NCBI GenBank assembly: GCA_030374765.1
Contig: JARGXX010000129.1
Span: 992,001 to 1,056,000, forward strand
Reading direction: 5' to 3'
DNA: 64,000 nt
Source of the DNA: Agarophyton chilense
Lineage: Eukaryota > Rhodophyta > Florideophyceae > Gracilariales > Gracilariaceae
Shown: positions 1 to 64,000 of the stretch, in pieces
How positions within the stretch are numbered: position 1 is the stretch's first letter
How the letters are laid out: each line of letters opens with the position of its first letter
Position numbers and translations under genes: made by a program
The notes under the pieces: model-generated
What the model was told of the DNA's origin: nothing
Seen by the model: the letters and a program-made list of their open reading frames with translations, nothing else
Database searches by the model: none

Positions 1-99
1 TGGTCGATTGGATAGTGCGGTTGATGCGTCGGCGCGAGTAGTGCTTCGCCTATGTCGGATTCATCCCTTCGGTTATGTCCTGGGGTATGATGGACTCCT

Positions 100-420
100 G
101 AAGGTCAACAGCTTTCGGCAGCGGCGATCTCGTTAGCGTTAAGTCGAAAGGCGTGTCCCCGTGGAAGCGTGCACCTGCGTGTTGTTGGCATAAACCAGTG
201 GCTTAACGTAGTCGTCCTATTCCCATTGGTGCTCCGATACGTAGTGTACCAATCGTTACAGAAACGTGCCGTTGAAGCGTTTGGCTTGGCCATTGGTCTG
301 CAGGTGGTACGCCGTGGTGGTCACATGTTTGATACCTAAGTTAGCACAAACATGGGAGAAGAATTCGGATACAAACCGCCAAAATATATAAAGGTTGAAG
401 TTAACTTGAAACGCTTGGTT
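100..420 (-). pseudogene. Ty3/gypsy integrase core fragment, decayed
   Basis: Read on the minus strand, this stretch encodes the end of a Ty3/gypsy integrase catalytic core. The visible signature is a GIKHVTTTAYHLQTNGQ-type block, followed by KRFNGT and a downstream TQVHASTG block. It contains at least two in-frame stops and a frameshift near 150, so it cannot make protein. No LTR of this element is visible and the fragment continues past the left edge of the window. It is probably the substrate into which, or next to which, the copia elements to the right inserted. The family call is firm; the exact limits are approximate. Confidence 0.7.
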
Positions 421-539
421 TCCGTCCGCTATAGCTTTCAGTTAGCTTTGAATCATATCTAAAACCCTTTCTTTGAAAACCGCCAAGTGCTCGTCGCCTC
501 CATTTTGCGTCTTTTTGGTCGTAAAGCGATTATATCCGA

Positions 540-755
540 GCACGAACGAAGAGGTGAGAGAATATGAGTTGGAGACTCTCAGAACAGGTATAGAAAGCCT
601 GAGAATTTGTGTTTATGTATGTAAAAACACAGTGAGGCATTACAGACTAATGTGATCATGTCAATATATATTCACGTAAACAACACAAATATAAACTCAA
701 ATACATATGTACCGGTAAAAAAATGTAATCTTACGGGAGACGAAGTCACTGAGAC
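540..755. repeat. Candidate decayed LTR of the outer copia element (left copy)
   Basis: By eye, about 215 bases here resemble 11375-11585. Both contain a 'gagg...gttctac/agactctcag' stretch, then 'tttatgtatgt', 'gtgaggca', 'gatcatgt' and 'caaatataaa(c/t)tcaaat' in the same order. This copy lies directly next to the RNase H end of the outer copia element, where a 3' LTR of a minus-strand element should be. Identity is only moderate and the TG/CA termini are not clear, so the LTR assignment is inference. Confidence 0.45.
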
Positions 756-759
756 CCCC

Positions 760-1309
760 CTAGGGGGACACGAGTATGAATTGAACCGATGTAAGATGAG
801 CAAGGAACAGATTTCCAAAAAGTAACTTTGTGAATATGTCAGCAACATTTCGGTTTGGAGGAACGTACGTTACAGAGACAAGTTTGCTTGTTACAGATTT
901 CAAAACATTATGATATCGAAGTTCGATATGCTTGAATTTTCGCATACCGAATTTGTTTTTTGTCCATCGGATGGACCCCAGGTCTTCCTGGAACACGTAA
1001 ATTGGATACTGTATTGCGTGCCTGAGCTCGACAAATATATTTGTTGTTTATGAGATCAGCTTGATACATTCTGACAAAGCGTGAAAATCAGATTCTGTCG
1101 TGGACAGTGCTATCTATTTTGCATCTTAGAACTCCAGATACCTGGAATATTGCCAATATCAATCCCGTACCCACCCCCCCGCCAACACTCTCCCAAGAGC
1201 GACTTTTTCAATGTCACGGCCCCATTCAGCGTCAGAACACGCACTCACTGTCTGGGAGACGTTCTGGTGTATGCGTAGACCAAAATTCTTAGTGCCTATG
1301 AGGTACCGT
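760..1309 (-). pseudogene. Copia RNase H domain, 3' part of outer element
   Basis: The minus frame 996-760 encodes the end of a copia RNase H: an FKHIELRYH block, equivalent to the 'SKHIDIRYHF' of copia elements, followed by YVPPNRNVADIFTKLL. Towards 1309 another frame gives the start of the domain (IGTKNFGLRI). The reading frame of the truncated reverse transcriptase that ends at 7104 resumes exactly at 1309 once the nested element and one target-site copy are ignored, so the two pieces belong to one former gene. The gene is broken by the nested insertion and by frameshifts near 1000-1080. Confidence 0.75.
1305..1309. repeat. Target-site duplication ACCGT (left copy; right copy 7099-7103)
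   Basis: ACCGT directly abuts both outer ends of the nested copia element. It fixes the element's ends and shows that it inserted into the RT/RNase H junction of the outer copia element. Confidence 0.85.
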
Positions 1310-1800
1310 TATGTGATGACCAGACACGTGGGCCATTCTGTTGTTACGACGAGGGAAAGGGATTCGAGTTAAAGAGGACGATATGGTAAGAAAGGTGAGG
1401 GTGGGTAAAGGCAAATACAGTCGGCCGGGCCGGAGGTCTCACTTCTCCTCTGGTTTCTTTTCTTTCTTCCCTCTTGGGTGTTTTCTATTCTCTTTAAGTA
1501 GACTTTGTGCTCCCCCGGGTCTCTTACCCCGAGTGCTCTTTTCCCGCGGTCTCTATCGCCTCTGTCTGCTTTTGACCCTTGCTTTGGTCTCTCTGTCCTC
1601 GCCCTTTCCTCTTGGGTCTTTTATCACTGAACCTTCCATATTCAATGCCCCTTTCAGTGTCCCTTGAATGCCTGTGCTTGATTCCATGTTCGTGTGTAGG
1701 TTGCTCTTTGTCAGTCTATTCTAATTAATATCATCAGCATCCATGTTTACACGTTTCTAAATAGTCTTATATTGCCCTCATCTACACTAAGACTTCCACA
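1310..1800 (-). repeat. 3' LTR of nested copia element
   Basis: Direct repeat of 6607-7098. The right edge ends ...CTTCCACA at 1800. The left edge begins TATG at 1310 where the other copy has TGTA, so the terminal TG appears mutated here. The LTR contains a pyrimidine-rich middle (about 1440-1640). On the + strand it also yields a meaningless hydrophobic ORF that is duplicated in the other LTR. Confidence 0.88.
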
Positions 1801-1808
1801 TACCCCCC
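1801..1808 (-). other. Polypurine tract of nested copia element
   Basis: On the minus strand a run of six G followed by TA lies immediately upstream of the 3' LTR. This is the expected site for plus-strand priming. Confidence 0.6.
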
Positions 1809-1952
1809 AGTCACCTCAAACATCTCATGAATCATTTCATTCGTTTGAGGAGACTCTCTGTGGTATTGCAGTCTGAGTCTGGAAGCAAAAAGCAAGATAT
1901 TCTGAGTTTCCTGAATTGAGTGGCCACTTCTTCAGGGTTTGATGTTTATTAA

Positions 1953-2849
1953 TCAGACCCATGTCTCACTATCGAGTTCGTATCTCGACTCGAGATCAAC
2001 GCAGAGTGTTCCCGTTGTCGCTACCAAGTTTACCTTTTGATACATCTTGATATTACGTTTAATGAGTGCGTCTGCGATGTTGACAGTACCAGGTGTCCAT
2101 CTGAGCACATCCAGGTCTTGCGCTTCAAATCTGTGCCGTATACGCTCCACCGTTTGTCGGGGGCGGTACTCTTTTCCGTCGTGTAGAGTAGTTATTTTGT
2201 CATACAATCCTCGGCTGTCAACATTGAGGACATGTTTGATATTACAGGCGGGATCAAATGAGCGTACCGAGCTGCGCAAATGAAAACCCCTGTCGTCAAA
2301 ATCTGCGCATTCCAAGATCTCAGCTCCGTAGGACTAATGGCTTACTCTTTCTTGCTTGTGGCTCGTCGAGTCGATGATGTGATAGACCTGCTTTATACTT
2401 TCTGTGTCGCAAAGAATGCCCGTGATAGTCCCAGTTTGTCCATAGCACTGACTCTTGCCTACGTTGAAGGCGGCATCTGAAAAATTGCAAACTTGAACGT
2501 TAAGGACTTCCCCTGCAGGCTGGTGATGCACAAGCGACGGTGTCAAGACCTTCAATTCCTGAAGCATTTTTTTTGCTTCCCTTATATGGAATACCTTCAA
2601 ACAACTGAGCTTCTGTTGAATTGCTGATGCCACATATGAAGCCTGTGGGAGGACACCACTCCCGAGCCAGATCAGTGTGCCAGCGAGTCCTTTGTAGAGG
2701 GTGACTTTAGCGGGAGTTACTTTCTCGTTACTGGCCTGGCGTCTAGATCGTGAAATTGGGATGGGTTTGACTGTATCTATATAAAGTTTCATGTTAAGTA
2801 GAATATCACCATTTTGAAATTGCTCAATGTCGCATCCGTTGAAGTTCAT
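1953..2849 (-). pseudogene. Copia RT C-terminal part and RNase H, nested element
   Basis: Two minus ORFs (2849-2334 and 2315-1953) continue the polymerase. The first contains a KVTLYKGLAGTLIWLGSGVLPQ block, matching the copia 'YRSLVGSLLYL...TRPDI' connection, and then the RNase H start (CNFSDAAFNVG, first catalytic Asp). The second contains the RNase H end (ALIKRNIKMYQ, equivalent to 'ADALTKRN'). A stop or frameshift near 2320-2334 separates them. Position next to the 3' LTR and domain order support the call. Confidence 0.75.
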
Positions 2850-2939
2850 TTTCGTGTCGAGGAGTATCTCACTGATCTTGAATCGGTTCTGTAATCTTTG
2901 ACTTTACTGTTCCATGTGTTCGACTGATTCACTGATCAA

Positions 2940-3954
2940 TAGATCGTCCGTGACCTTCACCAGTAAAAGAATTTTTTTCCTTGTGCATCTCTGAGTTGGT
3001 ATAGCTGACTTATCCCAAAAATTCTTTCGAATCCTACCTCGGTCAATAGCCATTTTTCAAAATTTTTTTTCCATTGCCTGCCTGCCTCTACAATTCCGTA
3101 TGGTAGTTTTTTAAGGCGCCATAAGTGATGTCTGAGACCATGCCATTCACGGGGAGGCCTAACATAGATCTCTCTTTGTATCGTTCCACTCTGAAAATAG
3201 ACTCCCTTCACGTCTGCGTGTCCTGATCTGAATCTGAAGAATTTCGTCAAACATAGGAGAAGCCGAATGACTGCAAACTGCGCTGTAGACGAATACTTCC
3301 GAATGTCTTCCTCCTCGGTGTCGCGATTACCATGAGGAACGAGTCTCGCTTTCATCGATCTGATGCCTTTTTCATCAGTTTTTACTTTGTAGATGACGTG
3401 TGAATTGATCACATTTGCCTTGAGTGGTACATCATGATCGGGTACTTCTACATAAGCGTCTGCCCAGTTCGAATTGTGTTCTGTAGCAAAAGATTCATCC
3501 AAAATCCATGGGGGGGCGAACTCGAGTCTGCTGCGTGAGACTTGAGCGTTTCCAATTCGGTCATGGATATCCTCCGATATCCTGGATCGATCAGATTGAA
3601 GAACCTGTGGTAGGACTGGCTTGTCTGCAAGTGTTAGGTTCCCGATGTCTTTCTCAGGAGTTCCGTTAAATGTAGATGCCTTAAGTGTTGGATGGAACCT
3701 CGCGGTGGGAGTATTAGAACTATCGTCGATGTCCATCGCTAATACCGGGGGGGTGGGGGATCATCTGAAACTAACGTCGCCATTTCTTCGAACCGAACTT
3801 CACGTGTCATGAGGCTCGTGGCCTGATTCGGCTCGGGTACGTGGCTGGTGGCAACTTCAGACATCTCGGGCTGGTGATTCTCCTCCAATAATTCCGGTGA
3901 GAGTTCGCTCCATGTCTCGTAATCGAAAGAACCTTGGAGGAGTTCATCTGTCAA
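2940..3954 (-). pseudogene. Copia reverse transcriptase N-terminal part, nested element
   Basis: The minus ORF 3736-2957 encodes the copia RVT_2 core: KTDEKGIRSMKARLVPHGNRD ('KVKARLVARGF'), then HADVKGVYFQSGTIQREIYVRPP ('DVKGAFLQ...IYVRPP'), then LWRLKKLPYGIVEAGRQW ('LKKALYGLKQAGRQW'). The preceding ORF 3954-3739 is an acidic linker typical of the integrase-RT spacer. The catalytic DD motif falls downstream near 2900, where a frame change is needed ('VTDDLLI' in another frame). Confidence 0.8.
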
Positions 3955-4015
3955 CCTGCTTTTTGGGGACGAGGCGTATGTCCTCAGAGGCGACTGCCAT
4001 TTGTCGTCCTCGAGC

Positions 4016-4996
4016 TCATCTTTTGCATTGCACTAGTGTTGGTTGAGGTTCAACAACAGTGGCTCGGACCCACTCTGTCTTGACGTTATTCTTGCTGGTA
4101 TTAAAGAACATGTAGACGGGGGTTCCCGGTGGAAGGTATTTGCGATGGACAGTCAGATGATCTTTCGCTTTGATGAGTTTCTGGATAGCTCTGAGTGCTA
4201 CTTGTTCACGATGTGCGTCTAGTAGTTCTTGCGTTACTATGCTTGCTGGGAGTCCGAGGATGGATGGTGAATACATTCTGGCTAGTTGGAAGGAGCTCAG
4301 CAGTCGAGATCCTGAGAAAAGATTCGTTAGGAACGATGATGGGGAGATAAGCTGTTCCGGCGATAGGTCGTCGAACTCCTTTGCAAGACGATTTAATATA
4401 ATCTTCAGAACTCCGTTGTTCCTCTCCACGATGCCTGTTTTATTGTGGCTGCGTGAGGGTCTTGGCTTCGTAGTAATCCCATGGTTCCCCATCAATCTTG
4501 CCATTGCCGGAATGTGAAACTCAGGGTCGGAACTAAAAGATTGTGGAGCTCCGTGGGAGTTAATGCAGATTTGGGCTATGAGGTTAGTCATGACTGTGAC
4601 GTTTCGTGACTTGACAACAACGCGTTTACCGTATCTTGTTCCGGTATCTACCAGATTCCGAACAATTATCTCGCGATCCATGTGGTTGAGCGAGACAAAG
4701 TCGGCTCGAAGTTCTTGGTTAAACCCTTCGTTGACGTGGGAAAGGGAAACTTTCTTCGAGTGTATTGGTCGACCTTCCGAACTACAGATATCCCATGCGT
4801 CATATACTTTATCGAAAGCTTCAGATAGAGTGGGTGTCAACATGTTAGCGTCTTCATATAGAGTCTTCATCTTTTCTGAATGAGCGTGAGTAAAACGATG
4901 CACCTTTTTTGCCAACGTGAGTTCTTTTCTGCCATGGGAGTTTGCCATCAGACTTTTCGCTGTAGAGAGGGAATGTGGGACAATTTCCAGCCTCAA
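4016..4996 (-). CDS. Copia integrase, nested element
   Basis: This 326-residue open frame, truncated or frameshifted at both ends, encodes integrase. The N-terminal region has a His/Cys-rich zinc-binding type segment (HRFTHAH ... DICSSEGR). The catalytic region shows ADFVSLNHM, then SDPEFH (second Asp), then KTGIVERNNGVLK (catalytic Glu). A C-terminal SH3-like part (GTPVYMFFNTSKN...WVRATVVEP) follows. It is the best preserved gene of the nested element. No independent start is expected because it would be cleaved from a Gag-Pol polyprotein. Confidence 0.8.
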   Translation of the reverse strand: MRLEIVPHSLSTAKSLMANSHGRKELTLAKKVHRFTHAHSEKMKTLYEDANMLTPTLSEAFDKVYDAWDICSSEGRPIHSKKVSLSHVNEGFNQELRADFVSLNHMDREIIVRNLVDTGTRYGKRVVVKSRNVTVMTNLIAQICINSHGAPQSFSSDPEFHIPAMARLMGNHGITTKPRPSRSHNKTGIVERNNGVLKIILNRLAKEFDDLSPEQLISPSSFLTNLFSGSRLLSSFQLARMYSPSILGLPASIVTQELLDAHREQVALRAIQKLIKAKDHLTVHRKYLPPGTPVYMFFNTSKNNVKTEWVRATVVEPQPTLVQCKR

Positions 4997-5523
4997 CCTT
5001 GTGTCGGATTCGTCGGATGCCAGATAGGTTGTGAACTTGCGAGGATTATTGTCGTTGGGTCTACGGAACTCGACATAAGGCGAAGAAGGAAGGTTAAAAG
5101 TGTTCGAATATCGCTTTACGTCCAGTCCAAGGATTAGAGGCGAAGATCCATCTACTAGGTCAAACGTAAACGCCGTAGGTTGCCCTTTCAGGTCAGGTGT
5201 AACTACCGTTCATTAATACTTGATCATTTTAGCATCTGCACAGTGCATTCCCCAACCATGTAGATAAACGTCCCGGGGGTTCTCTAAATTGAGAGGTATT
5301 CCTAGGGCGTCGCATAGTCGTGTGGCGTTGTCGATTCCTCCAGTAGATGTTGGAGGGCCTTCATCTAAGATTTGGTTAGGATCCGGCTGGAGAGCCCCGA
5401 ATCCTACTGACGAAAAAAGGACTTGGTCGAATTAGGAGTGACAGTGGGGTTGTTGTTTACGATACCATCGTTACGAACATCATTATCTTTCATTGTTCTT
5501 GGAGCGGGATCTGCTTGGTCTAA

Positions 5524-6603
5524 CTATCGCTTCTTTTGTGCTACGTTTCGTTCCGCGAACTTCCCGGCCATAATCTGTGAACATTCCGGCTTGTCTCTCA
5601 ACAAACGTCCGACGATTCCACATGCCTTGCACTTAGAGTTAGCTTTCCGAGATGAGAATCGCGATTCTCGGTTGCGAGTTCTGCACTGGTCGCTGTTGCG
5701 AGTCTGGACTAAAAGCAGAGATCCATGAGCCCTGGAATGGTCTTCACGAGCGACATTGGTATTGACTGTGATTTCGCTAACAGCTCTTATAGCTGAATCC
5801 AGGGATATACATGGTCGAATCTTTCCAGTCAATGAGGGAACAGAATCTTCTCCTAGTTTGGCCAAGTTGGCAGTTAGGGCGTTTGTATGAGCTTTAATCT
5901 CGGTTGAGACAGCTTCTCGTTCGAAGGTCGTGAATGTGAGGACTTCTTCGATGTGTTCCCTTGCGGTCTTCAGTGCATCTAATCGAGACCTTGAGACAGA
6001 AAGCTTCTCGAATAAAGGGTTTGGTGGGCTGCGGTGGCAGTCATTTATCAACTGGAGAATGATATGGTTGGTCGTAGATTCTGGAAGTTTCGCATTCTCT
6101 ATCAATATCATCGCAAACAGTTGACTGTCCCTTGCCGAAGGTCCGGTATTGCAGTTGGCAATATAAAGCCTCGAGAGATCCTTTTATCGTCTTGCGTATG
6201 TCATGGGGGACTCCGTAGAGTTCCTGACGCACTGATGAATGTTTTGCATCATCACAACCAGGTGTTTCACGTTCTCCGTAGGAGTGTCCTCGGCGATAAG
6301 TTGTATGATTGCATCAATCATCTTACTGTAGTCGGGGTCATCTTGGTGAGGTTCCAGACCGACGAAATCTTCCAAGATAGCGTTTTCAATGATGTTCCCC
6401 GATGCTTCATCAAGAGCGAGGTAAAGCGTATCTCCGAGAGAGGTCCAGGTAGCTTTAGCATACTTACATCCTCCTTTTGCCATCCGTTTAACTACTCTGG
6501 CCCATGCTAGGACTTCTTTACGCCACTTATATTTGATCGTGTCGGGAAAGAACGGCGGGGTATTGATAGGTTTCCTCGGAACAACAGAAATAGCTGGGCC
6601 CAT
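5524..6603 (-). pseudogene. Copia gag, nested element
   Basis: The gag frame opens at the ATG whose first base is 6603, inside the primer-binding site and the first ATG after the 5' LTR. It runs as helical capsid-like sequence to 6184, shifts frame near 6184-6232, and continues in the frame 6111-5524. The C-terminal part has a Cys/His knuckle (CKACGIVGRLLRDKPEC, a CCHC-type motif with the His position replaced by Arg). At least one frameshift means no full-length Gag from this copy. Between 5524 and 4996 the protease region is expected, but no clear D(T/S)G motif was identified. Confidence 0.75.
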
Positions 6604-6606
6604 AAC
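6593..6606 (-). other. Primer-binding site complementary to initiator tRNA-Met anticodon arm
   Basis: The 14 bases GCTGGGCCCATAAC on the + strand directly abut the inner edge of the 5' LTR. They are identical to the anticodon arm of eukaryotic initiator tRNA-Met (...GCTGGGCCCATAACCC...). The element RNA, which is the minus strand, is therefore complementary to the 5' half of that tRNA. This is the half-tRNA priming known for Drosophila copia and yeast Ty5, not 3'-end CCA priming. Confidence 0.85.
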
Positions 6607-7098
6607 TGTATTATGACCAGATACGTGTGCAATTCTGTTGTTATGACGAGGGAAAGGGATTTTAGTTAAAGAGGACGATATGGTAAGAAAGGTGAGGGTG
6701 GGTAAAGGCAAATACCGTCGGCAGGCCTGGAGGTCTCACTTCTCCTCTGGTTTCTTTTCTTTCTTCCCTCTTGGGTGTTTTCTATTCTCTTTAAGTAGAT
6801 TTTGTGCTCTTCCGGGTCTCTTCCCCCCGAGTGCTCTTTTCCCGCGGTCTCTACCGCCTCTGTCTGCTTTTGACCCTTGCTTTGTTCTCTCTGTTCTCGC
6901 CGTTTCCTCTTGGGTCCCTTATCACTGAACCTTCCATATTCAATGCCCCTTTCAGTGTCCCTTGAATGCCTGTGCTTGATTCCATGTTCGTGTGTAGGTT
7001 GCTCTTTGTCAGTCTATTCTAATTATTATCATTAGCATCCACGTTTACACGTTTCTAATTCGTTTTATATTGTCCTTATCTACACTGAGACTTCCACA
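6607..7098 (-). repeat. 5' LTR of nested copia element
   Basis: Starts TGTATT at 6607, ends CTTCCACA at 7098, and is followed by the ACCGT target duplication. It pairs with 1310-1800. The promoter should lie here on the minus strand, but no clear TATA box was singled out. Confidence 0.9.
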
Positions 7099-7103
7099 AC
7101 CGT

Positions 7104-7829
7104 ACGATCTTTTTCATGTAGTTCCAATAAGCAATTGACGGAGAGCTAGAAAATTTGCCCAGCATGGACACCGCAGTCGCTGAGTCCGGGCGTGTTCTAT
7201 TGAAAAGCAATAGTAGACTTCCAAGCACTTATTTGAAGGGAATATTGCCGTCATGAGCGACAATGGGAAGCACTTGGTCGTAAAGGAAATGATCATATCG
7301 GAAGGGGGTTGAAAGTGAAATGGCATCTTGTAAACGACACAGTTGAATGATCTTGTTGATAAAAGGTTCCTGATGCTGAAAGACTTGGTCTACTCGTTCA
7401 TCGACAGAGTCTCCGAGACAAAGGTCTTTTCTGACAAGATCAGACACTTCATAGTAATTGGGCAGTTTCACTTTCACCGAAGCGGTTAAAGAAGATTGTC
7501 CAAAGGTGCTGAGGTCGTCGACGTAGGCCAATACAAAAGCCGTAACAGACTTAGTAGTGTAAAACCTTTTACAAGGAGAAGATTTGAATTTGGAGAAGCT
7601 TAGACTAGATGAAATTAGAGAGATTCTCGTACCAAAACTTAGGAGCTTCACGGGTGCCACAGAGAGACTTTACCAGTTTCACAATACGGGCATCAGCGTC
7701 ATGAACGTTATGGATGGTGGGTAATTTGATCCAAACAGGGCTCTCATGAGGCATGACCGCATGGAGCATATCTCCTTTGACATCAATATGTTGCCTGAAC
7801 CAGGTGCTGGCAGTAACAATCACCATCAT
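7104..7829 (-). pseudogene. Copia reverse transcriptase, outer element
   Basis: The minus frames 7829-7605 and 7660-7229 encode a copia RT. Visible blocks are RQHIDVKGDMLHAVMPHESPVWIKLP ('DVKGAFL'), VKSLCGTREAPKFWYENL ('LKSLYGLKQAPRQW') and FVLAYVDDLSTFG (catalytic YVDD). The C-terminal connection (SIAYWNYMKKIV) reaches 7104, where the nested element interrupts it. Frameshifts lie near 7610-7660 and 7230. Confidence 0.8.
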
Positions 7830-8457
7830 AATTCTGAGTATCTCGAAGTTTAGTACAGGTGCGTGGAGACTATCTCGATCATCATTGACCAGAAAATTGC
7901 CATGTGCGTCTAACCTAGCTTTGAAGCGATGGGTTTGGCCATTGTGGTCCCGTTAGAGCCGAAAGATGGTCTCTGAGGGCAGAGGAGGGCCATTATTAGG
8001 CTCTGCGTCAACATAAGTTCCAAGTTTGCAGATAGTTTCAAATTCTGTACGAATGACGGAGAGCCGATGAGCAGCCTCAGAAGAAGATAAAGCTTGTCGT
8101 GAAGTGGGCTTATCAGAGAATCAAATCTTCTTGGGCAAATATGGTGAGTTTGGGCGGAGGTAATTAGAGCGAGTTCGTTATCAGAGGCATAAAGGCTAGG
8201 GTAATGATCATATAAGGAAGGTTTCTCAGGATTGTGCGTCAAGGAACCAAGGCCGAAAGGAGGTGAAGCACGATGCAGACGACTAGTTGAATTGTCGCGG
8301 GACACCGTGTTAGGAAGAGAGGAAGGCAAAACATCAATTTTGATGTTAGTGCCCGAATCCAAAGACGAGTTTAGACTAGAAAATGACTGTGGAAATGAGT
8401 AAGCGGCCAAGAAAACTGAAGGATTTTGAGTAAGGCGGAGGGCCGAACAGTACTTCT

Positions 8458-9264
8458 CTAAAAATAGGGCATTTGGTGGTGATGACACCCTGTTGTGTTA
8501 GAACACGGTACATCCCTCTTGAATATGACCGAGATTAAAGCCTTGGCTAAGTCTTGGTTCCATCTTACCGATGTTAGCATCATTTGATTCCACGAGAGAA
8601 CGGCATCCAAAATGGTCAAAGATGTTCCACATGTTGGGGGAATCAACGAACAGTTGTATGAATGGAGAAAGGCCTGTAGCTCTGTGATACACAATGTTCT
8701 TGGCCAACACGACATGTTCAAGAGCATCAGACCAGTATGATAAAGGTAGATGCCCCTGCTTCAGGTAACAACGGATGTGATCCATAGGGATAGCGATGTT
8801 CCGGTGGGCAAGTACATTGCAGGAAATGGTATAAAGTGAGATTTTGGAGATGGTGATGCTATTTCTTGCCAGGGCTTTTTTTAAGGAACTCGGATCCCCA
8901 TCCGAGTGAATGAAAAGAACCAGATTATTTGTTTGCTTTTCAAAACAATTGACGTATTCCAAGATAGTATCAGATGCCTCTCCTTTCCGCTTAAGTGCCG
9001 CTGCGAAAAGAATTCGGGTATATTCATGAACAATATGACCGTATTCTGAAGAGGTTTCCACACAGGCAATATCAATGTGTAGATAACCGGGTCGGGCTGC
9101 AGGAGTTAGAAATCCTCTAGAATCACGGAGAGACTGTCCGCGTGCGCATGGGAAGCAATCAATTTTCCATGAAATAGAATCCGAAAGGACTTTGTGTATG
9201 TCAATAATTTCTTAATGACCGGCATAGAAGAGATATGTCCAAGATGACTATGCCAGAGAATGGC
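8458..9264 (-). pseudogene. Copia integrase and GAG-pre region, outer element
   Basis: The minus frames contain the GAG-pre/zinc region AILWHSHLGHISSMPVIKKL (9264-9106), the C-terminal half of the integrase core (SDGDPSS..., ILEYVNCFEKQ) and the conserved tail block LPLSYWSDALEHVVLAKNIVYHRATGLSPFIQLF (copia 'LPKSFWAEAL...AVYLINRLP...SPYE'). Several frame changes occur. The 8488-7910 frame is Ser/Pro-rich linker before RT. Confidence 0.75.
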
Positions 9265-9813
9265 TGTGGTATAAACCAAAACTGTAGCGAGGGGTTGTAG
9301 GACCTGACTGTTCTGGGGAGGGCACGATGGGCTCAACCTCAGAGGAGGAATTTGAAGATACCTGTAAGGTGTGGCAGCACCAGCCACTAAATGGTGCAAC
9401 AGGAGCGGCGGGCTTACTGAAAACACGTTGGTAGACGATGACTCACAGTGCACGCAGGTCCAGAAAACTTTAAAAACACTAGTCTTTCCTTTATGGTCGA
9501 CTGTAAAAACCAAAAGGAGCAAAAGTATTCTATTAGGTGCTTTTCTATACAATAGTGACCGTGGTGGCCATGCTCGGTGAAGATATATCTCACCAGCAAC
9601 CCTACATATGGTGGCGCTCCTTGCCACGTGGCCACGAGGAGGTACACTTAAGGTGCGCCTTTCCACTTACTTCATCTTATCTAAATAATACTAAATTAGC
9701 GAAACGCAAAGCTAACTTCTAACTAAACCACTGTAGTAAATGGCGCATGCTGGCAACCATACAGATCCATCACGAGACATTATTAACTCATCCGTGTAGC
9801 TCACTATGCTACA
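9265..9813. repeat. Solo LTR, family shared with 32735-33306 and 60190-60737
   Basis: About 549 bp bounded by TGTGGTATAAAC and ...ACTATGCTACA. It is clearly alignable along its whole length to the two LTRs of the chromovirus at 32.7-60.7 kb; shared blocks include 'gtaagacct', 'accagccact', 'caccacgtgg/ccacgtggcc' and 'aaaccactgtagta'. It interrupts the outer copia element just upstream of its GAG-pre domain and has no internal region attached, so it is a solo LTR left by LTR-LTR recombination. Flanking 5-mers do not match perfectly. Confidence 0.8.
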
Positions 9814-11207
9814 GTGCCTGACGAGGGAATGTGCTCATCATTGGAAGTGTGTGCGTCCAGGTACAATGCGAAAGAAACATTTTCAATGCTCCGATCTTCA
9901 TCAGAATTCTGAAGAAGAATAAATTTGTCATCACCATCACGTGTAGGATCGTGGCTAAAGTCATTGCGATCCAGATCGTGTACTAAAAACGGAAGATGAG
10001 CCATTATAGCGATTTTGGTAGCTGAGAATTCTTTATTCGAGTCTGCCCCCCCTTCCCCCCCCACTTTCACTGTTTTGCGGAATACAGTATTAGTCCATCT
10101 TAATGAAGGCCAGCTGTACCAATCACTCGAAAGTTGTTATTTAAATCGATAATGTGGGCTACTGGGGGAATAAGAAGACAGCCAATTGTTTTGATGTTAA
10201 AGCTGGAATAGATAAAAGATTCATGGCTATATCAGAAGACACGAGCGTGTTGCTGAGAGCTACTGTGTTGCATTTAACCTGATGAAACCAAATCACTGAT
10301 TTAATGTCTTGTTCGAATGCGATGATCTCAGAGTTTTCCCCGAGAAAAATGGGGGCATGGCACTTGTAGCTTCTTCATAGGCTCTCAGAAAAAGGAGTCA
10401 TATTTGCAATTGAACCGGAGTCAAGCATTAAAAAGGTTATAGTTCTGCAGCCCGCCATAGTACGAGTTTTACCCACAGCTGCACGTGTATGGTTCTTATT
10501 TGAATGGAAACTTGTCTCATATTTTTCATGATGCTTGGAGTTCATGATGTTTGATTTGTTTTCTCCGTTAAACGCTTTGATTGAACCTTTCGGAAGATTC
10601 AATCGACTGCTTGGATTCGAATAATTGAGATAACAACGGTTGGTAGTATGATTTTTTCTGCTACATATTGAACATTTATGCTTGGCAGCAGTAGATCTAA
10701 GAGAGATGTTCGTGTCTAGTGATCGTACTTTACAAAGGAGACTAGCAGAAACCAAGTCCCATATGGCGGTTTTTGGTGCTTTAGTCTTCATGGCCTCCCA
10801 AACTGGACTCATTTCCCTTGCAGAGATTGAAAAAAAAAAAAGAAGAACAACAGTCAGCTCAGCGGGTAGCTTCGTTTCCATAGCGGCAACATGTTCTACG
10901 ATACTTTCCATCTTGTCAATGTAGAAAACTATGGACTGACTGAAATCGTTGTATTTAAAATGGACAAGCTAGCACATCTTGACGATTCCAGATGAGGCCG
11001 ATTTGGGAACATAATGATCGTCCAGGTTCTTAAACATCTTCTGCGTATTACTGACACAGAGTTTGACAATGCGTAATGCTTCATCTGATAATGCAAAAAC
11101 GATGATGCCGCTGGCTCTTCCTTGATTGAACTCAAATTCAGTCTTTTTTCTTCATTAGAGCTGTAAGGATTTCGTTTATGCAAAAAAGAATTACCGATAC
11201 CTTTCAA
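9814..11207 (-). pseudogene. Copia gag and protease region, outer element
   Basis: The minus ORFs 11207-10929, 10911-10375 and 10070-9804 form the gag/protease part. A retroviral zinc knuckle CSICSRKNHTTNRC (CX2CX4HX4C) lies near 10660. About 70 residues later comes MLDSGSIANM, which fits the copia protease active site (D-S/T-G). Frame changes and a low-complexity poly-A stretch (about 10830-10845) break the coding. Confidence 0.7.
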
Positions 11208-11374
11208 AATGCATGCAATTTCGATACGAATCCTCCAAAGCTATAAATCGTGTTTCTCGTCAAATTGTTTCATGGGATGTTTGTCAAAAAACATTTTTAC
11301 TAAGAATAAAACACAATACAATGAAGAAAATTTTGCGTAGTTGCTATTTTCAGGCCCTTTCACCTCCGGAAACG

Positions 11375-11585
11375 AAGGAACAAGTGAGGCCTCGTTAGGT
11401 GGAGAGTTCTACAGTGAGTAGGCAATTTCTGCGACTCTATTTTTATGTATGTTGAAACTCTGTGAGGCACAAGAAAATAACAAGATCATGTTGATACATG
11501 ATCATGTAAAAATTACAAATATAAATTCAAATAACAATGCACATGTAATACAAATGCAATCTTTTGGCAGAAAAAGTCAATGAGA
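11375..11585. repeat. Candidate decayed LTR of the outer copia element (right copy)
   Basis: Resembles 540-755 as described there. It is followed on its right (11590-11760) by what looks like the RNase H end of another copy of the same family. The arrangement may therefore be LTR-internal-LTR-internal, a partial tandem produced by LTR recombination. Confidence 0.4.
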
Positions 11586-11589
11586 CTAT

Positions 11590-11760
11590 ACAAAAGCCAC
11601 TGATGGCCTTTGAAAACCATATAGGAGAGAAGAAGATGGGTTCGCCGATGCAATACCCAGTCGGCATTACATTGATTGACAAAAAGTTTTACATACGGCA
11701 CAGCGGTGGTAGATGTTGAGAGCAATTTTAGTTGCGTTTTTAAAGGACGGAAAGATTAGG
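11590..11760 (-). pseudogene. Copia RNase H fragment
   Basis: Minus-strand frames contain QCNADWVLHRRTHLLLSYMVFKG, matching the copia RNase H 'DADWAG...STSGYLVFLG' block, with a stop or frameshift. Only about 60 residues remain. Its position right after the LTR-like repeat suggests a truncated second copy of the outer element. Confidence 0.5.
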
Positions 11761-12290
11761 GACATCCACAGATATTTAAGGCGTTTTGGGGGTTTAGGGG
11801 TTTTCGGGTACTCGCCGCTGTGAATATCTAGAAATACTCAGCAAAAGGATTAAGTCTATGGCAGAGCAGCGGTGGCGGTCTCGAAAAGTTACTACTGAAA
11901 GGGTCTTGGGGTCTTCGAGAAGTGTTGACGAGCGCAGCGTTGCTTTTAAAGCATTCACACACGTTGAATCAAATCAGCAAAAAGCAATATTTAGTCTTTT
12001 GATTTCGATTTACGCTCGCCACGCGTTGAGCAAATTACCAAAAATTTGCTCAAAGGCTATATTCGGGGGCCAAATTCCGAGAATATAGCCCCCCAATTTG
12101 GCTTTTTGCTCAAGCGAGAAGAACATATGGCCACCGATTATTGGATACCGCTCATCTTTCGCGCCAAAAAGTAGACACAGCTAGATCGTATCAACCGTGG
12201 GCACACTTGACAAGATATTCCAAATTATGTTCTATCACCCGCCAGGTTTGCATACTTAAGCTGGCACCAACTCTGCCTACACCACATCGC
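11761..12290. other. Non-coding stretch with an imperfect hairpin
   Basis: No convincing gene. At 12055-12064 GGCTATATTC is matched by its reverse complement GAATATAGCC at 12081-12090. The flanks 'aaatttgctcaa' and 'ttttgctcaa' and the G5/C6 runs nearby add to a stem-loop of roughly 70 bases (12045-12115). It may be a terminus or a small non-autonomous element of the Harbinger-type locus that starts here; that is not proven. Confidence 0.35.
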
Positions 12291-13349
12291 ATGATGTTTT
12301 CATACGGGGGAGGAGATGTCCTTCCAGAAGGTGCTCCACTTCCTTCCGTACCATCACTCCCAAATCCGCCTGCGGCCAAAGATGCTGTTTCCAATCATTC
12401 TAGTACTGGTCCAACGGCACAAACAGGAACGCTGTTACCCGGTGCATCTCCTGCCTCCAAGACCCCAATTCATTTTACGCCTGGCAATGGAGAGAAGAAT
12501 GGCGATACTCTCGCTGGAGTTGGCAGAGCAGCCGCGATACTGCCGCAAGGTATGTCAGTCTCCACGGCTCCCCGAACGTCAAGAACGAGAGGGGCAAACT
12601 ATAACACAGTAGATAATGTTCTCATTGCCTGCTCCTGGTTGCACGTGTCGGAGGATCCGATGTTGAGAACTGAACAGAAGTCAAATGCGTTCTTCGACAG
12701 AATCCATTCTGTATACACTACCATAAAAGACCCTTTTTCTACGGACAGGAGCTACGAATCAGTAAAGTCCAGGTTTAAACTTTTGATAAAGGAATGCTCC
12801 AAGTTCGCGGGCTGTTTAGCTACTTTGAGACGGGCTAAGCCAGCGGGGGTGAGCGAAGGTGATATTAGAATGCTTGCGACGGGTATTTATAAAAACGTCA
12901 AAATCGGAAATATTCATGATCCGTGTGCTCCGGACTTCAGATTTATGGAAGCACGGAAGGTGTTTTAGGAGCACCCCAAGTTTATGGCGAGATTCGAGAA
13001 CGGTCGTGGCGAAACTGTCTATACTACAGAAGATGCAAATACACAAGCAATGAGACAAAATGGAGCAGCAATTGTTTTAAATGGCGAACTGGACGCTACC
13101 ACGGAACGTACGGAGAAAAATGCAAAAGAAGACGTGCAGACTCGGTCAGTAGGGCGCCGAAATGCGAAAGAATTACAGACCACAGAGGCAATAAGGAGAA
13201 AGAAGATGCAACTTGCCAAAGATGCAATTGATCTTCAGCGCGCACGAAATACAGCCCTGGAGAGGTACAATGATATCCTGCTTTTTTCCAGCGGTACGAT
13301 GAAAGGCGATAGCGCGCAAACGAAAGAGTGTTTTTATCTGATGAGGTAA
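12291..13349 (+). pseudogene. Myb/SANT-like DNA-binding protein of a PIF/Harbinger-type element
   Basis: The ATG at 12291 opens a frame that is interrupted only by one TAG (12966-12968) and then continues in the same frame to 13349, about 350 residues. Residues 1-105 are Pro/Ser/Thr-rich. Residues ~105-175 match the trihelix/Myb-like domain that accompanies PIF/Harbinger transposases and plant NAM-associated proteins (GANYNTVDNVLIACSW, VSEDPMLRTEQKSNAFFDRI, SVKSRFKLLIKECSKF). The C-terminal part after the stop (HPKFMARFENGR..., then a basic helical tail) is typical of the same family. The matching transposase (24755-26060, opposite strand) lies beyond the inserted chromovirus. The role is inferred from the family: binding transposon ends and helping the transposase enter the nucleus. 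Confidence 0.65.
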
Positions 13350-13617
13350 AATGCTTTGTCAAGGGTTTACAAACGCATTGGAAAGGAGGAGGGATCAGAC
13401 GATCGTCCAAATGGAGAACAAGACTAAAGTGTTCGAATGTTTTATGAATTTAAGATGGCTGGTATACTCTCGTGCGGTAATGGCCACAGGAGATGCACTT
13501 CATCTTCTGGGGTGGCCGTAATGACCGGAGATGCACTTCACAAGCGATGCGGGTTGAATTTGTCTCAGCTTGGGCGCCCTTGTTGCACGCAGAGATAATT
13601 AATAATCAACTCCTTTG

Positions 13618-14494
13618 TGTAGGACAACGCTTGGAGCGGAGACACCACGAAGATGTTCGGGATCTTCCTCTCTTGAGAGACACGCCTCAGGCGGAGAAGA
13701 CCCGTCCCAGCCGAGCACAGAAACAGAGCCACTCTGGAAAGGCACGACGAAGTCGGGTGTAAGACCGAGGCCAATCCAGCGGGATATACCTAGAGTGTTT
13801 AGGTGAGCACGGCACAGTCCGGGTGTGACCTATCCTAGGCGGAGTGGTGCCACGGCGATTGTTGGAAAAGGAGCGAGGAAACACTCGTATGAGGTGGACG
13901 AATGAGGTGAGTGAGGCGGCCACTCACAAGAGCCAAAACGGAGTACAAGAGGAAAATGGGGGCAAAACCCTATACAGGGGCGGGACTACGACAAGTGTCG
14001 GCGATTAAATATGAACCCACGGTGGTGGTAGCACTCTGGTCGACAGAGGGGTGGATGAACTAACGTGCGACGGGCGCTCACGCAGTATGCGGTGAAGACG
14101 CGCCGAAGGCGAAAAGTTCAGAGCCAAGACTCCCTCCTTGGGATCTCCGAAGAGGGTGTTTACTGGGGAGCAGTGCTAAACCTCCTAAGTAGTGTGGCGT
14201 GCGGCCCCTGACAGTGGGCGCGCGCCCGAAAAATAGACACTAAATAGCGAACGCGTAGCTAAATAAATACTAAATAATACTAACCATTAGGTAGAATCCG
14301 GGCCACGTGTGGCACGCCTCGCACTCGAGCGACGGCATCCGTGCAGTCCACGTGTTCCACCAGTGTGCACTTCCGGTCCTAACCGGCCGTCGGCACGCAA
14401 TAGCGGTATAGCTTGTCGTAGACCAAGCTATTCCTCAAGCGAGTGAAATCTCTAAGTCCTGGAAAGGAACCCCCTTGAAGGGCATTGTCCTTCA
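13618..14494 (-). repeat. 3' LTR of chromovirus 1
   Basis: 877 bp, starting TGTAGGA and ending CCTTCA. It is more than 90% similar by eye to 23845-24732, with small indels. CTTTG precedes it. Confidence 0.92.
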
Positions 14495-14507
14495 TTTCCC
14501 CCTTCTT
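14495..14507 (-). other. Polypurine tract of chromovirus 1
   Basis: The minus strand reads TAAGAAGGGGGAAA directly upstream of the 3' LTR start, a textbook plus-strand primer tract. Confidence 0.8.
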
Positions 14508-14529
14508 AGGTGACGAACACGCTGTCGAC

Positions 14530-16398
14530 ATGGCGGGGAGGCAACGGCCCAACCGGCATAAAAGCGAGCCGCGTAACGCGTCCAGCGACCACTCGACTGT
14601 CGAAGGCAGAGCTGCACAACCTAACGACAAACGCACCAACGCGGTAACCACTCCTCGAACTCCGAGCGCGCTTTTGCATCGTACACCAACCTCTAGCGAT
14701 TATATCCGGATACCTCGGCGACCAGTACTCCCGATGAACGGTGGTAACAATCCCCGCCGGGGTTACTTCTCCGATTTCCATTCGGCTCCCCTTCCGCGGG
14801 GGAGTGCCTCGGCAACCGCGCCGAGCCGATCCCAGGGTCCCGTTGAAGCTTCAAGCCACATCACTCTTGCGGAAGACACCTGGCCCACTTACGACGAACT
14901 GGTCGGGTTAAACCCGCGTCAACATGCGGCGATTCTCCCGAGAGCTCCGTAGTTCCATCCGATAACGGTCTTCGACGAAGAACTCGTGGCCACGTATGCT
15001 GATGGCAATGCGAGTCTCCCGGGCGAGTTGCCGGCTTTGATCACCACTTCGTGGGACTGGCGACGCCGTGTGGTGGTTCACGTTTACGCGATTCTGCGGC
15101 GAAGGCACGAGTCGGCGGAAGAGGCGCATTGTATATTCGTCCGCATCGGCTACTCATGGATCAACCGGGCGAGCTTCCAATACCCCATTCCCGACGAATT
15201 TGGCTTCGACCTACGGATGTACTGGACGCAGGGTGAGATCTGCTATTGTGACCGCCTTGCGGCGTTGGAAACTTGCGCATGGCGCGGTCAATCGCGAGCG
15301 CGTCAAGAAGCAATCTGCTGGGCCCGTCCGATCATTCGTGCCGAGTTCCGTCACCTTCGTCGTGAGTCCCGATATCGGTGGATACAGAACTTCGTCCACG
15401 AGGAGCGTCGGGGCAGGTCCCGCTTTGGGTTCCTTGTCCCTTATCAGAACATGGAGATAAACCGGATTAGCCCCTTTTACCAGTTTGGGCGATATGTTCC
15501 CCTGCCTGGGTGGTGGTCCTCCGTCGAAGTGTGCCGGGGATGTTACGTGCAGTTGCCTCCAGTCGTCTCCTATCTGGGCTCGTACCTCATCGAGGATCCG
15601 CACTCCGGCTTATGGTCCGTGGTCCTAACCAAATGGGCAGTCCGCGCCGCGGCGTACATCTTGTGGGAAGCCTACGACCAGTATCGACTGTGGTATCTTC
15701 CACTGCGCTTGCGTGGTTACATCCGGCAGCTGGATCTTGAGCTTCCTCTTGGAGGTGTCAATAACGCTGATGAAGCTCAGGAGCTCATCGACATCATTGG
15801 GCGTGTCGACTGGGCTGTCGTGTCTGTCTGGCGGAGCGGCCATGGTCAAGAAGCTGGTGGAGCTGATCGATCTCCGGGGCGTCACTCGCCGTTGGCGGGA
15901 GATTTCATCTTCCTTAACCCATGGGAGCAGCAAGAGGTCTCCGAGGCGGAGGCTTCGGCACTCCGGATGGCTCCGCGAGGCATACCATACGGGCACCCCG
16001 GGGGGTTTGTCAACTCGGATTACTTCTACTACGCCTATGGCGGTGATGGTCTCCCGGAGGAGGCGGGCGGATACCGTGGCGACGAGGTCATGGAAGACGT
16101 GGGAGACCCCGATGGTGCCGATACTACGGCGCAGCCGGCGCAGGGAGCGACTCACGCAGGTGCGGTCATCGATCCAGTGGCGGCGGCGTTGCAGGAAGAA
16201 CCGGAAGTTATCGAGGTTCCCATACGCCCAGAGGCGGTCGTGATCTCCCAGTTCCTTCGAGGTGTTGGACTGAACGCGCAAGCGGCGAGCGGCGACATCG
16301 GTGCGATGAGAGACGCCCTCTTGGCACGCCTGGCCAGCGGGAGTAACCTTTCTAGCGATTCTGGTGGCGCGCACGGCAATCCGGGTTCTTCCAACTAA
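14530..16398 (+). pseudogene. Antisense ORF of chromovirus 1, unknown function
   Basis: This is a long frame on the strand opposite to gag-pol, filling the space between the chromodomain and the 3' LTR. The ATG at 14530 (MAGRQRPNRHK) opens a frame that is closed once by TAG (14950-14952) and otherwise runs to 16398: 623 codons in total, 470 of them in the uninterrupted part from 14986. The N-terminal ~140 residues are basic and Ser/Thr/Pro-rich. The middle is rich in Trp, Tyr and Arg with no recognised fold. The last ~120 residues are acidic/Ala-rich and end in a helical segment. The second chromovirus has a homologue at the same place and orientation (for example LPPVVSYLGS here, TPPVLAYLGS there), which argues it was a real protein gene. 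No transmembrane segment or known domain was recognised. Confidence 0.65.
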
Positions 16399-16476
16399 TC
16401 CCTTGTGATCTTGGTTAGTATGTTCCGCTGTGCGGTAGTGTGTGCAGCAACTTCGAAAATAGTAAACTGCTTGCGT

Positions 16477-18798
16477 CTATGACGTATTTGTTTTCTTTCT
16501 TCTTTTCCACTTCTTCTGAGTGTCCTTCTCCAGGTCTTCTGTGCATCTTCTCCTTCTTCCAAGGGTCCTTATCCAGATCTTCTGTTCCTTTATCCCCATC
16601 GGATGTCTTCTTATCCCACTTGGGCTCGGTCTATGGTAGCCGGCAAAGCCGTGACAGTACGACGATGATACTGTACCACTTTTGACCGAGGTAGGTGCTC
16701 TATCGGTTCGTCTGAATCCCATTCGGGGCTGTACGCGTACCAACGGACCAAGTATTGGATATACCCCTTTTGGGTGGTAGGAGTGCTCCAAAATGCGTCC
16801 GACCACTAACTCTTGTCGGTACACTTCCCGGCCATCCCGTATGACGGTGTCGCTATTTCCGGGTGGTACCCATCCTGAGCCAGGGGGTACCGAAGTGGTC
16901 ACGCGTTGGGCGGCTTCGCTCCGGTCGGACCGTGTAGCGCGCGAGGAAGTCGTCGGCGGAGTGGAATGTCGACCCGACTTCGGCGGTTCATCTTTCCCAA
17001 GTGCCTGGTTTGCTTCGGCGTTTCTCACTCCGCTTGGAGGGCCCACACCAGCGGGTAACCCGAGTGGTCGTTCGGCTAATTGGCGCGGTGAAGCTCGCTT
17101 CGGTGGTGAGATTCGCTGGGGCGGTAGCGCATTGTCGCACCTCTCTGTCCCACAGCGAGGTTCCGTGTAGTCACGTGAGGGTTTCAATGGCTGGCTGTCC
17201 GGCGTCGGCGCCGTGGATGTATCTGCCTCCCTCTGCAGGGTACTTGGCGGTGCGTCGTCCACTCGTACTGTATCAGGCTGCGGGGCGTCGAGCGCATTTG
17301 CATTTCGTGTTGCACGTGTGGTGACACCTCGGCGAGTGTTGGTGGCGTTATCCGCAGCTGCGTTCTGAGGCTTGGATAGCGACTGCGTCGAGTCGTGGAG
17401 GACGTCGGTATTAGGCACCCCTGATGGGCGAAGAATGACACGCGACGGTGCGGCGTTTGTAGCGACGGTATCGACCGGATTACGACGGCTGTCGGGCGCC
17501 TCCCCCTCCTTAGACGATGCACCGGGGTTGGTGTCCGTCGGGTGGTCTGGGGAGGAGCGATGGGTGCGCGACACGATTCCTTGCGGGTTGGGCGCTGCGG
17601 GTAGCGGAAGGTCAGACAAACCCCGAGATGGGTGTGGTAACGCGTAGGGACGCAGGTGGACCTGGGATAAGGGGGTCGAGGAATCCGTTTCAACGGGAGC
17701 GGTCACACCAGTAGGTTGGGATGTTAACGGCGGAGGAGCCAATACCACGCGATCGCGGGAGATGCGTTCGTGATTATCAGCGAGGTCAACAACGACAGTG
17801 TCGGAAGCCACCGAAATAACCCGAAAGGGGCCGTCGACAACGGGTGAAAACTTGTGGCGTTTCTTCTTCCCTGGGTTCCAATACTCCTTGCGGATGAATA
17901 CATAACCGTCGGGGGCGAGACGTGGCTGCGAGCGAGGGGCTTTGATATCAAAGTCACGCTTGTAATCGGCCTGGGCTCTGCCCATTGAACGCCGTGCGGC
18001 GGGAACGAGCTCCGTGAGCCAAGTTTTCCACGCTTCGCGGTAACCAGTCGGTGACGGAAAGGTATCCAGCGTGGGCTGTGGTTCCAGCGCCACGCGCGCT
18101 GTGGTACGGGACAGTACCAGCTCGAAGGGCGTTAATCCAGTTGTCCTGTGCACCTGCGTATTGTACGCAAAGGTGAGCGCATCAGTGAACAAGTCCCAAT
18201 CTTTGAGGTGGTCTGCAACGTATGAACGGAGTGTCGCAAGTAATGTCCGGTTGAACCATTCGGCCTACCCATTAGTTTGGGGGTTGTAAGTGGTCTTGAA
18301 CAGGTTCTTAATGTCCAAGATGCGACATACGTCCTCGAAGAAACGAGAGGCGAACTGTCTCCCGTTATCGGAGAGGAGGTTGACCGGTGGACCGTAGACG
18401 AAGACCCAGTGTAGGACGAAGGCTTGAGCAACGCTCATAGCGGAGATCTTCCGTAACGGTACGGTCCGGACCAGCTTTGAGAAGCGATCCGTAATTACGA
18501 GTAAGAACTTGTAATTCCGCTTAGTGGTAAGGAAGGGACCGAGTATATCGATGGCCACAAACTCCAATGGAGCGCGAGCTGGAAACAGCTTCAACTTCGT
18601 CGCATGACGGCGGAGTTTGAAACGGTTCCGAGCGCAATTGGTACAAAACCGCGCCGTTGCGTAGCAGTTCACTGCCATGGCAGGCCAGTAGCAGTTACGG
18701 CGTAGGGTGAGGTAAAGTTTCCGTCCCCCGACGTGGCCACTCAGTTTGGAGTAATGCGACAACTGAAAGACTCTCGACTGGAGGTTATGTGGTACCAC
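16477..18798 (-). pseudogene. Chromovirus 1 integrase with C-terminal chromodomain
   Basis: The frame 18798-18265 holds the HHCC zinc region (HYSKLSGHVGG...CTNCARNR) and the catalytic core (FVAIDILGPF, LLSDNGRQF, TTYNPQTNG). A TAG replaces the Gln of the usual NGQ/E motif (near 18265), and the frame then continues as AEWFNRTL... to 16477 with TQVHRTTGLTPFELVLSR and a GPFRVISV SH3-like block. A Pro/Ser-rich linker of ~300 residues follows. The end is a chromodomain: VVGRILEHSYHPKGVY in one frame, then YLVRWYAYSPEWDSDEPIEHLP in another, so there is a frameshift near 16770. The chromodomain would direct integration to modified chromatin in chromoviruses. Confidence 0.82.
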
Positions 18799-18813
18799 GA
18801 TTTGTGGGTGCGA

Positions 18814-20328
18814 TCAGACGGTCCGTACAAGGTATCCGGCGTCATTCACCTGAAAGGGGAAAGTACCTCCTCCATTGAGTTGAGCGCGGACCTTCGTGCA
18901 GAACGGGTCAGCGAATTGCTCCCGTATCATCTCCTCTGAAGTAATAGGCACGAAGTTCCCTGGTAAGGGTTTCTCGGAATCTTCCGAGAGAAGAAAGTCG
19001 TCCAATTCGGAACTGGAATCTGAAGAGTCCGTGTCTCGTTCCTCGTCCAAGATGGTAGCGTCGTCTCCATTCACTGCAAAGCAGGGTTTTTCATCGTCTT
19101 TGACGGGTAGTGCTTCGCCAGTAGTGACCAGGCAGGAGGGAGCATCGGCTTGGGTGTTGCACGATCCTTTTCGGTAATGCACGTCAAAGTCAAATTCCGC
19201 TAGACGGAGACGCCAACGCATCAAGCGGCCTAAAGGCTCCGAGATGGAGAGTAGCCATCGAAGTGATGCGTGGTCCGTAAAAACGGTGAAATGATTACCC
19301 ATGAGATAGGGGCGCAACGTTTGTAATGCCCACACTACTGCAAGGCATTCCTTCTCCGAGACGGAGTAATTCTTCTCGTTGACGTTTAGCGATCGGGACC
19401 AGTACCCTACGGGGCGTCTTTCCCCATTGGGTGCAGTTTGAAACAGTGCACAACCTACTTGGTAGTCGCTGGCGTCCGTATCTACGGTGAAGGGCCTTCC
19501 AGGCTTGGGCAACGAGAGGATCGGGGCGGAGACGACAGAATCCTTAACAGAGTTGAAAGATTCCGTTTGAACGGGGCTTAAGGGGTCCAGTTTTGGTGGT
19601 TGGCCTTTCCGCAAAAGCGCGTTTAACAGTGCAGCCTTGTCCGCAAAGCGCGGGATGAATCGTCGGTAGACGTTTGCGAGTCCCAGAAAGGAACGAAGCT
19701 CGGTTTGCGTCCGCGGTTCTTTAGCCTCTTTGAGTGACTTAACACGACTCTCCTCGATTGTAACACGTCCTGGACGGATATCATGGCCGAGATATTTGAC
19801 TGTGTCCGTGAAGAAGTTTCATTTCTTCAACTTAAGAGTGACACTCGAATCTCGAAGCGTGGTCATTATATCCTTCACATGAGTGAGATGTTTGTCCAGA
19901 TTATCTGAGAAGACGATTATGTCAACCAGGTAGACCAGGCAGGTACGCCATTTGAAGCGGGCCAATAGCATGTCAATGGCTCGCTGGAAAGTGGCGGGGG
20001 AGTTGGTAAGACCGAAAGGCATCTGTTTGAAACGGTAGAGACCGGAGTAACGCGCGAAAGCGGTTTTATCCTGGTCTTGATTCCTTACCGGAACTTGCCA
20101 TTATCCCCAATTAGCGTTCAGGGTTGTAAAGACGGTGGCGGTGCCCAGCGAGTCAATGTACTCGTCCATTCTTGGGATTGGATACACATCTTTGACGGTG
20201 ACGGCATTCCACCGACGGTATTCAACGCAAAACCTCCAGGAACCATCCTGCTTTGGAGCCAGTACTACTGGAGAAGCCCACGGCGACTGAGCCAGTTCAA
20301 TGACTCCTGCTCGAAGCATTTTATCCAC
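18814..20328 (-). pseudogene. Chromovirus 1 reverse transcriptase and RNase H
   Basis: RT blocks on the minus strand are SPWASPVVLAPKQDGSWRFCVEYRRWN near 20270, MPFGLTNSPATFQRAIDMLL (20022) and YLVDIIVFSDNLDKHL, where the catalytic YxDD has become YLVD. RNase H follows (19614-18814): FTVDTDASDYQVGCALFQ (first catalytic Asp), YSVSEKECLAVVWAL (Glu) and FTVFTDHASLRWLL (Asp). Stops at the junctions near 20100 and 19815-19620 break the frame. The altered RT motif suggests an inactive polymerase. Confidence 0.82.
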
Positions 20329-21618
20329 TTATGCCTTTTCCTCCGCGCGTGCGGCGGGTCCGGCACGGTACGGGTGCTGAGAGATGGGTCGGGTGTCCGG
20401 TAGCAAATCAATCCGGTGTTCCGTAGTGGAAATGTTACCGATGGAGCCGTCCCACATAGTGGTGAAGTCCCGTAAAAGTTCTTGCAATCGATGGCGGTAT
20501 AACCCCGGGACGTGGCCAAGATCCAGGTCCTCGAGCTCTTGGATTGGATCGGGGCGGTCACCACTCGTTGAAACGGGCTGCGTCCCTGATGTTACAGGTT
20601 GAACCCCGGGTACCGGCGATGAAACGGGTTCCGGGCTGTCACCCTCCTTAGAGTGAACGAGTCCGAGAACGTCAGCTGCGTTCAGCTTTGTCGCCATCAT
20701 AGCGATGGGGTGCGGCATGACGGACCCTATCACTTGGTTCTTCACCAGATACTGGGGTACAGTCCCTAGATTGGCAATCAGCACGTGAAACGGTTGGTTT
20801 GGCTCGACATGGACGACTCCACTCGCAATTGCGAGGCTGCGCCTGTCATACAGTGACGACAATGGTTGCAAGACCCGGAGTCCGTGTTGACGGGAAGTTA
20901 CTTTCACCATCATTTGGGACTCAGGCGGGACACACAACGACGCTGCGACGCGGAGCTTATTAGATTCACGCTTATCCGGTCCAGGTTCCTGTGCTGCCAG
21001 TAGCGGGACATGCTTCTTCGTGGCACGCCTAAGCGGACGACGAACGATCGGAGTGGACGATCCATCCTCCATCTCGACACGCCGTTGGCGGGGGAAGATC
21101 GCTTCGACGAAGCGGTCGCAAAAGTCGCAACCCAAGATGACTGGGGCGGCCAATTTCCGACATACAACGAAGTCGAGTTTCACCACGCGAGCGCCAACGC
21201 GCACTACCAGTTGTATGAAACCCACCGTATCTAACGGTTTGTTGTTCGCGTCAGCGACCTACGGGACTTGGTCGCGGCGGATCCTAGGCTGCAAAGCAAG
21301 CGGTAAAACTTCCTCCACGACAAAGTTCGGACCGGCACCGGTGTCTAAGACGGTAAGGTGTCGCACCATAAACTGGGGTGAAAGGCCAAGGTCGGCATAG
21401 ACCTTGTAGTTTCTCTTGGCCATCACCAGAACTCTATCCGGAAACCGGATATGTGAAACACGTTTCCACGGACGACGCAGAACACTAAAGTGTTCCGAGT
21501 TCACGTCATTGACGGCCTCTTTCCTTAAAAGGATTTTGACCGGGGAGCGAGGCTTGGACGCCTCGGGCGCCGTCGACTTCGACTCTGAGGGCGCCCCTCC
21601 TTGATAGGAGACTCCCAC
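20329..21618 (-). pseudogene. Chromovirus 1 aspartic protease and spacer
   Basis: The retropepsin motif VLDTGAGPNFVVEE lies in the frame 21618-21259. The rest of the domain, including VILGCDFCDRFVEAI ('ILG.DFL'), lies in the frame 21225-20329, so the domain is split by a stop or frameshift near 21225-21259. The sequence then runs into the RT N-terminus (HRIDLLPDTRPISQHPYRAGP). Confidence 0.8.
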
Positions 21619-21653
21619 ATTTAGTTTTTCTTGGTCTGCTCCGCCGGAGGCGG

Positions 21654-23679
21654 CTACTCAGGACGTTGAGCAGGCAAGGCCGGGGCATCAGGTCCAGAAG
21701 GTACCGCAGAAGCGGTGGGGTGACCGACCACGTCGGTGACACGGGATTCCGGTGCAGATACCACCCGAGCTCGGAGAAGCGACACGTGACGTGGAACATC
21801 CGTTCGAGCATGGATATACGATGCAATCGGAACAGCTGCTTTGTCCTCCGGGGATAGGGCCTCGTTATTGACTACGACTTGTGCCCATTCTCGGAGAAAC
21901 AACACATGTTGTGGAGAAGTATGGCCTGGTTTATAGCAGAGATGACAAATCAGACCAGAAGCCGGCGTTTGGTGGCGAGGCTCGGCGAACTTCACCGCGG
22001 GGCGGGTAGCTCTCCAACTAGGACGCGAAAAGCGGGCATTACCACTCTCGTGTGGGACGCGTGGCGCACGGACGCGACCATTATCCGCATAGAGTAGCGT
22101 ATCATCCTCAATCACGTATTTTGACTCGTCCAAGGTTGAGGGTAACTCCGTTATCGGGATGGAATGAACGTCGCTATGGGCTAGCTGCACGTTATCATAA
22201 TCCCTTCGAGAGGCCTGTTTGTCGATCATCGAAGCTGACGGGGTACCGGGTTGTAACATCAACGCTTTTGCGGACCTAAGCCTGGATCCAGGAGTGCGGG
22301 CGCGCAGGGCTTCACCTTCTGCGCGAGCGAACTGCCCTAGTTCCAAATACGTGGCTTTAGGTCTATCTTCTCGACGTCGAGCAACAAGAGTCCGGATCGC
22401 CGGGTTCAAACCATCGACAAACATGTTACAACGCTCTTTAGAGGGGTAAACATTGCCACAGCGGTGGAAGGCCTTGTTAAGGCTCGACGAATAATCGGTT
22501 TCCGACTCGCCTGGACGTTGACGAGTGTCCCACAGGGCGCGTATCGCCTGCTGAATGGCGGAGTTAGTAGCATACGATCTCAGGAGGTACTGAACTGCTT
22601 CGGGCCAGCAGGTTACCCCTCCTTCGGACGCGCGTGATGTACCTCTGACAGAGTGATACTGGTCTTCTGCAAGCCCACGTAAGAAGTACGGTAAGGCAAT
22701 GTAGGCCTGTCCCTCGTTCATTCCAAGGATGTCAGCTTCCGCGACAAAGCGTGCCAAGAAATCCAACACCAATATTGGGTCTTGTCCAGAAAACAACTGG
22801 TTTCGTAGTGAGAGCTGCATTTGCTTAATGCAGTCCTTCACTCTTCCCGTACCACGGGGTGTACGATCCAAAGAGGAGTCCTCGAAACGGTAGTACCGGT
22901 ATGATAAGAGCTTCTTAAAGAGCGAATTGGTCGGTTTCAGTCCCTTCAAACCTGTGTGCTTCCTTCCCTTCGTGCGGGCGCGGATCACACCATGGGTGGC
23001 TGTTGACCGCTTAGAGCGTGAGGAACGCTCACGGCGAGCTACTTCCACCGATGAATTGGAAGAGTCGGACTCCGAAGATGAGGAGTCTGACGGTTCGGGA
23101 TCCGTGTTCCTTCGCTTCCTTCGAGCCTGGCGGTTCTCTTCCTTATTTCCCTTGTGGGATACTGCAACCGGCTCGGCCGGATCATCCCCCGACATTAGGG
23201 TTTTTCCAACGTCTCGAGACGGCTTCGGACGCGCGAAAACTTGTCCGCGACGTCCTTGACAAAGGCCCAGGGTCCACCAAGGGACTCTAGAATCGAGTTC
23301 ACATCCGCACGGAGGACATGGAGATTCGCAGAAAATCCTGCGTAGCAGTGTCATCCACCTTCTTGCGAAGGGAATCGAACTCCTCTGCAAGGATGACTTG
23401 AGCTTCCCGCATAGAGCGGAGTTGCCCTTCCACATCTGCAAAGCTGGGATGGAGAGTGACATCCGTAGCAGGGGAGAGCATCTGGGCGGCGGCAGACGCC
23501 GGTCCTGCTCCACTTGCTGGGGGTGACGAATCAGAGACAGGAGGTCTCGAGGTCCTTCCACCTGGCACGCCAGTCGATCCACCGGTATGAGACCGTGAAC
23601 GGACCGGGATACGGGATGGTTGCGATGGTTCCGGTGCACCGGTTTGACTCTGCGTCCTCGGACGGTCTTTGGACGACAT
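21654..23679 (-). pseudogene. Chromovirus 1 gag
   Basis: The likely start is the ATG at 23679 (MSSKDRPRTQ). The frame shifts near 23300 into the 661-codon frame that continues to 21654. After a basic/Ser-rich region there is a capsid-like helical domain (DPILVLDFLARFVAEADILGMNEGQAYIALPYFLRGLAEDQY) and a retrotransposon-gag tail (TYLELGQFARAEGEALRART). Near the C-terminus is a zinc knuckle (CHLCYKPGHTSPQH, CX2CX4HX4H). The single frameshift would abolish Gag unless it is recoded. Confidence 0.82.
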
Positions 23680-23823
23680 GAGATCAGAATCGTTTACACC
23701 TGAGTATCCAAACTCGATCGGCTAGTGGGGCCAAAAAACTTCATCAATGAGGGCAACTGAGATCATCCTCAATTTGTGAGTCCTCTTTCCGATTAATCGT
23801 GACTGAGTGTGCCCGACTCAAAC

Positions 23824-23841
23824 TTCTAAGTCGTAGGACCA
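23824..23841 (-). other. PBS-like sequence of chromovirus 1
   Basis: The + strand ends ...AAGTCGTAGGACCA three bases before the 5' LTR, so the element RNA starts its PBS with TGG as expected for priming by a tRNA 3' end. The second chromovirus has a related sequence at the equivalent place (60169-60186; 13 of 18 bases identical, both ending ACCA with a 3-base gap to the LTR). The tRNA was not identified. Confidence 0.55.
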
Positions 23842-23844
23842 GTT

Positions 23845-24732
23845 TGTAGGAGAACGCTTGGAGCGGAGACACCACGAAGATGTTCGGGATCTTCCTCTCT
23901 TGAGAGACACGCCTCAGGCGGAGAAGACGCGTCCCAGCGGAGCACAGAAACAGAGCCACTCTGGAAAGGCACGACGAAGTCGGGTGTAAGACCGAGGCCA
24001 ATCCAGCGGGATATACCTAGAGTGTTTAGGTGAGCACGGCACAGTCCGGGGTGTGACCTATCCTAGGCGGAGCGGTATCATGGCGATTGTCGGAAACGGA
24101 GCGAGGAAACACTCGTATGAGGTGGACAAGTGAGGTGAGTGAGACGTCCACTCATGAGAGCCAAAACGGAGAACAAGAGGAAAACGGGGGCGAAACCCTA
24201 TAAAGGGGCGAGAATACGACAAGTGTCGGCGATTAAATATGAACCCACGGTGGTGGTAGCACTCTGGTCGACAGAGGGGTGGATGAACTAACGTGCGACG
24301 GGCGCTCACGCAGTATGCGGTGAAGACGCGCCGAAGGCGAAAAGTTCAGAGCTAAGACTCCCTCCTTGGGATCTCCCAAGAGGGTGTTTACTGGGAAGCA
24401 GTGCTCAACCTCCTAAGTAGTGTGGCGCGCGGCCCCTGACAGTGTGCGCGCGCCCAAAAAATGGACACTAAATAGCGATAGCGTAGCTAAATAAATACTA
24501 AAAAATACTAAATAACACTAACCATTTGGTAGAATCCGGGCCACGTGTGGCACGCCTCGCACTCGAGCGACGGCATCCGTGCAGTCTACGTGTTCCACCA
24601 TTGTGCACTTCCGGTCCTAACCGGCCGTCGGCACGCAATAGCGGTATAGCTTGTCATAGACTAAGCTAGTCCGCAAGCCAGCGAAATCTCTAAGTCCTGA
24701 AAAGAAACCCCCTTGAAGGGCATTGTCCTTCA
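23845..24732 (-). repeat. 5' LTR of chromovirus 1
   Basis: 888 bp, TGTAGGA to CCTTCA, followed by TSD CTTTG. Partner of 13618-14494. Confidence 0.92.
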
Positions 24733-24754
24733 CTTTGTGTTATAGAATTCTATT

Positions 24755-26060
24755 TTATTCTGCATAAAACTGCTTACGGGACAAAGCGCTTTTAATGTCC
24801 CAGGAAGTACAGCCATGTCGCCGTTCAATTCTACTAAAGAGACTTACATTGGTATTGCATCTTCTCCAATCGTGAAATGTACATTTTCCGAAGCTTTTGG
24901 GTCTATAGTAGGATCCATGCGGTCTTCGACCGTCATATTGTGTAGTATTACACAAAAATCCATTTTCTCAGCCATGAACGCCTTCAAGAAGTATTCGTCA
25001 GGGCGCGAAACTATATGCCATTTAGCCTGAAAAAGGCTAAAAGCGCGTTCTACATCTTTTGCGCTGCCTCTTGCACAACAGCCATAAGTCGTTATTTTTT
25101 TATCACAAATTCCACCAAACTGTGCACAAAGCACGGTCAACGAGAGTTAATACCTTCAACCAACCAGTACGGAATACTACGTTTCTCTACCCAAATTAAT
25201 TATTCCATAGGAGGCGGGTAGGTGCCTTTTGCAATATTTTCTAACGCAGGAGATGCATTTAGAACATTTGTATTTTTGATTGATCCAGGCATACCGAAAA
25301 ACGTGTGCAAGATCCAAAGCCGTTCGTCAGCGATTGCTTCCAATGTTATGGTTAGAACGCTTTACATCCCCTGAAACTGCCCTTTTCATGCGGTGGAGCA
25401 GTTCTTCTAGACCCATTTACAACAATCCAGACTACCAATCATCCCCGAAAACCATCTTGGCTGTCCCTTCCTCATCAATCGGCGAAGGTCTTCCTCGTTT
25501 GGGAACCTGAGATATTCATCCACAAAATATTTGTTCACAGTCTGCACAAACTTGCGGAGGCATTTATCAGCCGTTCAGGAAGCCATTCGAACATATTCAT
25601 GGACAGCCTCAAATGTTAATCCATATGCGAAAATACAGAGAGCTGCAGTAGCTTTTTGGTATCCTAACGGCTAAGGCATCCTATGTTGTCTCGTGTTTGA
25701 ATAAAGAATTGGTTCTCTTTCAATTTCTGATACAGTCTGTCGAAACATTCAGGAGACATACGAAATTATCTTCTATATGTGTTTGCAGGGTAGACAGAAA
25801 ATTTTGAAAAGTAATCGTTGAAGAGCTGCGTCGCAAATTCTTCTCGCTTGCGATCTATATTTCCGAGTTTTCCGGGCTTGGATTTTCCTTGCTTAGTGCG
25901 TTTCTCTTCGGAATTAGACTGCAGCAAGTCCTGAATGGTGTCAAAAATGGTGTCCGAGGAAAATTCCTGGAGGAAGGGGTTCTGCATAGGGAAGAATATC
26001 ACTCCTGAGCCAAGGGATTGAAAAGGACTGTACGAGACAGCACGAGGTCTCTTGATCAAG
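24755..26060 (-). pseudogene. PIF/Harbinger-type DDE transposase (HARBI1-like)
   Basis: Three minus-strand frames line up with a Harbinger transposase. The N-terminus is 26059-25766 (NIDRKREEFATQLFNDYF, VYPANTYRR, then RMSPECFDRLY in the next frame). A catalytic-domain middle follows near 25300-25150 (GMPGSIKNTNVLNASP, then AKGTYPPP and YWLVEGINS). The C-terminus is 25140-24755 (GSAKDVERAFSLFQAKWHIV, the usual 'RKDVERAFGVLQ', and DFCVILHNMTVEDR). Stops and frameshifts separate the parts, so it is a pseudogene. With the Myb-like gene at 12291-13349 it forms the two-gene set of PIF/Harbinger elements. The pair is separated by the chromovirus and would be convergent without it. Confidence 0.75.
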
Positions 26061-26125
26061 ACTGTTTTTCTGACGCGTGGGGTTTAGGAAAATGGGCAAA
26101 TTCTCAAACTGTCTAATTTGCCCTT

Positions 26126-26378
26126 GGCCAATCAGATGCTTGGACATGAGAGTGGAAAAAGTGGAAGAGGACATCTGGGAAGGCGGCTTCTGATTGGCCG
26201 GGTGGCTTTTGTCCAGCAATGAAGTGGCCTTGATTTGGCATGAAAAAGGCGAAATCGACAGGCTGGCCATAGACTGGCAATGCGAGACGATCGGTGTGCA
26301 TATGCAAACGAAATGGTTGATCTGTTTGTTTTGCGCGCCACAACTCTCTGAAGCACCTGGCGGTTGTTCATTGGTCAG
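26126..26378 (+). promoter_or_regulatory. CCAAT-box cluster upstream of the host gene island
   Basis: GGCCAATCAG (26126-26135), its inverted partner CTGATTGGCC (26190-26199) and ATTGGTCAG (26370-26378) lie in the 500 bases before the first island gene. CCAAT boxes bind NF-Y in eukaryotic promoters. The use of these copies here is inference. Confidence 0.4.
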
Positions 26379-26611
26379 AAAAGAAGCTCGACGGGTGGTT
26401 CAAGTAGCTGGTTGGCGGTCGAGAAAAGACACAAGCACGGCGCATATTTGTTTGTTGGTTGTTATTCACTGTAATTGCTACGTGCCTTACGCCGTGTGTT
26501 TTGTGCTCGGGGTCGTCTCCCGCACAACTGCACATCTCGCGGCGCGACGCGACGGAGTGGCGCGTCCCGCACGCCGCCATCATCTCGTCCGCACACGCGC
26601 GTCGTCGAGAG

Positions 26612-27289
26612 ATGGAGGCCGACGCGCGCCCCGTCGTGCGCAGCGCCTTCGCCCCGCTGCCGCCGCGGCCGCCGCCGCGGCCGCCGTCGCGCGCGCCGCA
26701 CATCTTACGCTGTCGACCCACGCCGCCCGTGTCTCGCGTACGCGCACGCACGCGCTGCGTCTCGCGCCGCGCGCCGCGCGCTAGACTGCCTGTTGTCAGT
26801 CGCGACGGCGACCAACTCCAACACAGAGACGAAGACGAAAAGCCGCTCGCGGCGCGCGCAATGGGGTTTTCGCTGCGCGACGCGCCGCGCGTGTCGTTTG
26901 CGCAGCTGGAGATGTGCGACGCGGCGTTGGGTACCAGCGGCGCGTATGCTATCCGCGCGGACGACGGTGAGCTTGTGTACATGGGCTACAGCAAGAACGT
27001 GGCGCGTAAGCTACACTTTCACCGCGAGACGTGCCCGACCAGCTGCGCGAGCTTTCAGACGTATGTGCCGCCGCTGCCGCCCGAGCTGGTGTCGCCCGAC
27101 ATGCTGGAGAGCGTGCTGGAGTACTGGGTACGCGAGACGGGCGGCGTGCCGCGCGGAAACAGCGTGGACCGCGAACTATGGGAGACGGCGCACGCCGCGC
27201 ATCGCAAGGTACTGTTGGCCAGCATCTTCGGCTTGTTTCTACTTTCGTCGCTCTTCAAGCAGCTACTGTTCTTTACGACGCGCTACTAA
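26612..27289 (+). CDS. GIY-YIG-like protein, probably organelle-targeted membrane protein
   Basis: 225 residues from the first ATG in the frame; the open frame extends upstream only with non-ATG codons. Residues 1-80 are rich in Arg, Ala, Pro and Ser, like an organelle transit peptide. Residues ~95-125 fit a GIY-YIG fold: GAYAIRADDGELVYMGYSKNVARKLHFHRE (GAY for GIY, YMG for YIG, then the basic helix). A following segment (SPDMLESVLEYWVRETGGVPRGNS) resembles plastid/cyanobacterial GIY-YIG homologues. A hydrophobic helix near the C-terminus (LLASIFGLFLLSSLFKQLLFF) suggests membrane anchoring. Nuclease activity is uncertain because the core residues deviate. The stop codon overlaps the next start (TAATG). 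High GC, like its neighbours. Confidence 0.72.
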   Translation: MEADARPVVRSAFAPLPPRPPPRPPSRAPHILRCRPTPPVSRVRARTRCVSRRAPRARLPVVSRDGDQLQHRDEDEKPLAARAMGFSLRDAPRVSFAQLEMCDAALGTSGAYAIRADDGELVYMGYSKNVARKLHFHRETCPTSCASFQTYVPPLPPELVSPDMLESVLEYWVRETGGVPRGNSVDRELWETAHAAHRKVLLASIFGLFLLSSLFKQLLFFTTRY

Positions 27290-27702
27290 TGAAACCCCCC
27301 GTCTCGTGTGCGCGTACGCAGCCGCAGACAAGCCCGCAAGTGCCCGTGCGCGAGCGTACCACGAACCGACGCGCGGCGCGCGCGTCCGCGGCGCCCTCCG
27401 CGACAGACGGCGCGTCCAACGCGTTTGGCGGCACCGCACCGGTCAGCGCCGAGTGGAATGCGTCGCAGGACGACTACGTGAACGTGGACGTGGACCCGTT
27501 CGACGCGTCATCCGCGTCGCGTCGTGGCTCGCAGGCGCGCGTGCCGTGGCCGCACGGCGACGGCGATGATGACGACGATGGGGCGCGCGCGCAGGCCGAT
27601 TGGCTGCCCATTGTGGCGCTCATGGGCGTGGGCGCGCTCATATGGCTCGTGGGCGTGATGGGCAACGCGCTGCCCGGTGGCGCGCCGCCGGTGGGGCTGT
27701 AG
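27289..27702 (+). CDS. Small membrane protein overlapping the GIY-YIG-like gene
   Basis: 137 residues starting at the ATG that shares its A with the TAA stop of the gene before it. The N-terminal half is polar and basic (RERTTNRRAARAS), then acidic (DGDDDDDG). One clear transmembrane helix follows near the C-terminus (WLPIVALMGVGALIWLVGVMG) with a short Gly/Pro tail. Not recognised. The frame is also open upstream inside the previous gene, so alternatives are a short intron or a frameshift that joins both frames into one protein. Composition and position on the same strand make it a plausible host gene. Confidence 0.5.
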   Translation: MKPPVSCARTQPQTSPQVPVRERTTNRRAARASAAPSATDGASNAFGGTAPVSAEWNASQDDYVNVDVDPFDASSASRRGSQARVPWPHGDGDDDDDGARAQADWLPIVALMGVGALIWLVGVMGNALPGGAPPVGL

Positions 27703-27704
27703 GT

Positions 27705-27976
27705 GCGCCGCCTACAACTACAACGGCAGCGACGACGATAGCAAAGACGAGCACGCCTTGAGCGTCTGCGGCGGGTCGTCTGGCGCGGCGGTGGCGCGCT
27801 CCATGGTGTGCGCGCGACGGCCACTCCTAAAGAGCCACTCGCGCCACTTGCAACTAGAACGGCAGCGACGACGATGGCGAAGACGAGCACGCCTTGAGCG
27901 TCTGCGGCGGCTCGTCAGGCGCGGCGGTGGCGCGCTCCATGGTGTAGGCGCGACGGCCACTCTTAAAGACCCACAC
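27705..27976. repeat. 136-bp tandem duplication at the 3' end of ELP4
   Basis: Two head-to-tail copies, 27705-27840 and 27841-27976, with a constant offset of 136 bases and about 90% identity. The right copy encodes the last residues of ELP4; the left copy lies just past its stop. It is probably a local replication duplication that extended the 3' UTR. Confidence 0.85.
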
Positions 27977-28858
27977 GTCGCCGGCGGCGCGCAACGCAGC
28001 GGCACGCCCCTCTCGACACGTCTTGAGCACCAACAAGACGCCCATCCACTCGGCGCCCAGCGCAGCGGCGCGCGCGCCACGCCCCTCAAACGACTCGACG
28101 CGCACAACGGCGTCGCCCGCCACGCACGCCAGCCGCGACGTGACGTCGGCGCCGCACATGGTGACCACGCCCGCGCCGTACACGCGCGCCAGCGCGCGCA
28201 GTCGCGCCAGGAGCTGAGGCAGCGACGGCTCGCTTGCGCCGCGCGCTAGATGCGCCGCGCTTAGCCCCGTCACTACTACGTGCGCCACTCGTTGGTGCGA
28301 CGCTGCGAGCTGCAGATGCGCGTGCGCTAGACGTAGGAGATGTCGACCGGAGGTCTGACGCGATTGCACGCTGAGGCGCGACTCGTCTAGCTGTTCCACT
28401 TGTGCCGGCAGCCACCGTCGGCCAGACGCCGACGCCGACGCCGACGGTGCGCGAGACGGGGGCGCGTAGCGCCACGCAATGCGCAGCTCGGGCCGCGGGG
28501 CCGCCGCCGGCACCAACGGCGACGAAGACGAAGACGGGGCGGCGGCAGCGGCGACGAGCGCGCGCACGGCGGCCATGACGCGCGGCGCAGACGCGTCCGG
28601 CGACGCGAGCAGCACGGCATGGCCGTGGGCCATGGACGGCGCCACGACGTGCGCGCCCAGCGCGGCGAAGAAGGCCGAGACGTGGTCCTGACACAGCACG
28701 GTGAGGGCGCCCAGTGCGATGCCGCCGCCAAGCGCCGCGTCTAGCTCGCGTAGCGCCGTAGGTGATACCGCGCGGCCGCGCTGCGCCGCCGACGCTCGCA
28801 CCCCCGCCGGTAGCGCGCCCACCGCTCCGCCGCCGCGCGCACGTCGGCGGAAACTCAT
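27854..28858 (-). CDS. ELP4: Elongator complex protein 4
   Basis: 334 residues with a RecA-like fold without a classical Walker A motif, as in ELP4/PAXNEB. Visible family blocks are LRELDAALGGGIALGALTVLCQD near residue 35, GHAVLLASPD near 80, ELRIAWRY near 125, HVVVTGLS near 200, RLRALARVYGAGVVTMCGADVTSRL near 225, and VVRVESFEGRG near 260. ELP4 forms a ring with ELP5 and ELP6 and serves Elongator in tRNA wobble-uridine modification. Residues 140-175 are a low-complexity insertion. The gene is convergent with the small membrane protein gene and divergent from the sulfotransferase gene. The C-terminus lies in the tandem duplication, and the exact end may differ from relatives. Confidence 0.82.
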   Translation of the reverse strand: MSFRRRARGGGAVGALPAGVRASAAQRGRAVSPTALRELDAALGGGIALGALTVLCQDHVSAFFAALGAHVVAPSMAHGHAVLLASPDASAPRVMAAVRALVAAAAAPSSSSSPLVPAAAPRPELRIAWRYAPPSRAPSASASASGRRWLPAQVEQLDESRLSVQSRQTSGRHLLRLAHAHLQLAASHQRVAHVVVTGLSAAHLARGASEPSLPQLLARLRALARVYGAGVVTMCGADVTSRLACVAGDAVVRVESFEGRGARAAALGAEWMGVLLVLKTCREGRAAALRAAGDVWVFKSGRRAYTMERATAAPDEPPQTLKACSSSPSSSLPF

Positions 28859-29302
28859 TGCTCGCGCTTGCGCACTCGCTGCTGCCGTCGTCGGCGCTTC
28901 TAGCTACGCAGACGGATACTTAGAGACTATCGGCCATCATCAAGAGAGTTGATTAAAGTAATGGAAGCAGTGGTGGCTTTGCATGAATGTTTCACTGTAA
29001 AAACCCTAACTCAACAAAAGCTATCATACTGCATCTACGCTACTGCGTACGAGGCTGTGCGAAATAGAGGACAACGTCGGCAACGTCGTGTAAATTGGAC
29101 AGTTGCACAAAGTGAGGCGCGCTGTGGGTGGTCAGCGCGCGAAACGTGGCGCACGCTTCGGTTTACAGCGCCTCGTGGCGCTGCAGTGCGTGCCGTTCAC
29201 CGCTGCGCGCGCCGTGCACCACGTGCGCGCTATGGCCCATTACCCGACCGCCGCCACTGTCGCCACCATCGCCATCACCCATCCGCACCCCAACCCCACA
29301 TC

Positions 29303-29334
29303 CCCCGTCCCCGTCCCCGTCCCCGTCCCCGTCC
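29303..29334. repeat. (CCCCGT)n microsatellite
   Basis: About five CCCCGT units within a C-rich run, just upstream of the chosen start of the sulfotransferase gene. Probably in its 5' UTR. Confidence 0.8.
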
Positions 29335-29378
29335 CCCCCATCCCCCCCCATTCCCCATTCCCCGTCCCGTCCCTCGCC

Positions 29379-30992
29379 ATGCCGCGCGCATCGCTCTCCA
29401 GCCGCTCTCGGCAGCAGCCGGCGCGCGCGCTTCAAAAGCGTCCGCACGGGCCGTCCCCGCCGCCCTTTGCTGGACGCTACGCCGCCGTGTACGCGCCGCG
29501 CAGCGCGCCCGCCCCGCCCTCTCCGCACGCCTTCGCGCCGTCCGTACAGCCGTCGCACACACAGCTGTTCAACGGGAAGCGAAAGTCATCGTCGTCGCTC
29601 ATTCGACAGGTGGCGCGCTCCGTGCCCATGCCGGCGTTGTTATGTAGTGTTGCGCTGGCTTTCTTCGTGTTTGGCGTGCTGGTCTCATCAAATGTGCCTG
29701 CTTTATTGGACCCTTCTTCGCCGCAGCACTTTGGATTGCCGACGCGTCGCTTGTCTACTGTGCGTTCCGTTCTCAACTTGTCGCATGTGGAGCACGACCA
29801 TACCGTTGTGGAGCCGCATGCCGCCCTCGCGCCGCTTGCCGTCTCTCATGGCGTGGTGGAGCAAAACGACTCGCACCCCTCTCGTGACTCCGACGCCGCG
29901 CGCACTCAAACCCAATCTCAGAATCAAAACCCCCCGCCCGACTGCTGCGTGGGCATGTGGAGGTCGTGGCCCGTTTCGCCGCAGTACGACTACTCACACC
30001 TGCACCAGGTTGCGCGACATCTCAACTTCTCTAACAACACCCTACTCAACTACTTTCACATGCACAAGACCGGCGGCGTGACAACCAAGTATGAGGTGAT
30101 GGTTCTCATCCGCCGCTACGAGAACCGCGTGCAGCTCACGTCCGCCGGCCGTCCGCTCACCGTCATCGAAACATGCTACCAACAAAACCGCACCAACCCC
30201 GAGGACAACCGTCTGGAAAGCGCGTGGCACTGCGACTTTGGCCAGGTGGAAGCGTTTTCGCCGCAAAAACTCGCTTCCATCGACATGGTCATGGGCCATC
30301 AATACTGGGAGGAAGGATGCGAAATGTATTTCGGTCCCATTCGTGACGTCAAACACTTTTCCATCTTTCGACACCCTCTCGCCAGAAAGTTGAGTTTCTT
30401 CTACCACTTCTTTGTGCGTAACCTGCAGCGCGACGAAAACAAAGTGTCAAAGGAAGAGGTCATCGCCTTTTTGTTGGGCGACTCCATGCCGGAACATGAT
30501 GCACTCACGCGCGATGCCGGCCCCAATTACTATGCGTCGCGCATGATTTCCGACGGCGTGACGGGCTTTGTTGGCCATCGGTACGTGATTGCACCGCAAC
30601 ACCAGGAACAAGCGATTGCCACCGTGCTACATAAGCTACGACACAAGTACGCGTTTGTGGGGTTGCAGTTGCAACCCGAAGCGTCGCAATGCATGCTGCA
30701 GAAGATGGTGCAGGTGTTTGCACACGTGCACGGTATGGATAAGATGTACGGCACGCCGAAACTGGCTGAAAGCAAGAAACGACTCAACGTGGGCGGCTAC
30801 CCGTGGACGCCTGACAAGGTGTGGGCGGCTATGACGGCGGAGCAACGGCAGCGCTACCGGGAGGTGGAGAAGGTGGACCTGGCTATCTACGAGCACGTTG
30901 TGCAGCGCTTCAAGGATGACCTCAAGGTGTTTGCGTGCGAACACCGCGTGCGCGCCGACCAGTGGGCGGAAGACCAGTTGGACGGGCTGTAG
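29379..30992 (+). CDS. Type II membrane carbohydrate sulfotransferase
   Basis: 537 residues from the ATG at 29379, which has a good context (GCCATGC). An in-frame ATG at 29232 would add a Pro/Val repeat tract and is less likely. A single hydrophobic helix at ~84-104 (LLCSVALAFFVFGVLVSS) after a basic tail gives a type II Golgi topology. The catalytic domain has the 5'-phosphosulfate loop (FHMHKTGGVTTK) and the 3'-phosphate block (FSIFRHPLARKLSFFYHF), the arrangement of Sulfotransfer_2/heparan-type enzymes that use PAPS. There are potential N-glycosylation sites (NLS, NNT). In a red alga the likely substrate is sulfated galactan; this is inferred from the organism, not from the sequence. Confidence 0.85.
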   Translation: MPRASLSSRSRQQPARALQKRPHGPSPPPFAGRYAAVYAPRSAPAPPSPHAFAPSVQPSHTQLFNGKRKSSSSLIRQVARSVPMPALLCSVALAFFVFGVLVSSNVPALLDPSSPQHFGLPTRRLSTVRSVLNLSHVEHDHTVVEPHAALAPLAVSHGVVEQNDSHPSRDSDAARTQTQSQNQNPPPDCCVGMWRSWPVSPQYDYSHLHQVARHLNFSNNTLLNYFHMHKTGGVTTKYEVMVLIRRYENRVQLTSAGRPLTVIETCYQQNRTNPEDNRLESAWHCDFGQVEAFSPQKLASIDMVMGHQYWEEGCEMYFGPIRDVKHFSIFRHPLARKLSFFYHFFVRNLQRDENKVSKEEVIAFLLGDSMPEHDALTRDAGPNYYASRMISDGVTGFVGHRYVIAPQHQEQAIATVLHKLRHKYAFVGLQLQPEASQCMLQKMVQVFAHVHGMDKMYGTPKLAESKKRLNVGGYPWTPDKVWAAMTAEQRQRYREVEKVDLAIYEHVVQRFKDDLKVFACEHRVRADQWAEDQLDGL

Positions 30993-31032
30993 AGTGAGGG
31001 AGTGAACTAGGGTTGGTAGCGTGAGACTTGTG

Positions 31033-31062
31033 TTTTTTTCTTTTCTTTTCTTTTCTTTTTCC
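31033..31062. repeat. (TTTTC)n microsatellite
   Basis: Run of T and TTTTC units about 40 bases after the sulfotransferase stop. Confidence 0.75.
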
Positions 31063-31314
31063 GTGTCCAATCTATGCAATGTATGTTTGTACTTTTTGTA
31101 CGTAGGCTTGTTTGTTTTGGGGGTGTGGGGTGAAAGTGCGGCGCAACCCGCTCGTGTAGTACTGTGACCAACTTGAGGCGAGGAGCACGCCCGTGACAAG
31201 ACCGCCTCGAGAGCCACGTGGCGCCGCTGTCAGGGAATTTGCGAGCGACCGAGCCGCATCGGCTCATGGGGAAAGTACAACAGTACACTGCGTATCGTAT
31301 GTATCAAATAGACC

Positions 31315-31320
31315 AATAAA
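31315..31320 (+). terminator. Possible polyadenylation signal AATAAA of the sulfotransferase gene
   Basis: AATAAA about 320 bases after the stop. It is a candidate only; no cleavage-site evidence. Confidence 0.3.
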
Positions 31321-32734
31321 AATTCAGGCACCCAACTCGATGTGCTCCCTACGCGCCGTGATACCCAGCTCAAAGGCACTGTACAGACGCATTTTCGTTT
31401 GCAAATCAGAGCTCTCCGTTTCCTCTCTCCCCCAATCTCCTACGTGGCCGCAACTCGAGATCCTTTTCCTCAAATGCACGTCCGCCAAGTCCACAGGAGG
31501 TACACATTGTGTGCATTCCCGCTATTTTGAAACCCCTTTGAACACAATTATGCCCGAAATGATGTAGATCATCACTCGTCCACTTCCCCGGGCCACCGGC
31601 AGGAAATCATCTAGAATACATCGATTCCTCATCTAAGATCAATTCCGCAGCCAGTTTCATATCGCAATATAATGAATAAAAAATCAGTACGTTAGCTTTT
31701 AATGTGCATTAATTTGTTTTCTTTTCTTTATTGATAATATTTTATTATTCGTGCTCTCAAGTTTCAAAAGATTCGTTTGAACCTCAACAAAAAACGATGC
31801 AAACTTTAACGTATTCAAAATATGAAAAACTCGTTATAAAAAAAATACAGGCACATGGCGCAAAGAAAAACTTCCAACTTCATCCAGATGTTTTAATTCT
31901 GAACATAACCACGTTTATAACATTATAGGATCCAATACGTTCGAGATTCCCTAGTACTATTTGTCTACAGGTCCAAGAACGACTCATATATAAGTAGCAG
32001 TTTTAGAACTGCAGCCATAATGGATATAAATTCTAGCCCTGGAGTTTGTTTATGTCAATTCAAGACATGCATTTTACTTAGGAGGCTTTTGCACAGAGTG
32101 AAAACGAATGTACTTGATCCCAGAAAGAGAGAATAAGCAGTATTTTTATACATTTCTCTACTTTATTTACCGGAAAAGTAAAAAGCAGAAAATATAAGAT
32201 TCATACTGTGTTTTTTCTACTATAACTATCTAATACTTATTACAAATGCTAGTAGAAAAAGGGTTCAGCCGATTTTGAAGTGAAAAAATACGGACTGTCT
32301 TCTCTATCGACATTATTAGTTGGAGATGTTCAGACCATGTTTTAGTTTTACTACAGAAGGTGGTGAATTACTGTTCTTTAGAAGGAAACCACTTGGTAAC
32401 TATTTTTTTGAAGAACTTTAGATTGAACCTGAAAAAGTACCGTCCGCAAACCCAAAACTACAGCTCTAAATCCTTTTCTATAGCGATGGAGTCCAAATTT
32501 GCTTAAGATAGTATATAAGCAGCTAGAATATCATAATTTTAGTGCTACAGTGTTGTTTATTGCGATTTGTACTGATGAGTGGCAATGAGGGGCTGACTTC
32601 AACACATACTAGTAATATCTAAGTTCTAGCACACGGGGGAAGTATCAGAGACCATGGTATACGAGTATCGTTAACGCCACCACTCTGACATATTCTAAAA
32701 TTCGAGAAGATGAAAAGAGCGGTCTGAAGAGAGT
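31321..32734. other. AT-rich spacer without recognisable gene
   Basis: Base composition drops sharply compared with the gene island. Only short frames without recognisable motifs are present. It may be very old transposon remains. Confidence 0.6.
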
Positions 32735-33306
32735 TTTAGTATAAATCAAAACGGTAGCGGGGGTGTAAGACCTTTAGGTTCTAGGTAGTGCAACGGGAGC
32801 CACTTATAAGGCGGAGATAGAAGATACTTGTAAGGTGAAACAGCACCAGCCACTGAAGGGTGAAACAGCACCAGCCACTGAAGGGTGAAACAGAATTGGC
32901 AGGCTTACTGACACCACGTTGATAGACGGTGATACACAGCACATGAGGGTCCCGTAAACTGTAAGGACACTAGACTTGCCTTTATGATGGATTGTTGAAA
33001 CCGAAAAGGGTAACAGTAGTCTACAAGGTGATTAACTTTACGATAGTGACCGAGGTTGCTATTCTTGGTAACGATATATATCTCAATGGCCACTCGACGT
33101 ACTGTGGCGCTCCCCGCCACGTGGCCATGGGGAGGTTCACTGAAGGGGTCCCTCCCTATCTAATTCATTCTTTTTATCTAATACTAAGTTAGCGATAAGC
33201 TATCCTAAGTGCGAACTAAACCACTGTAGTACACGGATCATGCCGGCAACCATCCAGGTTCAACACGTGGCATCATTACCTCCGTGGTGTAGCTCACTAT
33301 ACTACA
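32735..33306 (-). repeat. 3' LTR of chromovirus 2
   Basis: Alignable to 9265-9813 and 60190-60737; ends ...ACTATACTACA. The minus strand upstream of it is purine-rich (AGGATGGGGATC, 33307-33318), fitting a polypurine tract. Contains a perfect 25-bp tandem duplication (32841-32865 and 32866-32890), unit starting CAGCACCAGCC. Confidence 0.8.
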
Positions 33307-34037
33307 GATCCCCATCCTAGCGACAGCCACGCCCCGTGGCAGTACCTTAGTGCGTTCGCCAGTGCGGTAGACCACAGTGCCGTAGTGGCCAGCGCGAGAT
33401 GCACTATACCGTTTGGTAATGCCGCGCGGTGAGCCGAACGGTTTCGATCACCTTCATGGCGCTTGAGATTCATCCCCCGTGGTTGGCCGTAACGGCTTCG
33501 CAATTACGCTTCCCTCGACGGTTGCCAATGCTGGCCTGAATTTCATGTACGAATCGGTTTTTGTCTCGTTCTCCGTTGCAGGTTTCGTTGGTGCTCCGTG
33601 CCAGACGTCCGTCACACCTCGTTGGGTTCTTCTCCGTTTCTTCTTCCTTCGTCGTGCGTTACCCTCTTGGTATCATTGTTTCAGTTCGTCTCCTCTCCAA
33701 TCTCTTTTCGTACCGTACTGTTTGGCTGGCATTGGTTGCGATGCGCGCAGATTCCTTGAAACCTCGTGGTGGTAGTCGAATTTCCGCCGGAGGTTCAACC
33801 GAGCACGGTGATGGCTCTTGCCGTGTGTCCAACCCGATCACAGGTGTGGTTTCCGTGTCGATGGGGCTCCTTCGATTCTTTTCCGCTCAATCAGCGGAGA
33901 ATTCGAGCACCTCCGAAATCACATTGCACGACCGTCATGATTTACATCGGGTTCGAGAGCCTACCGTCGATGGGTACATAGACCCTGGTGCCGAGGGAAT
34001 ACCTAGCCGGTCTGTTTTTCCATTCCGGTTGGCCACC
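33307..34037. other. Region between 3' LTR and antisense ORF of chromovirus 2
   Basis: Only short frames on both strands and no recognisable domain. By position it corresponds to the antisense ORF's upstream region in chromovirus 1, but it is longer here. Confidence 0.4.
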
Positions 34038-35977
34038 ATGTCTGGTAAGCGTCCCGCAATGCGAACCGCAGCCGTGGTATCTCGGAGCCTCTGACCCGCT
34101 CTCGCTCGCGAAGTCGTGGTCGTGGCCAGTCCGATACCGCTCCGGTTTTCCCTTCATCACCAATCCCTGGCGAGGTATTTTGTTTCCTTCCGCGGTCCGA
34201 GCAAAACGATCCTTAATTATTCAACAGCCTCCGTCGGTGACCCTTAACTCTTATGGTCTGCTCCCGAAGGAACTCAACCCACTGCATTTGGAGGCCACCT
34301 CTGGGCCTGTCCCGATTAACACCGCTGGCTCGGGTTCGCAGTTTAAACATCCCACCCTTCCTGGTAATGCCTCATGCCACCGTTGGGACAGCCACCACCT
34401 TGATGCAGTGCCACTAGCTCCACAAATGCGTTCCAGGGAGAATCGCTCCCGTTCCGGGAGACAGGCTTGCGTTCAGAAGCGTCAGCAGCATTCACCGTTT
34501 CGGTTTTTCATCCCTAACACCATCCCAAGCAATCTGCCGTATCTGCAGTGTACGGATTAGTTCTTCTACTTCCGCTACCTGGTGGGGGTGGGACTGTTGC
34601 ACCGTATCGGTCGGTTCACTAATTGGCTGAAACTTGAATTCGAGAGGGTGATATTCAACACACCCTTCGATAAGATTCAATGGTTGTATCGTGACCATTG
34701 GGGTGAGGACGCTTCCACCGAGGCCCGTGTCAGTTGTCGGAGTAGTCTCGACCGTATCATGCAGGGTTTTCACTGAACGGAGTTCTTTTCTCAAACGACT
34801 GAGAATCGCCGCAAATGGTATGTTACCCCTCCTGATTGGTGGGAGGGCTACGAGGTATCTCATTGGTTGTGCGTCCCGACTCCTCCCGTGCTGGCCTACT
34901 TGGGCAGCAATTGCGACCGAAGCGAGGGGTATTACCATATCATTTGGTCTGTGGCTCTCGCGTAGTGGGCCGTTCTGGTTGCCCTTCTCGCTTTGAAGGC
35001 CTCCCGCGACGGTATTACTGGAGACAGCTTTTGATCCGACCCTCGAATTACTAACCACGGTTTCTCACCTGTTCGTCGTATCTTCCGGATTCCTCGCTCC
35101 ACCGTGGATCTGATCCGCCAAATTGTTTTGGAGTAAAATCTCCTTAGTACGGAAGACACTGTCGCCCAGTCGCCCAGCTGGAGACTTACTTGGAGGTGTC
35201 TCTGTCACATCCATGGAAAGATGACCAATGTTGAGAAGTTTGGGACTTCGAGATGCTAGCCACCCCCAGTGAGGCGAACTGGGTATTACCAGGCGAGGAG
35301 CCTATTGTTGGGTCCTCTCAGCCCTTAACCCATGAACTGGAGGCTCCGGAAGGCATTACCTCCGTCTCCGCTACCGCCACACCTGTTGGTTCCGCTGGTC
35401 TTTCTTCTTTCTGTGTTCCCCGTTCGGTTTCTGCTCTTTTTAGTGGACCTGCACAGTCCCTTATGGTGAATCATACCACCGCTGTCGGTTGTGAGCCTGT
35501 TACAGCTCCTGCCATTAGTGGTGTGCTCATGAGAATCCACCGCGTTTGCATCTCTCGTCACGCGGAATATATCGTCGTTTTCAATAAGAAGTTTGCCTTC
35601 CGTAATCGGTTCCAGAACGGGATGTATCAGGCGGTCACGCATCACATCGCGGATCTCAGCACCGTTTCGGAACAAGCGGATACCTCGAGCGACCTGGGCA
35701 CCACTGCTTGTTCTTTGTTGGCTTCCGCCAGCAATTACTCAATGGCTAATATGCCGATGCCCATACCTGCCTCTTCGTCTTTCCCTACCGCTCCTTACCC
35801 TTCCGGTACCTCTTCCGGTCTCCCGCAGTTACCTCCGAGGCCTTAAGGTTCTGCCCCCTCTTGGTCTAGTGCGGGCTCACAGTCTCAGACTCCGAACTTT
35901 CCTGGTACCCGTTTCGGGCTTTCTGGAGCACCTTCTATCACTCCTTGTGTGGATCCTCTCCTGGAGGTGCCCTTGTA
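34038..35977 (+). pseudogene. Antisense ORF of chromovirus 2, homologous to 14530-16398
   Basis: The plus strand, opposite to gag-pol, carries a broken homologue of the antisense ORF of chromovirus 1. The start MSGKRP at 34038 corresponds to MAGRQRP. A middle part near 34840-35000 (WWEGYEVSHWLCVPTPPVLAYLGS, then WAVLVALLALKAS) corresponds to WWSSVEVCRGCYVQLPPVVSYLGS and WAVRAAAYILWEA. The C-terminal frame 35253-35846, with a stop and continuation to 35977, is Ser/Pro/Thr-rich. Stops and frameshifts occur at several points. Conservation at protein level with DNA divergence implies past selection on this strand. Confidence 0.6.
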
Positions 35978-36129
35978 GATTTCTTAGCATACAATAAACT
36001 TGTACTTCTTCTTGATGATACCTTTCCTTTCTCTCCGCGCCGATTAATCGCACAGTGAATGTCTTTCCTCCCCCTCCTTAGCGGACTGCACCAGTGTATG
36101 TCGTTATCGATCGGTTGGCGGGGGTTCGT

Positions 36130-37764
36130 TGAGCCTGCGCCAGTACCGTAATCGGAAGTTGCGTGGTATATGATGAGGACGTTTCAATGTGTCATCTCTA
36201 AGGCCATAGCCATAGAACCGAATGCAGTATCAAAGATCTGCTGGCGTTCGTTTCTGACCTACAATGGTGTCGATCGCGCATTAGGGGGCTGGGACCTCAA
36301 GGTGCCCGCTTATTTCAGGTGCGGAGCCCTGCTTTTGGGCTTCTTGGGTTGTCATAGGGTCTGTATTTTTCTTCAGATCTTGCGATTGAACTCTGCCCAT
36401 ACCACTTGTTGAATCCTGTTGTGCGGTTATCGTGTTAACGGCTGGGTTCAGGGTCTTGCCACCTTTCCTAGGGTTTATTAAGACCCGATGTACCGATACG
36501 GTGTTTTTCAGTCCATCCATTCGAACCGTGACGGTTTGCTCATTCACTGATATTTCCTCATATGGTCCTGTATACTGAGGGGATAGCCCCGACTTGATGT
36601 CAGCATCGATACGAATATCGTCTCTTTCCTCGGATGGTGTTAGTCTCGATCCACTGGTAGGGATATCAATGAAGACATAGCCTCCGGTTTCCACCGTGGT
36701 ATTCCTCTCCACCCCTTGGTCTTAGTAGGCCTTATAATGCTTCTGGGCTACTGTCAATTTGGCATTTGTTTTATTTAGGATTGTCCTGAGCTTGTTGAGT
36801 ATGTTTTTCTTGACCTGAGCGGAAGTAAGTGTACCAGCCGCTTGGTAGTTCCAGGGTTCTCGTTGAAGGATCATACCATGAAGTGTCCGTGAGAGGACCA
36901 AGTCGAAGGGAATAGTCTGTGTAGATCGGTGTACCAGAAGGTTATAGGCATATGTTAGGGGCTGTACGTAATCCGCCCATCTAGTTTGGTGTTCTTCTAC
37001 ATAGTGCCGTATTCTTTCCACGAGGGTTTTGTTGAAACGTTTCACTTGGCCGTTTCTCTGCGGATGGTACGCCGTGGTGAAGCAATGCCTCAACCCAAGC
37101 ATGCTACGTACTGCTTCAAAGAACTTCCATGCTAAGTTCGAACCATTGTCGGGGAGTAGGTACATTGGGGCCTCGTACGGTATACCCAATTATTCAAGAA
37201 GCCTCTTGCCAAGACCGTCTAGGTTGTGCTTTTAAGGGGTACGGCCCTTGCGAGTTTGGAAAACCGATCGTTGATGACAATCACGAATCGACCACCCTCT
37301 GAGGTTTCTAGAAGTGGGCCCAGAATGTCGATAGCTACAAATTTCAAGGGCTTAGGTGCGGGGAAAAGCTTCGGGTACTTCCTGTGCTTTCTTTATCCAC
37401 CTCGGGTCTTCACACACGAGGCGCAGCAAGCCATATAGGTATAAATATCGTGGGCCATATGGGGCCAGTAGAAGTCTTTTCTCAAGGTAAAATAGAACCG
37501 TGTGGCTCCTGGGTGACCTGCCAGTGTTGGGTAATGCCCTAAATACAGTACTTTCAGGCCTAGAGACTCTGGTACCACCTTCTGCAGTGCTCCCTCCAAG
37601 GTAGAACGACCCACTACGTAACCTTCATGGTCAATATTGAACTGCAATCCTTTGATGCCAACTTGGTTGCTCATTGTCTTGCAGTAGGTGTGCGTAGCTT
37701 TCGTTGGCAAGAGTTCCGCTCGAGTTATGGGATTGTTCTCTTCTATTTCGATAGATCCTACCAT
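36130..37764 (-). pseudogene. Chromovirus 2 integrase with chromodomain remnant
   Basis: 37764-37393 holds the zinc region (GHPGATRFYFTLRKDFYWPHMAHDIYTYMACCASCVKTRGG). 37189-36722 holds the end of the core (LLPDNGSNL, second Asp; TTAYHPQRNGQVKRFNKTL, with Glu replaced by Lys; THRSTQTIPFDLVLSRT-like). 36712-36281 gives the SH3-like GPYEEISVNEQTVTV. Beyond its stop, other frames encode chromodomain pieces (AIDTIVGQKRTPAD and YGYGLRDDTLKRPHHIPRN). Frameshifts near 37200-37390. Confidence 0.75.
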
Positions 37765-38074
37765 TTCGGGTGATTCCTCCCTTTGTCCTTCTTCATCATC
37801 CTATAGTCGTTTTTGTTAGCCCTTACCAAAACGTTTGTGCAAGCTGAATCGTAAAGCATGGTACGTCATCTTCTACCGGTTCTGTGTCCAGCCCATCGGT
37901 ATTTAATCAGGACCTCGAATCAGCAACGTTATATTTTATACCAGGACGGCATTGGAAATCATTTTCAAACTCCAAGAGTCGTAGTCTCCATTGATTTAAC
38001 CGTCCGGAGGCTTCTGCAAGACCTAATATCCACCGTAGGGCTTCGTGACCCGTAATTACATTAAAACGGGCACC

Positions 38075-39080
38075 TCATGGGTAGAGTCGCAGCATCAAAA
38101 AGCTCCATATCACAGAAAGGCATTCTTTTCTCGTGACATAATAGTTTTGTTCCTTCGGTGTGAGCGCTTGGCCCCAATAACCAATTGGTGCCCTTGATTT
38201 ATCGTCCTGCTCCTGCATTTGACAGCGACCAATCTGGGCGTCCAAGGAATCAGTATCCAATGTGTATGACTTTCCCGTCTTCTCTAATGCCAATATAAGA
38301 GGTGGAAGCAGCGCCCCTTTCAATATATGTATGGCGTATTCTAGATATAGAAACCTTTCTGGTTATCTTTTTGGGAGACGTCTGTTTAGAGAGGCTGCTA
38401 TCTTTGCGAAGCCTTTGATAAAACTGCGGTAGACGTTGCAAAAACATATGAAGGAGCGTATATCCTTTTAGGTTCTCTGGTTTTTTGCTTCTTGTAACAC
38501 TCTGAGGTTTCGTTTGGCTATATGGAGTGTTCCTGGGCTGATTTTGTAGTCTGGACACTCCTTTTTCTGGTCGAAGGACATAAACTTCTTTGACTTCAGA
38601 GTTACTACCACCTTTTTCAGGAGATCCAGTACGGTCCGAACGTGTTTGTGGTGTTCCTCTACGGTCCTGGAGTGGACCACCACGTCGTCTCTATACACCA
38701 ATGCGGTTTTCCAGCCGATTTTCGACAGTATTATGCCAACAGCCCGTTGGAAAGTTGATGACGCATTTTGTAAACCTAAATGCATTCTCTGGAATCGGTA
38801 GAGGCCAGCAAGACATGAGAACGCAGTTTTATCTCTGTCCTTCTCAGGTATCTCTTTTTTCCAATAACCGCAGTTGGCATCTCGTGTAGTGAATGTATTT
38901 AGGTCCCTTGGAGAATCTATGCATTCATTTCATTCTTGGTATTGGATACAAGTCTCTTACCGTAACAGCATTCAACTTCCGATAGTCGATAGTCGATACA
39001 GAACCGCATTTGGGTTTCTCTCGTTTTTGCACAAGCACCACAGGGCTTGCCCATTCCGCATTTGCAGGTTCAATCACACT
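38075..39080 (-). pseudogene. Chromovirus 2 reverse transcriptase and RNase H
   Basis: RT: the frame 38785-38468 contains HLGLQNASSTFQRAVGIILSKIGW and ALVYRDDVVVHS (catalytic YRDD). Upstream pieces to 39080 include the 'SPVVLV.KRE' region in other frames. RNase H: 38323-38075 contains YTLDTDSLDAQIG, APIGYWGQALTPKEQNYYVTRKECLSVIWSF. Multiple frame breaks. Confidence 0.75.
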
Positions 39081-39117
39081 TTCACGGAACATTCTCTGCA
39101 TCTCCTGTACCTATACC

Positions 39118-40199
39118 TCACGGGCTTTTGGCCCGGTACGTTACGGTTGCTGATGAGTAGGCTTGGTGCCTGCCCCCAATTCTATGCGATGCTGGATTGC
39201 TTCTATCGCATTCAGCCGTCCCGACCACATGGTTTCGAACGGCTCCAGTAGGAGGAGTATCCTTTTTTCGGTTTCTTTTAGCTTTAAGGCCGATATTTGC
39301 TTTTTTCCAGTCATTTACCCTCTCTACTTCCTTCTTGGTGTCGGTCTTCTCTCCGGTCTCGGCGTTATCTTTTACCTCCTTGTTCTCAATCCCCCTCGCC
39401 TCCCCCTCCTTATCGTTCACGTTCACGTGAGACCATGATGGTTTCATTGGGAAGATGTGACTTAGTGCCGGGAGCGCTGAGCCGATAACGTTATTTTTGG
39501 GGATCTTTACCGTGTGGTTGCTAAAGCTGCTAAGTTATTCCTTGAAGAGTTTGTGCGGTACATTCTCGACAATTTCAGTTGCCATCAAGGTCGTGTGTTT
39601 ATCCATTAACCTGGCATGGTTCTGAAGGGATACCATACCTGGTCGTAAGGATATGACTTGTACTACCATTTAGTGGGAAGGTGCAATGGGCATTCTGTGG
39701 GCTAACCGGACCTCATTGGATATTGTACATTCTGGTTGATTTTCAATCTCCCGTCTGGTGTCCTGTTTCTGGGGTCCTAGGCGTTTACCAATCATGGCCA
39801 TGCGGGGTCCATTGTTGAAAAGAACCGTCTGGGATCTGGGGAATTACTCCGGATGTGGCGGTCGATAAACGATGTCTCCAGAATGTAGTCCGTCGCCAGT
39901 TGGTTGATCACGATAAAACGAACCCTTACCTTTAGGTTTCTAGCTATGACCATGAGGGTAAGGTAACAACGGACCGCAAGAGGTCTCTTGTTACCATCCA
40001 CGAGTGGGCTCTGCAATATGCAGGGCTGGATGCTGTCCAACATCTTTGGTGGTAATAGTCTGGTATTCACCGGACTGGGTCCCGTTCCTGTATCCAGGAT
40101 GGTAACACATGGAACAAACTGGATAGTAGTAAACCCAAGGATTTGGTTTACCTTGTGTTTACTGTGTTTGAAGGAGCATATAGTGACTGGGTCATCCAT
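39118..40199 (-). pseudogene. Chromovirus 2 protease and charged spacer
   Basis: The frame 40199-39792 contains VTILDTGTGPSPVNTRLLP, a retropepsin active-site motif aligned with VLDTGAGPNFV of chromovirus 1. The frame 39447-39118 is a Lys/Glu-rich spacer before RT. Stops occur between them. Confidence 0.65.
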
Positions 40200-40486
40200 A
40201 ACCTAATCCTCTCCAGTGACCAATAGGTATTAATCCATACTTGAACCATATAGTATTGGAAGGCCTTTTGAGTGGGCCCGGTGGGATGTATCCTTCACTC
40301 CAACCGGTTGGCGTTTTCCGCCTCGTGGTCGGGCTCAGCTTCCTGAGTTCCGTCCGTGATAAATTTCACCTGTTGAGGTGATACAGGGGTCGCATTCGCG
40401 TTCCTCTCAGAGCGATCAGCTGCGGATTAGGGACCGAAGACTTCACGTTGGTTCTGCTGCCGCACCTGTATGAGCATGGATCTTGT

Positions 40487-40984
40487 CTAGGGAGCCACGC
40501 TGCTACACTGCGTCGCCACATATTGTGTAGATAAACAAAACCAGCAAAGGAAGGTGCCTGTTGCGGGGTCTCCTAATGCCGTTGTGGTTGGGTTTGGTTG
40601 CACCTTATTAGGGAGTGCCATTGCCGTTGCCGTTCTGTATAAGGGCCGCCCACCAACTTCGTTAGCATATGGTACTTCCAAAACCGGGTGGGGTGGAGCG
40701 GAGACCATCGTTGAAGGAGTCGACGGTTGTTCCATCGGTATCCTACCCGGTACTGAACTCGACCAGTTGGAACTGGGAAACGAATGTTCACCGACCTGAG
40801 AGGTGTCGATGAGATGGATCGTTTGACCATGAGTTGTGTGCTTGGCTGATCCTTCATCGGTCGTGGACGCTTCTTTGATACCGAAGACTGGCCGTTTCGG
40901 TTTATTCTTTGTCCCCTTCGGTGTGGGAGCCACTGTCTTTTTCCACATTCGTAGGGTATCTCCAAGGCCCTGTGCATAGGTCTG
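40487..40984 (-). pseudogene. Chromovirus 2 gag, C-terminal part
   Basis: Contains TYAQGLGDTLRMW, aligned with QFARAEGEALRA of chromovirus 1 gag, a basic Pro-rich region, and a degraded zinc knuckle CWFCLSTQYVATQC near 40500. The N-terminal part of this gag is 17.6 kb to the right. Confidence 0.65.
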
Positions 40985-41001
40985 TGTTCTCGGAATGCTA
41001 G
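40985..41001 (+). repeat. Left terminal inverted repeat
   Basis: TGTTCTCGGAATGCTAG, exact reverse complement of 58553-58569. Followed by CTAG repeats at about 41011-41022 and 41069. Confidence 0.8.
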
Positions 41002-41231
41002 ATAAGTGTGCTAGATAGCTAGTTTTGTAAATAAAAAGCCAAAAAATCAAAGACTTTTGCAGATTGCGCTAGTTCGGCACCTGAAAAAAAAATTTTGGAA
41101 ATAAGAACTCCATGCATCTTAGTGTTTTGACGACTTAATGCAGTTTAATCTGCATTTGCAGTTTACTGGTCACTTTTGACCGCTCTAGGTGGAGATCCAT
41201 ACCAAGGCAGTCGTCAGTACCTTCTACCTCA

Positions 41232-41883
41232 TTACTGGCCCTTTTGCTTACTAGGCTCCAGCGTTCCACCGGGAGGGTATTTGATGTTGAAGAAGTCCAC
41301 CACCGCATTCTCAACCTCGTCCACCTCCCCACGGCTCAAGTTCCTCACACCCGGCTGCCCCACCACACACACATTCCCACCCTTCTTCTCCACATCCTTA
41401 CCAACCCTCCTCTTCTTCAGCCGACTCTCTCCAACTCCTCCCCCTTTCTATTCCTCTCTCCCCTTCTTCATCCCAGCCGGCTCCCCGCGTCTCCCTGGCG
41501 TCACCAGCGACCCTTTCGCTCTCCCCCTCTCCTCTCCCACCTCCTTCAACACCTTCCGCGCACCCGAAATCTCCCCCACCCCTTCCATGTGCACTTCCAA
41601 CACCTTCACACGCCTCTTCAGTTCCTCATTCGCCCTCCACAGCTTCCCCATCTCGAGCCCCATGGGGATCAGCTCGACATCGCCAACGCCCGCGAAAGCT
41701 ATCGACAAGAGCCACCGCAAGCGCAAGCGCACTCACCTTAGTGCGGCCAGTAGTACCCGCAGCCTCCCACACAGCACCCCCCCTCGAAAATCCTCTCGCC
41801 CACCTCCGGCCTTTTATCTCCTTTTTTTGACCCGCTTTTCGCGCGCGCTCGCCCAATTTCAGTACCCTCGTACACCCCTGCAT
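41232..41883 (-). CDS. Small basic coiled-coil protein, probably spliced
   Basis: Purine-rich coding strand is minus. A frame from 41883 (MQGCTRVLK, Lys/Arg-rich) reaches a consensus donor (AAG then GTGAGT) near 41730. Resuming after CTCGAG gives MGKLWRANEELKRRVKVLEVHM..., an amphipathic helix. Another frame near the left end reads well as protein (RNLSRGEVDEVENAVVDFFNIKYPPGGTLEPSKQKGQ, stop at 41232), so at least one more intron or a frameshift is needed. Not recognised. It is the leftmost gene of the transposon. The pyrimidine-rich plus-strand ORF over the same bases is a shadow. Confidence 0.4.
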
Positions 41884-42273
41884 CTACGCTCCAGATTCCC
41901 TTCACCACACTCATTGCTCACTCACACACTCCCATCCATATTCCTACACCTTCTATCATGTTCAGCGCTCCCTCACTACTCCCAATTTCATAGCCTTCTC
42001 ATTTATAGTAAATCACACTCATTCGTAGCACAAACCACCGATTACTCATAAGCCCTCTTTCCCGTATGACTTCCATAACAACACACACTCCTACACTTTT
42101 AACACGATAAACACCATTCAATATCAGAAATCTAACCTCCTTCCCAAAAACCCCTAACACCCATTCCTCCACAACCATACTCTTTCTCTATTTAATCACA
42201 TCTCCACACTCGCCACCCCCACCACTTCTTCAATTCCAAGCACACCGCACTCCAAACACCTTTCGCAATCAAC

Positions 42274-43098
42274 ATGACCGACTTTCTCACTGCCATCCCT
42301 TGCACCTCCGCCCCAGCCGTTATTGTCGGCAGAGGCCGAATCGGCACTTTGCTTCGCAACAACGGCACCCCACAAGATGCTTTTCTCTCAACTCAAGAAT
42401 TCATCTCCGCGCAATACATCCCCGACGGCCCCACTTTCTTCTGCGACAGAAATCATTCACTCGAAGACGTCATTCAATTCTGCCCTTCCTCCCGCAGAGA
42501 GGATCTGGTCTTCCTTCAGAACGGAAACATTCTCCCTCTTCTTTCAACCTATGGGCTCCAAAACTTCACCAAAGCCGTTCTCTTCCTCGCCGTCCCCTCC
42601 CTTAACGCACCCCCCGAGGACGGTGTCACCCTCCTCAGTCCCCATGGTCTCACAAATGCCACCGGCAAATGGGCTCCCGCACTCGCCAATCGCCTCAGTA
42701 CCGCAGGCCTCACTTGTCATGTCGTCGACCAGCCCTCCTGCTCTAAAGCTTACTACGAAAAACTCGTATGGATATCAGCTTTTAATCTCGTCGGCTCCTC
42801 TTATGGCTTTATTACAATGCACGAAGTTGCAGTACAACACCGCACAGTCGTTTCAACCATAATGAAAGAGCTCCTCGCCATCGTCACATCCGAAACAGGA
42901 ATCGCCTACAATTCAACAGAAACACTCCAAAGACTTCTGGCCCACGGAAAAACACTTACACAGTTCCCCACCTCGTTCTCAGACTTTGAGTTCCGGAACG
43001 TCTACTTCTACAACGTTTCTAACGCCCAAAAATCCATTGGAAACCGTGACCCCGCCCCTTTCCATACGAACTTCTTGAACGTCCTCCTCAATGGGTAG
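42274..43098 (+). CDS. Rossmann oxidoreductase, ketopantoate-reductase-like, plant/cyanobacterial type
   Basis: 274 residues, ATG in good context (CAACATGA). The N-terminal NAD(P)-binding fold is VIVGRGRIGTLL (GxGxxG, residues ~16-27). Then EDLVFLQNGNILPLL, a block typical of a family of photosynthetic organisms distantly related to PanE/ApbA. The C-terminal helical domain has YEKLVWISAFNLVGSSYGFITMHEV and a final FPTSFSDFEFRNVYFYNVS. The substrate is unknown. The frame is intact and an AATAAA follows at 43122. A metabolic gene inside a transposon is odd; capture from the host genome is likely. Confidence 0.72.
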   Translation: MTDFLTAIPCTSAPAVIVGRGRIGTLLRNNGTPQDAFLSTQEFISAQYIPDGPTFFCDRNHSLEDVIQFCPSSRREDLVFLQNGNILPLLSTYGLQNFTKAVLFLAVPSLNAPPEDGVTLLSPHGLTNATGKWAPALANRLSTAGLTCHVVDQPSCSKAYYEKLVWISAFNLVGSSYGFITMHEVAVQHRTVVSTIMKELLAIVTSETGIAYNSTETLQRLLAHGKTLTQFPTSFSDFEFRNVYFYNVSNAQKSIGNRDPAPFHTNFLNVLLNG

Positions 43099-43474
43099 TA
43101 CTTCATTCATATACCCCTTCCAATAAAAACAAGTCCTCCTTTTTAAAGCATATACCCATCTCCTTCGCTGCCTCGATAGAGACTGCTATCCGCACGACAC
43201 CACGTCAGAATATATGAAACGATATTAAGAATTGCTTCGTACATCACAAATCATCACTACAACCACTCTTCATAAATCTTCCAACTTTGCAATTAAGTCT
43301 GTACCCAATAACCGCTCCTACAGCCTATCAAAGGTTTTCATTCATAACAATTATTCATACTCCGCGACAGAGATACGGCAACAACCTAACAACTACTTTG
43401 ATCACTACATATATATATCCACCGATGACCACCCTACTTCATTGCGCTCAACATACTGTATCTCCTTCAAATCA

Positions 43475-44542
43475 AACTTCCAACCTCCCAGAATGTGGTC
43501 GAAGTCAGAGGGTTCCAGAATCATATCACCAACGAGCTCATGGACGAGATTCGTGACATTTGTACGACCACCAGGAGGCTCCCCACTCGCAACTCCCTAC
43601 AGCAGCAAGATACTCTGAAACAACTGTTCAAAGAGCGGTATCATATCGTTACCTATGTGCAGCGTACAAGGAAGACTAGCAAACCGGAACGCCTTTACTA
43701 AGATGTTCAGTTAGCAAACACTCTTCACATCGACCTTAACGTTCACAATCACACTAACTACACTCTTCGGAGTTATAGACCCAGCTCTGCAATATACGCT
43801 TCCATTCAGATTCAACTCTCTCCTTCGGTTCATTCTCATAACGCTATTGAGATGTTCTATCCAAAGCCTGCTACACATTCTCATAATCGAAGGAGGCGTA
43901 CAATGTATAAACGCGTTATACGGGTCTCTACAAACTACGCCGTTCAATCCAAACCAGCGATATACCAGGAAGAAACGAGCCTTTCTGGAACTCGGGGCTC
44001 TACTCCTTACTCTACTCATCCCCCTCAACGCCATGCTTTTCCTCGTTCACCGCTTCATTCCAGTCAGCGGTACCCTTTCATCAGACGTGAAGACAAATTG
44101 TATCGCCTTCTCCACAGGAGGGGCCGCAGTTGGCGCTTTGGCATATCTTCTCCAGCTTGTTTCTATATTTTTCTTTCGAGAGTCCTATCTGAACACAAAG
44201 TTCACAATGACCCCGGAACCACGGAGAACCTCTTTTATGAACCCCGTGCTTGGCGCCCTCTCCCACTCTTTTCAACAGGCTTTATTCATATCCAGTCCGG
44301 ATGTAACCTTCCGACTACTCGGTATGAGGCTGTCGGCATGCACTTTCGCTGCACTCTCTTCAACCGCCTTCTCCACCTCTCGCATTGAGGGACCTGGTGT
44401 TTCTATACTGCTTGGTAACACAGTGGATGTCGTAATCTTGATATCTTCGACAGTTGTCATTCACTATGAAAAAGTGAAAGCAAGTGCTACTCTCACGCGT
44501 TTCAATCCAGTTGTTCAGGAGTTTCTACTGAAATACAACTGA
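43475..44542 (+). CDS. Multi-pass membrane protein, probably spliced
   Basis: The downstream frame is open from 43715 to the stop at 44542 with no early ATG. It encodes several hydrophobic segments (SLLHILIIEGGVQCINALYGS; AFLELGALLLTLLIPLNAMLFLVHRF; GGAAVGALAYLLQLVSIFFF; VSILLGNTVDVVILISSTVVIHY). A TACTAAG branch-like sequence (about 43697) and a TTAG acceptor precede it. An upstream frame ending at 43701 (NVVEVRGFQNHITNELMDEIRDICTTTRRLP...) looks like a preceding exon. The first exon and start codon were not located. Not recognised. Confidence 0.45.
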
Positions 44543-44623
44543 TCACTATTACAAGAAAAGGGGACTACTCCACATATTACCTCAAATTGTACTCTTTATT
44601 GTTCAATAGGTAACAGATACTAT

Positions 44624-46066
44624 CTAGTCGTCGTCGTCATCCATTATCATACCGCCGTCTTCATAGTCTCTATCTGTGTTAGCTGAGTTTAGACCCATCC
44701 CAGGTTCATCATCCTCTTCTTCATACTCCTCTTCCCCACTTTCAACAACTTCCATTTTATAATCTTCATTCAACTCCTCATCCTCATCTACCTGAACGTC
44801 TTCATCATCACCCTTGTTGGAATCATCCTCTTCGAACTTAGGCCGAAATGCTGGTTGCCTATGCACTGCGTCCGGTAGCTTGTACCCATCCGGTACCAAG
44901 TACATGTGATACCTCATGCAAACTTCCTTAACCAATGCATCCTCGTATCCAGCTCCAGCATGAAACACATCTCCTCTTCCAATAAAAATGGAGTACGGCG
45001 GAATCCTGAACTTCCTCACTACCATCGTCCGAGACAGCCGCTTCAAGCTCCTGTCGTCGGGCACGTACATGTTATGTGACCTCTCACAAACCCAAAGCAT
45101 AAACGAACTCGCTCCCGACGCCATCATGAAGAACCCTGGAACCTCTCCGACGTTCTTCTCGGCATCGGTCAGTCCTCGAAAGTCCGTATGTAACACCTGC
45201 CTTGGACAGCCCTCCGCCGTACACAGCACTCGCACCCCTGTTTCAGGGGCATACATCCTCTTCTTCCCCGACCTGTTGTTGCACAACTGAAGAGCGGCCG
45301 CAATCTGTCCAAACCTCGTATCCAACATTGCCCTTTTCCTCACCATTAAAACGTTGTTCTCGTCCCCCTCCAAAGAATCCACAATCCCCACCTTCGTCGT
45401 AATGTACCGCCCAACTCCCTTCATTCTATCTCCAGCGTCTCTCTCCTCACCAGCGTTGATTATAGGGTCCCATTTCTTTCTATTCCCTTCAATCGTCAAG
45501 TCCGGCTGGTTCAAGAAATCCGTCTGGAAGAACTCTAGCAAAGTCCCAGTCACATCCCCATCGAAGTTTACCCCCCTCTTCTTCGCCTCATCCGACATCC
45601 CCTCGTCCGTGGCAAACTGTTCCAGCACACAAAATCCTTTCTCCATCAGCTCACTTCTCTTAGTCGCGAAGTACTCGCGGGCCAAGTCATTCCTCTCCTT
45701 TGCTGCCATCCATATCGCCTGCTCTTCATTCACAGGGTGGTCCTTCGTCGGTAGAATCACCCCAAGAACCGGTTCTTTCGTAGAACCCAGTTCCTTGTGC
45801 CTGTTATGAGCAGCACGCCAATAAACTGCATGGTGCACACTTTTCAAGTCTTCTACCCTCAAGCACTCCGCCCTGTGCTTGTTCCGTAGGTAAATCATCT
45901 GCATCCAGAGGTGCTGATGCTTCACTCCATTTTCACCCGCCGGCCACTCGCTCGGAAGTGCATTCACCAAGTACACCCACGACATACCCGACCCCCCCGC
46001 ATACGGTCCCGCCCTCTTCAGCCCCTTCGGAACACCCTCCGGATTATTGCCTTCGAAGCCACGCAT
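44624..46066 (-). CDS. 2-oxoglutarate/Fe(II)-dependent dioxygenase
   Basis: 480 residues from the first ATG (46066). The double-stranded beta-helix core lies at ~290-390: VLHTDF (His293, Asp295, metal ligands), IPPYSIFIGRGDVFHAGAGY (distal His369), then CMRYHMYL, with Arg385 placed to bind 2-oxoglutarate. The N-terminal ~140 residues are helical, with MEKGFCVLEQF typical of the entry to such folds. The C-terminal 75 residues are extremely acidic (DDEDVQVDEDEE...DDDDD). The subfamily is unresolved: TET/JBP, AlkB and other nucleic-acid oxygenases are all possible. The frame remains open upstream, in frame with the ParB-like ORF and separated from it only by TAA (46163-46165). Confidence 0.7.
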   Translation of the reverse strand: MRGFEGNNPEGVPKGLKRAGPYAGGSGMSWVYLVNALPSEWPAGENGVKHQHLWMQMIYLRNKHRAECLRVEDLKSVHHAVYWRAAHNRHKELGSTKEPVLGVILPTKDHPVNEEQAIWMAAKERNDLAREYFATKRSELMEKGFCVLEQFATDEGMSDEAKKRGVNFDGDVTGTLLEFFQTDFLNQPDLTIEGNRKKWDPIINAGEERDAGDRMKGVGRYITTKVGIVDSLEGDENNVLMVRKRAMLDTRFGQIAAALQLCNNRSGKKRMYAPETGVRVLCTAEGCPRQVLHTDFRGLTDAEKNVGEVPGFFMMASGASSFMLWVCERSHNMYVPDDRSLKRLSRTMVVRKFRIPPYSIFIGRGDVFHAGAGYEDALVKEVCMRYHMYLVPDGYKLPDAVHRQPAFRPKFEEDDSNKGDDEDVQVDEDEELNEDYKMEVVESGEEEYEEEDDEPGMGLNSANTDRDYEDGGMIMDDDDD

Positions 46067-46162
46067 TTGCACACCTTCCTCCTCTTCGTCTCCTACAAAT
46101 GCACCCTGCCCCCCGTCATCATCCAGTTCATCCTCACTCGATGAGAAAACATTGAGTACATG

Positions 46163-47911
46163 TTACTTCAAGAAGCACTTCAGCTCTTTCCTGCTCATCT
46201 TCTTGAACACATCCACCACGTAAGCAGGTATTTGAGCCGCAGATGTGCCCACCGTCTTTCTCCTCTTCCTCTTCCGCTTTAAAGGCTGTTCATACTCGCG
46301 TTCATAATCACTAATGACCACAGCCTTTCTCTTCCCCTTTCTCTGTCTAGGTTCCATCACCCTCTCACCCGCAGCATCCAGCCCGCGCTCAGTACCTTTT
46401 CTAGTTCGTGTGATGCGTCTGGGAACCACGGTTTCCTGGTGGGGTACAGACTCCCCAGCACTAGACGAAGGAACATTCACAGAAGGTGGCACCTCCACCA
46501 CATCCTTCTCCGCACTTGGGGACGCCAGACTCACTTTCAGACCGCCTTCAATCCGCCTTTGTGCGATTTTCATCCTCTTCGACACCAACCCCGGCCACAA
46601 CCGCTTCGGACCACTGAGCTTCATCTTCGCCGTTTGCATGCAAAGGTACTCCCTTAAAGACACCTCGTTCTTTCCCATCACAATTGTGCTGTCTAGAACC
46701 TTCCCCGCCGTCAGACCCTTCTCCTTTCCCGCCCTTTCGCATAGTTGGAACATTCCTATGGTGCATTGGAAGAACTGCTTTCGAATCTCCTGGAAAGGTA
46801 CCATATTCCCCGTAGAACCCATCCTCACCCTCACATGTAGCTGCAAACGACGGATTGCGAAACGGAATATTTCGTCTTCGAGTCCTAGCAACAAGTCACT
46901 CGACACATGCGCAAGCGTTAGCACTGGACCCTCCTTGCATACGTTCTCAAAGAACTCCAGGAGACCTTCGCCCCTGACGAATTTCAACCCAAGAGTCGCA
47001 TAGCGATTCAAGTGGCGCAAGCTGTAGATTCCTATAGCTTCGCTCGTCTTCAGCGCCCCAGCTATCCGTGTCGGAGTCAGGTCAGCCAACTTGGTTCTCT
47101 TATCGTCAATCAAGTTGCAAATGAAGGACACTGTCGAATGAACCTTGTCAGCGAAACTCATCTTCAACACATTTGAACTCATTTCATTGAGTACATTACC
47201 AAGACCGAGCACTTCGTTCAGCGATAAAGGCTTCCGGTCCTTTCGTCTCCAAAGAACGACATCAAGAGACCGCACAATTTCCAACCACTTTCTCCCTTCA
47301 GAGAGATCATTCTTCAGATCTCGCAGAACAAAGACGCGGTGATGACCGTCAATGAGTATGACAGGCATCACTACCCTCCCATTGTGAACAATTTCACTGA
47401 AATCTAATTCCATTCCCCCGACGATGGCAACAGCAATCGACCCTGCCGACGCAAGCCAGCCAAACGTTTTGCACTTTGCCATCGTCGCCGCCTTGTGTTC
47501 TGCATTCACACTTCTGACAGTCTTCTCGGGGATTTGTATGTCATCTATGTCAACAATCAAGCGGCACTGGTCATAGTCTGAAGCAGAGATCTTCTTTTCC
47601 ACGAGAGTCCTATCCACTTCCTGCGAAGGAACGGCATCGCCGTCATCGAACAACTCCAACTCGGGACCGGTGTGCAAATCCCCGCGTACATTCACCGCTG
47701 ACCCCACCTCCACAACATCTTCATCAGAATCATCCACTATCGTCACCCTCTTTTTCGGCTTGACGGGTTGCTTCATGGCCGGCGGCACTGTTGTTGGCTG
47801 TGCCCTCTTCCCCCTCAAAGGCGTAGCAGACTCCTTCGAGGGGGTCGCACTTTTGGGAGTCTCCGGGCGAGGAGGGCCTGGAGTCAGCACAGAGGAGACG
47901 CGTGTCATCAT
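46163..47911 (-). CDS. ParB/sulfiredoxin-fold protein
   Basis: 582 residues. Residues ~115-200 form a ParB/Srx-type domain: LIVDIDDIQIPEK, then VMPVILIDGHHRVFVLRDL, with the DGHHR motif at ~188-192, the phosphate-binding loop of ParB-like and sulfiredoxin proteins. Residues 200-440 are helical and not recognised. The tail is basic (KRKRKRRKTVG), like a nuclear localisation signal. The ATG at 47911 comes 9 bases after an in-frame TGA that ends the preceding ORF, and the stop TAA is followed in frame by the dioxygenase ORF. ParB-like domains occur in CTPases that bind palindromic DNA, in nucleases and next to DNA methylases; which applies here is open. Confidence 0.65.
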   Translation of the reverse strand: MMTRVSSVLTPGPPRPETPKSATPSKESATPLRGKRAQPTTVPPAMKQPVKPKKRVTIVDDSDEDVVEVGSAVNVRGDLHTGPELELFDDGDAVPSQEVDRTLVEKKISASDYDQCRLIVDIDDIQIPEKTVRSVNAEHKAATMAKCKTFGWLASAGSIAVAIVGGMELDFSEIVHNGRVVMPVILIDGHHRVFVLRDLKNDLSEGRKWLEIVRSLDVVLWRRKDRKPLSLNEVLGLGNVLNEMSSNVLKMSFADKVHSTVSFICNLIDDKRTKLADLTPTRIAGALKTSEAIGIYSLRHLNRYATLGLKFVRGEGLLEFFENVCKEGPVLTLAHVSSDLLLGLEDEIFRFAIRRLQLHVRVRMGSTGNMVPFQEIRKQFFQCTIGMFQLCERAGKEKGLTAGKVLDSTIVMGKNEVSLREYLCMQTAKMKLSGPKRLWPGLVSKRMKIAQRRIEGGLKVSLASPSAEKDVVEVPPSVNVPSSSAGESVPHQETVVPRRITRTRKGTERGLDAAGERVMEPRQRKGKRKAVVISDYEREYEQPLKRKRKRRKTVGTSAAQIPAYVVDVFKKMSRKELKCFLK

Positions 47912-47920
47912 CGAGGTATC

Positions 47921-48310
47921 TCATGCGTATATACCTGCCGACACCATATCCTTCAGCAACTCCGGCGGCTCCTCTGCTCCCTTGAAGGAGTACGGATACT
48001 TGGAGTTGATCCCCTCCTTAATTTCAGTCCTCCAGATGGCCACCAAGTCCTCTCCCGGCTTCGCAGACTCCCGCAACGAATGGCCATGCATCGCTCTGCA
48101 AAGTGCCTTCCCGGCCCCTCCACTGCCCCCAACACCTCTCAACTCCGCAGTACCAACCATAGTACCCTTCTTATTCCCTGTCCCATCCGCCAGGAACAAC
48201 GCCACCCTATCCCCACCAGCCAGATTGTTTCCCGATGTAGCTTTCCGCGGAGTGGCACGTGGAGTACCCCGCGGAGTACCCCTCGCTTTCGCTTTGCCTC
48301 GAGTCATCAT
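47921..48310 (-). CDS. Small basic protein, in frame with the ParB-like ORF
   Basis: 129 residues. Begins MMTRGKAKARGTPRGTPRATPR, a basic AT-hook-like GTPRG repeat, followed by a compact Gly/Lys-rich segment (VALFLADGTGNKKGTMVGTAELRG). It ends at TGA (47921-47923) and the same frame continues into the ParB-like ORF, which also starts with MMTR. It is either the true N-terminus of one large protein broken by a nonsense mutation, or a separate small gene. First gene of the leftward cluster, next to the palindrome array. Confidence 0.5.
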   Translation of the reverse strand: MMTRGKAKARGTPRGTPRATPRKATSGNNLAGGDRVALFLADGTGNKKGTMVGTAELRGVGGSGGAGKALCRAMHGHSLRESAKPGEDLVAIWRTEIKEGINSKYPYSFKGAEEPPELLKDMVSAGIYA

Positions 48311-48600
48311 TTGAATCGGATCGTAGTCGGTCGAGGTTGCAAATGGTCGCAGAGCGCTTTGAGCCTTTTATGGTATACAGACTAAGACGTGTTGGATCGA
48401 GCTCCTTTGGTGGCGACTATCCGGAACACTCCCGAGAGCAGTTCGTTGCAATCAGCCTGAACTACGTCCGCTTAGTTTCAACCTGAGCTATGTCCGCTTA
48501 GTTTCAAACTCAAGAAACTCCTTGTCTCTTTCCATCGCAAACACGCCTATTGGCTTGGTAGGCGACACAAGAAAATAAAATTAAAAAATTAAAAATATCC

Positions 48601-49416
48601 TGACGGCCGACAGAGGTGCGCTCCGACTTCATCGGGGGTCCCGATGAAGTCCCCGCGCACCTCTGTCGGCCGACATAATACATATAATTTTGTAATTTTT
48701 GGAACGCTCAGGTGTACACGGTGCACTCTGACGGCCGACAGAGGTGCGCTCCAACTTCATCGGGGGTTCCGATGAAGTCCCCGCGCACCTCTGTCGGCCG
48801 ACATATTACATATAATTTTGTAATTTTTGGAACGCTCAGGTGTACACGGTGCACTCTGTCGGCCGACAGAGTTGTGCCGGGACTTCATCGGGACCCCCGA
48901 TGAAGTCGGAGCGCACCTCTGTCGGCCGACAGTCGACAAACATCTCAGAAACGCATCATGCGTGATGTTATGGCGTATTTGTCGGCCGACAGGGGTGCCC
49001 TGCGACTTCATCGGTCCACCGATGAAGTCGCAGCACACCCCTGTCGGCCGACAATTAACCAACATGTTGTAGGGACACCATTCGGGCTATTTGTGGGCCA
49101 CCAGGAGTGTGCTGCGACTTCATTGGTGGACCGATGAAGTCGCAGGGCACCCCTGTCGGCCGACAAATACGCCATAACATCACGCATGATGCGTTTCTGA
49201 GATGTTCGTCGACTGTCAGCCGACAGAGGTGCGCTCCGACTTCATCGGGAGTCCCGATGAAGTCCCCGCGCACCTCTGTCGGCCGACAGAGTGCACCGTG
49301 TACACCTGAGCGTTCCAAAAACTACAAAATTATATGTATTATGTCGGCCGACAGAGGTGCGCGGGGACTTCATCGGGACCCCCGATGAAGTCGGAGCGCA
49401 CCTCTGACGGCCGACA
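48601..49416. repeat. Palindrome array: seven 75-bp hairpins in a symmetric super-palindrome
   Basis: Hairpins at 48601-48675, 48729-48803, 48857-48931, 48980-49053, 49092-49165, 49214-49288 and 49342-49416. Each is flanked at its base by the 12-bp palindrome TGTCGGCCGACA (or a one- or two-base variant) and has arms running through GAGGTGCGC to CTTCATCGG. Spacers are also symmetric. The 48-nt spacer 48932-48979 is the inverted copy of 49166-49213. The 53-nt spacer 48804-48856 is the inverted copy of 49289-49341 and a direct repeat of 48676-48728. The centre lies near 49072. It sits between the two divergent cargo gene clusters, so it may hold both promoters, an origin or a partition/binding region. 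Confidence 0.95.
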
Positions 49417-49589
49417 GAATGCAACCAGGATAGCTGCGAAGTCCTTCCGCAACAACCGTTCCTCCGTGCGCGCTCCTCAACCGTACTCACAATCTTTCCG
49501 TACCCACCCGCACCCACCCGCACCCGCTGCTCTTTTTCACTCAGGCTCTTGTGACGACCGCCCGTGAGGTTGTTTGAACATGTACATAA

Positions 49590-52050
49590 ATGGCTCCAGA
49601 ACCCACGAGAACTTCTTCATCGCCTGCGGCAGACACCTTCGAAATGGGTAAACTGTTTGGTACGGGGGATGTAGTTATCAGGGCGTGTCTGGATTTGCGT
49701 GATCGTTACGCATTAACGAGGCGGGAGGAAGATGAGCAGCGAAAAGTGGGGCACACTGCATTCATCGATTTCACAATTGCCAATCGCCACATCCTACCGG
49801 AGACCGCGAAGATTTTTTATACTCTCCCAGGTCCCTACCACACCAATTACACAGAAGATGAGCTCCGAGTTGTAGGAATGAGGGGCTCGAACTGTCAGAA
49901 TTATTTCTCGGCGAGGTTGCTGGATATAAGGGATGGGGACCCAGATAGGCGCGTGAGGGGCTTTTGGAACGCGACGAGGCGGTGTAGTTCAAGGGCATCC
50001 CGAAGAATGACACTTTGACAGAGTTCTTCAAAGGTCTGGATACAACCCGAAAGAAGGCGAGCAAAAGCCGGGCTCCATTCGCGACCGACTTCACGACAAT
50101 GTTCCAGAGGTTGCTGTTCCTCATTTGTATTCAGTCAGTCTCTATGGAGAAGAGAAGAGTCTCCCGTAAGCGAAGAAAGCGGGGCAGATCCTACGATACG
50201 CCATTTTCGAAGGTGGCGATTTATGACAAACCAGTAGCTCAGCGTGTGGGCTTTGGTGTGCAGCTCGTCAATAACGCGTGGGACAGCTTCGCCCAGTATT
50301 TGGGATTCCCTGGCGTGGAATTCATGGTTTTGCCCTTTATCCATCTACGATATTCTGATATGCAGTTCCAGGCAATCGGAAACAGAAGGGATGGGTTCTC
50401 TCACAAGGACTTGGCCCAACGACTCCTTCCTGGTAGAAACCGTACTTTATTGGAGGAGGATGTCGTCCCATGGGCGTGGAACCTGCCGGAGTACGTTGAC
50501 ACTCCACTTCGTATGTTGGCCAAAGAGTTTCTCGCTGACCTGCACAAAGTGGTGGTGAATGAGCAGCTTTACTCTATATCTGCTCCGGTAAGATGGGACG
50601 TTCTAAAACCGTTTACATACACTTTGCCTAGAGTGTTTGCGGAGAGATTCGACTGCTTCTCGAAATCTCTTATCTCTACCATCTCGGAATACATATCGCC
50701 ACTAAAGCTGCGAGGGAGTGTGGAGGTGGAGGTGGTGGCTGCGACAAAGGCGGAACCTACTATGGTTATGGAAGAAGATGAGATAGAAGTGGTACCCCCT
50801 GAGAAAGATTCGGAGGCTCCGGCGGTGGAGGGTGGAGAGGGAGTGGAGGGTGGGACCGGGAATGAGGAAGAGAACATGGGTGTTGGTCAGCATTCTTCCA
50901 CAGCTGGACCAAGGTCGGTCGAATCTGAGTCGGTGGATATTCTGCCGCCTCACGACCTTACTTCTCTGGATGATATAATGTCTCTCCAAAAGTGCGAGTC
51001 GGAGATGGATAAGCACTGTCGAATGTACAATTGTACTTTCGAGAACCTGGTGGAGATTGACGAGACATTGCGCAGCAATGGGGTCTCTCCGATAGGGAAA
51101 GTGCAGTTGGTTCTCACGGACCCGCCGTATAATATACGTGCGAAGAAGAACAGGAAAAACAGCTGGTACGACGTTCTTAACCGGCAAGACATGGTGAAGA
51201 CGGCGAAGCTCATCTCTAAACTTCTGCGTCCGGGAGGGCATTTCGTTATATTCTGCGCGATTGAGCAGGTGAACGAATGGAAAGAAGTGTTGGGTCGAAT
51301 CGGTGCAAAGGATGAGAATGGGCAGAAGAGCAGGTCGTTTGTCGTGGACAAGGTCCAGCTGCACTTCATTCGCTCTCAAGGCAATCCGATGCGTAATCCC
51401 GGACGTAGTTCGTGCTCCCTGTTTCCCGGAACAGAGTACGCCATTCATGGAGTTCGCAGCGGGTTGTCCTACGCCGAACAACATGGCATGGTGAACTATG
51501 AGAACTTCAGCTATGTACCATTGCGATATCCGGGTTACCATAGCGTGATTGACCAAGTGCCTCCCATGTCGAATGGTGAAACACTTCTATGGAGAAGGAA
51601 GAATGCCAAAGGAGCAGTTACGTATCAGAAAGTGCGGGCGGAACAGAAGTCACGCGCTTTGCTGAAGGAGCTCATCAGCAGGTTTTCTCAGCCGGGAGAC
51701 ATAGTGGTGGACCTCTTCGCCGGACATTTTCAACGGCCATGGCATGCATGGAACTGGAAAAGCACCGTCAGTTTCTAGGGTGTGAGCCAGATCCGCAGTG
51801 CTTTGCTCATGCAAAGCACGCCGCTACAGTGAAATTTGCGTCATGCGTGCGGAACAACGAGACGGACATTCATATAACGCAAGATGTTCGGAACGCTGTG
51901 ACTCGAGTGACATGCTTGTTTCCGGACGTCGTCATAAAGCGTTCGAAGTCCTGGAAAACACCTACCGGATTTCCCGAGCATCAGATGTTTCTACCCCATA
52001 TCGTGGATTTTCTCTCCTCCATGTGGCAGTCGCTCTCTCTCTCTTCAACC
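49590..52050 (+). pseudogene. Beta-class DNA amino-methyltransferase (DPPY), broken
   Basis: Starts at the ATG 49590 (MAPEPTRTSS). An N-terminal unrecognised domain of ~400 residues is followed by an acidic linker, then the methyltransferase: QLVLTDPPYNIRAKKN (motif IV, ~51110-51160), LRPGGHFVIFCAIEQ (~51230), and motif I at the C-terminal side (GDIVVDLFAG then TFSTAMACMELEKHRQFLGCEPDP). Motif IV before motif I is the beta-class order seen in CcrM/HinfI-type enzymes, and DPPY favours N6-adenine. Lesions: a frame change near 49955-49965, an in-frame TAG at 49985-49987, and a one-base loss near 51725 inside the SAM-binding FxG motif. After that the frame runs without a stop into the next gene. 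Confidence 0.75.
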
Positions 52051-54709
52051 ATGGCTCCGAAACGCAAATCGAGAAGCGAGAACACTAGCGGGCGCGGTAC
52101 AAAATCACGGCGGCATGGAGGGGATGCAGAGGGCGGAAGGGACAAGGGGCGTAGGCTCCAGGGCGCGAGTGGAGAGAAGGGAGGCGTGCGCCTGAGAGGT
52201 AGATCAAGGCAAGATGGTGGGGAAGGAGAGGCGAGTGGGGGCAAAGAAAAGGCTGTTCGCGCAAAGGAGACGGTGACGGAGGAGAGTGCGGAGCAAATCA
52301 CGTCGCCCACGGAGCAAATCACGTCGCCTACGGGAGAGATGGTGCGGAGCGGCGATGGAAAACGGGATGGCGTGCGAAGCAACCGCACGCGTGTACCTAG
52401 AATTGGATTGAGGGGGAGGGCGAGCAGAGCTCCAGGGAGGACAAGGAGAGGGGATGCATCCGAGCGGACTCTAAGTGCTGTACTCACGTCTTCAGCTGAT
52501 GTGGAGCCGGTAAATCCATGCTCTGCACCTGAAGGAGGTGAAGAGATTCCGAATGAGAGGACGAAGGGGCGTAAGGAGGGAGAGAGAATGATCGGAGAAC
52601 GTGGATCCCGCCTCAGAGGCGTTGAAGAAGCAGGGGCATCGTTTACGGGTATGAGGGAAGAAGACGGTGATGATGAGATACAGAAAGGGAGAATAGAGAG
52701 TAGCCGTGGTGGGGAGGGTAGAATAGGTGGACCCAGTAGTGTTCTAATCGCTGGCGCAAGAGTCGTTCGAGAGAGAACAGAAGGAGAGAGTGTTGGAGTT
52801 ACCGCGGGGGAACAGGCAGAAAGATGGGAGGGGGCGAACTTGGATTACGTGGAAGAAAGGAGAGAGCGTGTAAGGGAAAGAATGGGGAGTGTTCGAGTTA
52901 CAAGAAGAAGAGCGATAGACGAAAGGGAAAGCAGAGAAGTGCATGTGAGTGAGGGGGGGAGAAGGGGGTTTGCTGGAGGGAGAACACATGGTTCAGGGGA
53001 GGAAGGCGATGGAAGAGCAGCAGTTCTTTCTCATCAGGGAGAAGATGTCGAGCGTTTGCCATCTAGAAGAGGGGTGGGTTTGGGAGTTGAAGGGTTTGAG
53101 GTGAACGCAAGGCGAAGGACGCAGGAAGGTATGCGAGTAAGGAGAAACATTGTATTCACAAGGAATAATGATAACGGGGAGAATGCGAATTTAAATGTCG
53201 TGGAGAACGCCGTCCGTATAGTGGAAGATGAAGCAAATGATGATGACATAGGTTTGTTGCCGCGGTCGATGCTAATTGAGAAGATGAATGTGTTGAAGGG
53301 ACAAATGGGACGTATGAAGGAAGACAGCTACAGTGCGATGGTGAGTTTGAAAATGACCCAAACGGAGCTGGATCGGGCGAGGGAGGAAATGAAGCAGCAG
53401 AATGTGCTGATTGAGAGTTTGAGTGAGGCGTTGAAAAGTAGAATCGCTGGGGAAGGGAGGGGGGAGGGAGGCGTGAGGCGGCGACGAAAGTATGACATTG
53501 GAGTGCAGGAATGCTTTTATGGATTTGCACGTCGTGCGTATGATAGGATTCTTCATTGTGCAAAACTGGAGGCATCGGAACTTTGCTTCTACACCGAGAA
53601 TGTGGGTCGAAGCTGGAAGAATAGAAGTGAGGCGGTTGGGGAGAGTAAAGAGGGAGGAAAGTATGTTTGTGGTGGGAGAGAAGGAAATGGTTCCGAGATG
53701 TCCAATTGAGGTTGCATATGAGATGAGACCGTATAAGCCGTCGACAGAGGGTGGGAGCCATTTGTTGTTGAAGCACGTGGTAGAGACTGAGTTAATGGGA
53801 GAGAAATGGGATTCGATAAGGGAAGCGGGGAGGAGAGAGGAGTGCGTGGAAAATGTAAGTGCGGATAGGTGCTTGAGACAGAGGATGAAGCAGAAATTGA
53901 GCGATGTGGTTGGGGTGCGGAAGCGAGCAGCGCGTGATAAGCTGTTTTCCATGCTTGGATATGATTTGATCGCAAAACGAGCTAAGGTGACTGAAGGGAC
54001 GGAGCTTTGGGCGGAGTTGAAGAAGCAGATTGAGGAGGCGCAGGAGAAGTTGATGGGGTCGGGGGAGGATGGGAGAGGTAAGCTGTGTGCGTGGAGAACG
54101 AGTGCGATTGAAGATATTACTTATTCTGGATCGAAGGTGTCTGAGAACTTGGAGGACTTTGGTGAGGCAGATATGAATTTTCGAAATCAGGTGTCGTTGA
54201 AAGTGTTGGAGGAGTTTATGGGCTACGCGGTAGAGAGTCACAGAAATGGAGAAAGGCAGTATGTGGATGGGACGGTGATGCATCTTGCGCGACTTGATGC
54301 ATGGATTGGATGTGTGGTGACCACGATGGATAGAGACGTTGGGCGGGGAGGCCAAAGGCAACTTTTGTTCTCGACGCTGTTTGGGAGGTTTCTGCCACTG
54401 GCTGTTGAGGACATATTGAGGGTTGCCTGGAACATGGTGAAGGATGAGTATGCTGAGGAGTTTGAGAATGATGGATTCTGTGGAGGGAATCGTAGAGATG
54501 TGAGTGGGAATAAGGAGAGAATCGCGACGGTTGGGCTATGGATACCGTCGAGAGAGAAAATCTATCTGGCGATAAGGGAGGAGTTTTTCATGGAGAATCT
54601 CACGAGAAGACTTGCAGCGGTGTTAGATTGCTATATAGCGTCATGTGGACCAGAAGAACCACGGTTCAAGCGCTTAGCGTTGGGGAGTAGGCAAGGAGTG
54701 GGAGAGTGA
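52051..54709 (+). pseudogene. Large basic coiled-coil protein with one frameshift
   Basis: The probable start is ATG 52051 (MAPKRKSRSENTSGRG), although the frame is open from the methyltransferase upstream. Residues 1-370 are highly charged and Arg/Glu/Gly-rich, with short repeats (EQITSPT twice) and RG/RGR motifs. A coiled coil follows (LPRSMLIEKMNVLKGQMGRMKEDSYSAMVSLKMTQTELDRAREEMKQQ). Near 53610-53650 the coding switches frame and continues as VPRCPIEVAYEMRPYKPS... to 54709, an all-helical C-terminal domain of ~350 residues with no recognised family. It ends 87 bases from the convergent transposase stop. An accessory DNA-binding or transposition protein is a guess from position. Confidence 0.5.
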
Positions 54710-54796
54710 TAAGGTACGGGGGGATAAGGGGGTAAGGAGGTGGAGCAAGATGGGGGTCGGCTATGGAAGAAAAGCAGCGGTGACTATTTTATTGGA

Positions 54797-57700
54797 TCAT
54801 GTGCCTTGGGAGGTATTATTATGGGTGCCACCCAGTGGTGGTGTTGTGCCACCAGTGGTGATGTTGGAGAAGTAGGGCTTCGCAGTTGGGTCTCGGTAGA
54901 ATCTGTTGAAATAAAATCGATGGAAGCGCCAGTGCAATCGAGGGGTGAAAGGGGGTGCGGGGTAGTTTTGGCGAAGTACATGAACGGGGCCGAGAATGGA
55001 AGAGGATGGTACGAGGCCGAACCAGGGGGAGACGTTGTCGGAGTTGGAAGTGTTTGAGATAAAAAGGGGGTGGGCAGTGTGGTTTTGTTCGTCGTCTGTT
55101 GCCCATCGGAGGCAGATGCAATTGAGAGAGACATCGACTTGATCCTGGGGTGGAACGAGTTCGAGGAACTGAACGAAGGCGAACTCGTTATGAGTGGAAG
55201 GGGAAGAAGGGGTGGTGAAGCGAAGAAGAGAGTTGAGCTTGCAGACCCAGGCGGTGGGAGTGGGGTTGGAGAAGCTGGAACCGGCAACGAGGATGTGGGA
55301 GAACTTTGGGATTTTAGAGGAACCGAAGGAGGGAGCAGCGAAGATACGTTGAATGAGTGGGAGAGGGGGATCTTTGACGGCGAGCTCGTTTCGATCGGCG
55401 ATGTATTCGTCTAGGGTTGGGGTGAAGCCGCTGACGACGTATGCGGAATTGACGAGTGTGAGACGGGTTTGGCGGAGAATGGGGGAGTCCTGGTTGAGAG
55501 CTAGTGTTTCGAGTATGATTGTGACGAAGGAGGGGAGTGCGAGGGTTCCAATCTGTGAGATGATGGCGATAGTGTCTGGGGAGAAGAGGTCCTGAAGGGA
55601 AGAGATTGTTGCGTGGGGGTTTGCTAGAAGGAATTTTTGAGCGGTGATGAGATCGGAAAAGGAGGTGTGCTTGACATCACGGACGAAACCTGGTTTGCGG
55701 GCTTGGAAGGGAGGAGGAGGGTCATGGGAGGATGAGGTGACGGAAGGATCAGCGGAGAGAGAAATCCAATTGTTGACGGCATCGGAGCGTTCGATGGCAC
55801 GGATGGTTTCGTTGTGCGCGGTGGGTCTGCGCTTGGAGGTTCGGGAGTAATGTGCTTTGAAGAGGGTATGGGCTTGTTCGAAGATGCCTGCATCGTTGAA
55901 GTGGAGACCCCCAAAGCGTCGAATGTCGTCTACGATGTGATCCAGGAGGTGGAATTTGAGGGTGCCAAGGGTGGAGGTATGGTATGGACCGGGAACATCG
56001 ACAGCTCTGTGCTTGAAGGAATGGATTTGGGAGGCGAGTTTGGCAAGACGAGAAGTGGTCCATTCGGGGACGGAGTTGTAGCACATGGAGGTGAGGAGGA
56101 GGTCTGTGTACTTGGAGAAGACAGTTGTGATGGGAGCGGAATTGGCTTCGTCACAGCAGCGGTCGAAAAAGGCGCCGATGAAGGGGAAGACCATGTCGAG
56201 GGCGCGGTAGTCTTTTGCTTCTAGCATGCCGCGGACGCCGTCAGTTGTGAAGAAGCCGTTGAGGGACTGCCCGCTTTCGGAAGTAGAGAAGTCGATGTGG
56301 AGGCCGGTAGCTGGGGAATGATTTTCGATGGCGGTGAGGATGAAGTTGGAGTGCTTGAGGATGGAGGTGCGGACGGAGTGGAAGGAACGGCGGGAGTTTG
56401 TGGAGCTGATGGTGGTGAAGAGATGTTCTGATCTGAGACGTTCGATGGCGGCGAGCTTGATGAGTTTGGAAACGCCGAGGTGGAAGTTGTGGAGGGGTTC
56501 GAAGGGGAAGATGTTGTATGGGGTGAGGAGGGGGGTGATGTTTAAAAGGGGGTAAGACTCGAAGAGGGAGAAGTATTTTGCGAGGGAGAGGGAGTGAAGT
56601 GCTTGGAGAGCTTGTTCCTTGAAGTTGCGCGAGACTCTTGGCTTGCGGGCGAGGAGACCTGCTTCGGAGTCCTTGAGGAGGGAGAAGTGTTTGTTGCGGG
56701 CTGCAAGGGTGAGGGGAAGAGATCGAGGGGGATGGGCGTGAGAGTGTTGGTGGAGTTGTGAGCGAGGGACAGAGCATCTGTGGCAGGGGTGCTGGGGGCG
56801 GGTGCCGTGGGAGATGGCGAGAATATCCTTTGCCACGGGAATGTCCGCGCAGGAGCTGGCGATGATGGGGTGGCATTGACGAAGATCGCCGTCTGCGTCG
56901 CGGAAGGGGAAACCGGGGAGGGCGGAAGAGAAGAGAGGTTGAAGGAGGGAGGAGATGGTCTGCTGTATGAGTTCCATTTTTGTTTGGCGGGGGATGGAGG
57001 AGGAATGAGTGATGATATCTGCATCTGGAGAAGGAGTGATTGGGGTGAAGGAGGTGGGAAGATAGCCGAGGAGTGTGAGATTGTCGGAGATGCATTTGTG
57101 GCGAAAGGAGTCGGAGAAGTTGAGAAGGGTGATGTGGAGGGGGTAGGAGGTAATGGAAGAAGATTTGAGAGAGGTAGAGGACTTGTCGGAGTAGATTTGG
57201 ACGAGGCCGATGAAGGAGTCGATACCGGTGGAGTGAGGGAGATGCCAGACGATGTTATCTTTTGTGGACTGCATGATGGCGGTCTTGAGTGCGGGGACGA
57301 CCTTTGAGCCGAGGGTGGCTGCCATGGGGTGTGCAAAGGCGGGGGAGCCGGAGGCGGATGTTTGGGAGATGGGGTGGAAAAAGGTGTTCTTGAAGTGTGC
57401 GAGGGCGAGCTTTTGTTTGAGGACATGGATTGCGTCTTTCTGGAAAAGGGTTGGGGAGAAGCGTTTGTGGGGATCGAAGATGGTGGAGGGGGCGAAACCA
57501 ATGGACCTGATTCTCTGGTGGAAGAGGTCTGCCTGGAGCTCGAGGCATTGCTTTGCGGAGGAGACTGAGTTCCGGAATGTTGATTCGGAGAAGTGGAGAT
57601 CATTAAGGAGAGTGATGAGTTCGTTAGCCTTTCGTTGTCCAATCTTGGAGGCGATGGAGGAGATGTAGAGGACCATTTTCTCCAGGTGGGGGTTGTCGAG

Positions 57701-58060
57701 GGGGAGAGTGGAAGGAGGGAGGGGGGAAAGAGCGAGAGAGGAGGGGGAACCGAGAGGGGCAGTGGCGACGTGGATGGCGTCCTGGGTGTGGAGGGAGAGA
57801 GAGAGCTGGTCTTGGAGGTAGGAGTCATGGTGTGCGAGAGGGACGTTGTCGGAAGGGCGATGTGAGGGAGGAGGATGAGGGGGGAGTTGTGAGGTGGACT
57901 TGTGGCGTTTTGTGCGGGGGGGGAAGCTGGGTTCATTTCCGCCAGGGGAGAGGAAGCGCTTGTTGGCGGAGAGGCGATGAGGGCACCTTCTCTGGTGCCG
58001 CTGGAGGGCGGGGATTTCTCGGGCGAAGAAGGAGCAACCGTTGAAGCAGCAGGAAGGCAT
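54797..58060 (-). CDS. Plavaka/CACTA-like transposase with N-terminal zinc finger
   Basis: 1087 residues from ATG 58060 (context TCCACCATG); the open frame extends 39 codons upstream without better support. Residues 4-28 are a C2H2-type finger (CCFNGC...RHQRRCPH). The core resembles Plavaka transposases: GLVQIYSDKSSTS at ~286-298 (catalytic-type Asp), a YPLHITLLNFSD block, FRDADGDLRQCHPIIASSCADIPVAKDILA at ~387-415, CHRCSVP at ~426, and YNIFPFEPLHNFHLGVSKL at ~515-533, the region matching 'DLLHQLHKGVFK'. The frame is uninterrupted, the best-preserved long gene of the element. Its place near the right terminus fits a transposase. Distinguishing Plavaka from other CACTA relatives needs alignment. 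Confidence 0.72.
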   Translation of the reverse strand: MPSCCFNGCSFFAREIPALQRHQRRCPHRLSANKRFLSPGGNEPSFPPRTKRHKSTSQLPPHPPPSHRPSDNVPLAHHDSYLQDQLSLSLHTQDAIHVATAPLGSPSSLALSPLPPSTLPLDNPHLEKMVLYISSIASKIGQRKANELITLLNDLHFSESTFRNSVSSAKQCLELQADLFHQRIRSIGFAPSTIFDPHKRFSPTLFQKDAIHVLKQKLALAHFKNTFFHPISQTSASGSPAFAHPMAATLGSKVVPALKTAIMQSTKDNIVWHLPHSTGIDSFIGLVQIYSDKSSTSLKSSSITSYPLHITLLNFSDSFRHKCISDNLTLLGYLPTSFTPITPSPDADIITHSSSIPRQTKMELIQQTISSLLQPLFSSALPGFPFRDADGDLRQCHPIIASSCADIPVAKDILAISHGTRPQHPCHRCSVPRSQLHQHSHAHPPRSLPLTLAARNKHFSLLKDSEAGLLARKPRVSRNFKEQALQALHSLSLAKYFSLFESYPLLNITPLLTPYNIFPFEPLHNFHLGVSKLIKLAAIERLRSEHLFTTISSTNSRRSFHSVRTSILKHSNFILTAIENHSPATGLHIDFSTSESGQSLNGFFTTDGVRGMLEAKDYRALDMVFPFIGAFFDRCCDEANSAPITTVFSKYTDLLLTSMCYNSVPEWTTSRLAKLASQIHSFKHRAVDVPGPYHTSTLGTLKFHLLDHIVDDIRRFGGLHFNDAGIFEQAHTLFKAHYSRTSKRRPTAHNETIRAIERSDAVNNWISLSADPSVTSSSHDPPPPFQARKPGFVRDVKHTSFSDLITAQKFLLANPHATISSLQDLFSPDTIAIISQIGTLALPSFVTIILETLALNQDSPILRQTRLTLVNSAYVVSGFTPTLDEYIADRNELAVKDPPLPLIQRIFAAPSFGSSKIPKFSHILVAGSSFSNPTPTAWVCKLNSLLRFTTPSSPSTHNEFAFVQFLELVPPQDQVDVSLNCICLRWATDDEQNHTAHPLFISNTSNSDNVSPWFGLVPSSSILGPVHVLRQNYPAPPFTPRLHWRFHRFYFNRFYRDPTAKPYFSNITTGGTTPPLGGTHNNTSQGT

Positions 58061-58552
58061 GGTGGGTGGAGGAGAGGTGGTGGGAAAGCAGTTGGTAGGG
58101 GGCGTAGACGACGAGAGAGTATGGCGCACACAGGGCACGTGACAGGGGAGGGCGGTGGAGAATAATATAGAATGCAAGGCACGTGAGGTCTGCCAGGTCG
58201 GGCTGCGATTCTATTGCGATTGATATGGATGGTACTAAATGTTCAATTTCTATTTTGAGGTCCATTTTGGGACCAGTTGTTTGTACTAATCTGTCAATCT
58301 AGAGCGCACAAAGATTGAATCTGCTCCTGCACCATTTCTCTACTTTTACCTTTAAACTGCGGCGACAGAAAGATTCACGCTAGTTTTACCTCCATCACAA
58401 CTAGAAAAACTGCAGATATGTGCTAGTTTTCCTTCCCATACAAACTAGCACTAATGAACGAATGAAAATATTTTGGGAAATTAACACCTCCAAATTTGGA
58501 TAAATTAACGGGTTTTTCGGTCATTTCAATTCGTCCTTTTTTGACAACTGAA

Positions 58553-58569
58553 CTAGCATTCCGAGAACA
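58553..58569 (-). repeat. Right terminal inverted repeat
   Basis: Inverted copy of 40985-41001. The ~180 bases inside contain further CTAG-type subterminal repeats (near 58379, 58401, 58424 and 58445), candidates for transposase binding. Confidence 0.8.
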
Positions 58570-60151
58570 CTGACGTAACGTGCCAGTTCGTTGAAATCCA
58601 CCTTACGGTTTGTACCGAGGTCATTCCTTACCTGCAACCTTATTGGTTCGTCAATGTTATCAGCATACATTGACTTCAACCTCGTGGCCGTAAAAACTCT
58701 ACAGCATCGTGGCATCGTTGCTCAGAGAGAGCGTTCGAAATCCAATGCGGTTTACCCTGCTCGTTGACGGTGTGTGAGCATCTCAGAGTAGGCCTTCTGA
58801 ATCATATCATCGGTTGTCTTGGTTTCCAAGAGAAATTTCACCACCTGTGGGTATTTTGTAAGCATTTCCGTCTGATCATCATCAACCGCCATGGTATTAC
58901 CCTGCAAGCGGCTGTGCAACATGTCGGTGGCCTGAGTTTTGGGGTTAAACTGAAATAACCACATTGCAGCCCGTTCTGAAAACTCGTTTTGGTAACATGC
59001 TATCTTGAACCTCTGAAGGAAGTCCATGATAGCGATGGGGTTATCTAAAGAAACGAGTATCCCCCATCTGGCAACCAAGCTTCCCGTGATGCTTAGTTAT
59101 CTTCTGAGAAGCCTCTTTTGTATACTCATAGTTCTTGTTCTTCAACCTATACGTGTGGTAGTCGACTGCCTTTGTAAAAAGGTCTTTCAACGGACCGATC
59201 ACCTGTAGGTCGAGATTGTTGACGAAATCTGACGTCGACGAGTCATACAGTTTGGTTATACCCTTGCGGTGATTCTTCTCCTCCTTACGACGGAGATCCT
59301 TCCTTCGTTTCCGTAAACCTCTTTGGTTTTAATCCGTTGACCTACCAGAATCAGTATCCGAGCTCGAAGAGTCAGGGTCCGACTGGTGCCCCTTTCTCTT
59401 CGCCCTTTTGGGTTTTTTCTCTCCAGATGGTCGTCGCAGTCGCTCCTTTTCCGAGCTCAAAGACCCACCTTTACCAGCAGGGTCTCCGCCACTGGTTCCC
59501 TGCGCAGCTCTACCTACAGCGTTCGGTAGATAATAATACCCTGGGTCCTCAATCGCCGGAGGCTCTGTCTCTCTCCGAATTCGGTCGTGCGGCTTCCCAC
59601 TAGTTTGAGAAGTTGGAAGGTTGGTTTGGAGTTCAAAAATGCCATGAGGTTTCTGAAAAAAGGCCTAGGCCTCAACCTTGACAGTGTTGGCTTTTGCCCC
59701 TACTTCGGGTTCGTAAACCTCATGGATATGTAGGGATAGTGCTACCAATTTGTCGATTTGTTTTCTGATCTCGTTGTCGAGGTAATTGATGATAAATACC
59801 GGCACACGAGCCATCAATTCCTGATAGGCCCGATCCACCACCACACGGGCAATTGAATCGATATCTAGACGGGAACCAGGGGGTTCATTCTTTTGTCCAA
59901 CCACATTGGTATTTGGGCCTTATGTCGAGGGACTTCCTCCAGGTTGTCCAGAATTGGTTGTGCCAGTTCTCTTCGGGGGAGGGGGGGATAGGATACCACC
60001 AACTGGTGCAGTAGGCGCCCTGGTGTGGCGTCTCGGCGCGTTTTTCGATGATTTCTTCATTAGGGTAAACTAATGAGTCAACTCTTTCTATTTCAGTGTC
60101 TACTTCACCAAACGGTACGGATTCAACTCCAATGATCCCTTTCAACTCCAA
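58570..60151 (-). pseudogene. Chromovirus 2 gag, N-terminal and capsid part
   Basis: Read right to left: a frame from 60151 (MELKGIIGVESVPFGEVDTEIE), a Ser/charged region, then the capsid-like block NPIAIMDFLQRFKIACYQNEFSERAAMWLFQF (59078-58752) and LKSMYADNIDEPIRLQVRNDLG...DFNELARYV (to ~58575). These align in order with DPILVLDFLARF... and NMFVDGLNPAIRTLV...YLELGQFA of chromovirus 1 gag. Several frame breaks. The sequence stops matching gag at 58569, the transposon end. Confidence 0.75.
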
Positions 60152-60168
60152 ACGTGGGGAACACCAGA

Positions 60169-60186
60169 TTTAAAGTCGAGAGACCA
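60169..60186 (-). other. PBS-like sequence of chromovirus 2
   Basis: The + strand ends GTCGAGAGACCA, three bases before the 5' LTR. See the corresponding site of chromovirus 1 at 23824-23841. Confidence 0.5.
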
Positions 60187-60189
60187 AAC

Positions 60190-60737
60190 TGTGGTATAAA
60201 CTAAAACGGTAGCGGGGGTGTAAGACCTGACGGTTCTGAAGAGCGCACAACGGTCGCGACCTAGGAGGTGGAGATTGAAGATACCTGTAAGTTGTGGAAG
60301 CACCAGCCAATGAAGGGTGCGAAAGTAACGGCGGGCGTACTGAAACCATGTTTGTAGACGATGATGCACAGCACAAATGGATCTGGAAAACTCGAAGTAA
60401 ACTAGTCTTACTTTTATGGTTGACTGTAGAAACAGAAAAAGGTAAGAGTAGTCTATTAGTTGCTTGTCTTTTCAATAGTGACAGGGGTGGAAGTGATTGG
60501 TTAAGATATATATCTCACTAACCACCCGACCCACGGTGGCGCTTTTCGCCACGTCGCCTCGAGAAGGGGAACTTGAGGTGCATCTTCCTATCTACTTACT
60601 CTTATTTAAATAGTACTAATTTGCGAAAAGCTAAGCTAGTTGCTAACTAAACTACTGTAGTACAAAGCGCATGCCGGTAATCACCCAGGTCCACCACGTG
60701 GCATAACTACCTCATCAGTGTATTTGACTATATTACT
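60190..60737 (-). repeat. 5' LTR of chromovirus 2
   Basis: Begins TGTGGTATAAAC; the end (…GACTATATTACT) is the degraded equivalent of ACTATGCTACA. Aligns along its length with 9265-9813 and 32735-33306. Confidence 0.78.
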
Positions 60738-61558
60738 CGCTCAATAAATCTTCGCGCCAGCCAGATTCTTATTGAATTAAGTCTTTTTCCGCTTGCGCGT
60801 GCTATAGCTATCTACGGGGGTTGTACCGTGTTATCCACAGTGGATTCACCCATGGCACGTCTTCAAGAAAAGTACTACAGTTGCTTGTGTCTGATTATAG
60901 GTACCTAGGTATTCTCGGCCCTGTATATGGTTTATATATTTTGATCACGTTGGCTCCTGTGACTTACGCTCTGCCTGCCCTACTGCATCATCCGTTTTAT
61001 TTTTTTTTGTCTCTCGTGGTAGACTATTTCTCTTACACCAATATGATCAACTTGACATCTTTCACTTTACTCTTTCCGCTTGTTGTGCAGTCTTGGCTTG
61101 GGTTTACACCCAAACTTCGTCGTGAATTTTCAGAAAGGTCCGTTGCTGTGTTGCTCCCAGGAAAAGAATATAGAGAACGTCTCCGAATTGTTTTGTCTCC
61201 AAAACTTGCACCAAACGCATTGGAAAGTTAAACAACCTATAAGACATATTCATGTGACCATATTCATTTCGGTTATGTGTTGGATCAATCCAACCTTTTC
61301 AGAAATGCTTGCAAGGCTCTTCTTCCCCAAAGTCATTGTTGATTTCGTGACGGCTTTCTCATTCTTGGAGTAATACTTCAGTTGCAGAATCAAAATGAGT
61401 TGATTCAAATATGAAACGCATTCTACCTAAGACATGCAGTCATTTTTCATGTGAGTCAGTTTAGCATCAATTTATTTAATCTCCCGCGTTTTTGCAGGAG
61501 ACATGAGCTAGTGTTTGGCATTTTTTAACTTGTCTTCACAAAGTGTTGTGCAAAAGGC
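60738..61558. other. Spacer with one unassigned hydrophobic ORF
   Basis: No recognisable gene. The plus-strand frame 60821-61231 (136 codons, first codon not ATG-supported) is hydrophobic in the middle (VTYALPALLHHPFYFFLSLVVDYF...LLFPLVVQSWLGF), but nothing confirms it as a gene; AT-rich DNA gives such frames by chance. Confidence 0.4.
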
Positions 61559-61660
61559 GAATCGGCGTAGGTGGTGTAGAAGTGGCGGTGCGGCTGAATC
61601 GGCGTAAGCAGCGTAGAATGCAACGGTGCGGCGGAATCGGCGTAAGCGGCATAGAAAGCG
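61559..61660. repeat. Minisatellite, three ~37-bp units
   Basis: Units begin GAATCGGCGTA at 61559, 61596 and 61634, each followed by a TAGAA-containing GC-rich part, with point differences. Confidence 0.75.
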
Positions 61661-62034
61661 GAAGAAGAACAAGACGAACGGGAAGGACGGTGATGCTGAT
61701 GGAAAAGTTGGAGTTTAAGAGGTTGAAGGGTACTCGATTGCTGTTGTAGGACAAGAGAAGTAGTTCACTTGTTACGAGCTCTTTTATATTGGCTGGGAGC
61801 TTGGTGAGGGTCTCTACAGCGCCAAGTAAGTAGCGTCATTTTAATTCAACGTCTACTAGATTAGGCTACTAATTCAAATTAAAGATTCTATTTCGTGTCT
61901 ATCTATCGACCGCTATTAGGAATTGTAGTGCAACGTACGCAACTACCTGAAACAGATTGCGTGTGGTAATTCTACATTCTCCTCTCCCGAGATGTCCTCA
62001 ACATTTGTACTTTTCTCTTAAGCGAAAAAAAATT

Positions 62035-62331
62035 TCAAGCATATTGATGTATTATCCATTGTTTAGTTTCGTGATGACACTTGTTGTATTCGTGGATATT
62101 TCTGTATACTTTGTTTATTGTTTGCTTTGTAAATATATTGGCAGGATTGTTTTCAGATTTCACGAGTCCAACGTCAGATATTTCAGTCCTTTCAAAAGCT
62201 TCACGGGCTGCCGAAAAATCGATTAATAGTCGTTTTTCAGCTGTAGATGATCCATTCGTGATGACATCGAAAAATCTCTTGGAATCCGTGAACATTCTAA
62301 CGGGAATCAATTTTTCAAGTAAAGTTTTCAA
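62035..62331 (-). pseudogene. Copia RNase H C-terminal part, third element
   Basis: 98 codons with SAAREAFERTEISDVGLVKSENNPANIFTKQ, matching the copia RNase H end 'I..V.T..N.AD.FTK'. One frame break (near 62331-62347) separates it from the RT frame. Confidence 0.75.
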
Positions 62332-62346
62332 GTCAAATTTAAGCGT

Positions 62347-63519
62347 TTATGTAAAATCAAAAGCATCTGCAAAAGCATAAACAAATACAGACCTCATAAC
62401 TCGACGGCTCTTGTAACTCTTGTAATGAATAATGTTACAATGATTGAAACGATCAGCAAATAGAATGAGAAACCCAAGTTGGGAAGTACTGTCTTCGTTA
62501 TTCGCAAATGAAGAATCACTGTATGCTCGTAAACAGAGATAGTTTGGATATAGCTTCACAAACTTCAAAGTATTTGTTTGTTTTTGAATCTCATTAATTA
62601 CCTTATTCATTCTTCGTCCAATGGATTTCGTAAACATTTTCTCTGTAACTTGAGCAGTTTTGTTCACGAAGAAAGACATGTGTGGAATTGTGTTCACAAG
62701 GCAGGCATGTGGAGCTCTATTGGATCTAAACTCTGCGTAGTCATTGTTTTTTTCCATTGGCATCATTCTATTTTTGAAATCTTTTTGATGAGTTTCGTAT
62801 TGTTCTTCGTTGGCCGTAACTTGAGTTCCATAGAATTTGAAAGAACCAACAACTCTGTCTCGTGATTCGAAACGTTCTAGAGTTTTGTTTCTGAACTTCA
62901 TAAATTCCTCTTTACCAGTAATAACCGAGTCGTCAACATATGATCCAATGATTCCAAAGAGATTACCTTTATATCTCTTGAAAAGGCAAAAAAAGTCGTC
63001 TTTCATTGCGGTCATTTCAAGTTCTTCTCGTAGAAGTGACATAATGGTCAAATTCCGATAATCACAGGCATCTGCTAAACCATACAGTGGCTTCCTAAGG
63101 AAGAGGAGACAATCTTTGGGTACATACATGTCCTTGGGAGGACGTATGTATACCTTTCGAGTAAGATCTTGATTACTCTGAATGTAGGCTTGGGTAACAT
63201 CGTGACTCGATACCTTGTAGTCGAACATTGCAGCGATTGTCATAATAAGTCGAACTATACTGTTCCGAACGGTAGTGACATTATACACTAAGTAGTTCTG
63301 TTCCCTATCTGAATATCCTCGGACCACAAGTCTCGCCTCGTGGATTTTTTCGTCCGTTTCTGGATTCTTGATTGCTATCACAAATCGAGATCCTATAATA
63401 CTAGAATCTTTTGGAACTTCACTACGCATAAAAACTATCCAAGTATCTCGTCGCCTTAAACCATCAACTTCTTTCTTCTTGGCGACTGGGAACTTTTGTG
63501 GAATTAAAACGAGGATCAC
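62347..63519 (-). CDS. Copia reverse transcriptase/RNase H, third element
   Basis: A 390-codon uninterrupted frame. RT blocks: PKDSSIIGSRFVIAIKNPETDEKIHEARLVVRGY, SSHDVTQAYIQSNQDLTRKVYIRPPKDM, LFLRKPLYGLADACDY and the intact catalytic IGSYVDDSVITG. The connection and RNase H start follow (LRAYSDSSFANNEDSTSQLGFLILFAD). It is the least damaged polymerase in the window. The sequence differs clearly from the two copia elements at the left end, so it is another lineage. Confidence 0.82.
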   Translation of the reverse strand: MILVLIPQKFPVAKKKEVDGLRRRDTWIVFMRSEVPKDSSIIGSRFVIAIKNPETDEKIHEARLVVRGYSDREQNYLVYNVTTVRNSIVRLIMTIAAMFDYKVSSHDVTQAYIQSNQDLTRKVYIRPPKDMYVPKDCLLFLRKPLYGLADACDYRNLTIMSLLREELEMTAMKDDFFCLFKRYKGNLFGIIGSYVDDSVITGKEEFMKFRNKTLERFESRDRVVGSFKFYGTQVTANEEQYETHQKDFKNRMMPMEKNNDYAEFRSNRAPHACLVNTIPHMSFFVNKTAQVTEKMFTKSIGRRMNKVINEIQKQTNTLKFVKLYPNYLCLRAYSDSSFANNEDSTSQLGFLILFADRFNHCNIIHYKSYKSRRVMRSVFVYAFADAFDFT

Positions 63520-63643
63520 TTGTTTTCAGGATTTCAGTAATATATATTGATTCTTCATTGTTGCCCGTAATTCCTTCACTACCGTCTGAGAACTCTTTTA
63601 ACATGTAGTTAAGGATATTCTCGAATCCATGAGGAATTGGTAT

Positions 63644-63934
63644 TTAAGAATTGTTTTCAGAATTTTCGGAAATATAAGGCTTGGATTGCGTAATACTATG
63701 TTGCACCTCCTCGCCATTTTTCCGTTTCATGAAAATTTGTTTGCCTGTAACTCTGATTACTTCAAACGGTCCTGTCCATCGAGGTAGCTTTTTATCTCGA
63801 TAAATCAAAACCATTTTTCCTGCTTCCAAATCGTGGTGGACGGCTTCTGGAAGACGTGATTCAAGGGCCCGTTTCAGTCTTATTTCATTGGCGGTGATTT
63901 CCATTTCAGAACGAGCAGTCAAGAAAGCTTTCAT
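63644..63934 (-). pseudogene. Copia/gypsy-type integrase C-terminal domain, third element
   Basis: The frame contains EAGKMVLIYRDKKLPRWTGPFEVIRVTGKQIFMKRKNGEEVQHSITQSKPYI, the SH3-like C-terminal integrase domain that ends before the RT linker. The upstream core continues to the right in other frames and leaves the window. Confidence 0.65.
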
Positions 63935-64000
63935 ACGATCCTCTTGATCAGGTCCTTTGTATGAATGCCAGGAAATCTTTCTAAAGTGCCAAGGACTAGG

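Follow-up and report, generated by a model that had tools for sequence, protein, structure and literature searches.

A cargo-carrying DNA transposon of the red alga Agarophyton chilense with a methylase–SET gene and other putative modifiers

Large transposons with several genes are already on record from red algae: EnSpm/CACTA families of Chondrus crispus span 16–20 kb and hold 4–5 open reading frames (ORFs) (Kojima, Bao and Jurka 2013, Repbase Reports 13:2577-2613, as cited in the available text of PMC6431247). In the Agaricomycetes, PlavakaB elements have target-site duplications (TSDs) of 2 or 3 bp and termini CATCA..TGATG, and when they bear a modifier gene as cargo it encodes a TET/JBP dioxygenase; the available text of the same work moves Plavaka to the EnSpm/CMCT side (Kojima 2025, PMC12730594). 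Among retroelements, retrotransposons of dinoflagellates and charophytes carry cytosine methyltransferases (PMC5890265, available text). Transposons with their own epigenetic editors make it possible to test the arms race of mobile DNA with silencing directly. To our knowledge, the known ones carry one such enzyme each (TET/JBP or DNMT), and we know of no SET or oxygenase-like partner in the methyltransferase retrotransposons of dinoflagellates and charophytes. Here we describe a single mobile unit of A. chilense that seemingly combines a fusion of DNA methylase and histone-methyltransferase type with a further putative editor and a tightly packed array of candidate binding sites.

The window, the whole stretch of DNA analysed, comprises 64,000 nt of contig JARGXX010000129.1. 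Comparison of copy ends within the same genome places the element at 40979–58575 (Table 1). An earlier note, made from the letters of the window, had set the boundaries at 40985–58569, 6 bp short on each side. The perfect 17-bp inverted repeat that it reported at both ends is where it said, and so is the CTG on both sides, but as a TSD the CTG is rejected: it lies inside a 23-bp terminal inverted repeat (TIR) in every end read (27 left, 15 right). At the left, TCTG stands outside TGTTCTC in all 27 ends; the two bases before it are CG in 25, GG in the window, where the first base of the TIR has mutated from C to G, and CC in one. At the right, all 15 ends read CTGAC, followed by G in 14. As these bases outside the 17-bp repeat are constant in all ends read, they belong to the TIR, whose left and right versions differ by one T/A at position 5. 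The true TSD has 2 bp, with dinucleotides outside the TIR identical in 12 of 15 paired copies and varied in sequence (p ~1e-12 at 1/16 per pair). The subterminal CTAG repeats, also reported earlier, are borne out by counts: the first 150 bp of the element contain 4 and the last 300 bp contain 6, against 19 across the intervening 17 kb.

Table 1. Positions of features of the element and its flanks in the window
Feature	Position	Strand	Basis or remark
Left retroelement flank, empty-site test	40778..40976	.	
Left TSD, TA, 2 bp	40977..40978	.	Dinucleotides match in 12/15 paired copies; single TA at empty gag sites
Left TIR, 23 bp	40979..41001	+	27 left ends compared
Left CTAG repeats, n=4, first within TIR	40998..41072	+	
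274-aa ORF, weakly like 2-dehydropantoate 2-reductase (ApbA)	42274..43098	+	
Junction	43462..43463	.	157 bp extra in 7/10 other copies; other three (C135, C88, C1) without larger stretch
ParB-like/dioxygenase-like gene, 2 stops giving ORFs of 582 and 480 aa	44624..48310	-	Motifs DGHHR, HTD, FHAG..R
Palindrome array, TGTCGGCCGACA x13 (<=1 mismatch), between divergent modifier genes	48577..49436	.	
Beta-class DNA methylase (DPPY) gene, frame-broken, cut before SET domain	49590..52029	+	PF01555; SET on C10 copy
Junction	52029..52030	.	972–993 bp extra including SET part in 8/10 other copies; C2, C1 differ there
Coiled-coil-like protein gene, frame-broken here	52051..54709	+	
Plavaka transposase, 1087 aa, intact	54797..58060	-	PF18759
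Right subterminal CTAG repeats, n=5, sixth in TIR	58299..58448	-	
Right TIR, 23 bp	58553..58575	-	15 right ends compared
Right TSD, TA, 2 bp	58576..58577	.	Same basis as left TA
Right retroelement flank, empty-site test	58578..58777	.	

The flanks had been read as the two halves of one chromovirus gag gene. That they are halves of one repeated sequence stands: when 20 of 40 listed matches were cut out, the window itself among the 20, all 19 other gag-like loci continued across the joined junction at 78–84% identity, which gives the empty sites that the earlier note had named as a check, and a single TA stands at the junction in all 15 loci in which its letters were read. The name chromovirus gag is not established, the ORF of the left flank having no match in a Pfam search.

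Searching the host genome with the termini, another of the checks proposed, yielded further copies with varied 2-bp TSDs; at least 40 left and at least 40 right ends were found at 96–100% identity, from 40 of 107 left and 40 of 134 right candidates scored. Eleven copies, of 6.8–18.8 kb, were read whole, and the cargo is common to them. It had been foreseen that other boundaries, or no copy sharing termini and cargo, would speak against the element; instead, more than 10 loci with different flanks share these ends and this cargo. Together, the number of copies, their 2-bp TSDs and the empty sites strongly support a cargo-carrying TIR transposon in a repeated gag-like sequence. The two youngest copies, C10 and C117, differ from the column majority by 0.10% and 0.08%, respectively, and in both the transposase, methylase–SET and ParB/oxygenase-like frames are open. 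The window copy is an older, degraded one, with its methylase broken and SET part lost but its transposase frame intact. Introns were considered and rejected as an explanation of the segments absent at 43462 and 52029; because the junctions as aligned have no GT..AG, these are probably deletions in the window copy.

The zinc-finger transposase noticed earlier proves to be an intact DDE protein of the Plavaka family (68.2 bits and E 9.5e-19 against PF18759, cut-off 26.3). D406, E728, C426-x2-C429 and H704-x3-H708 are conserved in the transposase and all 11 homologues (12 rows), and D292, numbered by hand, in the transposase and the 9 homologues reaching that position (10 rows); the catalytic residues thus follow the pattern described for Plavaka, in which C(2)C and H(3–4)H stand between the second D and the last E (Kojima 2025). 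The 2-bp TSD also fits the Plavaka rule (2 bp for A, 2–3 bp for B). The termini, CGTCT..TGACG, depart from the PlavakaB CATCA..TGATG by one base at the right and two at the left; the PlavakaA TGT..ACA is not matched at the true ends, TGTTC..GAACA sitting 6 bp inside; and the CAC..GTG termini and 3-bp TSD of EnSpm/CACTA proper were not found in the element. The parallel with KDZ elements drawn in the earlier note does not hold, since Plavaka is placed on the EnSpm/CMCT side in the available text of Kojima 2025 (PMC12730594).

Of the gene set proposed earlier (methyltransferase, dioxygenase and ParB-like), the methylase is upheld by profile, whereas a single gene, recognised by its motifs, holds both the ParB-like and the dioxygenase-like part. 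The methylase–SET gene is open at 1043 aa in C10 and C117. In C10 the methylase scores 66.9 bits against PF01555 and has DPPY before motif I, the order of beta-class N6-adenine methylases; its closest solved structures in the PDB are DpnA (E 9.1e-10) and then CcrM. The SET domain of the same copy reaches 23.4 bits against PF00856, barely above the cut-off of 22.4, and that of a second methylase–SET paralogue in the genome, 35% identical over almost the full length, reaches 26.1 bits; the existence of this paralogue argues that the fusion is real, and the loss of the SET part explains why the domain is invisible in the window. Judged from sequence, methylase activity is not certain, as motif I reads DLFAGTFST in the element vs DLFAGTGST in the paralogue and the DPPY motif is altered in two copies (C99a and C88). 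The 2.5 kb upstream of one methylase–SET gene at a contig end contain no ORF above 185 aa.

The ParB-like/dioxygenase-like gene is open at 1228 aa in C10 and C117. HTD and FHAG..R are conserved in all 10 copies that have their region and DGHHR in 9 of the 10 keeping its own (DGHHC in one), both at the level of motifs, single-sequence fold models having failed (pLDDT 33 and 34, respectively). HTD and FHAG..R are candidates for the HxD...H triad plus Arg that 2OG-Fe(II) dioxygenases carry in a double-stranded beta-helix, and DGHHR for the GxHR-type motif of the ParB/sulfiredoxin-like fold. Searches of Pfam, NCBIfam, PHROG, the PDB and protein databases gave the protein no support, and viral contigs yielded no relatives. 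A phage comparison of the ParB-like part gave two matches, one of them (E 4) annotated as ParB-like and likewise without a Pfam match; all phage matches had E 4 or worse. Pfam includes a Tet_JBP model, and no TET/JBP match appeared there at E up to 1 for the whole 1228-aa protein or up to 10 for a piece, within the HMMER filters.

The array has as its largest inverted repeat two 362-nt arms, 92% complementary, with a 4-nt spacer, and in 9 of 11 copies it occupies the same place, flanked by the two divergent modifier genes. An unrelated nested repeat was considered and rejected: 35 of 39 array clusters among the listed matches have an element gene within 6 kb, left ends not counted; of the four others, one has a left end 746 bp away and three are unplaced. 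The 274-aa ORF resembles NCBIfam NF004887 at E 0.0019, far under the cut-off, and Pfam ApbA_C at E 0.076. The coiled-coil-like gene, with no significant family match in Pfam, NCBIfam or further protein searches, is open at 891 aa in C2 and C99a and broken in both C10 and C117.

Taken together, we lean slightly towards a joint reading in which the element belongs to the Plavaka/EnSpm (CMCT) group of DNA transposons, moves by cut and paste, is present in high copy number and was active recently, and in which its cargo is a self-marking, anti-silencing kit. The transposase would cut at the 23-bp TIRs, aided by the subterminal CTAG repeats. The methylase–SET protein would methylate both adenines in the DNA of the element and the histones along it, and the ParB-like/oxygenase-like protein would bind the palindrome array and oxidise host marks, which would keep open the stretch separating the two divergent genes. 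A complete self-addressed chromatin-marking system, in which the ParB-like protein seeds on a parS-like array and delivers the oxygenase, the fused adenine-methylase/SET enzyme sets a mark on DNA linked to one on histones, and an enzyme of this type was acquired by, or derived from, a chromosome-end repeat family, strikes us as quite doubtful. Since the genome holds copies of different age and length, marks could be compared directly between full and cargo-poor ones.

The cargo could instead serve transposition: methylated adenines in the ends or the array would couple cutting to replication rather than counter silencing. Dam couples Tn10 transposition to replication in bacteria, the methylase is of the bacterial beta-class, and its target sites may lie in the array and the CTAG repeats. 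We nevertheless consider this unlikely: short copies with good ends and a 2-bp TSD, judged on their ends, sit at other loci (C99b, 6.7 kb; C3, 8.1 kb) and may have moved without cargo, although they could have lost it after insertion. That the cargo consists of decaying passengers captured by chance, with the transposase and ends alone mattering, agrees with stops in 22 of 30 full-length places of the 1228-aa gene and 17 of 31 of the 891-aa gene, with deletions in several copies, and with a left-end-to-array distance of 743–759 bp at four loci (usually ~7.6 kb), which suggests a mobile short form. The deletion in C1 was rejected as such a shared form, its junction being private (1 of 40 scored, from 137 candidates). 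Against passengers, the 1228-aa and 891-aa frames are still free of stops in 8 of 30 and 14 of 31 places, and three of the four long genes, the transposase among them, are open in both youngest copies.

Variation within the cargo bears on the same question. Variants common to at least two copies have a pN/pS of 0.54 over four genes (25 synonymous, 45 non-synonymous; p 0.016 vs neutrality), which speaks against passengers, and singletons one of 0.81, which speaks for them but is itself below neutrality (p 0.0014); the two do not differ significantly (Fisher p 0.13), and selection on the cargo is therefore only weakly indicated by these sequences. The ApbA-like ORF, outside the four-gene total, has 0.91 for shared variants and 1.06 for singletons. 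On balance, passenger cargo seems to us improbable. An assembly chimera, or nested unrelated insertions, is barely conceivable: a single assembly is the basis here, but the same ends and gene order stand at more than 10 loci with different flanks, and array and genes recur together.

The closest relatives place this element within a known kind, given the published multi-ORF EnSpm elements of Chondrus and the TET/JBP-bearing fungal Plavaka elements. The earlier note had called the cargo set undescribed as far as it knew; as far as we found, the gene set is new, and the Chondrus families are a close precedent for the element. The Chondrus crispus EnSpm/CACTA families (PMC6431247, available text) are alike, as described, in red-algal host, size, ORF number and superfamily group, and may be the same kind of element. 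Agaricomycete Plavaka and PlavakaB elements share the Pfam Plavaka transposase, the 2-bp TSD and the C(2)C and H(3)H arrangement, but the TET/JBP cargo is theirs and none was detected in the red-algal element, whereas the methylase–SET gene, the ParB-like/oxygenase-like protein and the palindrome array are the red-algal element's and find no mention for them in the available text of PMC12730594. The giant repeats of Amoebidium flanked by Plavaka likewise have large gene clusters adjoining a Plavaka transposase, but these reach up to 50 kb with many tyrosine recombinase genes, and a methylase–SET is not mentioned in the available text (PMC11244446). The dinoflagellate and charophyte elements also pair a transposable element with a DNA methyltransferase, but are retroelements with C5-cytosine enzymes (PMC5890265, available text). 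As far as we found, a methylase–SET gene together with other putative modifiers is thus a new gene set on an already reported kind of large transposon.

The element ends in 23-bp terminal inverted repeats (TIRs) with one constitutive mismatch. In each of the 27 left ends read, TCTG adjoins TGTTCTC; the two bases before it are CG in 25, GG in the window copy and CC in the remaining one. CTGAC is present in all 15 right ends read, with G next in 14; because CGTCT and CGTCA are inverted counterparts, these six bases are part of the TIR, beyond which the sequence varies freely among copies. The flanking dinucleotides are identical in 12 of 15 pairs (TA in four, AT in two, and CG, TG, AG, AA, TT and CA in one each); the exceptions are C2 and C79b (copies are named by contig), each one base off, and C1, whose right end is mutated. 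Of 40 listed matches to the invaded sequence, 20 were cut out; the window is one of them, and in all 19 others the joined window flanks align across the junction, so that empty gag-like sites are present; a single TA stands at the junction in all 15 copies whose junction letters were printed. The CTG direct repeat that the earlier note placed outside the ends does exist, but it lies inside the TIR in all ends read, and this position, the varied 2-bp repeats and the single TA of the empty sites show that it is not the target-site duplication.

The 1087-aa transposase, intact in the window copy and first read as a zinc-finger protein, matches the Pfam Plavaka profile at 68.2 bits. At least 11 homologues were found in the protein database (31–39% identity; 7,986 candidates scored), 10 of the 11 labelled with the same Pfam family. 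Conserved in the alignment are the DDE residues together with C(2)C and H(3)H, a combination that Kojima 2025 (PMC12730594) describes for Plavaka, EnSpm, Transib and RAG1. The 80-Mb genome (135 contigs) contains at least 123 Plavaka matches (235 candidates, of which 123 were scored) and thus probably further Plavaka elements or derivatives. By eye, many of these 123 are not close to any listed cargo methylase and look like other families or derivatives.

Both ends recur in the genome: the first 216 bp match 40 or more places (96–100% identity; 40 of 107 candidates scored), as do the last 270 bp (97–100%; 40 of 134). When the listed ends were paired by distance and strand, 15 elements resulted, the window copy among them. 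Ten others, read whole, measure 6.8–18.8 kb and align with the window copy save for internal deletions. C10 and C117 are the youngest, departing from the column majority by 0.10% and 0.08%, against 1.2–3.6% for the remaining nine.

Coordinates of features in the window and elsewhere in the genome (G000)
Feature	Location	Remark
Window	G000:C128:992001-1056000	
Element	window 40979-58575	
Palindrome array	window 48577-49436	
231-aa frame, TTG start	window 43847-44542	no family match; left out of cargo count
Reverse transcriptase (RVT_2)	window 62347-63519	
Retrotransposon gag	window 21654-23639	
RNase H	window 18814-19614	
Host-like gene, PAXNEB domain	window 27854-28858	65.6 bits
1130/1141-aa family, member read (L075)	G000:C10:11500-15300	1 of 20 matches
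Likely short-form loci	G000 C1:1564196, C31:593569, C16:986702, C3:203762	array about 745 bp from left end
165-aa frame with one TAG	G000:C79:655360	five similar places

In the methyltransferase, dioxygenase and ParB-like cargo set proposed earlier, the methylase is supported by profile and the other two are calls from motifs; the parts belong to two genes, and the set has one domain more, SET, absent from the window copy and present in others. In the 1043-aa MTase-SET protein, the beta-class DNA methylase scores 66.9 bits and the SET domain that comes after it 23.4 bits (cut-off 22.4). The 1228-aa protein carries DGHHR, which we take to be as in ParB-like proteins, and HTD...FHAG..R, presumably as in 2OG-Fe(II) dioxygenases; profile, fold and homologue searches gave this reading no support. 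Both frames are open in the two youngest copies. The 891-aa coiled-coil-like gene, without relatives in the family search, is open in C2 and C99a and broken in C10 and C117; a 274-aa ORF is ApbA-like, weakly supported. The window copy has two stops in its 1228-aa gene, a frame break at motif I of its methylase and a coiled-coil gene split over two frames; where its SET part is missing, 8 of 10 other copies have 972–993 bp extra. Across the genome, stops are absent from 8 of the 30 places that hold the 1228-aa gene at full length (38 of 338 candidates scored) and from 14 of the 31 that hold the 891-aa gene at full length (51 of 363).

The methylase search (116 matches from 121 candidates) also returned, besides element copies, 20 matches whose open frames are 1130 or 1141 aa long; they make up a second high-copy family of the MTase-SET type. 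The member on contig C10 is a paralogue of the element MTase-SET, 35% identical over both domains (SET 26.1 bits), which supports the view that the fusion is a real, maintained protein type. All 11 plus-strand members lie no more than 48 kb from a contig start; among the nine on the minus strand, the two with a known contig end (C4, C16) are 4–6 kb from it, and members point inward wherever the end is known. The family is possibly subtelomeric. Contig C10 starts within such a gene (compared by eye), so no telomere is seen there, and the contig ends beside these genes may instead be repeat-caused assembly breaks. Separately, a repeated 165-aa frame matches the methylase profile only in its C-terminal part, one of the six places falling below cut-off; these places may be relics of another dispersed family.

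An 860-bp nest of palindromes separates the divergent 1228-aa and 1043-aa genes; its largest inverted repeat has 362-nt arms with 4 nt between. The 12-mer TGTCGGCCGACA (up to one mismatch) has 13 occurrences in this array and a single one elsewhere in the 64-kb window. The array is part of the element: it occupies the same position in nine of the 11 copies, each with 2 to 14 sites (none in C2 and C1), and of 39 clusters taken from listed rows 35 have a listed element gene within 6 kb and 17 have the start of a 1228-aa gene within 2 kb. Its hairpin potential is extreme, and the copy number of sites varies between copies. Our preferred guess is a candidate binding site for the ParB-like protein; a promoter element and a source of double-stranded RNA are possible functions too. 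The array lies 743–759 bp from the left end at four loci, as placed by match positions, and about 7.6 kb from it elsewhere, which suggests that a cargo-poor short form, likely represented by these loci, is itself mobile. The internal deletion of copy C1 is private to it, so post-insertion decay occurs too.

Across four genes, pN/pS is 0.81 for single-copy variants (below neutrality, p 0.0014) and 0.54 for variants common to two or more copies (25 synonymous, 45 non-synonymous; p 0.016 versus neutrality), with no significant difference between the classes (Fisher p 0.13); the ApbA-like ORF, counted apart, gives 1.06 and 0.91. Singleton C-to-T and G-to-A changes are more frequent than A/T transitions, most so at CpG; singleton transitions affect 9.2% of CpG sites, 6.2–6.4% of other C/G and 3.0% of A/T, and CpG observed/expected is 0.85 in the element versus 1.06 for the window outside it. 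These traces fit mild methylation of the element's cytosines by the host, short of proof. Its neighbourhood is retroelement-rich, given the reverse transcriptase, gag and RNase H domains. The genome is that of a red alga, as shown by 13 phycobilisome-linker domains, six on various contigs and seven on C39, taken for the plastid; the best match of its ApcE among solved structures is the core linker 5y6p, presumably from the red alga Griffithsia.

The element is almost certainly a transposon. Most likely, the transposase would excise and insert it via the 23-bp ends, with accessory sites in the CTAG repeats; the cargo would counter or redirect host silencing, as VANDAL anti-silencing proteins and Spm TnpA do. 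A putative epigenetic role for the cargo is reasonably probable; putative anti-silencing proper is a more tentative assignment.

The kind of element is already known. A literature search, which covered few subscription papers and not Repbase itself, found no report of a transposon carrying MTase-SET or ParB-like cargo, and as far as that search goes the cargo is new. As far as the accessible texts go, Chondrus crispus has 1181 repeat families in Repbase (PMC4455052) and large EnSpm elements with 4–5 ORFs (Repbase Reports 2013, cited in PMC6431247), so the large, multi-ORF kind that our element resembles was on record. Fungal Plavaka, in the part of PMC12730594 available, carry TET/JBP modifiers, whereas the cargo here is MTase-SET and ParB-like/dioxygenase-like.
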